Origin: Scatophagus argus
Taxonomy: Eukaryota > Chordata > Actinopteri > Scatophagidae
Length of the DNA: 64,000 bases
Direction of reading: 5' to 3'
Assembly (NCBI RefSeq): GCF_020382885.2
Contig: NC_058513.1
Coordinates: 7,076,774 to 7,140,773 of the forward strand
The notes below the pieces were generated by a model. It had not been told where the DNA came from, made no database searches, and saw only the letters and a program-made list of their open reading frames with translations. Numbering within the stretch: the first letter of the stretch is position 1; each line of letters begins with the position of its first letter. The position numbers and the translations under genes are program-made. Shown here piece after piece: positions 1-64,000 of this stretch.

Positions 1-35
1 ATGACACATCTGGATACAGGCAGTCGTTTAAGGGA

Positions 36-105
36 GGTGTGTGTGTGTGTGTGGTGTGTGTGTGTGACTGCGTGTGAGAGAGAGAGAGAGAGAGAGAGAG
101 ACGAC
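36..105. repeat. (GT)n then (GA)n microsatellite
   Basis: A GT run followed by a GA run, present once per unit with different lengths in each copy (about 11,655-11,740, 23,284-23,350 and 32,600-32,686). A second GT-then-GA run lies at about 9,894-9,970, 21,518-21,600 and 27,926-28,000. These runs account for many of the length differences between copies. Confidence 0.9.
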
Positions 106-555
106 GCTGAGACTCCGCGGTCCTTGCGCTCACCAGTGGAGAGGTAACTAGCAGAAGATTAATACTGAGCGGCGGGTATAGACACATTTCCATGCACAGA
201 ACTATTTTGGGGGTAAGTATAGATTCTTCATCTCCATTTATGTTGCGAAATTCTCTTTCTTTAAAGCATAGCCATCGCTGAATACATTTGCAAAAGTAAG
301 AGGGGGAGTCTGCAAGAAGATCACAGGTCTGGTGCGCATAAAAGACATTTTATCTCTCAGGGCGCAGCGACAGCGGTTTGCCACATTTTCTCAGTCACGT
401 TAACTCCTGCTTCATGTCTGCATGCCACACTTGTCTCGTGGATATGATTCGTCCTGCAGCAGAAGGAGTTCAGCTCTGACTGGAGGTGTTGCACTGAATT
501 TCGTGAACTGACATTTTTATTATTATTTGTTTTGCACACAAGTTGGGCCCCACAT

Positions 556-1230
556 GTTGTGGCCTACTGTGTGTATTTCTGTTTTATAATATGACCTTAT
601 TGTGTTGGGCTTGGGCTACATATTTTGTAGTCGTTTAATTGTGACGGCAGAAATTTGTTATTATATTTAAAAGGGAAGCTCTTAGCAGTTACTATTTATA
701 ATCATCATATATGAGGATAAAGGCTCCTGCACGCTGTGATTTACAGTAGCGCCATCATTTCTGTCCAAAGGTATCAGGTATTTTCATCAGATCATATTAA
801 TATACAGTAAAGTATAGGAGCTCATTCACATTAGTAACATAAGTGTCACTGCCTCACTTGGTCTGGTGTGACCAATAAATCTTTCGATGGCTAATGCGAG
901 ATAACATAAGTCACATGCTAGTATACTTTTATTACACTTTTTCTACTGGTCTTTGTGTTTCAGTATTGACCATCAAACAGTATATATGCATATATAGTAT
1001 GCATAAAAACATAAAAAAGTAGGTGAAGGTGTTTTACTCTCATATCCACAGCAGTTATAATGACGACTGAAGCTGCGTCTGTTCCTCTGCTAACGTACTG
1101 CCAAACTACGCACAAACGTCAGTAGTACTTTCATCATGGAGTGACATGATTATAAGATTATGCTAAGTATGAGCTCGTCACGGTCGGCACGGTGGTGCAG
1201 TGGTTAGCGCTGTCGCCTCATAGCAACAGG
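556..1230. repeat. Internal repeat blocks inside the unit
   Basis: Within each unit, a block of about 440 bp (556-1,010) recurs at 3,703-4,005 (shorter) and 10,021-10,468. A following block (about 1,022-1,230, starting near 'ggtgaaggtgttttactctc' and running into a SINE head) recurs at about 4,305-4,490 and 9,518-9,720. Counterparts lie near 12,198, 15,344 and 21,650 in copy B, near 23,812, 26,945 and 28,052 in copy C, and near 33,150 in D. Two more blocks are doubled: 4,141-4,245 with 8,717-8,812, and 8,528-8,715 with 11,351-11,520. The 11.6 kb unit is therefore itself built from older, more diverged duplications. Confidence 0.85.
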
Positions 1231-1250
1231 GTTGCGCGTTCGAATCTGGA
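1190..1250 (+). mobile_element. tRNA-like SINE head, fragment
   Basis: The 5' head of a teleost tRNA-derived SINE, recognised from the box-A-like GTGGTGCAGTGGTTAGC and box-B-like GTTCGAATC. It is cut off after the tRNA-like part. Counterparts lie near 12,830, 24,430 and 33,770. Two longer pieces of the same family sit in each unit: 4,464-4,620 (and about 16,103-16,262), and 9,676-9,860 (and about 21,300-21,485 and 27,710-27,895). These reach into the conserved body but lack the 3' tail. They are not tRNA genes: the flanking arms do not form a full cloverleaf and the body continues beyond the head. Confidence 0.75.
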
Positions 1251-1259
1251 CTTTAGCTT

Positions 1260-2680
1260 TTTCACTGTGAAGACTGTACTGGAATAAGAAATGCCTGCAG
1301 ACTGCATACTCAGTACTTTAAAATAGGGCTGAACAAGGGACTGAATTATTTTACAGCCCACATGCCAAGTGATTACTGTGAGAAATCAAAATCTGCTCTC
1401 AAACTCAAGCATCTAAATTTGTGTCCTCGCTTATTTATTCGGATTTTAAAGGGACACTTAAGGACTGTGACGTTACTAATAACTACAATCAACACTAGGT
1501 CACGGAGATGAGCTAGCTTGGAAACACACCCCACCAAATGTTACTTTAGCCCATGATCCAGCTGTGTGATTTGTCAGATTTCACAGTAAAACCCTGCATT
1601 AATGTTAATCTGAGATTGTTACTGTCCGTGAATGATCAGAGGGTGGCACACAAACACACACACACCCCTACACACACAGTCAGAGTCACAGACATGCTGT
1701 CAGGCTTATCTGTCAGATTGATCGACACATTGCAGTGCACACACAGCAGATGTGTGCTGTGTTTCGTGCTACAGCTGTCACATGATCACTCTGTATGTCA
1801 CACACAACCTTATGGAACAGTTAACAACTCCTTACATTTCTTTTATAGGAGTTTATCACTTAGCATCACTCTTGTTAGGGACCTCAAATGTATGGCTGGC
1901 CCCATTACAACAAGCAAATACAGATTAAAAAATATTTATATGTAGCATATTAACAGGATTATTCTCCTTGGTTTTCTTCAGCCGTTCATGTTTGTTCAGC
2001 TTTGTGTGATCTCTGGGGTTGTCACCCCTAAGTTCTTCCAGCACCACAGCTAAACCAAAACCCAAAGGGTGATGTTTGGGAGAGTGAACAGAGATCACAC
2101 AAACACTTTGCCATAATCTGTGGATTTTTGGAGGCGATATCTTTAATATGATATTTCTCTTAAGAAAACACTTTTTAAAAAGGACTATTAATTTCTTCAT
2201 ACCAGCACAGACCTGATATATGACTACTTTATCTCATATCATATTTTTAACATTGCTAGCAATGTGGCTCATAACAATATTGCTCTGTTGATCACTTTCC
2301 ATGAAATTTGCCATACTCATTCATGAATTAACATTATGTTTTAGAAATTTGCTGATTAACATATAGGGAACCCAAAGTGCTGCAGAACCTGAGCACAATC
2401 TCACAGAGATGCAAGTATCACCATAGAGTCTTAGTTTTATTTGATTATGTGTAGCCAGACCAGCATAATTTCATTTTAATTCCTCTTCACAATTTTTCTC
2501 CCAAGGTCAACAGATGAACCTTGACTTGTTGATTTGATCCCATCACTTTCAAAACACGCTGCGCTGATTTGAGTTTCAACACTGGTCTGTCCTGTTAATA
2601 GAGTGAAAAAAAAAAAAAAACATTGTTAGCTTAACGGTAGTTTAGTCTGCCTAATATGAGTGTATATGTGTGTGTGTTTT
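1260..2680. other. Unit stretch with no recognised gene
   Basis: AT-rich DNA with CA runs. Two open frames (1,553-1,945 plus and 1,925-2,200 minus) are repeated in every copy only because the DNA is repeated. Their translations are low-complexity and match no family I know. A short poly-A tract sits at 2,607-2,622. Confidence 0.6.
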
Positions 2681-2689
2681 CTGGCACCA

Positions 2690-3076
2690 TGCAGGTTCTG
2701 GTCCCTCATTCACACCCTCTGCTTCAGCATCCTCTATGATCTTGTTGTGGTTCCGAGTGATGGCAAATACCCAACTGTCTCCTAACTCTGTCAGGTCCGG
2801 GATGGAGTATTCAGGTACCACCTCTAAGCCCCTGGGGTCCCTGGCAGTCAGGCCGACCCGGAGGTGGCCACACCAGCCCAGCTCCTTATCCTCAATCTCT
2901 ATGAGAAATATCTCACCGGGCTTCAGAGGTTGTTTGCTGAAACACACTCCATTTGCAAAGCTCTCCACTCTGGTGGCCTGCGTTCCAGAGTGGTCCAGTC
3001 TGACGTTGGTACCATGGATGGGATGGAATTCCATGAACTGGTCAGGAAAGGGTTCCATTTTCACTTCTGTTTGCAC
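2690..3076 (-). pseudogene. NEURL2-like first exon (NHR domain part), copy A
   Basis: The ORF begins with ATG at 3,076 and reads into the N-terminal part of a neuralized homology repeat. The string ATRVESFANGVCFS, then ELGWCGHLRVGLTA and DSWVFAITRNHNK, match vertebrate NEURL2 (Ozz), the substrate-recognition subunit of a muscle cullin E3 ligase. About 125 residues are recognisable. Similarity then ends in low-complexity codons that are probably intron, and the splice donor is unclear. The second exon, with the rest of the NHR domain and the C-terminal SOCS-box region, was not found on the minus strand of the unit. In this copy it could still lie left of the window. The frame is intact, so it may be a live first exon or a recently copied fragment. 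Confidence 0.7.
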
Positions 3077-5541
3077 AAACTCAAGCTTTCACTTCTGGCT
3101 CAGGGAACAGAAATTACCAGCAAAAAGAAATTCCCTGCTGCCAAAATCACAACGAACAGATATACATTTTGTAATCCTTTTCAGGCAAACAGTCTTGGGT
3201 GACATGTGGTCATAGCAGAAACACAACAACTTGTGCAGACAAGATCTCTGCTCTGCCTATCTGTGGGCCACTCAGGGAAGCTTCTGGTAGAGGGCTATTT
3301 TTGAACAGCTGCATATGTCAACAGATGGCAAGGTATGTGTGTGCGTGTGTGTGTGTGTGTAGTGTGTGTGCACGCGTGTGTGCGTGGAGGGGGGTGGCCA
3401 ACATGCACATGCCTATAGTCACTCACATGCTCCAGACATACATATATATGTATGTATATATATGTAGTGTATAATAGCTGCGTAATTATCATAATACCAT
3501 ATCTCAGTGAGATATGTTAAACAGCAGGCATTTCATAGCTGCATTCTAAATATAGCAGTGCCATGCAAATACAGTCTGGATTTCATTCTTATGTAAAACA
3601 TCAATTAAAGTAATATATGAGATAAGAAGAAGGTCTGTGAAGATTATAATGTGATAATAGAATTATAAAAGAAGAATATGAAGGGGAATTATATTTAAAG
3701 CTCTTAGCAGTTACTATTTATAATCATCATATATTAGAATAAAGGCTCTTGCGCCATCATTTCTGTCCAAAGGTATCAGATATTTTCATCAGATCATGTT
3801 AATATACAGTAAAGTATAGGAGCTCATTCACATTAGTAACATAAGTGTCACTGCCTCACTTGGTCTGGTGTGACCAATAAATCTTTCGATGGCTAATGCG
3901 AGATAACATAAGTCACATGCTAGTATACTTTTATTACACTTTTTCTACTGGTCTTTGTGTTTCAGTATTGACCATCAAACAGTATATATGCATATATAGT
4001 ATGCAGTCAAAGGAAATTCTGTAAACCTGTAAAACTCTGACCGTTTGTCTTGTGAAGGAAAAGCCTGGAAAGAAGGAAGATGGAAATAAATAAAGGCGAG
4101 GTTGTTACATTCCATCACTGACTAATTACTGGAATTTTACAGTCTATGTAAATGTAGTCATTGTTAAGTTGTGGTTGTACTTCAGATAAGAGCTGACACG
4201 AGTTCTTTCAAAGTTTCCACTACTGATAGTTCAGTTCTGTCATAAACTCACCGCAGACACATCTCACCTCACGCTTCCTCCCTGCTGAGATTTAAGCAGC
4301 AGCTGAAGGTGTTTTACTCTCATATCCACAGCAGTTATAATGACGACTGAAGCTGCTTCTGTTCCTCTGCTAACGTACTGCCAAGCTACGCACAAGCGTC
4401 AGTAGTACTTTCATCATGGAGTGACAAGAATATAAACTTATGCTAACTATGACCTAATCGCGGGCGGCACGGTGGTGCAGTGGTTAGCACTGGCGCCTCA
4501 TAGCGACAGGGTTCCAGGATCGAACCCCGAGCCTTCTATGTGCAGTTTACATGTTCTCTCCGTGCCAGGACGGGGTTTCTCCCACAGGCCCAAAAACATG
4601 TACATTAGGTCATGTACAAACGTGTACATGAGCGGATTGCGTTACAAAAAAATCTCTTTTTATCAAGATATAAGGTACACCTGTATAAATACCTGGGGCA
4701 ATAAGCAGCTGCAGCTCTAGTGGTTATTGGGCTAATTGAGTAGTGTTAAAACTTCATTTAACACAATCTGCATAGTCTGAAATTTCTGCATATTTCGGCC
4801 CGTCTTAATTAACACTGTATAATTACTATGTGAGGCTTTCCCAGTGAGGATTTAGAACACTATTGTATATAACATTAACAACACATAAAATGTCAAAATT
4901 GCAGATCCGTATACTGTGCAGACATACAAACATATCCCCAACAGGTAATCATCCAAGAGCAACAGATTATAAAATGAGTAAACTGTACACACACTGGACA
5001 TTAATAATAAGGCCTATCTGTTCATTCAGGCAGTGATGGATGGGAGTTATTATCTCTCACCCCAAATGAAGCCTGCACACAACTCTTCCCCGTTCTTCAT
5101 AATGTCAGTTCTAGGGCTTCGAGTGTGTTTTATGTCAGTGCGCGTGCGTCGATACGTGTGCAGCCTGTTACAGACGCTCCCGATCTTTCTCACTGTTTTC
5201 TACTATTTTATTATTATTTCGCGACTCCTTTTACTTTCTTTTTACTCTGGACTACATTGTTTTCTACCTACCACACACCAGGAAAGTTGTGGCGATGCAA
5301 CTCCTCGCTGCCCGCATTGTTTACACTCGGGATCAGCTGATGGACCTGAAGCCGGCCACCTCTCCAGGGAAAACACCGAGAGTAATCCCTGTGGAATGCT
5401 GGATTAAAACTCACAGCGGATACAGGGGAAATAAAAAGTTACGGAGAAAGAGGGAAGCTTTGAAACAGCGGAGGCTTATGACTAGGAAGTTTAAGCCGTG
5501 TCTCCCCTCTATCGTCGTGGGAAATGTGAGGTCACTCGGGA

Positions 5542-6680
5542 ATGGACGAACTGACGGCATTGTCGCAGAGTCAGAGGGAATACCGGGAGTGCAGTTTGAT
5601 GTGCTTTACGGAGACATGGCTGCACCAGGACATACCTGATGACAATGTGACAGTAACGGGCTTCCATACGGTCCGTGCGGACAGAGACTGCGCTACCAGC
5701 GGTAAGCACAAAGGGGGGGGGGGGGGCTCGTTAACAACCGGTGGTGTAATCCAGCTCACATCACGGTGAAGGAGCGCATCTGCAGCCCGGATGTGGAACT
5801 GTGTGCCGTTGGACTACGTCCATATTACCTGCCCAGGGAGTTTTCACATGTTGTCATGGTGACTGTTTATGTCCCCCCTCTGCAAACCCCAGCAGGACAC
5901 GTGACACTATTCACTCTGCAATAGCCCGGATACAGACTCAGCACCCGAGTGCATTCATTGCAATCTCGGGTGATTTCAACCATACTAACCTGGACAAAAC
6001 ACTCCCCACTTTCACTCAGTTTGTGAACTGTCCTACCAGAGAGGGAAGAACAATAGATCTGCTGTATGCTAATGCAAGGGATTGTTGCAGCTCTTCCCCC
6101 CTCCCCCCACTAGGCAGGTCAGATCACAACCTGATCCACCTCTCCCCCTGCTATGTGCCTCTCGTAAAGCGTCTGCCCGCAACTTCAAGGACTATGAGGA
6201 GATGGACAGACGAGGCCAATGAGACACTCCAGGGCTGTTTTGAGGTGACAGACTGGCAGGCACTCTGTGAGCCCCACGGCCAGGACATTGATGGGCTCAC
6301 TGAGTGCATCACTGCCTACATAAACTTCTGTGTGGACACCATTGTCCCAACCACAACGGTAAAGTGTTACCCCAACAACAAGCCGTGGGTAACCAAGGAC
6401 ATCAAAGCCATCCTCAATGACAAGAAGAGGGCTTTCAGAGCAGGCAATAGGGAGGAGGTGAGAGCTATTCAGTGCACCCTGAGAATAAAAATCAGGGAGG
6501 CAAAGGAGAGGTACCGGAGGCAGCTGGAGTGGAAACTCCAGCAGAACAGCACGAGAGAGGTGTGGAGTGGCACGAGGACCATCACAGGTTACGGGCCAAA
6601 CAGCCGAGGAGTTGATGGCAGTGTGGAACGGGCGAATGAGCTGAATCAGTTTTTTAACAGATTCGACACAAGGACCCCAA
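5542..6680 (+). pseudogene. L2 endonuclease region, frameshifted, copy A
   Basis: The endonuclease domain is split between two frames. The first (5,542-5,769) carries the CFTETWL block. The second (open at 5,801-6,874) carries the catalytic-type SGDFN near residue 58 of that frame and GRSDHNL near residue 108, both hallmarks of LINE apurinic endonucleases. The break lies at or just after the G homopolymer. A conserved linker follows (KPWVTKDIKA, then a charged region) leading toward the RT domain. No functional product is expected. Confidence 0.8.
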
Positions 6681-6903
6681 TTCACGCTTCAAAGGACTCC
6701 TCAGCAGTACGGTTGCGGCAACCAGCCACTCCAGCCTCTCTCCCTCCACCCACATTTCATCTGGATGGCCTCGCTCACACCTCGTCCCCAGAAGCCTGGG
6801 ATGGACCACTCTCACCTGGGTACCACATGCACTCCTCCCCCACCCATCACCCCAACGATGACCTTCACAGCTGATCAGGTGAGAAGACAGCTGCAGAGAC
6901 TCC

Positions 6904-8253
6904 GTGCAGGCAAAGCTGCAGGCCCAGTGTTGTGTGAGCCCCAGGGTCCTGAAAGCCTGTGCCCCCCAGCTAAGCGGAGTACTCCATCATGTCTTCAACC
7001 TGAGTCTGAGTCTCCAGAGGGTCCCCGTGGTATGGAAGACGTCATGCCTCGTTCCTGTCCCGAAGAGGCCGCGTCCCAGCGACCCCAAGGACTACAGGCC
7101 TGTGGCCCTGACGTCACACATCATGAAGACCCTGGAAAGACTCGTCCTGGAACAGCTCAGGCCCATGGTCCAACCACTTCAGGACCCCCTTCAGTTCACC
7201 TACCAGCCCCGCCTTGGAGTGGACGATGCCATCATCTACCTGCTGAACAGAGTCTACACGCACCCGGACAAGCCGGCAAGCACTGTGAGAATCACGTTCT
7301 TCGATTTCTCGAGTGCGTTTGACACCATCAGGCCGGCTCTGCTGGCTGAGAAGCTGACAGCGATGCAGGTGGATGCCCCACTGGTGTCCTGGATCGCAGA
7401 CTATCTGACGGGCAGACCACAGTATGTACGCCTGAAGTGCTGCCTGTCAGATGAAGTGATCAGCAACACCGGGGCTCCACAGGGGACTGTCCTCTCTCCC
7501 TTCCTCTTCACAATCTACACCACAGACTTTATGCACTGCACAGAGTCCTGCCATCTTCAGAAATTTTCTGATGACTCCGCAGTGGTTGGGTGTATTACTG
7601 GGGGGGATGAGAGAGAGTACAGGACGGTAGTGGACAACTTTGTCACATGGAGCGGGAAAAACCACCTACAGCTCAATGTGACAAAGACCAAGGAACTGGT
7701 GGTGGACCTGAGGAGGACTAAGGCTCCAGTGACCCCTATCGACATAAAAGGGGACACTGTGGAGGTGGTGGAGGAGTACAAATACCTGGGGGTGTACTTA
7801 GACCACAAACTGGACTGGTGCAAGAACGTGGACATGGTCTACAGAAAGGGCCAGAGCCGCCTCTACTTTCTGAGGCGGCTGAGGTCCTTCAACATCTGCA
7901 GGACGATGCTGAGGATGTTCTACGAGTCGGTGGTGTCCAGTGCCATCACATATGCTGTTGCCTGCTGGGGCAGCTGCCTGAGGGTGAGGGACACCAACAG
8001 ACTCGATAGAATCATCAAGAAGGCCAGCCATGTTGCGGGAGAGGAACTGGACTCTCTGACAGTGGTGTCTGAGAGGAGGATGTTGTCCAAAATAAGGACT
8101 ATACTGGACTTTCCCTCTCACCCTTTCCACAATGTGCTGATCGGCTACAGGAGCTCATTCAGCAACAGGCTCATACTGCCACGATGTACCACAGAGCGAC
8201 ACAGGAAATCATTCCTGCCTGTCGCCATCAAACTGTTAAACTCAGCACTGTGA
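6904..8253 (+). CDS. L2 reverse transcriptase open frame, copy A
   Basis: An open frame of 449 codons covers the reverse transcriptase that would copy the element RNA at the nicked target. Visible motifs: FFDFSSAFD with a catalytic Asp (residues 132-140), TGAPQGTVLSP (189-199), FSDD in place of the usual F/YADD (221-224), and KYLGVYLD (293-300), followed by the C-terminal domain of L2/CR1 elements. The stop is at 8,251. The ATG at 6,904 is not a natural start: the domain continues upstream in another frame (GKAAGP near 6,910), so the gene is disabled by a frameshift. Confidence 0.75.
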   Translation: MQAKLQAQCCVSPRVLKACAPQLSGVLHHVFNLSLSLQRVPVVWKTSCLVPVPKRPRPSDPKDYRPVALTSHIMKTLERLVLEQLRPMVQPLQDPLQFTYQPRLGVDDAIIYLLNRVYTHPDKPASTVRITFFDFSSAFDTIRPALLAEKLTAMQVDAPLVSWIADYLTGRPQYVRLKCCLSDEVISNTGAPQGTVLSPFLFTIYTTDFMHCTESCHLQKFSDDSAVVGCITGGDEREYRTVVDNFVTWSGKNHLQLNVTKTKELVVDLRRTKAPVTPIDIKGDTVEVVEEYKYLGVYLDHKLDWCKNVDMVYRKGQSRLYFLRRLRSFNICRTMLRMFYESVVSSAITYAVACWGSCLRVRDTNRLDRIIKKASHVAGEELDSLTVVSERRMLSKIRTILDFPSHPFHNVLIGYRSSFSNRLILPRCTTERHRKSFLPVAIKLLNSAL

Positions 8254-8525
8254 CGGACACACTCACTGATATATACAATGTACATATTGGCTTTTTTTTA
8301 CACATGTACATACCTGTATTTTAAATTTTCTTAACAAATTTGAATACAGTTTTTGTAAATACCTGTACTTGAGATTTTAGATTTAGATTTTATCTTTATT
8401 GTTTATCCTATTTTTTATACTCTGCACTTTTCTCCCTTCTTGGTCGGGAATACTGCATGTGCAATGTCTGTAAAAACAAGAATTTACTTCCAGGGATAAA
8501 TAAAGGAATTCTGATTCTGATTCTG

Positions 8526-8720
8526 ATGTAGGCCAAGATGGAGGGAGGGAGGGTAAATTCTTGCATCTTTCTTTCTTTCTTGTGACAGAATATATTTAGA
8601 TAGCTAATTTGAAAAATATCCTGCATGTCATAATAATGTTTTTACTTATTTATCTATTTGGACATTAATGAAGACAGTGTGAAAGTGCCAAGTGCCAAAG
8701 ACCAATTAGTAACAAGTCTA
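8526..8720. repeat. Post-L2 unit block
   Basis: The unique part of the unit just after the full-length L2 (TAGGCCAAGATGG onward). It is repeated after the 3' L2 fragment at about 11,351-11,520 and in every other copy, and contains no gene. Confidence 0.6.
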
Positions 8721-8812
8721 TGTAAATGTAGTCATTGTTAAGTTGTGGTTGTACTTCAGAGCTGACACGAGTTCTTTCAAAGTTTCCACTACTGATAGTT
8801 CAGTTCTGTCAT

Positions 8813-8825
8813 CTCTTGTGTCTCT

Positions 8826-8857
<32 letters not shown>

Positions 8858-9458
8858 GTATCTTTCCGCAGGTATCTCTCCATCCAGATCTTCAAGTTGA
8901 ACTGTAGCCGGCTCTATGACCAACCCAATGTGTATTGTTGACATCTGCCTGTCATTCCTCTATGTACCGACTATGGGCGGGGTGGTTCTCCCTACGGGCC
9001 GAAATCGAACTGATAGGATAGTGATTCTCAACATCACATAAAAAAAGAATACATGAATGTTACAGCAGTTCATTATAATTTTCAATACTATAAATTTCCT
9101 ATAAATTGTGAAATGTTAAAATCATATTGAGGTGGTAGCAAAAAGTGAAACTAAACAGTTGAGATTTTGTTTTGCTTATCTTTTTAGTAATGTCATTTCT
9201 CATGTTGCAAATTGCTTTCCTGCCTGTACAACATCCATTGCACGTCTGCCCGTCCTGGGTGAGGGATCCCTCCTCTGTTGCTCACCCTGAGGTTTCTTCC
9301 ATTTTTTCCTGTTAAAGGTTTTTCTGGGAGTTTTTCCTTAGTCGATGTGAGGGTCGAAGGGCAGAGGATGTTGCTGATGTTATGTTAAGCCCTTTGAGAC
9401 AAACTGCTTGTAAAAATGGGCTATACAAATAAAGTTGACTTGACTTGAGTTGACTCAT
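8813..9458 (+). mobile_element. Short insertion with a LINE-like 3' tail
   Basis: About 645 bp separate two halves of a sequence that is continuous elsewhere (compare 4,232-4,260). CAT lies at both ends. The 3' part, from about 9,226, resembles a common teleost non-LTR 3' UTR: a bulk motif around CTGGGTGAGGGATCCCTCC, then AATAAAG and an imperfect TTGACT tail. The 5' part contains a CT microsatellite and no recognisable coding. Copy B carries it at 20,443-21,083. The family is uncertain (L2/Rex1 type is my guess). Confidence 0.6.
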
Positions 9459-10623
9459 AAACTCACCGCAGACACATCTCACCTCACGCTTCCTCCCTGC
9501 TGAGATTTAAGCAGCAGCTGAAGGTGTTTTACTCTCATATCCACAGCAGTTATAATGACGACTGAAGCTGCTTCTGTTCCTCTGCTAACGTACTGCCAAG
9601 CTACGCACAAGCGTCAGTAGTACTTTCATCATGCAGTGACATGAATATAAGACTATGCTAAGTATGAGCTCGTCACGGTGGGCACGGCGCAGTGGTTAGC
9701 ACTGTCGCCTCATAGCAACAGGATTCCGCGTTCGAATCCCCGGCAGGTTTGCTATGTTGGGTTTGGGGTTTGCATTGTTCTCCCCAGTGCCTGAGTGGGT
9801 TTCCTCCGGATAATCCGGGGCTTTCTCCCACAATACCGATAACATGCACAGAAGATGGAAAACATGAAAAAAGTAGTAGAGTGTTGTCTGTCGTGTGTGT
9901 GTGTGTGTGTGTGTGTGTGGGGGGTGTGTGTGTGTGTGTGAATGTTTTGTGTGAGAGAGAGGGAGAGAGATACGACGCTGAGACTCCGCGGTCCTTGCGC
10001 TCACCAGTGGAGAGGTAACTACTGTGTGTATTTCTGTTTTATAATATGACCTTATTGTGTTGGGCTTGGGCTACATATTTTGTAGTCATTTAGTTGTGAC
10101 GGCAGAAATTTGTTATTATATTTAAAAGGGAAGCTCTTAGCAGTTACTATTTATAATCATCATATATGAGGATAAAGGCTCCTGCACGCTGTGATTTACA
10201 GTAGCGCCATCATTTCTGTCCAAAGGTATCAGGTATTTTCATCAGATCATATTAATATACAGTAAAGTATAGGAGCTCATTCACATTAGTAACATAAGTG
10301 TCACTGCCTCACTTGGTCTGGTGTGACCAATAAATCTTTCGATGGCTAATGCGAGATAACATAAGTCACATGCTAGTATACTTTTATTACACTTTTTCTA
10401 CTGGTCTTTGTGTTTCAGTATTGACCATCAAACAGTATATATGCATATATAGTATGCATAAAAACATCAAAAAGTCTCTTTTTATCAAGATATAAGGTAC
10501 ACCTGTCAATAAGCAGCTGCAGCTCTAGTGGTCATTGGGCTAATTGAGTAGTGTTAAAACTTCATTTAACACAATCTGCATAGTCTGAAATTTCTGCATA
10601 TTTCGGCCCGTCTTAATTAACAC

Positions 10624-11333
10624 GGGTGGACAGCATTAAGTTCCTGGGCATCCACATCTCCTCTGACCTCTCCTGGTCAGTGAACACCTCACACCTGGTG
10701 AAAAAGGCCCAACAGCGGCTTTTCTTTCTCAGGAAGTTGAAACGGACTGGACTGTCTACTCAGCTGCTCGTGAACTTTTGCAGAGCCACAATAGAAAGTA
10801 TCCTGTGTCTCAGTGTGACTGTGTGGTATGGCAGTTGCACAGCGCAGGACAGGAAAGATTTAGCCCGGGTAGTGAGGACAGCACAGGGGATTGTGGGCTG
10901 CAGTCTACCAGATCTGGACTCAGTTTACACTGCCCGAGTCCAGAAGAAGGCAAGACGCATTGCCACAGACCCCACCCACCCGGGCAACAAACTGTTTGTA
11001 CCGCTTCCATCAGGAAAGCGGTACAGGAACATTAAAACCAGCACCAACAGACTCAGGGACAGCTTCTTCCCCAGAGCTGTTAAAGCAATAACCCCCCTAC
11101 AGTGAAACACTCATACACATAGTCTGGCACTAAGTGCACTTTGTTTTTTATCTTCCTCACTCTGTATTTTGTACTTTGCATTTTATATTTTTGTATTTTT
11201 TTTTTCTAAGGTGTGCAATTTAAATTTTTTCTATTTATAAGTGTGTTTTGAAGCTGAGAATCTGCACAAAATTTCGTTATGCTTGCATAATGACAATAAA
11301 GACTCTTGAATCTTGAATCCTGAATCTTGAATC
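10624..11333 (+). mobile_element. 5'-truncated L2 LINE, copy A
   Basis: The 3' end of a second L2 subfamily. An open frame at 10,626-11,105 (159 codons) encodes the last part of the RT protein (DSIKFLGIHISSDLSW through NRLRDSFFPRAVKAI). A 3' UTR with AATAAA and a (TTGAATC)n tail follows. Its 5' end abuts TTAACAC and its 3' end abuts TTCGAGTG. In copy D those flanks are 302 bp apart, so the insertion replaced that sequence. About 60 bp of the 3' UTR present in the copy C element is missing here. Confidence 0.85.
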
Positions 11334-11693
11334 TTCGAGTGTGTTTTATGTAGGCCAAGATGGAGGGTAAATTCTTGCATCTTTCTTTCTTTCTTGTGAC
11401 AGAATATATTTAGATAGCTAATTTGAAAAATATCCTGCATGTCATAATAATATTTTTACTTATTTATCTATCTGGACATTAATGAAGACAGTGTGAAAAA
11501 GCGCCAAAGACCAATTAGTAATCTGTTGGGGCTGCAGGACTCTTAATCTGGATTATCATGCAGCGCGCGGCCATGCTTTTCATAATCAGTTTGGTGAGCT
11601 GTGATTCCCGGCAGCGCATGACACATCTGGATACAGGCAGTCGTTTAAGGGGAGGTGTGTGTGTGTGTGTGTGTGTGTGTGACTGCGTGTGTG

Positions 11694-11725
<32 letters not shown>

Positions 11726-14330
11726 AGAGGGAGAGAGAGACGACGCTGAGACTCCGCGGTCCTTGCGCTCACCAGTGGAGAGGTAACTAGCAGAAGATTA
11801 ATACTGAGCGGCGGGTATAGACACATTTCCATGCACAGAACTATTTTGGGGGTAAGTATAGATTCTTCATCTCCATTTATGTTGCGAAATTCTCTTTCTT
11901 TAAAGCATAGCCATCGCTGAATACATTTGCAAAAGTAAGAGGGGGAGTCTGCAAGAAGATCACAGGTCTGGTGCGCATAAAAGACATTTTATCTCTCAGG
12001 GCGCAGCGACAGCGGTTTGCCACATTTTCTCAGTCACGTTAACTCCTGCTTCATGTCTGCATGCCACACTTGTCTCGTGGATATGATTCGTCTTGCAGCA
12101 GAAGGAGTTCAGCTCTGACTGGAGGTGTTGCACTGAATTTCGTGAACTGACATTTTTTATTATTATTTGTTTTGCACACAAGTTGGGCCCCACATGTTGT
12201 GGCCTACTGTGTGTATTTCTGTTTTATAATATGACCTTATTGTGTTGGGCTTGGGCTACATATTTTGTAGTCATTTAGTTGTGACGGCAGAAATTTGTTA
12301 TTATATTTAAAAGGGAAGCTCTTAGCAGTTACTATTTATAATCATCATATATGAGGATAAAGGCTCCTGCACGCTGTGATTTACAGTAGCGCCATCATTT
12401 CTGTCCAAAGGTATCAGATATTTTCATCAGATCATATTAATATACAGTAAAGTATAGGAGCTCATTCACATTAGTAACATAAGTGTCACTGCCTCACTTG
12501 GTCTGGTGTGACCAATAAATCTTTCGATGGCTAATGCGAGATAACATAAGTCACATGCTAGTATACTTTTATTACACTTTTTCTACTGGTCTTTGTGTTT
12601 CAGTATTGACCATCAAACAGTATATATGCATATATAGTATGCATAAAAACATAAAAAAGTAGGTGAAGGTGTTTTACTCTCATATCCACAGCAGTTATAA
12701 TGACGACTGAAGCTGCGTCTGTTCCTCTGCTAACGTACTGCCAAACTACGCACAAACGTCAGTAGTACTTTCATCATGGAGTGACATGATTATAAGATTA
12801 TGCTAAGTATGAGCTCGTCACGGTCGGCACGGTGGTGCAGTGGTTAGCGCTGTCGCCTCATAGCAACAGGGTTGCACGTTCGAATCTGGACTTTAGCTTT
12901 TTCACTGTGAAGACTGTACTGGAATAAGAAATGCCTGCAGACTGCATACTCAGTACTTTAAAATAGGGCTGAACAAGGGACTGAATTATTTTACAGCCCA
13001 CATGCCAAGTGATTACTGTGAGAAATCAAAATCTGCTCTCAAACTCAAGCATCTAAATTTGTGTCCTCGCTTATTTATTCGGATTTTAAAGGGACACTTA
13101 AGGACTGTGACGTTACTAATAACTACAATCAACACTAGGTCACGGAGATGAGCTAGCTTGGAAACACACCCCACCAAATGTTACTTTAGCCCATGATCCA
13201 GCTGTGTGATTTGTCAGATTTCACAGTAAAACCCTGCATTAATGTTAATCTGAGATTGTTACTGTCCGTGAATGATCAGAGGGTGGCACACAAACACACA
13301 CACACCCCTACACACACAGTCAGAGTCACAGACATGCTGTCAGGCTTATCTGTCAGATTGATCGACACATTGCAGTGCACACACAGCAGATGTGTGCTGT
13401 GTTTCGTGCTACAGCTGTCACATGATCACTCTGTATGTCACACACAACCTTATGGAACAGTTAACAACTCCTTACATTTCTTTTATAGGAGTTTATCACT
13501 TAGCATCACTCTTGTTAGGGACCTCAAATGTATGGCTGGCCCCATTACAACAAGCAAATACAGATTAAAAAATATTTATATGTAGCATATTAACAGGATT
13601 ATTCTCCTTGGTTTTCTTCAGCCGTTCATGTTTGTTCAGCTTTGTGTGATCTCTGGGGTTGTCACCCCTAAGTTCTTCCAGCACCACAGCTAAACCAAAA
13701 CCCAAAGGGTGGTGTTTGGGAGAGTGAACAGAGATCACACAAACACTTTGCCATAATCTGTGGATTTTTGGAGGCGATATCTTTAATATGATATTTCTCT
13801 TAAGAAAACACTTTTTAAAAAGGACTATTAATTTCTTCATACCAGCACAGACCTGATATATGACTACTTTATCTCATATCATATTTTTAACATTGCTAGC
13901 AATGTGGCTCATAACAATATTGCTCTGTTGATCACTTTCCATGAAATTTGCCATACTCATTCATGAATTAACATTATGTTTTAGAAATTTGCTGATTAAC
14001 ATATAGGGAACCCAAAGTGCTGCAGAACCTGAGCACAATCTCACAGAGATGCAAGTATCACCATAGAGTCTTAGTTTTATTTGATTATGTGTAGCCAGAC
14101 CAGCATAATTTCATTTTAATTCCTCTTCACAATTTTTCTCCCAAGGTCAACAGATGAACCTTGACTTGTTGATTTGATCCCATCACTTTCAAAACACGCT
14201 GCGCTGATTTGAGTTTCAACACTGGTCTGTCCTGTTAATAGAGTGAAAAAAAAAAAAAAAACATTGTAAGCTTAACGGTAGTTTAGTCTGCCTAATATGA
14301 GTGTATATGTGTGTGTGTTTTCTGGCACCA

Positions 14331-14717
14331 TGCAGGTTCTGGTCCCTCATTCACACCCTCTGCTTCAGCATCCTCTATGATCTTGTTGTGGTTCCGAGTG
14401 ATGGCAAATACCCAACTGTCTCCTAACTCTGTCAGGTCCGGGATGGAGTATTCAGGTACCACCTCTAAGCCCCTGGGGTCCCTGGCAGTCAGGCCGACCC
14501 GGAGGTGGCCACACCAGCCCAGCTCCTTATCCTCAATCTCTATGAGAAATATCTCACCGGGCTTCAGAGGTTGTTTGCTGAAACACACTCCATTTGCAAA
14601 GCTCTCCACTCTGGTGGCCTGCGTTCCAGAGTGGTCCAGTCTGACGTTGGTACCATGGATGGGATGGAATTCCATGAACTGGTCAGGAAAGGGTTCCATT
14701 TTCACTTCTGTTTGCAC
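14331..14717 (-). pseudogene. NEURL2-like first exon, copy B
   Basis: The translation is identical to copy A over the recognisable region, with ATG at 14,717. Downstream on the minus strand lies the rest of copy B followed by copy A, neither holding a NEURL2 second exon. This copy can only be part of a gene if it splices across more than 14 kb. It is best read as an amplified exon fragment with an intact frame. Confidence 0.7.
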
Positions 14718-17430
14718 AAACTCAAGCTTTCACTTCTGGCTCAGGGAACAGAAATTACCAGCAAAAAGAAATTCCCTGCTGCCAAAATCACAACGAACAG
14801 ATATACATTTTGTAATCCTTTTCAGGCAAACAGTCTTGGGTGACATGTGGTCATAGCAGAAACACAACAACTTGTGCAGACAAGATCTCTGCTCTGCCTA
14901 TCTGTGGGCCACTCAGGGAAGCTTCTGGTAGAGGGCTATTTTTGAACAGCTGCATATGTCAACAGATGGCAAGGTATGTGTGTGCGTGTGTGTGTGTGTA
15001 GTGTGTGTGCACGCGTGTGTGCGTGGAGGAGGGTGGCCAACATGCACATGCCTATAGTCACTCACATGCTCCAGACATACATATATATGTATGTATATAT
15101 ATGTAGTGTATAATAGCTGCGTAATTATCATAATACCATATCTCAGTGAGATATGTTAAACAGCAGGCATTTCATAGCTGCATTCTAAATATAGCAGTGC
15201 CATGCAAATACAGTCTGGATTTCATTCTTATGTAAAACATCAATTAAAGTAATATATGAGATAAGAAGAAGGTCTGTGAAGATTATAATGTGATAATAGA
15301 ATTATAAAAGAAGAATATGAAGGGGAATTATATTTAAAGCTCTTAGCAGTTACTATTTATAATCATCATATATTAGAATAAAGGCTCTTGCGCCATCATT
15401 TCTGTCCAAAGGTATCAGGTATTTTCATCAGATCATGTTAATATACAGTAAAGTATAGAAGCTCATTCACATTAGTAACATAAGTGTCACTGCCTCACTT
15501 GGTCTGGTGTGACCAATAAATCTTTCGATGGCTAATGCGAGATAACATAAGTCACATGCTAGTATACTTTTATTACACTTTTTCTACTGGTCTTTGTGTT
15601 TCAGTATTGACCATCAAACAGTATATATGCATATATAGTATGCAGTCAAAGGAAATTCTGTAAACCTGTAAAACTCTGACCGTTTGTCTAGTGAAGGAAA
15701 AGCCTGGAAAGAAGGAAGATGGAAATAAATAAAGGCGAGGTTGTTACATTCCATCACTGACTAATTACTGGAATTTTACAGTCTATGTAAATGTAGTCAT
15801 TGTTAAGTTGTGGTTGTACTTCAGATAAGAGCTGACACGAGTTCTTTCAAAGTTTCCACTACTGATAGTTCAGTTCTGTCATAAACTCACCGCAGACACA
15901 TCTCACCTCACGCTTCCTCCCTGCTGAGATTTAAGCAGCAGCTGGAGGTGTTTTACTCTCATATCCACAGCAGTTATAATGACGACTGAAGCTGCTTCTG
16001 TTCCTCTGCTAACGTACTGCCAAGCTACGCACAAGCGTCAGTAGTACTTTCATCATGGAGTGACAAGAATATAAACTTATGCTAACTATGACCTAATCGC
16101 GGGCGGCACGGTGGTGCAGTGGTTAGCACTGGCGCCTCATAGCGACAGGGTTCCAGGATCGAACCCCGAGCCTTCTATGTGCAGTTTACATGTTCTCTCC
16201 GTGCCAGGACGGGTTTTCTCCGGGTACTCCGGTTCCCACAGGCCCAAAAACATGTACATGAGCGGGTTGCGTTACAAAAAAATCTCTTTTTATCAAGATA
16301 TAAGGTACACCTGTATAAATACCTGGGGCAATAAGCAGCTGCAGCTCTAGTGGTTATTGGGCTAATTGAGTAGTGTTAAAACTTCATTTAACACAATCTG
16401 CATAGTCTGAAATTTCTGCATATTTCGGCCCGTCTTAATTAACACTGTATAATTACTATGTGAGGCTTTCTCAGTGAGGATTTAGAACACTATTGTATAT
16501 AACATTAACAACACATAAAATGTCAAAATTGCAGATCCGTATACTGTGCAGACATACAAACATATCCCCAACAGGTAATCATCCAAGAGCAACAGATTAT
16601 AAAATGAGTAAACTGTACACACACTGGACATTAATAATAAGGCCTATCTGTTCATTCAGGCAGTGATGGATGGGAGTTATTATCTCTCACCCCAAATGAA
16701 GCCTGCACACAACTCTTCCCCGTTCTTCATAATGTCAGTTCTAGGGCTTCGAGTGTGTTTTATGTCAGTGCGCGTGCGTCGATACGTGTGCAGCCTGTTA
16801 CAGACGCTCCCGATCTTTCTCACTGTTTTCTACTATTTTATTATTATTTCGCGACTCCTTTTACTTTCTTTTTACTCTGGACTACATTGTTTTCTACCTA
16901 CCACACACCAGGAAAGTTGTGGCGATGCAACTCCTCGCTGCCCGCATTGTTTACACTCGGGATCAGCTGATGGACCTGAAGCCGGCCACCTCTCCAGGGA
17001 AAACACCGAGAGTAATCCCTGCGGAATGCTGGATTAAAACTCACAGCGGATACAGGGGAAATAAAAAGTTACGGAGAAAGAGGGAAGCTTTGAAACAGCG
17101 GAGGCTTATGACTAGGAAGTTTAAGCCGTGTCTCCCCTCTATCGTCGTGGGAAATGTGAGGTCACTCGGGAATGGACGAACTGACGGCATTGTCGCAGAG
17201 TCAGAGGGAATACCGGGAGTGCAGTTTGATGTGCTTTACGGAGACATGGCTGCACCAGGACATACCTGATGACAATGTGACAGTAACGGGCTTCCATACG
17301 GTCCGTGCGGACAGAGACTGCGCTACCAGCGGTAAGCACAAAGGGGGGGGGGGGGGCTCGTTAACAACCGGTGGTGTAATCCAGCTCACATCACGGTGAA
17401 GGAGCGCATCTGCAGCCCGGATGTGGAACT

Positions 17431-18951
17431 GTGTGCCGTTGGACTACGTCCATATTACCTGCCCAGGGAGTTTTCACATGTTGTCATGGTGACTGTTTAT
17501 GTCCCCCCTCTGCAAACCCCAGCAGGACACGTGACACTATTCACTCTGCAATAGCCCGGATACAGACTCAGCACCCGAGTGCATTCATTGCAATCTCGGG
17601 TGATTTCAACCATACTAACCTGGACAAAACACTCCCCACTTTCACTCAGTTTGTGAACTGTCCTACCAGAGAGGGAAGAACAGTAGATCTGCTGTATGCT
17701 AATGCAAGGGATTGTTACAGCTCTTCCCCCCTCCCCCCACTAGGCAGGTCAGATCACAACCTGATCCACCTCTCCCCCTGCTATGTGCCTCTCGTAAAGC
17801 GTCTGCCCGCAACTTCAAGGACTATGAGGAGATGGACAGACGAGGCCAATGAGACACTCCAGGGCTGTTTTGAGGTGACAGACTGGCAGGCACTCTGTGA
17901 GCCCCACGGCCAGGACATTGATGGGCTCACTGAGTGCATCACTGCCTACATAAACTTCTGTGTGGACACCATTGTCCCAACCACAACGGTAAAGTGTTAC
18001 CCCAACAACAAGCCGTGGGTAACCAAGGACATCAAAGCCATCCTCAATGACAAGAAGAGGGCTTTCAGAGCAGGCAATAGGGAGGAGGTGAGAGCTATTC
18101 AGTGCACCCTGAGAATAAAAATCAGGGAGGCAAAGGAGAGGTACCGGAGGCAGCTGGAGTGGAAACTCCAGCAGAACAGCACGAGAGAGGTGTGGAGTGG
18201 CACGAGGACCATCACAGGTTACGGGCCAAACAGCCGAGGAGTTGATGGCAGTGTGGAACGGGCGAATGAGCTGAATCAGTTTTTTAACAGATTCGACACA
18301 AGGACCCCAATTCACGCTTCAAAGGACTCCTCAGCAGTACGGTTGCGGCAACCAGCCACTCCAGCCTCTCTCCCTCCACCCACATTTCATCTGGATGGCC
18401 TCGCTCACACCTCGTCCCCAGAAGCCTGGGTGGACCACTCTCACCTGGGTACCACATGCACTCCTCCCCCACCCATCACCCCAACGATGACCTTCACAGC
18501 TGATCAGGTGAGAAGACAGCTGCAGAGACTCCGTGCAGGCAAAGCTGCAGGCCCAGTGTTGTGTGAGCCCCAGGGTCCTGAAAGCCTGTGCCCCCCAGCT
18601 AAGCGGAGTACTCCATCATGTCTTCAACCTGAGTCTGAGTCTCCAGAGGGTCCCCGTGGTATGGAAGACGTCATGCCTCGTTCCTGTCCCGAAGAGGCCG
18701 CGTCCCAGCGACCCCAAGGACTACAGGCCTGTGGCCCTGACGTCACACATCATGAAGACCCTGGAAAGACTCGTCCTGGAACAGCTCAGGCCCATGGTCC
18801 AACCACTTCAGGACCCCCTTCAGTTCACCTACCAGCCCCGCCTTGGAGTGGACGATGCCATCATCTACCTGCTGAACAGAGTCTACACGCACCCGGACAA
18901 GCCGGCAAGCACTGTGAGAATCACGTTCTTCGATTTCTCGAGTGCGTTTGA
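17431..18951 (+). pseudogene. L2 endonuclease and linker frame, copy B
   Basis: A longer open frame than in copy A (506 codons) because the extra base near 6,801 of copy A is absent. It contains SGDFN and GRSDHNL of the endonuclease and the linker up to RAGKAAGP. It then runs out of frame over the RT domain, giving a meaningless C-terminus. Its start is internal, because the domain begins upstream in another frame. Confidence 0.7.
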
Positions 18952-19882
18952 CACCATCAGGCCGGCTCTGCTGGCTGAGAAGCTGACAGCGATGCAGGTG
19001 GAGGCCCCACTGGTGTCCTGGATCGCAGACTATCTGACGGGCAGACCACAGTATGTACGCCTGAAGTGCTGCCTGTCAGATGAAGTGATCAGCAACACCG
19101 GGGCTCCACAGGGGACTGTCCTCTCTCCCTTCCTCTTCACAATCTACACCACAGACTTTATGCACTGCACAGAGTCCTGCCATCTTCAGAAATTTTCTGA
19201 TGACTCCGCAGTGGTTGGGTGTATTACTGGGGGGGATGAGAGAGAGTACAGGACGGTAGTGGACAACTTTGTCACATGGAGCGGGAAAAACCACCTACAG
19301 CTCAATGTGACAAAGACCAAGGAACTGGTGGTGGACCTGAGGAGGACTAAGGCTCCAGTGACCCCTATCGACATAAAAGGGGACACTGTGGAGGTGGTGG
19401 AGGAGTACAAATACCTGGGGGTGTACTTAGACCACAAACTGGACTGGTGCAAGAACGTGGACATGGTCTACAGAAAGGGCCAGAGCCGCCTCTACTTTCT
19501 GAGGCGGCTGAGGTCCTTCAACATCTGCAGGACGATGCTGAGGATGTTCTACGAGTCGGTGGTGTCCAGTGCCATCACATATGCTGTTGCCTGCTGGGGC
19601 AGCTGCCTGAGGGTGAGGGACACCAACAGACTCGATAGAATCATCAAGAAGGCCAGCCATGTTGTGGGAGAGGAACTGGACTCTCTGACAGTGGTGTCTG
19701 AGAGGAGGATGTTGTCCAAAATAAGGACTATACTGGACTTTCCCTCTCACCCTTTCCACAATGTGCTGATCGGCTACAGGAGCTCATTCAGCAACAGGCT
19801 CATACTGCCACGATGTACCACAGAGCGACACAGGAAATCATTCCTGCCTGTCGCCATCAAACTGTTAAACTCAGCACTGTGA
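18533..19882 (+). CDS. L2 reverse transcriptase open frame, copy B
   Basis: The same 449-codon RT frame as at 6,904-8,253. The differences I could see are an Asp-to-Glu at residue 157 and an Ala-to-Val near residue 380. All catalytic motifs are retained (FFDFSSAFD, TGAPQGTVLSP, FSDD). As in copy A, it is cut off from its endonuclease by a frameshift. Confidence 0.75.
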   Translation: MQAKLQAQCCVSPRVLKACAPQLSGVLHHVFNLSLSLQRVPVVWKTSCLVPVPKRPRPSDPKDYRPVALTSHIMKTLERLVLEQLRPMVQPLQDPLQFTYQPRLGVDDAIIYLLNRVYTHPDKPASTVRITFFDFSSAFDTIRPALLAEKLTAMQVEAPLVSWIADYLTGRPQYVRLKCCLSDEVISNTGAPQGTVLSPFLFTIYTTDFMHCTESCHLQKFSDDSAVVGCITGGDEREYRTVVDNFVTWSGKNHLQLNVTKTKELVVDLRRTKAPVTPIDIKGDTVEVVEEYKYLGVYLDHKLDWCKNVDMVYRKGQSRLYFLRRLRSFNICRTMLRMFYESVVSSAITYAVACWGSCLRVRDTNRLDRIIKKASHVVGEELDSLTVVSERRMLSKIRTILDFPSHPFHNVLIGYRSSFSNRLILPRCTTERHRKSFLPVAIKLLNSAL

Positions 19883-20442
19883 CGGACACACTCACTGATA
19901 TATACAATGTACATATTGGCTTTTTTTTACACATGTACATACCTGTATTTTAAATTTTCTTAACAAATTTGAATACAGTTTTTGTAAATACCTGTACTTG
20001 AGATTTTAGATTTAGATTTTATCTTTATTGTTTATCCTATTTTTTATACTCTGCACTTTTCTCCCTTCTTGGTCGGGAATACTGCATGTGCAATGTCTGT
20101 AAAAACAAGAATTTACTTCCAGGGATAAATAAAGGAATTCTGATTCTGATTCTGATGTAGGCCAAGATGGAGGGAGGGAGGGTAAATTCTTGCATCTTTC
20201 TTTCTTTCTTGTGACAGAATATATTTAGATAGCTAATTTGAAAAATATCCTGCATGTCATAATAATGTTTTTACTTATTTATCTATTTGGACATTAATGA
20301 AGACAGTGTGAAAGTGCCAAGTGCCAAAGACCAATTAGTAACAAGTCTATGTAAATGTAGTCATTGTTAAGTTGTGGTTGTACTTCAGAGCTGACACGAG
20401 TTCTTTCAAAGTTTCCACTACTGATAGTTCAGTTCTGTCATC

Positions 20443-21083
20443 TCTTGTGTCTCTCCCTCCCTCTCTCTCTCTCTCTCTCTCTGTATCTTTCCGCAGGTAT
20501 CTCTCCATCCAGATCTTCAAGTTGAACTGTAGCCGGCTCTATGACCAACCCAATGTGTATTGTTGACATCTGCCTGTCATTCCTCTATGTACCGACTATG
20601 GGCGGGGTGGTTCTCCCTACGGGCCGAAATCGAACTGATAGGATAGTGATTCTCAACATCACATAAAAAAAGAATACATGAATGTTACAGCAGTTCATTA
20701 TAATTTTCAATACTATAAATTTCCTATAAATTGTGAAATGTTAAAATCATATTGAGGTGGTAGCAAAAAGTGAAACTAAACAGTTGAGATTTTGTTTTGC
20801 TTATCTTTTTAGTAATGTCATTTCTCATGTTGCAAATTGCTTTCCTGCCTGTACAACATCCATTGCACGTCTGCCCGTCCTGGGTGAGGGATCCCTCCTC
20901 TGTTGCTCACCCTGAGGTTTCTTCCATTTTTTCCTGTTAAAGGTTTTTCTGGGAGTTTTTCCTTAGTCGATGTGAGGGTCGAAGGGCAGAGGATGTTGCT
21001 GATGTTATGTTAAGCCCTTTGAGACAAACTGCTTGTAAAAATGGGCTATACAAATAAAGTTGACTTGACTTGAGTTGACTCAT
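20443..21083 (+). mobile_element. Short insertion with a LINE-like 3' tail, copy B
   Basis: The counterpart of 8,813-9,458 in copy A, with the same CAT flanks and a shorter CT run. It is absent from copy C, where the 5.2 kb deletion removed it. Confidence 0.6.
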
Positions 21084-21515
21084 AAACTCACCGCAGACAC
21101 ATCTCACCTCACGCTTCCTCCCTGCTGAGATTTAAGCAGCAGCTGAAGGTGTTTTACTCTCATATCCACAGCAGTTATAATGACGACTGAAGCTGCTTCT
21201 GTTCCTCTGCTAACGTACTGCCAAGCTACGCACAAGCGTCAGTAGTACTTTCATCATGGAGTGACATGAATATAAGACTATGCTAAGTATGAGCTCGTCA
21301 CGGTGGGCACGGCGCAGTGGTTAGCACTGTCGCCTCATAGCAACAGGATTCCGCGTTCGAATCCCCGGCAGGTTTGCTATGTTGGGTTTGGGGTTTGCAT
21401 TGTTCTCCCCAGTGCCTGAGTGGGTTTCCTCCGGATAATCCGGGGCTTTCTCCCACAATACCGATAACATGCACAGAAGATGGAAAACATGAAAAAAGTA
21501 GTAGAGTGTTGTCTG

Positions 21516-21552
<37 letters not shown>

Positions 21553-22254
21553 GGGGGTGTGTGTGTGTGTGAATGTTTTGTGTGAGAGAGAGGGAGAGAG
21601 ATACGACGCTGAGACTCCGCGGTCCTTGCGCTCACCAGTGGAGAGGTAACTACTGTGTGTATTTCTGTTTTATAATATGACCTTATTGTGTTGGGCTTGG
21701 GCTACATATTTTGTAGTCGTTTAATTGTGACGGCAGAAATTTGTTATTATATTTAAAAGGGAAGCTCTTAGCAGTTACTATTTATAATCATCATATATGA
21801 GGATAAAGGCTCCTGCACGCTGTGATTTACAGTAGCGCCATCATTTCTGTCCAAAGGTATCAGATATTTTCATCAGATCATATTAATATACAGTAAAGTA
21901 TAGGAGCTCATTCACATTAGTAACATAAGTGTCACTGCCTCACTTGGTCTGGTGTGACCAATAAATCTTTCGATGGCTAATGCGAGATAACATAAGTCAC
22001 ATGCTAGTATACTTTTATTACACTTTTTCTACTGGTCTTTGTGTTTCAGTATTGACCATCAAACAGTATATATGCATATATAGTATGCATAAAAACATCA
22101 AAAAGTCTCTTTTTATCAAGATATAAGGTACACCTGTCAATAAGCAGCTGCAGCTCTAGTGGTCATTGGGCTAATTGAGTAGTGTTAAAACTTCATTTAA
22201 CACAATCTGCATAGTCTGAAATTTCTGCATATTTCGGCCCGTCTTAATTAACAC

Positions 22255-22964
22255 GGGTGGACAGCATTAAGTTCCTGGGCATCCACATCTCCTCTGACCT
22301 CTCCTGGTCAGTGAACACCTCACACCTGGTGAAAAAGGCCCAACAGCGGCTTTTCTTTCTCAGGAAGTTGAAACGGACTGGACTGTCTACTCAGCTGCTC
22401 GTGAACTTTTGCAGAGCCACAATAGAAAGTATCCTGTGTCTCAGTGTGACCGTGTGGTATGGCAGTTGCACAGCGCAGGACAGGAAAGATTTAGCCCGGG
22501 TAGTGAGGACAGCACAGGGGATTGTGGGCTGCAGTCTACCAGATCTGGACTCAGTTTACACTGCCCGAGTCCAGAAGAAGGCAAGACGCATTGCCACAGA
22601 CCCCACCCACCCGGGCAACAAACTGTTTGTACCGCTTCCATCAGGAAAGCGGTACAGGAACATTAAAACCAGCACCAACAGACTCAGGGACAGCTTCTTC
22701 CCCAGAGCTGTTAAAGCAATAACCCCCCTACAGTGAAACACTCATACACATAGTCTGGCACTAAGTGCACTTTGTTTTTTATCTTCCTCACTCTGTATTT
22801 TGTACTTTGCATTTTATATTTTTGTATTTTTTTTTTCTAAGGTGTGCAATTTAAATTTTTTCTATTTATAAGTGTGTTTTGAAGCTGAGAATCTGCACAA
22901 AATTTCGTTATGCTTGCATAATGACAATAAAGACTCTTGAATCTTGAATCCTGAATCTTGAATC
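22255..22964 (+). mobile_element. 5'-truncated L2 LINE, copy B
   Basis: The counterpart of 10,624-11,333, with the open frame at 22,257-22,736. It shares the same missing 3' UTR segment and the same flanks, confirming that the element was in the unit before A and B duplicated. Confidence 0.85.
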
Positions 22965-23283
22965 TTCGAGTGTGTTTTATGTAGGCCAAGATGGAGGGTA
23001 AATTCTTGCATCTTTCTTTCTTTCTTGTGACAGAATATATTTAGATAGCTAATTTGAAAAATATCCTGCATGTCATAATAATATTTTTACTTATTTATCT
23101 ATCTGGACATTAATGAAGACAGTGTGAAAAAGCGCCAAAGACCAATTAGTAATCTGTTGGGGCTGCAGGACTCTTAATCTGGATTATCATGCAGCGCGCG
23201 GCCATGCTTTTCATAATCAGTTTGGTGAGCTGTGATTCCCGGCAGCGCATGACACATCTGGATACAGGCAGTCGTTTAAGGGG

Positions 23284-23317
<34 letters not shown>

Positions 23318-25939
23318 CTGCGTGTGAGAGAGAGAGAGAGAGAGAGAGACGACGCTGAGACTCCGCGGTCCTTGCGCTCACCAGTGGAGAGGTAACTAGC
23401 AGAAGATTAATACTGAGCGGCGGGTATAGACACATTTCCATGCACAGAACTATTTTGGGGGTAAGTATAGATTCTTCATCTCCATTTATGTTGCGAAATT
23501 CTCTTTCTTTAAAGCATAGCCATCGCTGAATACATTTGCAAAAGTAAGAGGGGGAGTCTGCAAGAAGATCACAGGTCTGGTGCGCATAAAAGACATTTTA
23601 TCTCTCAGGGCGCAGCGACAGCGGTTTGCCACATTTTCTCAGTCACGTTAACTCCTGCTTCATGTCTGCATGCCACACTTGTCTCGTGGATATGATTCGT
23701 CCTGCAGCAGAAGGAGTTCAGCTCTGACTGGAGGTGTTGCACTGAATTTCGTGAACTGACATTTTTTATTATTATTTGTTTTGCACACAAGTTGGGCCCC
23801 ACATGTTGTGGCCTACTGTGTGTATTTCTGTTTTATAATATGACCTTATTGTGTTGGGCTTGGGCTACATATTTTGTAGTCGTTTAGTTGTGACGGCAGA
23901 AATTTGTTATTATATTTAAAAGGGAAGCTCTTAGCAGTTACTATTTATAATCATCATATATGAGGATAAAGGCTCCTGCACGCTGTGATTTACAGTAGCG
24001 CCATCATTTCTGTCCAAAGGTATCAGATATTTTCATCAGATCATATTAATATACAGTAAAGTATAGGAGCTCATTCACATTAGTAACATAAGTGTCACTG
24101 CCTCACTTGGTCTGGTGTGACCAATAAATCTTTCGATGGCTAATGCGAGATAACATAAGTCACATGCTAGTATACTTTTATTACACTTTTTCTACTGGTC
24201 TTTGTGTTTCAGTATTGACCATCAAACAGTATATATGCATATATAGTATGCATAAAAACATAAAAAAGTAGGTGAAGGTGTTTTACTCTCATATCCACAG
24301 CAGTTATAATGACGACTGAAGCTGCGTCTGTTCCTCTGCTAACGTACTGCCAAACTACGCACAAACGTCAGTAGTACTTTCATCATGGAGTGACATGATT
24401 ATAAGATTATGCTAAGTATGAGCTCGTCACGGTCGGCACGGTGGTGCAGTGGTTAGCGCTGTCGCCTCATAGCAACAGGGTTGCACGTTCGAATCTGGAC
24501 TTTAGCTTTTTCACTGTGAAGACTGTACTGGAATAAGAAATGCCTGCAGACTGCATACTCAGTACTTTAAAATAGGGCTGAACAAGGGACTGAATTATTT
24601 TACAGCCCACATGCCAAGTGATTACTGTGAGAAATCAAAATCTGCTCTCAAACTCAAGCATCTAAATTTGTGTCCTCGCTTATTTATTCGGATTTTAAAG
24701 GGACACTTAAGGACTGTGACGTTACTAATAACTACAATCAACACTAGGTCACGGAGATGAGCTAGCTTGGAAACACACCCCACCAAATGTTACTTTAGCC
24801 CATGATCCAGCTGTGTGATTTGTCAGATTTCACAGTAAAACCCTGCATTAATGTTAATCTGAGATTGTTACTGTCCGTGAATGATCAGAGGGTGGCACAC
24901 AAACACACACACACCCCTACACACACAGTCAGAGTCACAGACATGCTGTCAGGCTTATCTGTCAGATTGATCGACACATTGCAGTGCACACACAGCAGAT
25001 GTGTGCTGTGTTTCGTGCTACAGCTGTCACATGATCACTCTGTATGTCACACACAACCTTATGGAACAGTTAACAACTCCTTACATTTCTTTTATAGGAG
25101 TTTATCACTTAGCATCACTCTTGTTAGGGACCTCAAATGTATGGCTGGCCCCATTACAACAAGCAAATACAGATTAAAAAATATTTATATGTAGCATATT
25201 AACAGGATTATTCTCCTTGGTTTTCTTCAGCCGTTCATGTTTGTTCAGCTTTGTGTGATCTCTGGGGTTGTCACCCCTAAGTTCTTCCAGCACCACAGCT
25301 AAACCAAAACCCAAAGGGTGGTGTTTGGGAGAGTGAACAGAGATCACACAAACACTTTGCCATAATCTGTGGATTTTTGGAGGCGATATCTTTAATATGA
25401 TATTTCTCTTAAGAAAACACTTTTTAAAAAGGACTATTAATTTCTTCATACCAGCACAGACCTGATATATGACTACTTTATCTCATATCATATTTTTAAC
25501 ATTGCTAGCAATGTGGCTCATAACAATATTGCTCTGTTGATCACTTTCCATGAAATTTGCCATACTCATTCATGAATTAACATTATGTTTTAGAAATTTG
25601 CTGATTAACATATAGGGAACCCAAAGTGCTGCAGAACCTGAGCACAATCTCACAGAGATGCAAGTATCACCATAGAGTCTTAGTTTTATTTGATTATGTG
25701 TAGCCAGACCAGCATAATTTCATTTTAATTCCTCTTCACAATTTTTCTCCCAAGGTCAACAGATGAACCTTGACTTGTTGATTTGATCCCATCACTTTCA
25801 AAACACGCTGCGCTGATTTGAGTTTCAACACTGGTCTGTCCTGTTAATAGAGTGAAAAAAAAAAAAAAAACATTGTTAGCTTAACGGTAGTTTAGTCTGC
25901 CTAATATGAGTGTATATGTGTGTGTGTTTTCTGGCACCA

Positions 25940-26326
25940 TGCAGGTTCTGGTCCCTCATTCACACCCTCTGCTTCAGCATCCTCTATGATCTTGTTGTGG
26001 TTCCGAGTGATGGCAAATACCCAACTGTCTCCTAACTCTGTCAGGTCCGGGATGGAGTATTCAGGTACCACCTCTAAGCCCCTGGGGTCCCTGGCAGTCA
26101 GGCCGACCCGGAGGTGGCCACACCAGCCCAGCTCCTTATCCTCAATCTCTATGAGAAATATCTCACCGGGCTTCAGAGGTTGTTTGCTGAAACACACTCC
26201 ATTTGCAAAGCTCTCCACTCTGGTGGCCTGCGTTCCAGAGTGGTCCAGTCTGACGTTGGTACCATGGATGGGATGGAATTCCATGAACTGGTCAGGAAAG
26301 GGTTCCATTTTCACTTCTGTTTGCAC
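25940..26326 (-). pseudogene. NEURL2-like first exon, copy C
   Basis: This is the third intact copy, with ATG at 26,326 and the same protein sequence as A and B. One base differs just upstream of the start codon region (about 26,414). As with copy B, no second exon follows within more than 25 kb on the minus strand, so it is likely a non-functional duplicate. Confidence 0.7.
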
Positions 26327-28653
26327 AAACTCAAGCTTTCACTTCTGGCTCAGGGAACAGAAATTACCAGCAAAAAGAAATTCCCTGCTGCCAAAATCAC
26401 AACGAACAGATATAAATTTTGTAATCCTTTTCAGGCAAACAGTCTTGGGTGACATGTGGTCATAGCAGAAACACAACAACTTGTGCAGACAAGATCTCTG
26501 CTCTGCCTATCTGTGGGCCACTCAGGGAAGCTTCTGGTAGAGGGCTATTTTTGAACAGCTGCATATGTCAACAGATGGCAAGGTATGTGTGTGCGTGTGT
26601 GTGTGTGTAGTGTGTGTGCACGCGTGTGTGCGTGGAGGGGGGTGGCCAACATGCACATGCCTATAGTCACTCACATGCTCCAGACATACATATATATGTA
26701 TGTATATATATGTAGTGTATAATAGCTGCGTAATTATCATAATACCATATCTCAGTGAGATATGTTAAACAGCAGGCATTTCATAGCTGCATTCTAAATA
26801 TAGCAGTGCCATGCAAATACAGTCTGGATTTCATTCTTATGTAAAACATCAATTAAAGTAATATATGAGATAAGAAGAAGGTCTGTGAAGATTATAATGT
26901 GATAATAGAATTATAAAAGAAGAATATGAAGGGGAATTATATTTAAAGCTCTTAGCAGTTACTATTTATAATCATCATATATTAGAATAAAGGCTCTTGC
27001 GCCATCATTTCTGTCCAAAGGTATCAGGTATTTTCATCAGATCATGTTAATATACAGTAAAGTATAGGAGCTCATTCACATTAGTAACATAAGTGTCACT
27101 GCCTCACTTGGTCTGGTGTGACCAATAAATCTTTCGATGGCTAATGCGAGATAACATAAGTCACATGCTAGTATACTTTTATTACACTTTTTCTACTGGT
27201 CTTTGTGTTTCAGTATTGACCATCAAACAGTATATATGCATATATAGTATGCAGTCAAAGGAAATTCTGTAAACCTGTAAAACTCTGACCGTTTGTCTAG
27301 TGAAGGAAAAGCCTGGAAAGAAGGAAGATGGAAATAAATAAAGGCGAGGTTGTTACATTCCATCACTGACTAATTACTGGAATTTTACAGTCTATGTAAA
27401 TGTAGTCATTGTTAAGTTGTGGTTGTACTTCAGATAAGAGCTGACACGAGTTCTTTCAAAGTTTCCACTACTGATAGTTCAGTTCTGTCATAAACTCACC
27501 GCAGACACATCTCACCTCACGCTTCCTCCCTGCTGAGATTTAAGCAGCAGCTGAAGGTGTTTTACTCTCATATCCACAGCAGTTATAATGACGACTGAAG
27601 CTGCTTCTGTTCCTCTGCTAACGTACTGCCAAGCTACGCACAAGCGTCAGTAGTACTTTCATCATGGAGTGACATGAATATAAGACTATGCTAAGTATGA
27701 GCTCGTCACGGTGGGCACGGCGCAGTGGTTAGCACTGTCGCCTCATAGCAACAGGATTCCGCGTTCGAATCCCCGGCAGGTTTGCTATGTTGGGTTTGGG
27801 GTTTGCATTGTTCTCCCCAGTGCCTGAGTGGGTTTCCTCCGGATAATCCGGGGCTTTCTCCCACAATACCGATAACATGCACAGAAGATGGAAAACATGA
27901 AAAAAGTAGTAGAGTGTTGTCTGTCGTGTGTGTGTGTGTGTGTGTGTGGGGGTGTGTGTGTGTGTGTGTGAATGTTTTGTGTGAGAGAGAGGGAGAGAGA
28001 TACGACGCTGAGACTCCGCGGTCCTTGCGCTCACCAGTGGAGAGGTAACTACTGTGTGTATTTCTGTTTTATAATATGACCTTATTGTGTTGGGCTTGGG
28101 CTACATATTTTGTAGTCGTTTAATTGTGACGGCAGAAATTTGTTATTATATTTAAAAGGGAAGCTCTTAGCAGTTACTATTTATAATCATCATATATGAG
28201 GATAAAGGCTCCTGCACGCTGTGATTTACAGTAGCGCCATCATTTCTGTCCAAAGGTATCAGATATTTTCATCAGATCATATTAATATACAGTAAAGTAT
28301 AGGAGCTCATTCACATTAGTAACATAAGTGTCACTGCCTCACTTGGTCTGGTGTGACCAATAAATCTTTCGATGGCTAATGCGAGATAACATAAGTCACA
28401 TGCTAGTATACTTTTATTACACTTTTTCTACTGGTCTTTGTGTTTCAGTATTGACCATCAAACAGTATATATGCATATATAGTATGCATAAAAACATCAA
28501 AAAGTCTCTTTTTATCAAGATATAAGGTACACCTGTCAATAAGCAGCTGCAGCTCTAGTGGTCATTGGGCTAATTGAGTAGTGTTAAAACTTCATTTAAC
28601 ACAATCTGCATAGTCTGAAATTTCTGCATATTTCGGCCCGTCTTAATTAACAC

Positions 28654-29430
28654 GGGTGGACAGCATTAAGTTCCTGGGCATCCACATCTCCTCTGACCTC
28701 TCCTGGTCAGTGAACACCTCACACCTGGTGAAAAAGGCCCAACAGCGGCTTTTCTTTCTCAGGAAGTTGAAACGGACTGGACTGTCTACTCAGCTGCTCG
28801 TGAACTTTTACAGAGCCACAATAGAAAGCATCCTGTGTCTCAGTGTGACTGTGTGGTATGGCAGTTGCACAGCGCAGGACAGGAAAGATTTAGCCCGGGT
28901 AGTGAGGACAGCACAGGGGATTGTGGGCTGCAGTCTACCAGATCTGGACTCAGTTTACACTGCCCGAGTCCAGAAGAAGGCAAGACGCATTGCCACAGAC
29001 CCCACCCACCCGGGCAACAAACTGTTTGTACCGCTTCCATCAGGAAAGCGGTACAGGAACATTAAAACCAGCACCAACAGACTCAGGGACAGCTTCTTCC
29101 CCAGAGCTGTTAAAGCAATAACCCCCCTACAGTGAAACACTCACGTCCCACCCCCATACAGGACTTCACACATACACCCTCCCCCGTCTATCTGCATACA
29201 CACACACAGCATACACATAGTCTGGCACTAAGTGCACTTTGTTTTTATCTACCTCATTTTGTATTATCTACCTCATTTTGTATTTTGTATTTTATATTTT
29301 TATATATATATATTTTTTTTTTCTTAAGTGTGCAATTTTAATTTTCTCCTATTTATAAGTGTGTTTTTAAGCTGAGAATCTGCACACAATTTCGTTATGC
29401 TTGCATAATGACAATAAAGACTCTTGAATC
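28654..29430 (+). mobile_element. 5'-truncated L2 LINE at the array/msrb1 junction, copy C
   Basis: It starts at the same point as in A and B but differs from about 28,810 on (TTTTACAG for TTTTGCAG, then AAGCATCC for AAGTATCC). It also keeps the complete 3' UTR, including the CCCACCCCCATACAGGAC segment missing from A and B. Its tail runs into single-copy DNA near msrb1, not into TTCGAGTG. The right part may thus derive from a different L2 copy, joined to the unit by recombination within the element. Confidence 0.8.
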
Positions 29431-29960
29431 TACAGCTGGGCCATGGAGAGAGTCTGAGCTCCTGTTGGCTACTGAAACAACTAACATTCTTAATTAATGT
29501 AAGACAACAAACAAATACAGTGCATGTTCATATGAAGTAGGACTCTGCACGTGCAGCAGTGAAAACAGGCAGGCAGGGCGGACTGAGCACTTAAATTGCT
29601 TAACTGTGGAGCTCAGACTTCTGTAGAGGAACAGATGTGATCTGGAGGGATGAGACCGCCATCTAGAGGTCAAACTAAGGAGCATCAACTACTCTAAGGA
29701 AACTTCATCACTGTCATGACCAATGGTGGAAAACAAAGTTAGGTCCTCATACTAGTCAAAATAACTTTATCACACTGTACAAACACTTGGTTAACAGTTT
29801 CTTGCTATCACATTATTGTGACTTCAGTGCACAGAACATACGGCTACATGTACCTTCTGGAATATTATGTATTAAGAATTACATTGATATGTATGTTGAA
29901 TAAGGTATTCTAGGACTGTAATATTTTCGTAAAGGAGTATTTGCAGAGGTGTGGTAATGT
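29431..29960. other. Single-copy DNA downstream of msrb1
   Basis: About 530 bp between the L2 tail and the msrb1 SECIS. No coding or repeat was recognised. It may include the distal msrb1 3' UTR; I saw no canonical AATAAA on the minus strand here. Confidence 0.4.
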
Positions 29961-29971
29961 CACTGTGTCAC

Positions 29972-30055
29972 AGGCAGGTCAAAGATTCTTCAGTGGACAG
30001 GGCGTCCCTCTCAGGCTTTTTTCCTGTCCACGTCACCCACTGAGCCGACCTGTTC
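29972..30055 (-). promoter_or_regulatory. SECIS element of msrb1 3' UTR
   Basis: On the minus strand the RNA can fold into a selenocysteine insertion hairpin. GUGGACAGG pairs perfectly with CCUGUCCAC nine bases long. A UGA (30,033-30,035) lies just before the 5' arm and a second UGA (29,990-29,992) just after the 3' arm, as in the tandem G.A quartet of SECIS elements. The apical loop begins with an A run, supplying the conserved adenines. A basal helix CAGGUC/GACCUG (30,047-30,052 with 29,975-29,980) closes it. It lies about 60 nt after the stop codon of msrb1. SBP2 would bind here to recode the in-frame UGA. Confidence 0.85.
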
Positions 30056-30114
30056 ACGGGTCCCGGGCTGAGCCGCAGATACAGCAGCAGGACTGAGGAG
30101 TCATATCTCACTCA

Positions 30115-30984
30115 TTACTGTTTGTCCTTCCCTACAACAGAAAGAAAAAACAAACAAACTTAAAGTCACCCTGCAAGGATGTCAAGTCAGAACTAGAAAT
30201 ACTGCCTTAAGGTTGTAAACCTCCGCCAACCTCAAGTTGCAATTTACATCCATGTCTGCTGTCTGTCTTCAAATTAGTCACACTTATGTACTTCAAATCC
30301 TGAATCATGAATGCTTCACATACATCTTTACATACTTCTGGATCAAAATACACTATATCGTCAAAAATATTGGGACATGCTTCTTTATTACTGAATTCAA
30401 GTGTATTATGCACAAATGTCCAAAATCTTGTGGAAAGCCTTCCCAGACTTCCCAGAAGAGTGAAAACTGTTATAGCTGCAAAGCTGTCTATGTATTTATA
30501 ATGTTATTAAAGTCCCTGTTGGTGTCTCAGTACTCCATATAGCATACTGCCCAATCAAAACTGTCCTCAGTAATCACCTCCCCATGCTTCACTCACATCT
30601 GTGGTAATCTTACCTTTAGCGGGGACAAACTTAAGTGAGTGGCTGAAAATTCAAAACCGTGAGACTCCTTCTTCTGGGCCGTCGTTTACAAACTCATGGC
30701 CCAACCCATTGCCACACTTGCCACAAAGAACCTGTACACATGAGACACAATCACATCAGCTTCCTGTGTCACATCCTGAGAGGACAGATGTTTGAACTGT
30801 GCGAAAGATGCAGCAGCAGTAAAACAAATGAGGCTCTGGACCTTGTAGGCAGTGAGAGTCTCCATCATCTTGGTGACACTGTCTTCTCTGATGGTGTCAG
30901 TGAAAGCAGGCCAAGGGGATGAGTTGGGGAACTTGGACCGACTGGAGAAGAGTGGATGGTTACACTGGGAGCACACATAAATAC
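30115..30984 (-). CDS. Selenoprotein methionine-R-sulfoxide reductase B1, exons 2-4 (5' partial)
   Basis: This gene repairs oxidised methionine (R-sulfoxide) in proteins, in the cytosol and nucleus. Three coding exons: 30,984-30,842, 30,731-30,614 and 30,131-30,115, all with GT-AG junctions and matching phases (1, 0, 1). Visible are the zinc-site cysteine pairs YVCSQC and LCGKCG, the core [18 protein letters not shown], and SRF-Sec-IFS. Selenocysteine is encoded by TGA at 30,653-30,651 and is the expected catalytic residue. The protein ends AKGKDKQ. The split glycine at the first acceptor shows that a first exon of about 19 codons is missing. It was not found in the single-copy island, in copy D, or up to tex2. 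An ORF caller would stop at the TGA. Confidence 0.9.
30351..30485 (+). mobile_element. Tc1-like fragment (MITE-like) in the last msrb1 intron
   Basis: It starts with CACTATATCGTCAAAAATATT after a TA, matching a Tc1 terminal repeat. It then jumps to a segment resembling the end of the transposase region (CTTGTGGAAAGCCTTCCCAG, AGCTGCAAAG). It is internally deleted and lacks the right terminal repeat. It lies in the intron between exons 3 and 4, in the opposite orientation to msrb1. Confidence 0.7.
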
Positions 30985-31624
30985 CTGCAGGGGGACAGCT
31001 ACTTTTAAAAATATTGCTTTACTTCGTACCTAGGCTAGCACAAGCATTTTTCAATATGAAACAAAACTGTTATTATTATTTCCTGCTCCCGTGTGAAGTG
31101 ATCCTGGAGGTTTAAGCAGGAGCTCCGCCCACTGCTGTTATCGGTCTCAACACTAGATGTCAGTGTTTGCCAACAGGACAACTTATATTGGACCAAAGTT
31201 CAGGCAAATATTCAGCGGAAAGCTGACCCTAAAACAGATTTATATTGTGTTATGCCTAGGATTTTGGATTTTAAAATTAATATATACTGTTTGGGACATA
31301 ACTTCATTCACGTTAATTTCACAAAAACCCAAAGTGAGATGAGAGTTGATGTGAAAATTCAAATATCTCTAAAAAACTCTAAAAAAGTACCTGTGTGACC
31401 CCAACAGATCCTGGACTGCTGCATGCAAACACCTAAAACCACAGAGATGCTGTAGTCTGATGTGATGCCAGCTTGTATCTAGTGATACAATCTGATTTAC
31501 TTGTTACGTGATACAGAAGACATACAATAGACACGGTTCACTGCAGCTCATAAAAATGAAACAGTAGTGTTTGATTTTAGTCTCAGCTTCAAAGTAGTAT
31601 GCAAAACAAGATAGGTATACTCTT
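30985..31624. other. Single-copy DNA upstream of msrb1 exon 2
   Basis: About 640 bp expected to be msrb1 intron 1. I searched the minus strand for the first exon (a start followed by the FFGGE-type motif) and saw none before the array resumes at about 31,625. Confidence 0.5.
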
Positions 31625-32635
31625 ATATAGTATGCATAAAAACATAAAAAAGTCTCTTTTTATCAAGATATAAGGTACACCTGTCAATAAGCAGCTGCAG
31701 CTCTAGTGGTCATTGGGCTAATTGAGTAGTGTTAAAACTTCATTTAACACAATCTGCATAGTCTGAAATTTCTGCATATTTCGGCCCGTCTTAATTAACA
31801 CTGTATAATTACTATGTGAGGCTTTCTCAGTGAGGATTTAGAACACTATTGTATATAACATTAACAACACATAAAATGTCAAAATTGCAGATCCGTATAC
31901 TGTGCAGACATACAAACATATCCCCAACAGGTAATCATCCAAGAGCAACAGATTATAAAATGAGTAAACTGTACACACACTGGACATTAATAATAAGGCC
32001 TATCTGTTCATTCAGGCAGTGATGGATGGGAGTTATTATCTCTCACCCCAAATGAAGCCTGCACACAACTCTTCCCCGTTCTTCATAATGTCAGTTCTAG
32101 GGCTTCGAGTGTGTTTTATGTAGGCCAACATGGAGGGTAAATTCTTGCATCTTTCTTTCTTTCTTGTGACAGAATATATTTAGATAGCTAATTTGAAAAA
32201 TATCCTGCATGTCATAATAATATTTTTACTTATTTATCTATCTGGACATTAATGAAGACAGTGTGAAAAAGCGCCAAAGACCAATTAGTAACAATTTGGA
32301 TTCTTCTGCACTCGATTATAACGTGACTACTTCAGTTTTGCATGTATGCTCACCGGAATGGAAAGTAACGCTGTTAAACCCTCGGGCTCAACTTTAGCTT
32401 TTTCACTGTGTTTTGTGCAATTAGACAATATTTACACGGAGTTGTGTGGGTGAGTTTGTGTGTGCATCTGTTGGGGCTGCAGGACTCTTAATCTGGATTA
32501 TCATGCAGCGCGCGGCCATGCTTTTCATAATCAGTTTGGTGAGCTGTGATTCCCGGCAGCGCATGACACATCTGGATACAGGCAGTCGTTTAAGGGGAGG
32601 TGTGTGTGTGTGTGTGTGTGTGTGTGACTGCGTGT

Positions 32636-32670
<35 letters not shown>

Positions 32671-35293
32671 AGAGGGAGAGAGAGACGACGCTGAGACTCC
32701 GCGGTCCTTGCGCTCATCAGTGGAGAGGTAACTAGCAGAAGATTAATACTGAGCGGCGGGTATAGACACATTTCCATGCACAGAACTATTTTGGGGGTAA
32801 GTATAGATTCTTCATCTCCATTTATGTTGCGAAATTCTCTTTCTTTAAAGCATAGCCATCGCTGAATACATTTGCAAAAGTAAGAGGGGGAGTCTGCAAG
32901 AAGATCACAGGTCTGGTGCGCATAAAAGACATTTTATCTCTCAGGGCGCAGCGACAGCGGTTTGCCACATTTTCTCAGTCACGTTAACTCCTGCTTCATG
33001 TCTGCATGCCACACTTGTCTCGTGGATATGATTCGTCCTGCAGCAGAAGGAGTTCAGCTCTGACTGGAGGTGTTGCACTGAATTTCGTGAACTGACATTT
33101 TTTATTATTATTTGTTTTGCACACAAGTTGGGCCCCACATGTTGTGGCCTACTGTGTGTATTTCTGTTTTATAATATGACCTTATTGTGTTGGGCTTGGG
33201 CTACATATTTTGTAGTCATTTAGTTGTGACGGCAGAAATTTGTTATTTTATTTAAAAGGGAAGCTCTTAGCAGTTACTATTTATAATCATCATATATGAG
33301 GATAAAGGCTCCTGCACGCTGTGATTTACAGTAGCGCCATCATTTCTGTCCAAAGGTATCAGGTATTTTCATCAGATCATATTAATATACAGTAAAGTAT
33401 AGGAGCTCATTCACATTAGTAACATAAGTGTCACTGCCTCACTTGGTCTGGTGTGACCAATAAATCTTTCGATGGCTAATGCGAGATAACATAAGTCACA
33501 TGCTAGTATACTTTTATTACACTTTTTCTACTGGTCTTTGTGTTTCAGTATTGACCATCAAACAGTATATATGCATATATAGTATGCATAAAAACATAAA
33601 GAAGTAGGTGAAGGTGTTTTACTCTCATATCCACAGCAGTTATAATGACGACTGAAGCTGCGTCTGTTCCTCTGCTAACGTACTGCCAAGCTACGCACAA
33701 GCGTCAGTAGTACTTTCATCATGGCGTGACATGATTATAAGATTATGCTAAGTATGAGCTCGTCACGGTCGGCACGGTGGTGCAGTGGTTAGCGCTGTCG
33801 CCTCATAGCAACAGGGTTGCACGTTCGAATCTGGACTTTAGCTTTTTCACTGTGAAGACTGTACTGGAATAAGAAATGTCTGCAGACTGCATACTCAGTA
33901 CTTTAAAATAGGGCTGAACAAGGGACTGAATTATTTTACAGCCCACATGCCAAGTGATTACTGTGAGAAATCAAAATCTGCTCTCAAACTCAAGCATCTA
34001 AATTTGTGTCCTCGCTTATTTATTCGGATTTTAAAGGGACACTTAAGGACTGTGACGTTACTAATAACTACAATCAACACTAGGTCACGGAGATGAGCTA
34101 GCTTGGAAACACACCCCACCAAATGTTACTTTAGCCCATAATCCAGCTGTGTGATTTGTCAGATTTCACAGTAAAACCCTGCATTAATGTTAATCTGAGA
34201 TTGTTACTGTCCGTGAATGATCAGAGGGTGGCACACAAACACACACACACCCCTACACACACAGTCAGAGTCACAGACATGCTGTCAGGCTTATCTGTCA
34301 GATTGATCGACACATTGCAGTGCACACACAGCAGATGTGTGCTGTGTTTCGTGCTACAGCTGTCACATGATCACTCTGTATGTCACACACAACCTTATGG
34401 AACAGTTAACAACTCCTTACATTTCTTTTATAGGAGTTTATCACTTAGCATCACTCTTGTTAGGGACCTCAAATGTATGGCTGGCCCCATTACAACAAGC
34501 AAATACAGATTAAAAAATATTTATATGTAGCATATTAACAGGATTATTCTCCTTGGTTTTCTTCAGCCGTTCATGTTTGTTCAGCTTTGTGTGATCTCTG
34601 GGGTTGTCACCCCTAAGTTCTTCCAGCACCACAGCTAAACCAAAACCCAAAGGGTGGTGTTTGGGAGAGTGAACAGAGATCACACAAACACTTTGCCATA
34701 ATCTGTGGATTTTTGGAGGCGATATCTTTAATATGATATTTCTCTTAAGAAAACACTTTTTAAAAAGGACTATTAATTTCTTCATACCAGCACAGACCTG
34801 ATATATGACTACTTTATCTCATATCATATTTTTAACATTGCTAGCAATGTGGCTCATAACAATATTGCTCTGTTGATCACTTTCCATGAAATTTGCCATA
34901 CTCATTCATGAATTAACATTATGTTTTAGAAATTTGCTGATTAACATATAGGGAACCCAAAGTGCTGCAGAACCTGAGCACAATCTCACAGAGATGCAAG
35001 TATCACCATAGAGTCTTAGTTTTATTTGATTATGTGTAGCCAGACCAGCATAATTTCATTTTAATTCCTCTTCACAATTTTTCTCCCAAGGTCAACAGAT
35101 GAACCTTGACTTGTTGATTTGATCCCATCACTTTCAAAACACGCTGCGCTGATTTGAGTTTCAACACTGGTCTGTCCTGTTAATAGAGTGAAAAAAAAAA
35201 AAAAACATTGTTAGCTTAACGGTAGTTTAGTCTGCCTAATATGAGTGTATATGTGTGTGTGTTTTCTGGCACCATGCAGGTTCTGGTCCCTCA
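31625..35293. repeat. Tandem segmental duplication, copy D (truncated)
   Basis: Homology to the unit resumes at about 31,625 and stops at 35,293, a few bases into the 3' end of the NEURL2-like exon. This copy looks closest to the ancestral arrangement. It has no L2 at either insertion point, keeps 302 bp (31,802-32,103) that the 3' L2 fragment replaced in A-C, and keeps 175 bp (32,291-32,465) missing from A-C. After 35,293 the sequence is single-copy and leads to tex2. Confidence 0.9.
35270..35293 (-). pseudogene. NEURL2-like exon stub at the array end, copy D
   Basis: Only the last bases of the NEURL2-like open frame survive, up to the end of the homology at 35,293. The sequence then changes abruptly to single-copy DNA. 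This marks the right breakpoint of the tandem array. Confidence 0.7.
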
Positions 35294-36512
35294 TCTCATC
35301 CTGTGAAAAGCTATGAGGAAGGTCTAATGTCGCCCGCCTGCATGTGTGTCTGTGAGGTTTATCTCCCCACCATCCATTTTGGGTTAGAGCAGATTAGTCA
35401 GAATCCACTAGCTGCTGTGGAATTGGTTGAAATTTTGCCACACAGCGCTGTAATACAGTTATATAAATCCAGTCAGAGGTAGGGTTTAACTTGCATAAAG
35501 AGCAGGGCACTTGACCTAGAGAGGCAGCAAATGAAAGGTTCCCCACTGGGCCTTTGTACTTTTACCCGCTTGTGTCCAGTGATGCAGAGCTGCTCTTTTC
35601 TCACACAAAATGACAGATGATAATACACATTGCCACTCTGTTCTGTGCCGGGTTTTGTGAGAGTCATTTTGACAAGTCAGTAAGTCAGTAGGTGGTGACT
35701 GTATAATGTGTTATGTGGAAAACATGTTCTACGAACACACTACCCACATGGAGGAAATGACAGAGAGCATCTTTGAACTGCCCCTCACTATTTATCTTAA
35801 GATTACATAACTAACTCTTTAAACAGCTCTAGAAGACTTCAGAGGAAGGGTTGCTACACTGGGTTTTTATGGCTGACAGTTAAGTCTTTAGGGGATGAGA
35901 CTTTAAGACACTGTAGTTGTTTTCTCGCTGGAATGACTTCAGAATGTTACTTCAGAGAAGTGAATTTGCAGATTGCAATTTTGGCAAAGCCAAAAATCCT
36001 CTCTCTGTTTTGTACTGAAAGGCAACATCTATACTCAAATTATATTTTTCCATTACAGGTTCGTGCACAGAAAGTCCCTGCACATAATTTAAATGAATTC
36101 CTTATAGATATTCAATCAGAACTAAAAGACATCAGATGCAAGCCTGAACTGCCCTAGTTTGTGCAATATTTGGGGGAGACAGACTGTCTTGTCTATTTTT
36201 GCATGCCTCAATAACTCAGTCAGTATGTGGAACAACAGCTTTGGGAGAGGTGCATACTTGATCTGATTCGGCCTCCCTAGTCTTCATAATGTGGATTTCC
36301 AAAACTCTTCACAGCTAAACTACATGACGTCCACACACTAATGCATAGTTGGTGCTGGTGAGCAGTTTTTGTCGAAATGCATGAGTATGGAAAAGATGCC
36401 TTTCTTCTCTCTCTGTGGCTCATTCCCTGACTTCTTTTATTTATTCTGCCTCCAAGGCTTAATAATGCAGCTGACCATGTTCTTCACTCATTCTGTTTGA
36501 CTGACTTTTAGG
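35294..36512. other. Single-copy DNA before tex2
   Basis: Runs from the array breakpoint to the acceptor of the first recognised tex2 exon. No coding was recognised. A 74-codon open frame at 35,933-36,157 has no recognisable motif. The upstream non-coding exon and promoter of tex2 may lie here, but I could not locate them. Confidence 0.4.
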
Positions 36513-36542
36513 TGCCTTGGCTATGCAATGTAAAGTCAAGAA

Positions 36543-39500
36543 ATGGCAGACAGTGGAACAAATGGGGAAAGAACAAGCGGGGATAAAGGAAGTGGCAGGC
36601 CTCTCCAGCAGTCCCACAGTCCAGCTTTTGGCATGTCCCCAGTCAGCACCCCATCCCTTGGGACCAAGAGGCATCTCCCTCGAGGGATTGTGATCCAGCT
36701 GACTGGTACAGAGGGAGAGTGGGACAGTCTGGATGACACTGAGCTCATCTTCTCTCTTGACCACGATGAAGACTGCCCCTCTATATCCCTCTCCAAGGAG
36801 AGGCAGCTTTCTGTTGAGGATGACAAGTGTTTGCAGTCCCAAGCTTTCCATGTTCCTCTTTCTCCCTCGTCTCCTGGCTCTCTGGGAAACTGCTCTATTG
36901 TTGGGCCCAGCTTCCTCTCCCCAGGCCCTTCCTCACCTACCCATCGACCCCTTGCAAGCCTGGTCAAGTCTCTCTCCACTGAGCTGGAGCTCAAGGAAGG
37001 TTCCTCCCTCAGACCTAAGCCCCTTCTCAGCCTTGTAAAGTCAATCTCCACAGAGATCTCCCGCTCAGAGCCTGAAGTGTCGCAGTCAAAATCAGACTCT
37101 CGCCTCAACCTCCACCTATGGAAGCAGCTTACCCAATCAAAAACCCGCAGCAATGGGGACTCTCGCACTGCACCCCCTTCTCCTAGCTCACTCTCTCCTA
37201 GTGGGGAGGGTCTGAAAGGGGGTTTCTTCAAAATGGAGTTGGAAGACACCAAGAGGAAGCTCTCAGAGGCTGTACATGAGCCTTTGAGCAGCATGTTCAG
37301 CAAAATCATGAGAGAGGAGACAGCAGGCAGCCCCAAGCACCATAATAAGACCCAGTGGGGTCATCAGGTCAGCTCCAGAGGTTGTGAAGGTAGCACAGAC
37401 ACGGTTCTTTCAGAGTCTCCTGTGAGGAACACTAAGAAAATAGATGCTGATGTTTTACCTGTGTTTGACTGGCCTTCTGTTAGATATCTGAGAAGAAGCC
37501 ACCGTAGTCCCTGCCCTGTGCATCACCAAAAACAGTACAGAGATGAGGAGCTGGAAGTGTGTACAGATGGTGACTTGATGCAAGTATTAGCAATTGAAAA
37601 TCACGGGTCATTGAGGAGATCACCTGCTGGTCCCCAGGCCCTTGCACCAGCCTTGGTTAGGACTTCTCCTCCTTCTCGGCCCCCTCATCCTCTACCGTGC
37701 ATGAGTTTATTCTGTGTGGCAGTGTTGTCCTATGGCTATTTCATCCTACCTCTCAGTCCGTACTTCTCTGGCCTGGCTCTGGGGTTGGCATTGGGCTTCT
37801 TACTAGGATTGTTGCTCATCAGGATGGGTTCCTCGAGGTCGCGCTGCTCAGATATGCCATACAGACCACCACAGACTCTGCTGGGAGCGGGGATTCTGAC
37901 AGGTATCACTGTCACCACTGAGCCTGACACCCTCAAGGTAAATGGTTGAGTCATAAAGGAGGAAATTTTATTTTCTATTTTCAGCCGCCTCAGTCTCACT
38001 CTAATACTCCCACATTTCTCAACATGTCTTCGAATTACTTCTTTTTCCGCTCAACCCTTGTCTCCTAAGAAAAACCTTGCCATTTTGGGAATTATGCGTG
38101 GGGTTCTTGCAGACAGATCAATATTACTCAGGCTTCTGTCAGTGAAATAGGTCAGCAACACGTGGTGTTCACACCTTTTGGTGGGTGCTTAAGCATCAGA
38201 GCATCCATGTGATTGGCACCTATGGTTGCATAGTTACACTATGTTGCCAAAAGTATTCACTCACCCATCCAAATAATTGAATTCAGAAGTTCCAATCACT
38301 TCCATGGCCACAGATGTACAAAATCAAGCACCTAGGCATGTAGACTGCTTCTACAAACATTTGTGAAATTTCCTTGTTACAAAATATTCCACAGTCAGCT
38401 GTCAGTGGTATTATAACAGTGGAAGTGAAGCGATTGGGAATGACAGCAACTCAGCCAAGAAGTGACAGTCCATGTAAAATGATAAAGCGGGGTCAGCAGA
38501 TGCTGAGGTGCATAGTGTGGAGAGGTCGCCAACTTTCTTCAGAGACAATTGCTACAGACCTCTAAATTTCATGCTTTCAGATTAGTTCAAGAATAGTGCA
38601 TAGAGAGCTTCATTGAATGGGTTTCCATGGCCAAGCAGCTGCATCCAAGCCATACATCACCAATTGCAATGCAAAGCGTCAGATGCAGTGGTGTAAAGCA
38701 CGTCACCACTGGACTCTAGTGCAGTGGAAACGCGTTCTCTGGAGTGATGAATCACACCTCTCCATCTGGCAATCTGATGGATGAATCTGGGTTTGCCAGG
38801 AGAACGGTACTTGTCTGACTGCATTGTGCCAAGTGTGAAGTTTGGTGGAGGAGAGAATATGGTGTGGTGTTGTTTTTCAGGAGCTGGGTTTGGCCCCTTA
38901 GTTCCAGTGAAAGGAACTCGGAATACTTCAGCATAACAAAACATTTTGGACCATTCTATCCTCTCAACTTTGTGGGAACAGTTTGGGGTTGGCCCCTTCC
39001 TGTTCCAACATGACTGCGCACCAGTGCACAAAGCAAGGTCTGTAAAGACATGGATGAGAGGTGTTGGTGTGGAAGAACTTGACTGGACAGAGTGCTGATT
39101 TCAACCCAATAGAACACGTTTGGGATGAATTAGAGCGAAGACTGCGAGCCAGGCCTTCTCGTCCAACATCAGTGTCTGACCTCACAAATGCGCTTCTGGA
39201 AGAATGGTCAAAAAATCCCTAAACCTCACTGCTAAACCTTGTGGAAAGCCTTCCCAGAAGAGCTTAAGCTGTTATAGCTGCAAAGGGTGGGCTAACTTCA
39301 TATTAAACCCTATGGATTAAGAATGGGATGTCATTTAAGTTCATATGCATGTAAAGGCAGATGAGCAAATACTTTAGACAATATAGTGTATATGGTCATT
39401 GTAAAAAAAGTGGTCATTGTTGGATTCTGCAAATAACAACTTCTGTGTGAATACCCTTTAGCAACAGCTTTTCTCCATTTCAGTGATGCTTAAACTGAAA

Positions 39501-42500
39501 TTTAATATCTTTCTGACAGTCTCATCATATCACAACTGTAGACTATAGGTACTCCTCAGAAAATCCTTACTCTGTGAAAGTGATTGATTTCTGAGCAAAC
39601 TTTCAAAAGCATGTTTAAAAGCTACTTCAAACACATTAACAAGAGTACCTCTAATTAGTTTTCAGTCATGCTAACTGAACAACTAGAGCAGCGTCAAGTC
39701 GGTGAGTCATTTCAGCATGTCTAATGATTATTTCCTTCACAGATTAAACCTTCTGAAAGTGGCATGGAACTACACAAGGCGTCCAGAATGCAATTACTGT
39801 AAAGCCTTCGATAAGGAAAACTGCCTGAGCTGCAGTGGTAATTAATGTTATCCTCCTGGCTGAGTTTGACACAGAGCACCTGGAGAGGACAGCTACCATC
39901 CAGACACTGTCAGTTTCAGAGGCAATTAGTGGTAGATACAGGCAGGGGAAAGCTGCAATTTGTCAGGACATGAGGCAGAAGAGTAGTGGTGATGGTGATG
40001 GTTGGAAATAAGTGGGTTTGCCATCTTAGTGTTGAGGTAATTCCCTTGTTTGGTCATTAGCTGCTCAGTTCCAGTCTGAGAGCTGCTACAATGCCATAGT
40101 CAGAGAAGCAAGTTTTGTGAGGTCAAAGGTCTTTGAGTAGTACAAAACGCTCTCTCTCTTGAAGAGAAGATGCTCACACTGCCATTAGAGCCAGAAGACA
40201 GTTAGCTTAGCATACTGCTAAGTATTGAAACAGGAATAAGATGTAACACATTATATCTTGTATTCTTTGGAAAAAATGAGTCTTGTCAGTGGAGACGCCA
40301 TGCAGTCATTGCCCAAAAAAGTTGGTTTCCAAAAATGGTAAGCAGTGGCCATTACAGTGACCCTGAATGTATGATGTATATGAGATGCCATGGTTGATTG
40401 CCCTGACTTAATTTTACTTGGATTGATTTACTCTAATCCCAACCCTGCGTCTTACTCTAACCATCTATAACCTAAAGCCTCTGATTAGTATTGTTTGTTG
40501 ACAGTAGTATGAAGCTAGGAATGACATACCTGGAAAGCCAAATCCAAGGCACAATGTCCCTTAAACTAAAAGCTGTTTTTGTTATATTCAGTGCATATCT
40601 TCTAGTACATTACATTATTATGAGAGAGTACTCCTCTAAATCCTCAGCTCATAGACTTGTTTTCTGTACTGTATTTGCGTATGTGTTAAAACTTACTTAT
40701 GTTCAAACCTACTGAGGTGAATATATCTTGTTAGTTGAGACTAACTTCCCCAAAGATATAATTATATTTACTTTTGCTGTACGCTTCATTTTTAGGCTGA
40801 TTACAAACATGGCAATCTGAATTCTAGATTGTTTGTGAATCACTTAAACTATGCAGTGTTGATTGAAATTAACACTCACTTTCTACCTTTTCAGGGCTGG
40901 ATGAATGAGATACATGATTACGACCCAGAAACCTACCATCCAGCTCTGACTCACTCTGTGTTTGCCACCCTGGAGGGCTCCTGCCTTCGTCTGGACTCCC
41001 CTCGTAACAACATTAGTCGGAGAGCCACATATGATGAGAGAGTCCTTGAGGCCACCTTTGTCAAGTCACGCTCCTTTCAGCTTGCAAGGAGCAAAGTATG
41101 ATGATTGCCTAAGAGACTTTGTTAACAGGATTTTTGTTCTATGCTAGAGACTTGTATATATACATATATATATACATACTTATATATATTTATACAAAGG
41201 AACATCCAGACCTAATAGTTGCCTCTTTTGTTGCTTTGACATAACAAAACTCTACTGTTCCCCAAAGGTATTCCTGCTGCCATCTGTGTTGGCTCGGAAG
41301 AGAATGTGGAACCCAAAGTATCCCATCTGCATCCAACTGGCGGTGGGAGCAAACTCCCAAGGGGATGATAGAGGAAGGTCAGAAGATAGTTGGGGAGAGG
41401 AGCCAGGAGAAGAAACAAAACAAGCAGAAAGTCCACAACAGAGGTCCTCCAAAGACGTCCATGACCATCTCACCACGCTCTACCTCTTCGGCCGCACAGG
41501 ACGAGAGAAAGAAGAGTGGTTTCGTCACTTCCTGTTTGCATCCATGGATACAGAGAGGGAAAAAGAGGGAGAAAAACAGAGGCCTGGCAGATGTGCTTCC
41601 AGATTGGGTATGAGAAATGGTAATAATGCATTAGAGAGGCAAAGGCTTTCAGATAAGGCATCTATACAAAAGCTATATGTGTGGATTATGGATTACATGC
41701 TCCACTTCTTTGCATTTCAAAGCCAATCCCTTTCAAGGGATCACACAGATCTCACAGTTGACAGGGCAAAGACATTTACTAGAGGCACCGGCTTTGTTTT
41801 TGAGAAAATTACAATATGTTTGCTCTTTGCAAATATCTGTCATAGTTCCCTTTTCTCAAGAAAGCCACCATTGCTCTACTAACCAGGCAAGTGTTTCCTG
41901 TTTCTGCCAGGTGATGCAGCAGTGGTACAAAGCATTAGCCCCTCAGGCAATGCACCAAGCAGCAGAGTCTCCAGCACACTGGGGAGCATTGACGATGACG
42001 CCCCTTCCATACCTCACCCCTGCATCTCTCATGCAGCTCATGTCAGCAAGGCCTCCAGTAGCAGCAGGGGCCTTTCCATATTAGACTACCCACACTACAT
42101 GGCTCGTCTCCTGGCCACCGAGGAATTGACCCCCCTCTCCAGTCCTGGAGCCAGCAGCACAGACACAAGCCCCACTATCAAAGGAAATGTGAGTCATGCT
42201 TGCAGATAAAATTAAGTGATGCAAAAGAGGTGAGGGTGTAGAAACAGTCAAGAGCAAGACTTCTTACATGTCATATAGCAGAGAGTAAAGTGACCTCCTG
42301 GTAAAGGTAAAGTAAGTGAATACATTAGAGTAAACTGATAAAAAGATATTCTTTCCTCTTTTTTTAAGAAAAAGTGGAATTTCACTGTATTAATGAAATT
42401 ATTCTACACCTCTTCCACTGTTTTTAGCTCTGAATTGTGCTAAACCTGCATGTTTCTCGCTCAGCCCTTAATCTGTTGTCTATTTTTACAGTGTACCTGT

Positions 42501-45500
42501 GATTTAGCATATCACCCTGAGACAAGCCAAACTGCATGGGCTAATGCTCTGATTGGTCGAATCTTCTGGGACTTCCTGAGAGAGAAGCACTGGGCCAACA
42601 TGGTTTCCCACAAGATCCAGAAGAAGCTCAGCAAAATCAGAGTGCGAGCGGTTTTATTAAAAGTTAATTTAAACACACAGAAAAGGTCAACTACTACTAA
42701 GGTGTGATACATTTTGTATTATATTCCTTGCAGCTGCCTTACTTTATGAATGAGCTGACTCTGACTGAGTTGGACATGGGCTGCTCTATGCCTCAAATCA
42801 CCACTACCTCCAGACCTGAAGTCAACCCCAGAGGTGAGTACAGACTGGATATCAAACACTCCAAAACACATACACACACAGTAACACATGAGTGAGAAGA
42901 TGACCTGTTGCACATGTGATCACAGTTGAGTACCATGGAGCATCAGATCAGATGCTATTATCCTCTTGTAATCTCACAGAGCAGAAGACCCATTGTGCCT
43001 GGCCTAAAACCTTTAAAGAATATTGGCTTGTGTGTGTTTATGTGTGTGTGTGTTGTAAAATCAGGGAGTCTGGCGGACAACACTCCTAATGATAAAGTGG
43101 TATTTAAGTGTGTCAGTGTGTGTGATCTCTTCATGTTTTTTTCCCTAACTCCACCCGCTTAGCTGTTACACAACTTCCTGTTAATAAATGATCCTGTTTT
43201 CAGCTTTTATCTCTTTTTCCTGCTCCACATGTCCACATGTGTCAGCTCTTAATCTGTTGTAATTTATTATAAATTTAATTTCAAGGCTCGATAATCACAG
43301 CAAAAGCTGTTTAATCTGCCCACCACGCAGTGTGTGTCCAGATTAGACTATGTGTATGAGCTTTGTCTTAATTTTGGTGCTCTGGCATTGATCTGCTGTC
43401 CCCTTCAGGCCTATGGGTGGAGCTGCAGCTGGCCTACACCGGTGCCCTGCAGATGACCCTGCAGACCAAGTTCAATCTGTCCAAGCTGGGGAAAGAGGGG
43501 GGTCAGGATACAGACTGTCCAGCTGAAACTCGCAACCCACGGTCAGTACTACACACAGGGGTATACACACTCAACTGACGACTATCGTGCGCTTTTCTGA
43601 ATGGTTTAAATAAGCACTTGTAGCATTTTGTTGGCCTAACTCTTAAGAGTGTTTTTTAAAAATCTGTGGATAAAAAATAAGATGAATGTAACACTAGTGT
43701 TTGTAGCAACAGTCACTACTAGTACCAGTATCAATGGTTTTCTTTCACCACCAATAAGGATAAGCTATGTAATTTCATATTGATACATACTGTAATATTT
43801 ACTGAAACTGAAAGGTGGTTAATGGGTAGAAGTAAAATATTTGCTGGATTAGCTGAATTCATGATTTAGTGTTTCACTTCCATAAAGCCATGGGATTTCA
43901 TGAAGGTGAGAGAGAATTTTAAAAAATATATTTTTTATATTTTTCGACAGTGAAAATCGAAGCAGCACAGGCAGATAAAACCATGCGTACAATCCCCATA
44001 ATGCAATATAGTTTAATTAGATCTTCCCCGCCTGAAAGTATGCTCAGCTTTATTTTCTGTGTTTATAGGCTGAGTAGTAACCCCAGTGATGAACAGTATG
44101 CTGTATGTATGTATGTATGTATGTTGTCTTTAGGTATATTTCACCATATTACCAAGGTTTTGTAGCAGGAATGACAGCCCAAATAACAGTAAACCCTGTA
44201 TTTTCATCTGTATCATTTCTATTGCAGGCACACACAAACATACACCTACACATCTCTCCTTCTATGCTCTGATCCCTCTAGTCTTTGATCCGCAGAGCAG
44301 AGCTTAACATTACATCGATTGGACCTGCTTGTCACAGGCCCACCGTGGTATGGATAACAATCCAGGCGAAGATTAAGCTGCCAAAAAAATTAGTCCAACA
44401 ACGGGAGAGTACTTTTAAAGGTGTTGTCCAAATGCTCCTGGAGCTGAAAATTGCTCCATCCATATGTTCATTTTGCCATCTATCTTCCTATTCCTGAAGG
44501 CCCATCTTCAGTGTGCTGGCAGACAGCGATGAGGAGTCCTCCAGTGCTGGTTCATCTGATGAGGAAGAGCTGCTAGTGTCTGAGCCTCAGGGTCCAGTGG
44601 GAGAGAAGGGATCTACACCAGCTACTGATGGGTAAATCTGAGACATAAAAGACAGATAAATCATATGATGTTGGGAAAAAAAAAAAAAAAAAGACTGTTT
44701 ACTGTTTTAAAGTAGGTTATGTTCATTTATGGAATTACAAAGGAAAACTGCCACTTTTGTAAGATAATTAAGCCGAAAAATTTTTGCAGAAAGTTACTTA
44801 AAAGGCGAGAAAGTGTAACCAACACTATGAAGTGTTACTTTTACCCTTCTGGGTGGGTGGGGAATGCTCAATTTCTGAAAGCAGAAAATAAACTGCACTG
44901 GCATCACACTCCAGATGGCTGTTGCTTTCATTTCATTTACATCTCAGGCTCTCATCTCTTCTCAGAGTTTGACTTCAGCATCGGAATACTAAATCTGCTC
45001 ACGTCGTGCTGGGGAATTTCTCCTCCCCTCTAATCCTCTCTTACAGGACAGGAGGTGGAAAGACTGGGAGGAAGATTTTGAGATTTGTGGACAAAATCAC
45101 TAAATCCAAGTATTTCCAGAAGGCGGCAGAGAACGAGTTCATTAAGAAGAAGTTTGAGGAGATGTCCAATACACCCCTTCTTCTCACTGTTGAGGTTCAA
45201 GAGCTATCAGGGACTCTGGTTGTCAACATCCCACCACCTCCTACAGACAGGATATGGTAGTTTACTTCCCTATTTCAGACTATCTGCATTTTTCTAAGTT
45301 ACTGCATGTCATAAAAAAGCTGCAGCTTCAAACACATTGCTGAGTTCACAATGTTCAGCTGCAGCATGTTGTGTTTGTGACTTTCTGTGGTGTGACTCAC
45401 TCTTCATGCTTCGCCTCCTGCCAAAAGAACATTTATTTATTTAATTGTTTTAGTTGAATACATTGACAAAGTATGAGACTGAAGCGAGGCTTAAAAAAGA

Positions 45501-45942
45501 AATAAAAACAATTTGACAAAGATGTGAAAGATTTGATCTCCTCTGCAGGTACAGCTTCTGTGTGCCCCCCAAGCTGGATCTTCATGTTCGTCCCAAACTC
45601 GGGGAGAGGGAGGTGACTTTTTGTCACGTGACCGAGTGGATTGAAAAGAAACTGCAGGATGAGTTCCAGGTTAAAACAAACAAACAAACAAACAACTACT
45701 ATATATAATACTTACATCTTCTCAGCTTTGCTCCCTTCTCTCACAATCATGTTTTTTTCTTTCTGCAGAAAGTGTTTGTACTGCCAAACATGGATGACAT
45801 CTATTTACCCCTGATGCACTCTGGGGTGGACAGTCCTGAAGCATCGCAGCATCTGTCCTCTCAGTCTCAACGGTCCCAAAGCTCCTCTACAGAGTCCATA
45901 GAGAGGATCCCACCAGAGATTTCTGGGGCAGAGTCTGACTAG
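36543..45942 (+). CDS. TEX2, SMP-domain lipid-transfer protein
   Basis: An ER-membrane protein that moves lipids at membrane contact sites (yeast relative Nvj2). Coding exons: 36,543-37,937; 40,895-41,095; 41,268-41,607; 41,911-42,188; 42,492-42,641; 42,734-42,833; 43,409-43,541; 44,500-44,631; 45,047-45,256; 45,549-45,669; 45,769-45,942. All junctions are GT-AG with consistent phase, giving 1,077 residues (human TEX2 is about 1,130). The large first coding exon has the conserved LVKSLSTE and LVKSISTE repeats and [11 protein letters not shown], then hydrophobic segments at about 388-426. Exons 2-4 form a PH-like region (about 470-625). The SMP domain runs from about 745 ([30 protein letters not shown]) to about 1,015. 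The start lies 31 nt after a good acceptor (36,511-36,512), so a 5' UTR exon is expected upstream. It could be tex2 or a fish tex2-like paralog. Confidence 0.92.
38237..39388 (+). mobile_element. Tc1/mariner element, complete ends, dead
   Basis: Terminal inverted repeats start CACTATGTTGCCAAAAGTATT and end ATACTTTAGACAATATAGTG, with TA on both sides (38,235-38,236 and 39,389-39,390). The transposase on the plus strand is broken. The sequence passes directly from the left end to GAAATTTCC (about 38,366), skipping what from memory is the start codon region of this family. Stops and shifts follow, though the tail [17 protein letters not shown] is readable near 39,111-39,160. It lies in the first coding intron of tex2, in the same orientation. 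Confidence 0.9.
39391..40894. other. Rest of the first tex2 intron
   Basis: Intronic DNA after the Tc1 element. I saw no coding and no recognisable repeat family. Short open frames here have no motifs. Confidence 0.5.
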
Positions 45943-46364
45943 TGCCTCGCTGTTGATGATCAAATAGAGCTGAACCTTCAAAACTGATTCAGTACATTGT
46001 ATATTCACAGAGGGAGAAGGGGAAAAAGAATGAGAACCGAACCAAACAGAACATCAAATTACTTTTGCCTCTATAGACTTCAGTAGCTCTTAGACAGACT
46101 TACTAACCCTCGTGTTTACATCTGAACCAGGAGTTTCTAAGGGTCTGATGTTTAGCGCTGTAGATGTTGTGGAGAGTCTGGGGTTTGTTTGCACCATCTA
46201 AAAGAGAATAACTAAAAGAATAACTGTACAAACAACAGCAAGTGATACCTTTTGCAAATGTTTACATGCAAATGATCCCTATGAGATTATAGACATATAT
46301 ATATGTTTATTTGCTGCTTTTATGTTTACAGCTCAGTGTCACTTTGGATATAAAATGGGCATAA

Positions 46365-46370
46365 AATAAA
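46365..46370 (+). terminator. Candidate tex2 polyadenylation signal
   Basis: AATAAA about 420 nt after the tex2 stop, the first canonical signal in the 3' UTR. Another AATAAA lies near 46,650, so alternative 3' ends are possible. Confidence 0.6.
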
Positions 46371-47745
46371 AGCTTGAAAGCATAACTGGCATACCTGGCA
46401 GTTTGGCAGTTTCCTCCACATGACAGAATAACAAGACACAAATAACACATTCATTCCAGAAATCTTACATTTCCCTATGAGCTCAGCATGTTTGTGAGTC
46501 TTTTCTTGCACACACTCAAATCATTCTGTGTGTGGAAATTCGATTGACCTCCCTCTCAATATCAGTGTCTCAAAAAGTGGATTAAACACATTATTACTGT
46601 GTATTAATACTTAATTCATACCTAAGATGTCTGAAACCTATAGCTTTTTTAATAAAACATCAAATTTGCATATAATTACCTGAGTCAATTACAGGAGTTC
46701 AGTGTAGACTTATCATTACACATTTCCTGTAATGATTTTCTGTCATACTGAGTCAGTGTGCATAAATTGAATAACTTCTGTAATTTATTATACTAGACTA
46801 GACTAGACTTTAATAATTGAATAATCAGTGTGCAAAGGGTATTTAATTTATTTGCATTTACTTAGCCTGACAGAGCAGGTTCAGTTTAAATTTGTCCCCT
46901 TTACATTCACCTTATGCACAAAATGTTTTTGAAATTTTACATGAAATGAAAATATCTTAAATGTTTTTCTGTTTTGAGTAAACAAGCATATTGTTGTTTG
47001 CTCATTTTCTATCTGATCCCAAAGTCAACAATCTGTGTCTCTTTGTTCATTAGTCATTAATTCTTATTAAAATTATCCCACTAAAAATAGCCTTATGAAA
47101 TTATATAAGAAGTAACTTTATAGCTGACAACATTACATTTATTAAAAACAAAAGGGCAATAGAGAATTCTTGAAAACAAATCAGCCATTAATTTATTTCA
47201 CTATATGTTTTGCAGATGAAAAAATTAATCTGCATCCACTTTCTTTGCAAAGTTTTAAAGTAAGGAAAGCATAGGATGGTGCTAATGTTCTTTGATGACA
47301 TCATCCCATAGCTTCATTTAACAGGAGTAATGAAATGAATTGCAAGTCGGGTGAAAATGTACCACTTTGTGCTTGAAAAAAACTCTTTCATGGCCCAGTG
47401 GTCTAATGTAAGTGGCTCTATCCAAATACAAGAGTCTGAATTTAAAATCTATGAAAAGAGGATACATTTTGTAGCTGCCTGAGCTTGTCTTGAAAATGGA
47501 TCAATTTTTGCATGGACTCAAACACAGGAACAAATTGATGAAAAAACAGTAGCAGAAAACAAAGGTAGCAAATGCTCTTTGACTTGTTGAGAACAATAAA
47601 TAAATAAATGACATACAAGTCAAGATGGAAAGCCAAGATGTGGAAAAGCAGCCTGCACAAAATTCACAGCCACAGAAAAAAATCCTGATGCATAAAATGA
47701 AATCACACGGGAAAGAAGTGTGATTAATGTGTGGGAGGGCGAGTG

Positions 47746-47748
<3 letters not shown>

Positions 47749-47787
<39 letters not shown>
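47749..47787. repeat. (GT)n microsatellite
   Basis: A pure GT run of about 39 bases. Similar runs lie at 48,149-48,190 (GT), 49,888-49,916 (CA), 51,202-51,224 (GT) and 60,866-60,882 (CA). They give rise to spurious His/Thr- or Cys/Val-rich open frames. Confidence 0.95.
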
Positions 47788-47790
<3 letters not shown>

Positions 47791-48144
47791 CTGTGTGCAC
47801 ATGTCACTGTGTGGGGTACTGTTGAGTTATTTGTTGTATGGTTCATTAGACAAGCCCCAGGACTGAAACTGAAACTCATGAGATGCAAATTCGTTGCTGC
47901 AGTGAATGTAATTATTCCACGGTGGATATGTGTTACAAAGTCATTAATTTTACATCTTTCTAACATCTTTCTCTTGCTAGTTAGACAAGCCAACTTCAAG
48001 TTCTACATGTCGTGAGTGCCTGAATTTGAAAATGAAGAAAAACCTTGATTAATCTTTCTTCCCTCCGTCTTAAGATTTTTTTCCCCCCAGGTTTTTTTGG
48101 TCTTTACACAAACATGAATACTGCTAAACCTGAATGTTTCAAAA

Positions 48145-48148
<4 letters not shown>

Positions 48149-48190
<42 letters not shown>
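48149..48190. repeat. (GT)n microsatellite
   Basis: A pure GT run of about 42 bases with no associated gene. Confidence 0.95.
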
Positions 48191-48192
<2 letters not shown>

Positions 48193-49882
48193 AGATCACT
48201 TACAATCAACCCTCTGGGGTGAAATATGGTAGGATGCCTTGCATTTAAAGTGATTTTCAATCCAGTTTTGTTGATTGGGCTGTGATGAAAACCTAAACTG
48301 GCTGGGCTTTGCTTCAGAATAATGCTGTATGAATAAAGTTACGGAAGACTTTACAGAATCGTCCTTCAAGTTGCATAACATAAAATTGTTGAAAATGTGC
48401 TCTGATCATACACCATGTAGGATCTACAGGCAGGCAACAGGGGGCAGCATCTGTTCGCCATTTAGCAGTCAGCGTTCCTCCTATCTGGCAGCAGACTTAC
48501 CATCTCACTCTCATCCTCAAAGGAAATGTTATTTTTTTCCTCTCCCCATCCATGACTCTCATCCATACATGTACACTAAAAGCATCATTGTTCACTGTCA
48601 TTTTTCCTTGCCTTAAAGAAATTTTAAAGAAAGTGACAGGAAAAATGGAATCCAAATGTCAGCTGAAGCAATCTAAGTTAGACAAATCAATTATCAAACA
48701 ATCAATTATCTTCTTTTTCTTAAGTTTCACTCTTTTTAGGAGTGAATTCCTGCTTTGTGTTGTACTATCCCTTTCCTAGAGAAATGCAGTCATTAGGAGC
48801 AAAAATAGTGAATTTCAGAACAAATGGACTGACATTGGGAGTCCTGCTTGAAGTGTCATATTACATTTAGTTGAACTTCAGAACGGATTTTTCACAAAAA
48901 AATCTTTAGGATGGGACCTGTTATATGCAGGAAGAAAAATCATAGTGACAAATCACCCTTTTAACGTACATATTAGCATGTAAGTATAATTTTAAGAAAA
49001 TAATTAAGATTTAATACCTGTAGTTCAATAATTTACTAGTTGTTTCTGTTTGTGGCAGTTTCTACTGTATGTACACAATGCATCCTTGTGCATTATGAAT
49101 GTGGTCTGAGCAATATGTTCTTATCATTATCAAGATATCAGCTCAGTGTTGAATGTGAGTTCAGTCTCACTATATGCCTTCACATATTTCATTCATGAGC
49201 TTGATGACAAAATAATTTTAATAACTGTGTATTTATTAGCCTTATCTAACCTGCTGAGGCTGTTTAAAAAAAATATAGCAAAATGTGGACAAAGTTGTTG
49301 CCTTATTTGCCTTTGTCTCTCCATCTTAGAGCACTCCGCACTTTATTTTGTTGCTTCAGTTTCAGGGTCCTGGTATTGTGCGTGCTGGCTCACTGCAATG
49401 CTGTCATGGATTGTGTACCACTAAGCAATTGTGCAAATTGAACTCTAAAATTGTTGTATCAGTATTCCAGTTATAAATAGGTTGAATATTGTTTGTTGCC
49501 CAGAAGAGCCCTTTTCCTGTTAAAAAAAAATAATAATGTTGTTCCTTTAAGGAAGCACGTCTTATATTTTCCCAGTAAATCCTTATCAGGTAACTAGCAA
49601 ATAAATGGTTGACTACTTGTGTTGCAGGGATCTTACGTGTTTTCAGCTCTTTTATATCCTTTTCTTTTTTGGGGGGGCTTATTGGAAGAATTACATAAAC
49701 TAAATATTTTGTGAATGTGGATATTATCTGCTTCTATTTCCATTAGATGTTGTTTTAACAAAGAAGTACCAGTTTCACTATAGATATAAATAGCAGGAAA
49801 GTTTCTACTCCTCCTCACATCTTCCTTTAACATGACTGACTCACCAATAGAGCATATTGTGACACTTCCTGAAGTTTCTTGT

Positions 49883-49920
<38 letters not shown>

Positions 49921-52121
49921 GTAATAACATTATAAAACTGGTTTGGTGATTGTAAAGTGTGTGCCAGTAGTTTGACCAGAGGGCTTCTTTTCCCATCAGC
50001 AGCACTTTTCTGACTAATTATTAACTTCAAGTTTCCTTGTCTCTGTCTGTAAACACAATAGCTACCTTACTGACTGAATTTCCCTTTACTATGTGTCAAA
50101 CAAATGATGACAGAAGTGTCACATTTGTTACATTTTATTTTTATCTTTTACTGAGCAAACAGATTACAATATAATGGAGAGTTTGTCTGACTAAATCATC
50201 AGTCAAGTTAAAATGTAAAACGGATTTCATACTGCAGTGATACATCACCCAGTTTGGTTTAAGGTCATTTGGTTGGTGACAGTTTGTGACAATTTATCAC
50301 TTTTACAGAGACACTTTTGATAAGCACTCAAACAAGCCCTCGATATGGTGGCTGGTGTGTGTGTTTGATCACTGCTTATCACTGAACAAAGAAACCCCAA
50401 AACATTGAATGTCAGACTGAAATGTTTTCTTTTTGTCAAATATAATCAGATGTCCCCGAGACTACACTTTATGTTTACTGACTAATTATGACCCAGGTTT
50501 CATTTACACATTAAGTATTCATGTGCTGGGTGTGTATGTGTCTGTTGTTACTTAATCTTCCATCATTGCACAAGTTTAAAAACAACTGAACAGGAAACGG
50601 CTCACCTTTCAGCTGAGGTTTTATTGTTTGACTTTTGAAATCACAAAAATGCCTTTAATGTCATTGCATTTCCAGGAAATGTTGTGAATTCTGCCTTTGA
50701 ATAATGTGTTTGTGTTGAATATTTAAAAAAAAGGGATAGAAGGTTGTACTCGGGTACATTTACATCGCTAATATGCTGTTGAGGTTTAGCAGGTATAATG
50801 TTTTTAATTTAGCATCTGCGCATGCTCACATTTTTCAATTAGCTCTAACCACAAAGCAGACAGGTGGACAGATTGTAATTGTTTTGCTCATTTTTGGTAA
50901 TAAAGCATAGTGTTGTATTCATTTACAACACTGCAATTAATCCTGTGGGAGTCTATGTAATGGTTACTTTTCTCAAAAGCAGTTTATATGTATATTACAA
51001 TCCAGTAGTCCAGTAGTTGCTGAGATATTTCAGTTTCAGTGTGAACAAAAGAGGTGGACAAACCGGTAGACCAGTGGACTCATGCTGTCATCCTTTGACC
51101 CAAAAAATAAAAAAACAATTTGAACAAAAGCTCCACTCACAAATCTCACACAAAAGCTTGACTCATGAAAATACACACTCATATTTTTGACTTTTTTGAG
51201 AGTGTGTGTGTGTGTGTGTGTGTGCTGTCAAATGGCACAAGGATATGCTGCCCAGAACCCTCCAAAACGCTTCTGATGGTAATTCACAAAGACGCAGCAA
51301 CATTATGGATGCATGAAGAACCACTATACTTGCCCATCAGCCCTGATTGATGCGAATGCTTTGTGAAAGTAGAGCATGGCTCCAGCTCAGTCACAAAACT
51401 TCAGCCTCCCAGCAACAAAGTGCAACGAGAATTTAAAAATTTACTTAGTGTGTTTTTTTTCCTGATGATTACACCAGCAATGGAGAATGTGGAGTTCTTT
51501 CAAGTTCACTGGTTTTTCAGGGTAGGAAGTCAAATGTAAAGTGAGCAGGCAGATCACTGACCTCTCCCAAGGAATTTCAGACAGAGTTCAGTGAAGCATC
51601 AAGTACATACAGTATGTCCAGCTTGTAAATATCTTGTTGCTATTGTACTGTATGTTGATTTCAAATAATAACGTATTATTAATTATTATTATTGAAGTTA
51701 ATGGTTTAAAAGCCCACAGATGTATTATTTAGGAACTGTATGAAAATGATTGGGGTGGGGGGCTCCCCAGTGTCATCAATAATTTTCTTAGTCTTTGCCT
51801 TTGATTTATTGCAACACTGTCCTCCAATATCTTAAATTTATATAACAGAAATGAGTTGGTACAATTTGTTTCATTATAAATAACCTAAAATGCAAAGTAT
51901 ACACATGTATGGTTATGTCGCCATGCTTAGTTTAATATTCACATTGATATTCTAACAGAAAGGAATTTGAATTAGTTCTGATGATGCGTAGGCCTGTACA
52001 GCATCAGATTAGATAACTGTCGGCCATATCTAAACTGATTGCAAGATGAACTTGTAAAGAGAAGGCCAGTATCATCATTTCCCATTCCTTGAGAATGACA
52101 CAGAAGCATTTTCTGATCTGA

Positions 52122-53437
52122 AGGTGGGTGTGTGTGCACGTACAAATGCAGTACGCATATCAAAATGACAATGCTAGGTCAAAACATTTTCACATTTAGA
52201 CATACCAATAGAATTTGATCAATGATCAGCATCAGCTTATACCTACGGATTCTCTCTAGAGATGAACGGACAAGCCCATTACAGTTTCATAAGTCATCAC
52301 CTTAGAGTCTGGTCTGACATGAATAGGGAGTCTTATGTCATTAGTTTTATATAATGGCCATGAGAACATAGTGCCAGTTCCTGCCTGTAATTCTTTCCAC
52401 TTGTTTCCTTCTTAGCTCCTCTCTGCTGCTGTTGTCCTTTGTGTAACTCAATTATACCGCATTGCTGCACACGTGTGATCGCTTGACACATTCACACACA
52501 ACATATTACATGTGGGTGTGTGCACATACAAATGCAGTACGCATATCAAAATGACGATGCTATGTCAAAACATTTTCACATTTAGACTTTAAAATAGGGG
52601 CGGCATAGTGGTGCAGTGGTTAGCACTGTCCTCTTAGCAAGAGGGTTCCAGGTTCGAATCCCGGTCTGGGCCCTTCTATGTGGAGTTTGCATGTTCTCCT
52701 TGTGCCTGCGTGGGTTTTCTCCGGGTACTCCGGCTTCCTCCCACAATACCAAAAACATGCACATTAGGTTAATTGGCTACTCTACATTGCCCCTAGGTGT
52801 GAGTGTGAGAGTGTGTGGTTGTCTGTCTTTGTGTGTTGGCCCTGCGATTGACTGGTGACCAGTCCAGGGTGTACCCCGCCTCTCGCCCGTAGTCAGCTGG
52901 GATAGGCCCCAGTTCCCCCGCGACCCTGACGGATAAGTGGTATAGAAAATGGATGGATGGACTTTCCAATAGAATTTGATCAATGATCAGCATCAGCTTA
53001 TACCTATGTCCTGATGGGAACTCCAATAAAAGAAAAGGTCATTTATTTTGACCCGTAAACCCTAATTGAAAATAGTAACACCATGTTAAGCTTAGTGATT
53101 CTCTCTAGAGATGAACGGACAAGCCCATTACAGTTTCATAAGTCATCACCTTAGAGTCTGGTCTGACATGAATAGGGAGTCTTATGTCATTAGTTTTATA
53201 TAATGGCCATGAGAACATAGTGCCAGTTCCTGCCTGTAATTCTTTCCACTTGTTTCCTTCTTAGCTCCTCTCTGCTGCTGTTGTCCTTTGTGTAACTCAA
53301 TTATACCACATTGCTGCACACATGTGATCGCTTGACACATTCACACACAACATATTACATGTGGGTGTGTGCACATACAAATGCAGTACGCATATCAAAA
53401 TGACGACGCTATGTCAAAACATTTTCACATTTAGACT
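52122..53437. repeat. Local tandem duplication split by a SINE
   Basis: Three segments repeat in order. P is at 52,122-52,200, 52,513-52,588 and 53,358-53,437. S is at 52,207-52,244 and 52,969-53,005. Q is at 52,251-52,512 and 53,098-53,357. The order is P S Q P, SINE, S, extra 92 bp, Q, P. The Q copies differ at only a few bases, so this small duplication is young. It is unrelated to the 11.6 kb array. Confidence 0.9.
52598..52962 (+). mobile_element. Full-length tRNA-derived SINE
   Basis: A complete teleost SINE. It has a tRNA-like head (GTGGTGCAGTGGTTAGC, then GTTCGAATCCCGG), a conserved body (GTTTGCATGTTCTCC, GGGTTTTCTCCGGGTACTCC), a 3' part resembling RTE-type elements (GGGTGTACCCCGCCTCTCGCCC) and a GGATGGATGGA tail. 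GACTTT occurs at both flanks, a likely target duplication. It is the intact relative of the SINE heads in the 11.6 kb units. Confidence 0.85.
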
Positions 53438-53760
53438 TTCCAGCAGAGCATGCCAGAACTTTGTGTCTTTGCTTTGATTCTTATCCTTATTATCTCAGTA
53501 CATTTGGTTCCATAAACACACAAAAAATGAAATGTCATGCCAGAGGTGCAGAAAACACCAACTGTAACTGTGGTGTCAGCATCTTTTAGGGTGCATTTCA
53601 CTGTTACTCTAAGGGTCTCTTAAAACTGTTTTGGTCTTTCTGTCTGGCAACCATTTGAAGCAGAAATACCTGAAAAGATATATCCAAATATCTGCTCTTC
53701 AGTATTCATTACACACTTATGAATCTTGCTACTTGCTCAAATTTGGGCTCTTTTCTGTCT

Positions 53761-53892
53761 TCACTGATGCTGAATGGATAGTTAGCCTGACATTCTCTGC
53801 TGGTTGCCAGGTTCAGAGTGGAGGATGCAGCCTGTCAGTGGATTGTTGTGTGATTTCAAGAAGGGGATATAACCTTGCTTGTCATTCACTTA
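53761..53892 (-). pseudogene. Decayed copy of part of noxo1 exon 8
   Basis: The minus strand aligns by eye with the start of the last noxo1 exon (56,850-57,012). The correspondence runs through AAT-GA-AAG, GGTTATATCCCC, GACAGGC, and CTCTGAACCTGGCAACCA. The frame is lost: TGA codons and indels are present. It is an old partial duplicate, about 3 kb downstream of the real gene's end. Confidence 0.7.
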
Positions 53893-53979
53893 ACTTGCCA
53901 ATGAACTTCCTAACTGGTAGATGTTGTTGCTATTATTCTAATTAGTTTGTTTGTTTATTATTGAGTTTTATTGAAAAGC

Positions 53980-54480
53980 GCTCTGTAACTTTAGTGAGAG
54001 GTGCAGATATTCGGGAAACATTCTGTTTCTACTATCTCTACTAATGAATGAGGGAATATTGCTGCAAATTAGATTTTATTAACCTGTTTGTTTGAAACTT
54101 ACAATGAACTTGCACGAATGTGCATGTGATTTAGAATAAGATAAGAATTCAGTACATATTGTACATAAAGCTGCAAGCACATATTCATACCATGAGCAGC
54201 AATACAAAAATAGAAGGTAGTCAACTCTTCAGGTGTGCTGACAGTTTGTTAACCACACCCGTCAGATTTCAAAAGATCATTGGAAAGTCGTTTAAGAGGC
54301 TGTCATGCAGGCATTCACCGTGTTCACTGGTGTATACTCTGCTGTTGTTAGGCTGACCTGTTGGAAGCCATATATTAACTTTCATTAGAAGAAACTATGT
54401 GTTAACTGTGTTAAAAACTGTGATAAGAGAAAAGAGGGATACATAATATAAAATTAAAATATTAAACTCTTCAATTGCAA
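53980..54480. repeat. Diverged duplicate block, first copy
   Basis: Similar to 55,300-55,950. Shared landmarks are CTACTAATGAATGAGGG, GATTTTATTAACCTGT, AATTCAGTACAT, GCACATATTCATA, CCGTCAGATTTC or CCCTCAGATTTC, and AAACTCTTCAA or AACCTCTTCAA. Clearly older than the 11.6 kb array. No coding was seen. Confidence 0.7.
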
Positions 54481-54889
54481 CCATCTATCTGTTTCATGAA
54501 ACATATACGTTGTCTCATGTGTGTATCATGGACAGTACATGTATTTCACAATCAGATTTCGCCATCATTTAGAACCATGTAATCTTCAATATTATGAAAC
54601 ACAAATATTAAAAATAGCTCAGACATGGTTTTCCTGTTTGACAGGGGAAATTACCTGGAAAAAAAATGCCACACATACACTGTCAATCATACCAGGGCTA
54701 TTTTTTCTGTTTGCGATGTCTTCTAGGATTCTATTCACCTGTGTTTAAGTATATTTATGTGCAGTACATAAGATAGGCCAAAATTCTCTTTTAAGATGAC
54801 CTAACATTATGTTCAGAATGTGAATGTGAAGAAATAACAGTAGTGAAGTTATGCCAAAGAAGTATTGTAGACCCCCCTCCTGCTCACAC

Positions 54890-55062
54890 AGTGCACCCAT
54901 GACTGTACTCCTGGACACAAAGAGAACTCTGCATGCAGACGACACCACCATCCCTGGCCAGATTACAAACAACAATAAGAGTTCATATCAAGAGGACGTC
55001 CACAATCCTGAGGAGTGGTGCACAGACACCAGCCTGCTGCTCAACTTCAATAAGAGCCCAGA
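54890..55062 (+). mobile_element. LINE reverse-transcriptase fragment
   Basis: The plus strand reads HADDTTIPGQITNNN then EDVHNPEEWCTDTSLLLNFNKS. This is the catalytic ADD region and the following segment of an L2/Rex1-type reverse transcriptase. It is a short decayed piece from a family different from the L2 in the array, which has FSDD. Confidence 0.75.
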
Positions 55063-55132
55063 AGAGCCCAGACCAGGATTCAAACCTGGAACCCTCTTGC
55101 TGTGAGGCAACAGTGCTAACCACTGCACTTAT
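55063..55132 (-). mobile_element. SINE head fragment, reverse orientation
   Basis: The minus strand reads AGTGCAGTGGTTAGCACTG, then TTTGAATCCTGGTCTGGGC, the tRNA-like head of the same SINE family as at 52,598. It is fused directly to the LINE fragment. Confidence 0.75.
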
Positions 55133-55299
55133 CTCAAAATCCATTTTGTTTATGTATGAAGTGAATTAGCTAGCTAGAAACATTCAGAGATAAATCCTGC
55201 ACTTCTTTCTTATTGATGGCAAATTATTATACTATATTCCTCATATTTCATTTTTATAACTTATGTTTTAGGTTTTATTTAGTTTTATCATTTAGTTTT

Positions 55300-55950
55300 A
55301 TTGTAAAGCACTTTGTTACTCGAACTGAATTAAAAAAAAAAAAAAGACAAAAAGGAAAAAAGAAATGTAGCCAGAGGTGCAGACACTTGTAAAAACATGG
55401 TGCTTTTGCCTCTGTACTAATGAATGAGGGACATTTCACTACTTTGTCACAAATCTGATTTTATTAACCTGTGCATGTGAAACCCACACAAAGGCTTGCA
55501 CACCTTGCTCTTACATGTTAAAATTCAGTACATAGCATGCATAAGGCTGCAACCACATATTCATATAATAAGCGGTTGTCAAGGTAAGGTTGTCATTAAA
55601 TACAATCATGCTGCAGAATAAGCCATTCCTTTCTGTCTGCTGTTAGCTTGTTTACCACATCCCTCAGATTTCACTGTGCTGATTTGAAAGTCAGTTAAGA
55701 CGCCTTCGCACAGGCATGAGTCTGTGTATGCTTTTCAACTTCAGAAAGAAAGAAATTAGTTGAATACAATATACAAGCAGGTAAAATAGTAAGAAGTTAA
55801 ATAAATGGCGCATATTAATTAAGTGATATGTTTTTCTTCTGTCATCATTCAACAGGTTGAAGTTACAGCTGTGCCCTGATCTCTATGAGGATACATTTGA
55901 GGAAAGAGGAATACGTAAAATACAATGTAAATATTTAACCTCTTCAACTC
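55300..55950. repeat. Diverged duplicate block, second copy
   Basis: The partner of 53,980-54,480, lying just downstream of the noxo1 3' end. With the exon 8 relic at 53,761 it suggests that the noxo1 3' flank was duplicated long ago. Confidence 0.7.
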
Positions 55951-56339
55951 CAACAATCCAACACTCCAACACCTTAAGTGGCTTTAAAACTAGAAAAAAA
56001 ACCCATTGTTTTACCACTGCATGAAAATGTCACCTATACATTTTCTTCTACCTGCTCCCTTGAATGCTTCACTGAAGCTACAGTCTTACGCTGAGTGAAA
56101 TATTCGTACCTAGGACGCTTTGTTCCATTTGATCAACTGCAATAGTTCTAGACATTTTTTCAGACATAGACATTTTATGGAATTCATTGTACAGTTTTCT
56201 TTTATGCACAGTGCTGCACAAGCCTCATTTGACTGACCCATAGACCCATGAAAAGATCTGTGAAGTTGAATAGTTTAAACTTACATGAGTTCATAATAAA
56301 TCAAAAACATTGTAGTAAACAAGAGAGTATGATTAAGAA

Positions 56340-56345
56340 TTTATT
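56340..56345 (-). terminator. Candidate noxo1 polyadenylation signal
   Basis: AATAAA on the minus strand only 14 nt past the stop codon. Usage so close to the stop would give a very short 3' UTR, so a downstream signal is also possible. Confidence 0.45.
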
Positions 56346-56359
56346 TTCAAAGCCATTCC

Positions 56360-59154
56360 CTAGCGACTGTGGACTGACTCTGGCTGAATCTGAAGCCGGG
56401 TCTTAGTGGACAGGGCTGCCTTGCGAGTCATGGTGGTGCAGCGGGTCAGGATCTCCTCAGTTTTGGGTCTGGGTGGCACTCTGGGAGTGACTGAGGCCGT
56501 CTCACTGCTGTCAGAGGTGAAAGATTCAGAGCCCTCGGAATTTGTACTGGAGGTGCGGCTACAGAGACTGGGATCAGGGCTTCTGCGCCCACTCTTGTTG
56601 ACACTGGGCTGGCGACGCAGTTGCTGCGCTTCCTCTTTGAAATTTGAGGATGAGTCACTGTTTGAGGAGAGGCCAGAGAAGCTGGACTCTCTGCTTGTGT
56701 TGATCATGCTGTGTGCATGGCTGTCTGAAGTTGAGGCACCCCTCTCCATCTGCGTTCGCAACCAGCCGTCAGAGAGAACATCCAGAGATTGGGCCTTGTG
56801 GAGACGCCCTGGCGCAGGTCTGGGCTGATCTGCAGAATCCAGTTGCAGGTTTATTTCTTCATTGATGTTGGATTGATAAGAAGCCTGAGGTTCTCTGGTG
56901 GTTGCCAGGTTCAGAGTGGAGCTATGCAGGTTTCTCTGCAGGCTGTAAAAGCCTGTCCGTGGGTTATTGTATGGCTGCAGGTACATAGAGGGGATGTAAC
57001 CTGTCTTTCCATTGAATCTGAAGAGAGGATTGCAAAAAAGAAAGGATTTTATTTCAACCTGTGAATCATAATTCAACATGGTAACAGAAATGACATTTCA
57101 TTATGTGTGGGGAAATCTGATGCTGTCTGATGTGGTCTATACCTCAACTTTTATTTTGACTACCTTAACTATCTTTCAAATTCTAGATAGGCACTGATAA
57201 GTGTGTGATATGTTTGCATTAAAGATACTGAAAGGTCACTGATGATGAATGTCACTACAACCTTTTTTGTGTTCATGTTCCCTATAATCTCTATTGTTTG
57301 GAGTGTAGATAGTAAATATTGGGATACCTGATGAGCCACCAGCCATTGTCAGACTTTCTCAGCACCTCAACCACAGAGCCAATGGGCACAGAAACCTCGT
57401 CATCCTTGTTAGTCAAGTAATTCTTCACGGCACAGTACAGGGTACCTAAAGATAGCAAGAAAATAAGCTCAAGCAAAGAAGCAGGTACTGCTGTACAGCT
57501 AAAATCTGTTTTGAAATGTGGTAAAATGAGGACACAGATTGTTTTTCTAAAAATTTCAGTTTTGGTCAAAGGGAAAGGTCAGTGGTTAAATAGTGCTCCC
57601 TAGTGGTGGTAGTTTCTTTCTAGGATACAAGTGTGTCCTGCGACTACAAAGAAGTATCACACCTCCTAGCTGGAATCCAGAGTCATCATCTCCTTCTGCA
57701 TCCCATAACTCCAGGTAAGGAGCAGGAAACCAAGCCAAGCACTTATTCTCGTTTTCCACCAGCCACCACCCTGGAAAGGAAATAAAACATTTCAGCATAA
57801 CAGAAATGAGTCAGGTAGACAGGGAGGTCAGGGTTCAGAGACGGTGGTTTGTCACATTAAGATCAAATGCTATATGAGAACTACAGCACTGACCTGCAGG
57901 GTCTTTGATCAGGACATCCAGTTTCTCATCCACAGCCACCTTGAATGGACGATTCTTGGTGTCTTTTGTCTCATAAGGAGCCACACAGCGGTAAGTCCTG
58001 GTGACAAAAGGGTGGGTGACGCTGCTTGCATGCTGACGAGCCGCACCACCTCCTCCTCCTCCACTGCCATCGGGCAGATCATCAGACAGCAGGATCACGA
58101 TGCTGTGTGAGAGAGAGAGGCTACATTGAAAACAGAGCTCCTATCAAACCTCCAGCGTAATCCGAGCTAAACGCTGATGACAAACCCACCTGTTCTTGGT
58201 GAAGTCTGACTGCAGGTCATGGTCTTTGGGCATGAAGAACTGTGTGACCTCTGAGCTCTGAGTCACAGTTATGTCGCATTTCAGCAGTTTGTCGCAATAG
58301 TTTTCCAGGAACTTCATGCGTTGGACAGATCGCTTGGATCCTTTCTGCTGGAGGCTGTTCTTCCTGGCCTTCCCTGGACAGAGGAGAGGATATGGTTCTG
58401 AGATTAATACTGCATTCACTGAGAAAGCGAGGAGCAGATGAACACTAAATGCTCCAATGCCCCATTTTTTTTTTCACAAAATGCATGATGTATTTACAAC
58501 ACCAATACAACAAAAAGATGTATTAAGGATACGACCTATTTCATCTTTAGACATCCTCAAGGTGGAATGAGGCAGGCTAAATGAACCAGGTTTATTTTAT
58601 TTTGCCCTTCCTTGCATTACTGGCTGCTTATACCGCGATGTGTCACGGCTGGGAGAGAGTTTAAATAGACTGTAATCAATGAGATGTAACAAACAGATGA
58701 AATAATCTTACCTCTAAATTTGGGGATCACTCTGTCATTTCTCCGGAAAGGGTTCATATGAGGGAATCTCTTTTTCAGCTGGCTCTGTTTAAGAAAAAAA
58801 ATATGTTGTTTTTTAAACATTATTACTACAACGTAAATAGCACACTGAATACATTAAAAGCATTTTTTTTTTTACTTACATGAAATTTCCTGAAATTCTG
58901 AAAGGACCTGTAGATAATCACCTCAGTCTGGTCAGACCACAACACAGATATCATGAACATCTGGAGAGAGAGAGAGAGAAAAGGGATCAGACACAGAGAC
59001 ATCATCGAATACAGTAGTGTTATTTAACAGCAATAACAATAATAAAAAAATAAAAAGTAAGCCTCAGGTCTTAAATCACCTTGAGTTTTGGTGTGTCCCT
59101 GAGAACGGCTCCAATGATGCGAACACTGATTACAAAGCGCTGTTCCCCGACCAT
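56360..59154 (-). CDS. NADPH oxidase organizer 1
   Basis: A membrane-recruited scaffold that assembles NOX1/NOX3-type NADPH oxidases. Coding exons on the minus strand: 59,154-59,080; 58,960-58,880; 58,784-58,712; 58,373-58,190; 58,102-57,894; 57,770-57,663; 57,445-57,328; 57,017-56,360. All are GT-AG with consistent phase, giving 501 residues. The PX domain (about 1-135) has YRSF with Arg43, the usual phosphoinositide contact. A glycine run at 152-157 leads to SH3-1 (about 173-230, GWWLVENEN and AWFPAPYLE). SH3-2 spans about 246-300 (NGWWLIRFNGKTGYIPSMYL). These SH3s bind p22phox in the family. A Ser-rich tail ends with PRVPPRPK (461-468), the likely site for the NOXA1 SH3, and TRCTTMTRKA, matching human NOXO1. 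It is longer than human NOXO1 (about 370 residues) because of the Ser-rich tail. The start has an in-frame TAG upstream and a good context (ACCATGG). Confidence 0.93.
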
Positions 59155-59226
59155 GGTTACGCTTCTCTGTGCTCCTGCTCGCTGGATGAAAAGCTGCTGC
59201 GTTGACTTCAGTCTCAGGATGAGCTC

Positions 59227-59262
59227 CTACTGCCGCTCTGCCGCGGTCATGCTGCAGCTCAT
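59227..59262 (-). promoter_or_regulatory. Upstream ORF in the noxo1 leader
   Basis: ATG at 59,262 opens an 11-residue frame (MSCSMTAAERQ) ending in TAG at 59,229-59,227, 72 nt before the noxo1 start and in the same frame. If transcription begins above it, the uORF could reduce translation of noxo1. The transcription start is unknown. Confidence 0.4.
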
Positions 59263-59648
59263 TTAAATACAGGTATCGCAGTACAGGGAGGGAGGGAGAG
59301 GGAGGGAGGGAGGGGCGCCGGAGTTGTGAGTGAAGCCATCTGAAGGCTGAAAAGGATGCACGTATCCAAAGGTGTGGCCAGCAGCAGCAGTCACTCAGGT
59401 GAGGCTGGATATTCCATCACACTGGTTAGCGTCACAGAAATTATTCAGGGGAATGCAGACGAACTGGATGCAATTAATTTCAGGAAAACATAGCCTACAG
59501 ACATGTGTCCATAGAAAAAAATGTCCAAAAAAATGCTTTTAGCATGAAGAACTCACTTTCTGTTGGCGTGCTTGTTAATCAGTGTAGACTTTTACGACAA
59601 TAGATAAGAATAATGTTTTCACCATGTATAATAATTTCTATGTTGAGG

Positions 59649-60037
59649 GGCCAGACGCATTGCCACAGATCCCACCCACCCGGGCAACGAACTGTTTGTA
59701 CCGCTTCCATCAGGAAAGCGTTTCAGGAACATTAAAACCAGCACCAACAGACTCAGGGACAGCTTCTGTAAAAGCAACAGCCCACCTGCAGTGAAACACT
59801 CACATTCCACCCCCTACAGGAATTTCACACATGTACCCCCCACCCAGCCACACTCACAGCATACCATAGACTGGCACCTTAGTGCACCTTATCTTTTCTT
59901 GCCTGGAGTTTTACATCTTCATATTTTTCTTAAATGTTCATTTTAAATATTTTGTGCTATTTATTTAAATCGAGAATCACTCCAAATTTTCGTTATGCTC
60001 GCATAATGACAATAAAGGCTCTTGAATCTTGAATCTT
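59649..60037 (+). mobile_element. L2 LINE 3' fragment
   Basis: It matches the C-terminal codons of the array's second L2 (RRIATDPTHPGN, LPSGKRF, NRLRDSF) and then its 3' UTR with AATAAAGGCTCTTGAATC. It is diverged and frameshifted, and independent of the array copies. Confidence 0.85.
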
Positions 60038-60039
60038 GT

Positions 60040-61435
60040 TGGAAAACCTAGGGCTTTATTAGATTTATTTTATTGCCTTAAACCCATTAAGAGCAAATAA
60101 TCAGTACATTTAAAGAAATTAGTATGTAGGGCCAGTGGTAGTACCTTTAAAGTGATGATAGCCATAGAGTACTTGTAGAGTACTCGTACTCTACTGGTGT
60201 CTACATACTCTACTGGTATTTGATACCTTTTTTGCACTTGGTTTGTGTCCATGGTGTGAATGGAAGCATTCTGGAAAATGGCTGCACTAAACTGTCAACT
60301 CAAATACACCAATCTCAACTTCACTCCACCACAGACTCTATGGATTATAGCTGCTGTGGACGTGGCCCAGTCACGGTATTGTATTGCACGTGTGTCTTAA
60401 ATTTCAGGAATTACTCCATAGCCCTTATCATAATTAAAGGAGCTGGAATAAGGATATTGACTTTGTCGTGGTATTTCCTCGCTCTGACCGGACTCTGTTT
60501 ATTTTTGTCAAGATTTCATTGCATATCAGCTGCTCCGCTCCTGTTTTCCTCATTCGCTTCCCAGCATCTCCTGCATACTCAACTCCTGTAATTAAAACCA
60601 TGTGGCACGTGCAGTCACTTGACACTCGTCATCTGGCAGCAATATACCTTATCAGGAGAAGCTGTGGAGAGCTGTGTGTGAATGTGTGTCACTGAACCTG
60701 CCTGAACAGGTAAGAACGTGCATGTGTGTGTTTGGGGGAAGGGAGCAGGTGTTTCTTCAAAGTGAGGATTGCATGAGAGGGCAGGAGTTAGACGGGGTTA
60801 TCCTGACCATTTATTAGATGGACGGGGGTGTGGAGTCCCTGTCTGAAGTGATGCCAGCATTCTATCACACACACACACACACCTTTTGTATGTGAAAGGT
60901 CAGGACTGTCCAGCTTTGCACACAACCTGAGAAGATGTCAACACCTGAGAGTAAGAAAGAGCAGGCAAAGGCACAGAGTGTGTGCAGAAATGTGTACAAA
61001 TAAAAAAAAAACACACATAACACACACTCATGCACGCAGTGGCACAAGGGGGAAATGAAATGTAAAAAATACATGAACTCTTTGGCGTGAGTTGTACACA
61101 TTCCTGGCAGGATGTTTTAGCCTTTGATGTCTGTGACTATACCCAAGTGGTAGATCATGTCTCAGAATGTGAGTTCAGACTAGTGCAGCAATGTCAGTCT
61201 TATGCACACCAACTAACTGCTATCTTTTGATATGCTCCATTATTAACTGGTGCTGGAACTAGTGTTAGCAGGCAATTTGATTGCAGGATTTGGCTGCAAA
61301 AGTGTGCATTTTGGGAATTAACTGTTGGGTTTTCTGCACTACCAGTAAATTGTCTATGATTTGCCAGTTTCAAACAATTCTTTGCACAAGGTGAGGCACC
61401 AAACAGTAACCACAACAGAGGTGTGTCCACTCAGC
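60040..61435. other. Intergenic DNA
   Basis: No recognised gene. A 75-codon open frame at 60,468-60,695 and a shorter one on the other strand have no family features. One CA run lies at 60,866-60,882. Confidence 0.4.
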
Positions 61436-61437
61436 AA

Positions 61438-61612
61438 CTTTCAGTTCAGTTTATTTACATAGCACCAAGTCACAACAAAAGTTTTCTAATGACACTTTCC
61501 AATTAGAGCAGGTATAGACGAAACTCTGTAATTAAATTTTGTGATACAGAGAGCCCAACATTTCCCCCATGAGCAAGCACTTGGCAACAGTGGGAGGAAA
61601 AATTGCCTGTAA
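61438..61612 (-). mobile_element. Teleost interspersed repeat, partial
   Basis: TTCAGTTCAGTTTATTTACATAG, then CCATGAGCAAGCACTTGGC and AGTGGGAGGAAAAA, is the reverse complement of a very common fish repeat ending in a TGAACTGAA tail. The family name is uncertain. Confidence 0.6.
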
Positions 61613-63530
61613 GTGTAATTTAAACATGCAATTTATTAATCAGACTATATAATTTTAAATCATATCACAATAGACTACCACATAATTAGTAAATAAACCA
61701 AAGTCTAAAGTCTAGTTTATCATGACAAACTTAACTCATCATCAATAACAAGTGGCAGAAAATCTAATCATTCTCTTTATTAGTTCATGGGGACATAATT
61801 TAAACGCATAACGACTATTAATTTAATTATATGATCTTTTAAAACACATAGGTCTACTTTTATGGACTGTGGAAAAGATTGATTTTGGGGTGTGATGGGC
61901 AGTGATTCATTGGTAAAGCCACAAGGTCATGACAACAATGTTTCCTCAGAACAATGAACAATAGTGGATAGTTTAGTTGATGTTGAAACAGACATTTCTT
62001 TCTTCTTAAACTCCCATAACACAATGCATCCATGGTACTTGTGCCTGTCACGTCATTTTATTTTTGTTGATTTGAAACATCTAACTGATCAATTCCTTTA
62101 AATAAGCATGAGCATATTATTTCTCCAAAACTGTCCCACGACGGCTGAGAGCCCCATTCACGAAAACATTCATACGACTGTAAAAAATCATTTTCTTTTA
62201 CTTTGACTGTCAAGATGTTTTTTGTCTTCTGTCTTCTGTATTTTGTACATGTGCATTCTTCAGGGCACTTCCAGAGAAGACGCATGTGGGCTCATAGATT
62301 ATCTGTGCCAGTAATTATACAGTTGAGCTTAATAACTTCTTCCTACCTTAAAAATTACAAACATCTGAGCCAGGATTTTCCACATAGCACTACACAGCAG
62401 CATTATGTTTGCTTTACAGGGACTTCACAATCGCTTCTTTGTTTGAGTTGACAATGGAAATGTCAAAGAAATTGTCCAGGTGCATGGCTCATTCATTTCC
62501 CTCTATCTTGACTGAACATTTCTGGGAATATGACTGTTAACTTCTTGTAAAATCCTTTGAATGAAAAAGAAAAAATGAAAATGAAAACAAACTTTAAACA
62601 TCTGCCCTGACGGACTTCACATATTCATGAGTGTGAACAGATAGTCAAATGTTACAGATTAAGTGTCCTGACCTTTGTTCTTTTAAGCTTGAACGAGATT
62701 CTAATTGCAAACAACTAGTCGTCCCTGTCGCTTTGTGATGATTAAGGAAGTCATTTGTGTTGTGCACGTTGTTTACAGTAGGGAAAAGAAAACCCACAAA
62801 ACACACAGGTGAGGACGTGACAGAAAGCACAGTTTACTGCTTCTGGCACAGCCTCCGACAAAACACCACCACTTCTTGTGAAGGTAAGACTTTTTTTAAC
62901 AGGCCAAGTAAATATTGATCAGATAAGATGTATGTATATCCAGATCACGGCTATCTGCTGTGATAAGTGTTACTGATTAATAGAAAGTCCTGAACTTGAA
63001 CTTGACAGTTGTTAACTGATGCCAAGTATTTGGTAAATAAACATTTTTATGGTCCATTTTTTTTGTTAATAGCGAGACTTCTTTAGCTACGACCTTATTG
63101 GTAATGTGGCTGAAGGTTGTCCACAGGTTTTCACAGAAGTAGGGGGAGTCAGTGATAAAAGGGTGAGCAGCCACTGAGCAGTTTATGAACCTCTCACAAA
63201 GAGACGGAAGCTGTGCCGCCTTAAACAAACCACCAGTTGTAATTCCCCGGTCACTGATGGTAAATATTGTGTTTAGTTGGTGCAATCACACGTGCACAAC
63301 AACACCCAAGGCAAAATTTACCTGAAATCTGTTGCACCCCTGATGAGCATGAGTCACCCAAAATATAAAAGGCAGTGCTAGAATTACATGTGTGATTCAC
63401 AATTCCTGAAAATGGTGAAAAAAAGTCAGAATTTCTGTGTTATTCTATTAAGTCCTGGTTTTACTGTTGGCATATTTCCATCCTCTGGTATGTTTCCTCA
63501 GGTGTGACAGCCTTGAGATTCTGACTTGTT
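61613..63530. other. Intergenic DNA with no recognised gene
   Basis: AT-rich. The longest open frame (62,977-63,285, minus, 102 codons) has no domain I recognise. Low-confidence exons of a flanking gene cannot be excluded. Confidence 0.4.
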
Positions 63531-63534
63531 GTGA

Positions 63535-63975
63535 TCAGTTTTTGGCCTTTTAGCCTTCATTTCAGATAGGACAGCTTAGAGAGAGAAAGAGAACAAAAAG
63601 AAGGGACAGGAAACTGAGAAGTGAAAAGACTGATGACATGCAGCAAAATAAGAAAGCAACCCACCCCCCTACAGGACTTCACACATACACCCTCCCCCGT
63701 CTAGCCGCATACACACAAACAGCATACCCTAGACTGGCACTAAGTGCACTTTATTTACCTCACGTGTATTTTGTGCTTGTATTTTTATATTGTTTTTTCT
63801 TAAGTGTGCAATTTTAATTTTCTGCTGCTATTTATAGGTGTGCTTTTAAGCCGAGAATCTGCACAAAATTTCGTTATGCTTGCATAATGACAATAAAGAC
63901 TCTTGAATCTTGAATCTTGAATCTTGAAGAGACTTGAAATCAAGCCCAGGCCGCTTGAGTGCTCTGCTTCTGTAC
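63535..63975. mobile_element. Fish repeat interrupted by an L2
   Basis: The stretch with GCCTTTTAGCCTTCATTTCAG, AGATAGGACAGC and GATGACATGCAGCA belongs to a common teleost repeat. Its continuation (CAAGCCCAGGCCGCTTGAGTG) resumes after about 63,940. The L2 tail is inserted between them. Confidence 0.55.
63663..63927 (+). mobile_element. L2 LINE 3' UTR, nested
   Basis: It begins in the CCCCCCTACAGGACTTCACAC segment of the L2 3' UTR and ends with AATAAAGACTCTTGAATC repeats. Only the untranslated tail was inserted. It preserves the 3' UTR segment missing from array copies A and B and so serves as a reference for the intact form. Confidence 0.85.
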
Positions 63976-64000
63976 TGGAGCCGCACTATGTATTAGATGA

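What the first reader, a model, noticed from the sequence alone, without database searches (positions are those of the whole stretch)
29972..30984. msrb1 selenoprotein gene with in-frame TGA and a SECIS hairpin
Three exons read through a TGA at 30,653-30,651 into conserved residues and a proper stop. A hairpin with a 9 bp perfect stem flanked by UGA on both sides follows in the 3' UTR. Standard ORF callers would miss or truncate this gene. Family identity rests on the SSPWPAF, GLGHEF and SRF-Sec-IFS motifs.
Basis: partly seen in the sequence, partly recalled or inferred. Interest (0 to 1): 0.75.

Follow-up and report, generated by a model that had tools for sequence, protein, structure and literature searches.

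The report
Selenoprotein gene copy missing first exon
This is a recent extra copy of a well-known fish selenoprotein gene (msrb1) that still carries its special UGA codon and RNA hairpin but has lost the exon with the start codon, so it is most likely a dead copy of an intact gene elsewhere on the same chromosome.

Summary
In detail: three minus-strand exons with GT-AG joins, an in-frame TGA at 30653-30651, a TAA stop, and a SECIS-type hairpin (9 of 9 arm pairs, TGA/GA core, AA in the apical loop). The protein is MsrB1 (Pfam SelR 73 bits; best solved-structure matches are MSRB1). The interpretation needs correcting. The other msrb1 copies in this genome have four coding exons, and exon 1 (start codon, N-terminal cysteine) is absent here. 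A 99.4%-identical copy about 295 kb away on the same contig has all four. The two differ by a 253-bp stretch, missing from the window between 31076 and 31079, that holds the ATG, exon 1 and its donor. The complete copy lies near an hs3st-type exon, as human MSRB1 is listed next to HS3ST6; the window copy lies among ~11.6-kb repeats with truncated neuralized-like exons. Another contig carries two more msrb1 copies in tandem, both with four coding exons. The window locus is therefore most likely a young segmental-duplication pseudogene that keeps its Sec codon and SECIS by recency. Expression could not be tested. Ordinary biology; the useful lesson is that SECIS plus in-frame UGA does not prove an intact selenoprotein gene.

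The parts
30842..30984 (-). msrb1 coding exon 2 ((G)[47 protein letters not shown]); first CxxC and SSPWPAF
   Evidence: translation; Pfam SelR; identical in the second C21 copy
30614..30731 (-). msrb1 coding exon 3 with second CxxC and in-frame TGA
30651..30653 (-). in-frame TGA, the Sec codon; the second C21 copy and both C16 copies also have TGA there
30115..30131 (-). coding part of exon 4, stop TAA 30117-30115
29978..30056 (-). SECIS element; TGA 30035-30033, arms 30031-30023 / 30001-29993, A-rich apical loop with 3-pair mini-helix, TGA 29992-29990; 133 nt after the UGA in the spliced RNA
31076..31079 (.). deletion junction: 253 bp of the second copy (C21:6812604-6812856), holding exon 1 (C21:6812703-6812757), are absent; two bases 31077-31078 (TA) fill the junction
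29430..31594 (-). duplicated msrb1 block shared with C21:6810957-6813372 (2151 of 2163 aligned bases identical)

Best explanation
The locus is a recent duplicate of a fish msrb1 gene, carried with other local pieces into a repeat array, that then lost 253 bp including the ATG and exon 1. It keeps exons 2-4, the Sec UGA and the SECIS because too little time has passed for decay. A transcript from the kept upstream flank would meet two out-of-frame ATGs first and could begin in frame only at the MMET of exon 2, giving a C-terminal fragment without the N-terminal cysteine, the first CxxC and SSPWPAF. It is therefore most likely a non-functional pseudogene; the enzyme would come from the complete copies. 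Shown: the anatomy, the absence of exon 1, the complete second copy. Inferred: the order duplication-then-deletion, lack of function, lack of protein.
For: Exon 1 is not found in the window: best tblastn 16.9 bits with a human-like exon, 16.5 with the C16 exons, 15.8 with the C21 exon, against 47.0 bits in the second copy. Of 13 matches in the whole-genome protein search at E<=1, exon-1 matches are only at C21:6812695 (E 2e-5) and two C16 sites (E 0.16, 0.31). The second copy is colinear, 2151 of 2163 bases identical, but for the 253 bp. The three other msrb1 copies here have exon 1 and most mammalian MsrB1 genes have four exons (PMC3316567 passage), so absence is derived. The complete copy has an hs3st-type exon 16 kb away; human HS3ST6 and MSRB1 are listed side by side in a 16p13.3 deletion (PMC7170856 passage). 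ATG survey. MsrB1 activity depends on a resolving cysteine in the N-terminal part (PMC3889830 passages).
Against: No lesion other than the deletion is seen: 0 of 278 coding bases differ from the complete copy, and the window SECIS arm is fully Watson-Crick where the complete copy has one G-U. The sequence upstream of the deletion is retained. A new first exon or an assembly error cannot be excluded; no RNA or read data were available. A DNA search of the whole genome for the deleted piece did not complete. One paper's passage calls the MsrB1 resolving residue 'Cys41' (PMC11591284), not an N-terminal one; by the numbering of the 2kv1 alignment residue 41 is Ser.
Confidence: 0.85

Rival explanations
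1. A complete, working msrb1 gene, with exon 1 farther upstream or a newly recruited first exon.
For: Exons 2-4, UGA and SECIS are intact; upstream flank kept.
Against: No exon-1 match in the 64-kb window, and among the 13 genome matches none on C21 but that of the second copy (N stretches could not be searched); both flanks of exon 1 are here and joined directly; no in-frame ATG before MMET, and the frame above exon 2 is open only to 31018.
Confidence: 0.07
2. Assembly artefact: one locus placed twice, or the deletion is a consensus error or one allele.
For: 99.4% identity, repeats around both copies, and N between them: 6834556-6979999 and 7066774-7076773 read N in what I fetched.
Against: The copies have different sequence beyond both ends of the shared block, so they are not simply alleles; the junction is clean with a two-base filler.
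Confidence: 0.06
3. The UGA and hairpin are chance features and this is not a selenoprotein relative.
For: Rfam SECIS_1 is not called in the window at gathering score nor listed for 29850-30200 at E<=10; folding energy is not unusual (z -0.87).
Against: 0 of 20 simulated sequences gave a perfect arm of nine; the same core stands in the three other copies, with 4 of 12 pairs changed on both sides over four sequences (92 of 500 shuffles reach that one count, 3 to 5 of 500 the four other measures); TGA in 4 of 4 copies. Rfam also scores the two C16 elements below its gathering score (15.9 and 20.9 bits against 35).
Confidence: 0.01

Closest known systems
MSRB1 / MsrB1 (SelR, SelX), selenoprotein methionine-R-sulfoxide reductase
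   Same: SelR domain, two CxxC, SRF-Sec-IFS, exon phases as in the other copies, SECIS in the 3' UTR
   Different: No exon 1, so no start codon and no N-terminal cysteine
Selenoprotein pseudogenes with conserved Sec region (GPx1 of human and chimpanzee, SelW; PMC3316567 passages; its Table 2 also lists MsrB1 pseudogenes in human, chimpanzee and macaque)
   Same: Active-site region and, for GPx1, SECIS kept while the gene is disabled
   Different: Here introns are kept (a genomic duplicate) and the lesion is loss of exon 1, not a stop codon or a SECIS base change
MsrB1 copy-number gain in fish (MsrB1a/b in bony fishes, PMC3316567; five copies reported in Larimichthys crocea, PMC4383535; passages)
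   Same: More than one Sec-MsrB1 copy in one fish genome (here three with four coding exons plus one truncated)
   Different: Whether any of the croaker copies lacks exon 1 was not checked

Membership tests
MsrB1 selenoprotein gene | SelR domain sequence | tested here: met
   PF01641 73.4 bits against a cut-off of 24.9, profile 29-116 of 116; the first 28 profile positions are not matched (C written for Sec)
MsrB1 selenoprotein gene | In-frame UGA at the catalytic position | tested here: met
   SRF-TGA-IFS aligns with SRFCIFS of 2kv1 and SRFSIFS of 3mao; TGA in 4 of 4 copies
MsrB1 selenoprotein gene | SECIS in the 3' UTR | tested here: met
   Rfam SECIS_1 not reached, nor its gathering score for the two C16 elements; folding z -0.87
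MsrB1 selenoprotein gene | Start codon and first coding exon with the N-terminal cysteine | tested here: not met
   Not found in the window; deleted relative to the second copy
MsrB1 selenoprotein gene | Transcription and Sec-containing protein | not testable with these tools
Duplicated (non-processed) pseudogene | Introns kept, complete parent elsewhere, disabling lesion | tested here: met
Duplicated (non-processed) pseudogene | No functional product | not testable with these tools
   Inferred from the missing start only

The most novel reading that the evidence does not exclude
The truncated copy is still transcribed from its retained upstream flank and yields a SECIS-bearing RNA, or a Sec-containing C-terminal fragment, that competes for SECIS-binding factors or tunes its parent msrb1: a natural SECIS decoy born by exon-1 deletion.
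Probability: 0.04. Interest if true: 0.55.

Novelty: new member of a known kind. Interest (0 to 1): 0.2.

Why it matters
As biology it is ordinary: a young duplicate pseudogene of a well-known selenoprotein. Its use is as a warning and a test case: SECIS plus in-frame UGA plus intact downstream exons, the usual signature for rescuing selenoprotein genes that ORF callers miss, also passes disabled copies and could inflate selenoprotein counts in repeat-rich fish genomes. If transcribed, it would offer a natural SECIS-only decoy experiment.

Tried and rejected
Rfam on the whole window at gathering scores (0 matches) and on 29850-30200 at E<=10 (one snoRNA-model match at E 9.1) gave no SECIS; the C16 elements as controls scored 15.9 and 20.9 bits against a gathering score of 35. 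Folding energy did not separate the SECIS from shuffles: z -0.87, -0.53, -0.30 and +1.61 for the four copies. dN/dS: silent sites between the C21 and C16 copies are saturated (pS 0.80 and 0.84, pN 0.19 and 0.25), so only the low pN speaks for past constraint. Literature: selenoprotein + pseudogene + exon 1 + segmental duplication + fish held 0 papers with all five terms; msrb1 + pseudogene listed 9, of which I opened PMC3316567 and PMC4383535, passages only; msrb1a or msrb1b listed 5, no further one opened. That the 253 bp are an insertion in the second copy was rejected because the C16 copies also have exon 1. The TAA listed inside the C16 B exon-3 match lies in the intron before the acceptor (read).

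Full report
What is there. On the minus strand the window holds three coding exons, 30984-30842, 30731-30614 and 30131-30115, with GT-AG introns, an in-frame TGA at 30653-30651 and TAA at 30117-30115. The joined translation, with one G supplied for the split first codon, is [94 protein letters not shown]. With C in place of the TGA residue it matches Pfam SelR (73.4 bits, cut-off 24.9) and, among 21 solved-structure sequences listed, best the two MSRB1 entries 2kv1 and 3mao (E 6e-38 and 1e-36). The exon-2 donor (AAG|GTCCAG) looks weak by eye but is the same in the second copy.

SECIS. The hairpin has arms 30031-30023 and 30001-29993 (9 of 9 Watson-Crick), TGA before (30035-30033) and after (29992-29990), and an A-rich apical loop with a three-pair mini-helix in the predicted fold. 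A simple scan for this core found only this site with at most one mismatch on either strand of the window, and no perfect arm of nine or more in 20 simulated single-strand 64-kb sequences. The same core stands in the three other msrb1 copies of the genome. Over 12 named pairs and 4 sequences, 45 of 48 cells pair; sliding the partner by 1-3 columns drops this to 33-56%. Four pairs change on both sides; 92 of 500 shuffles reach that count, and 3 to 5 of 500 reach the four other measures. The structure was taken from the window fold, which favours it. The spliced UGA-to-SECIS distance is 133 nt, above the 51-111 base minimum quoted in PMC3316567 (passage). Against: Rfam SECIS_1 does not call it, though it also leaves the two C16 elements below its gathering score, and the folding energies are unremarkable in all four copies. 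That such a mini-helix marks a 'form 2' SECIS is recalled.

The genome search placed the window at C21:7076774-7140773 of a 570.7-Mb assembly in 48 contigs, found a second place with 391 of 391 identical bases at C21:6812127-6812517, and more distant matches on C16. The second copy is colinear with window 29430-31594: 1638 of 1647 bases identical on one side and 513 of 516 on the other, interrupted by 253 bp (C21:6812604-6812856) that the window lacks. Those 253 bp contain exon 1, C21:6812703-6812757, MSFCRFSGGEIYKDHFKPG (last codon split), with its ATG and GT donor. In the window the flanks are joined with a two-base filler. Exon 1 was sought in the whole window with human-like, C16 and C21 queries and not found. 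The genome-wide protein search lists 13 matches at E<=1, with exon-1 matches only at C21:6812695 and two C16 sites. A DNA search for the deleted piece did not complete.

Other copies. C16 carries two msrb1 copies in tandem in locus L006 (A from 3867, B from 6340), each with four coding exons, TGA at the Sec position and a SECIS-type hairpin. Between the C21 and C16 copies amino-acid-changing sites differ at 19% and 25% while silent sites are saturated, which fits constraint on the lineage before this duplication.

Setting. Exon 1 of the complete C21 copy lies 1.4 kb from an open 295-residue frame with a neuralized domain (C21:6814202-6815086; 148 of 149 profile positions), and its SECIS about 16 kb from an open frame (C21:6795191-6795727) of which a 50-residue piece matches heparan sulfate 3-O-sulfotransferases, best 3A1. 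That this is hs3st6 is not shown. In human the list HS3ST6, MSRB1, RPL3L, NDUFB10, RPS2, RNF151, NOXO1 is given for a 16p13.3 deletion in PMC7170856 (passage). A gene with a p47phox C-terminal domain (27.1 bits, cut-off 27) and an SH3 domain closest to NCF1 lies at window 56363-57578 minus; it could be noxo1 but that was not shown. So the complete copy probably holds the conserved place. The window copy is embedded in repeats: a unit of about 11.6 kb at 564-12203 and 12204-23812, with partial copies to 35298, holding reverse-transcriptase sequence (LINE-type by eye) and truncated neuralized frames, 3 in the window, each 100% identical to the query over 135 residues (the query was taken from one of them). 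Whether this is an assembly gap or withheld sequence I cannot tell, so the real distance and number of copies are open.

Mechanism. A local segmental duplication placed a 2.2-kb msrb1 block in the array; a later 253-bp deletion with a two-base filler, of the kind that end joining can leave, removed exon 1. The order is inferred. Without exon 1 the first ATGs of a run-through transcript are out of frame (5 and 37 codons), and the first in-frame one is MMET in exon 2. The fragment would lack the first CxxC, SSPWPAF and the N-terminal cysteine; MsrB1 activity depends on a resolving cysteine in the N-terminal part (PMC3889830 passages). That it is Cys4 is recalled; one passage names 'Cys41' (PMC11591284), but residue 41 is Ser in the 2kv1 alignment. 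The most likely state is a young pseudogene. Twelve differences in 2163 aligned bases mark its youth; 0 of 278 coding bases differ, which at this divergence says nothing about constraint.

Novelty. MsrB1, its fish duplicates, and selenoprotein pseudogenes with a preserved Sec region are in print (PMC3316567, PMC4383535; passages). This is a new member of a known kind.

Noticed in passing
window 2684-3088, 14325-14729, 25934-26338 (minus); C21:6814202-6815086: Three truncated copies of a neuralized-domain frame (neurl2-like by eye) in an ~11.6-kb repeat array, identical over 135 residues, and a longer 295-residue frame beside the complete msrb1; four short 24-residue matches lie at C21:6820320-6831530.
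   Followed up: partly
window 1-35298: Tandem units of about 11.6 kb, about 99% identical, with reverse-transcriptase sequence.
   Followed up: partly
L006 3867-7011 (C16:11959866-11963010): Two further msrb1 copies in tandem, both with four coding exons, TGA at the Sec position and SECIS-type hairpins.
   Followed up: yes
window 56363-57578 (minus): p47phox C-terminal and SH3 domains: an NCF1/NOXO1-like gene.
   Followed up: partly
window 36534-37946 (+): Open frame of 471 residues that looks like part of TEX2 by eye; no Pfam match at E<=0.001.
   Followed up: no
C21:6834556-6979999 and 7066774-7076773: Reads N, the second stretch up to the base before the window starts; gap or withheld, not known.
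   Followed up: partly
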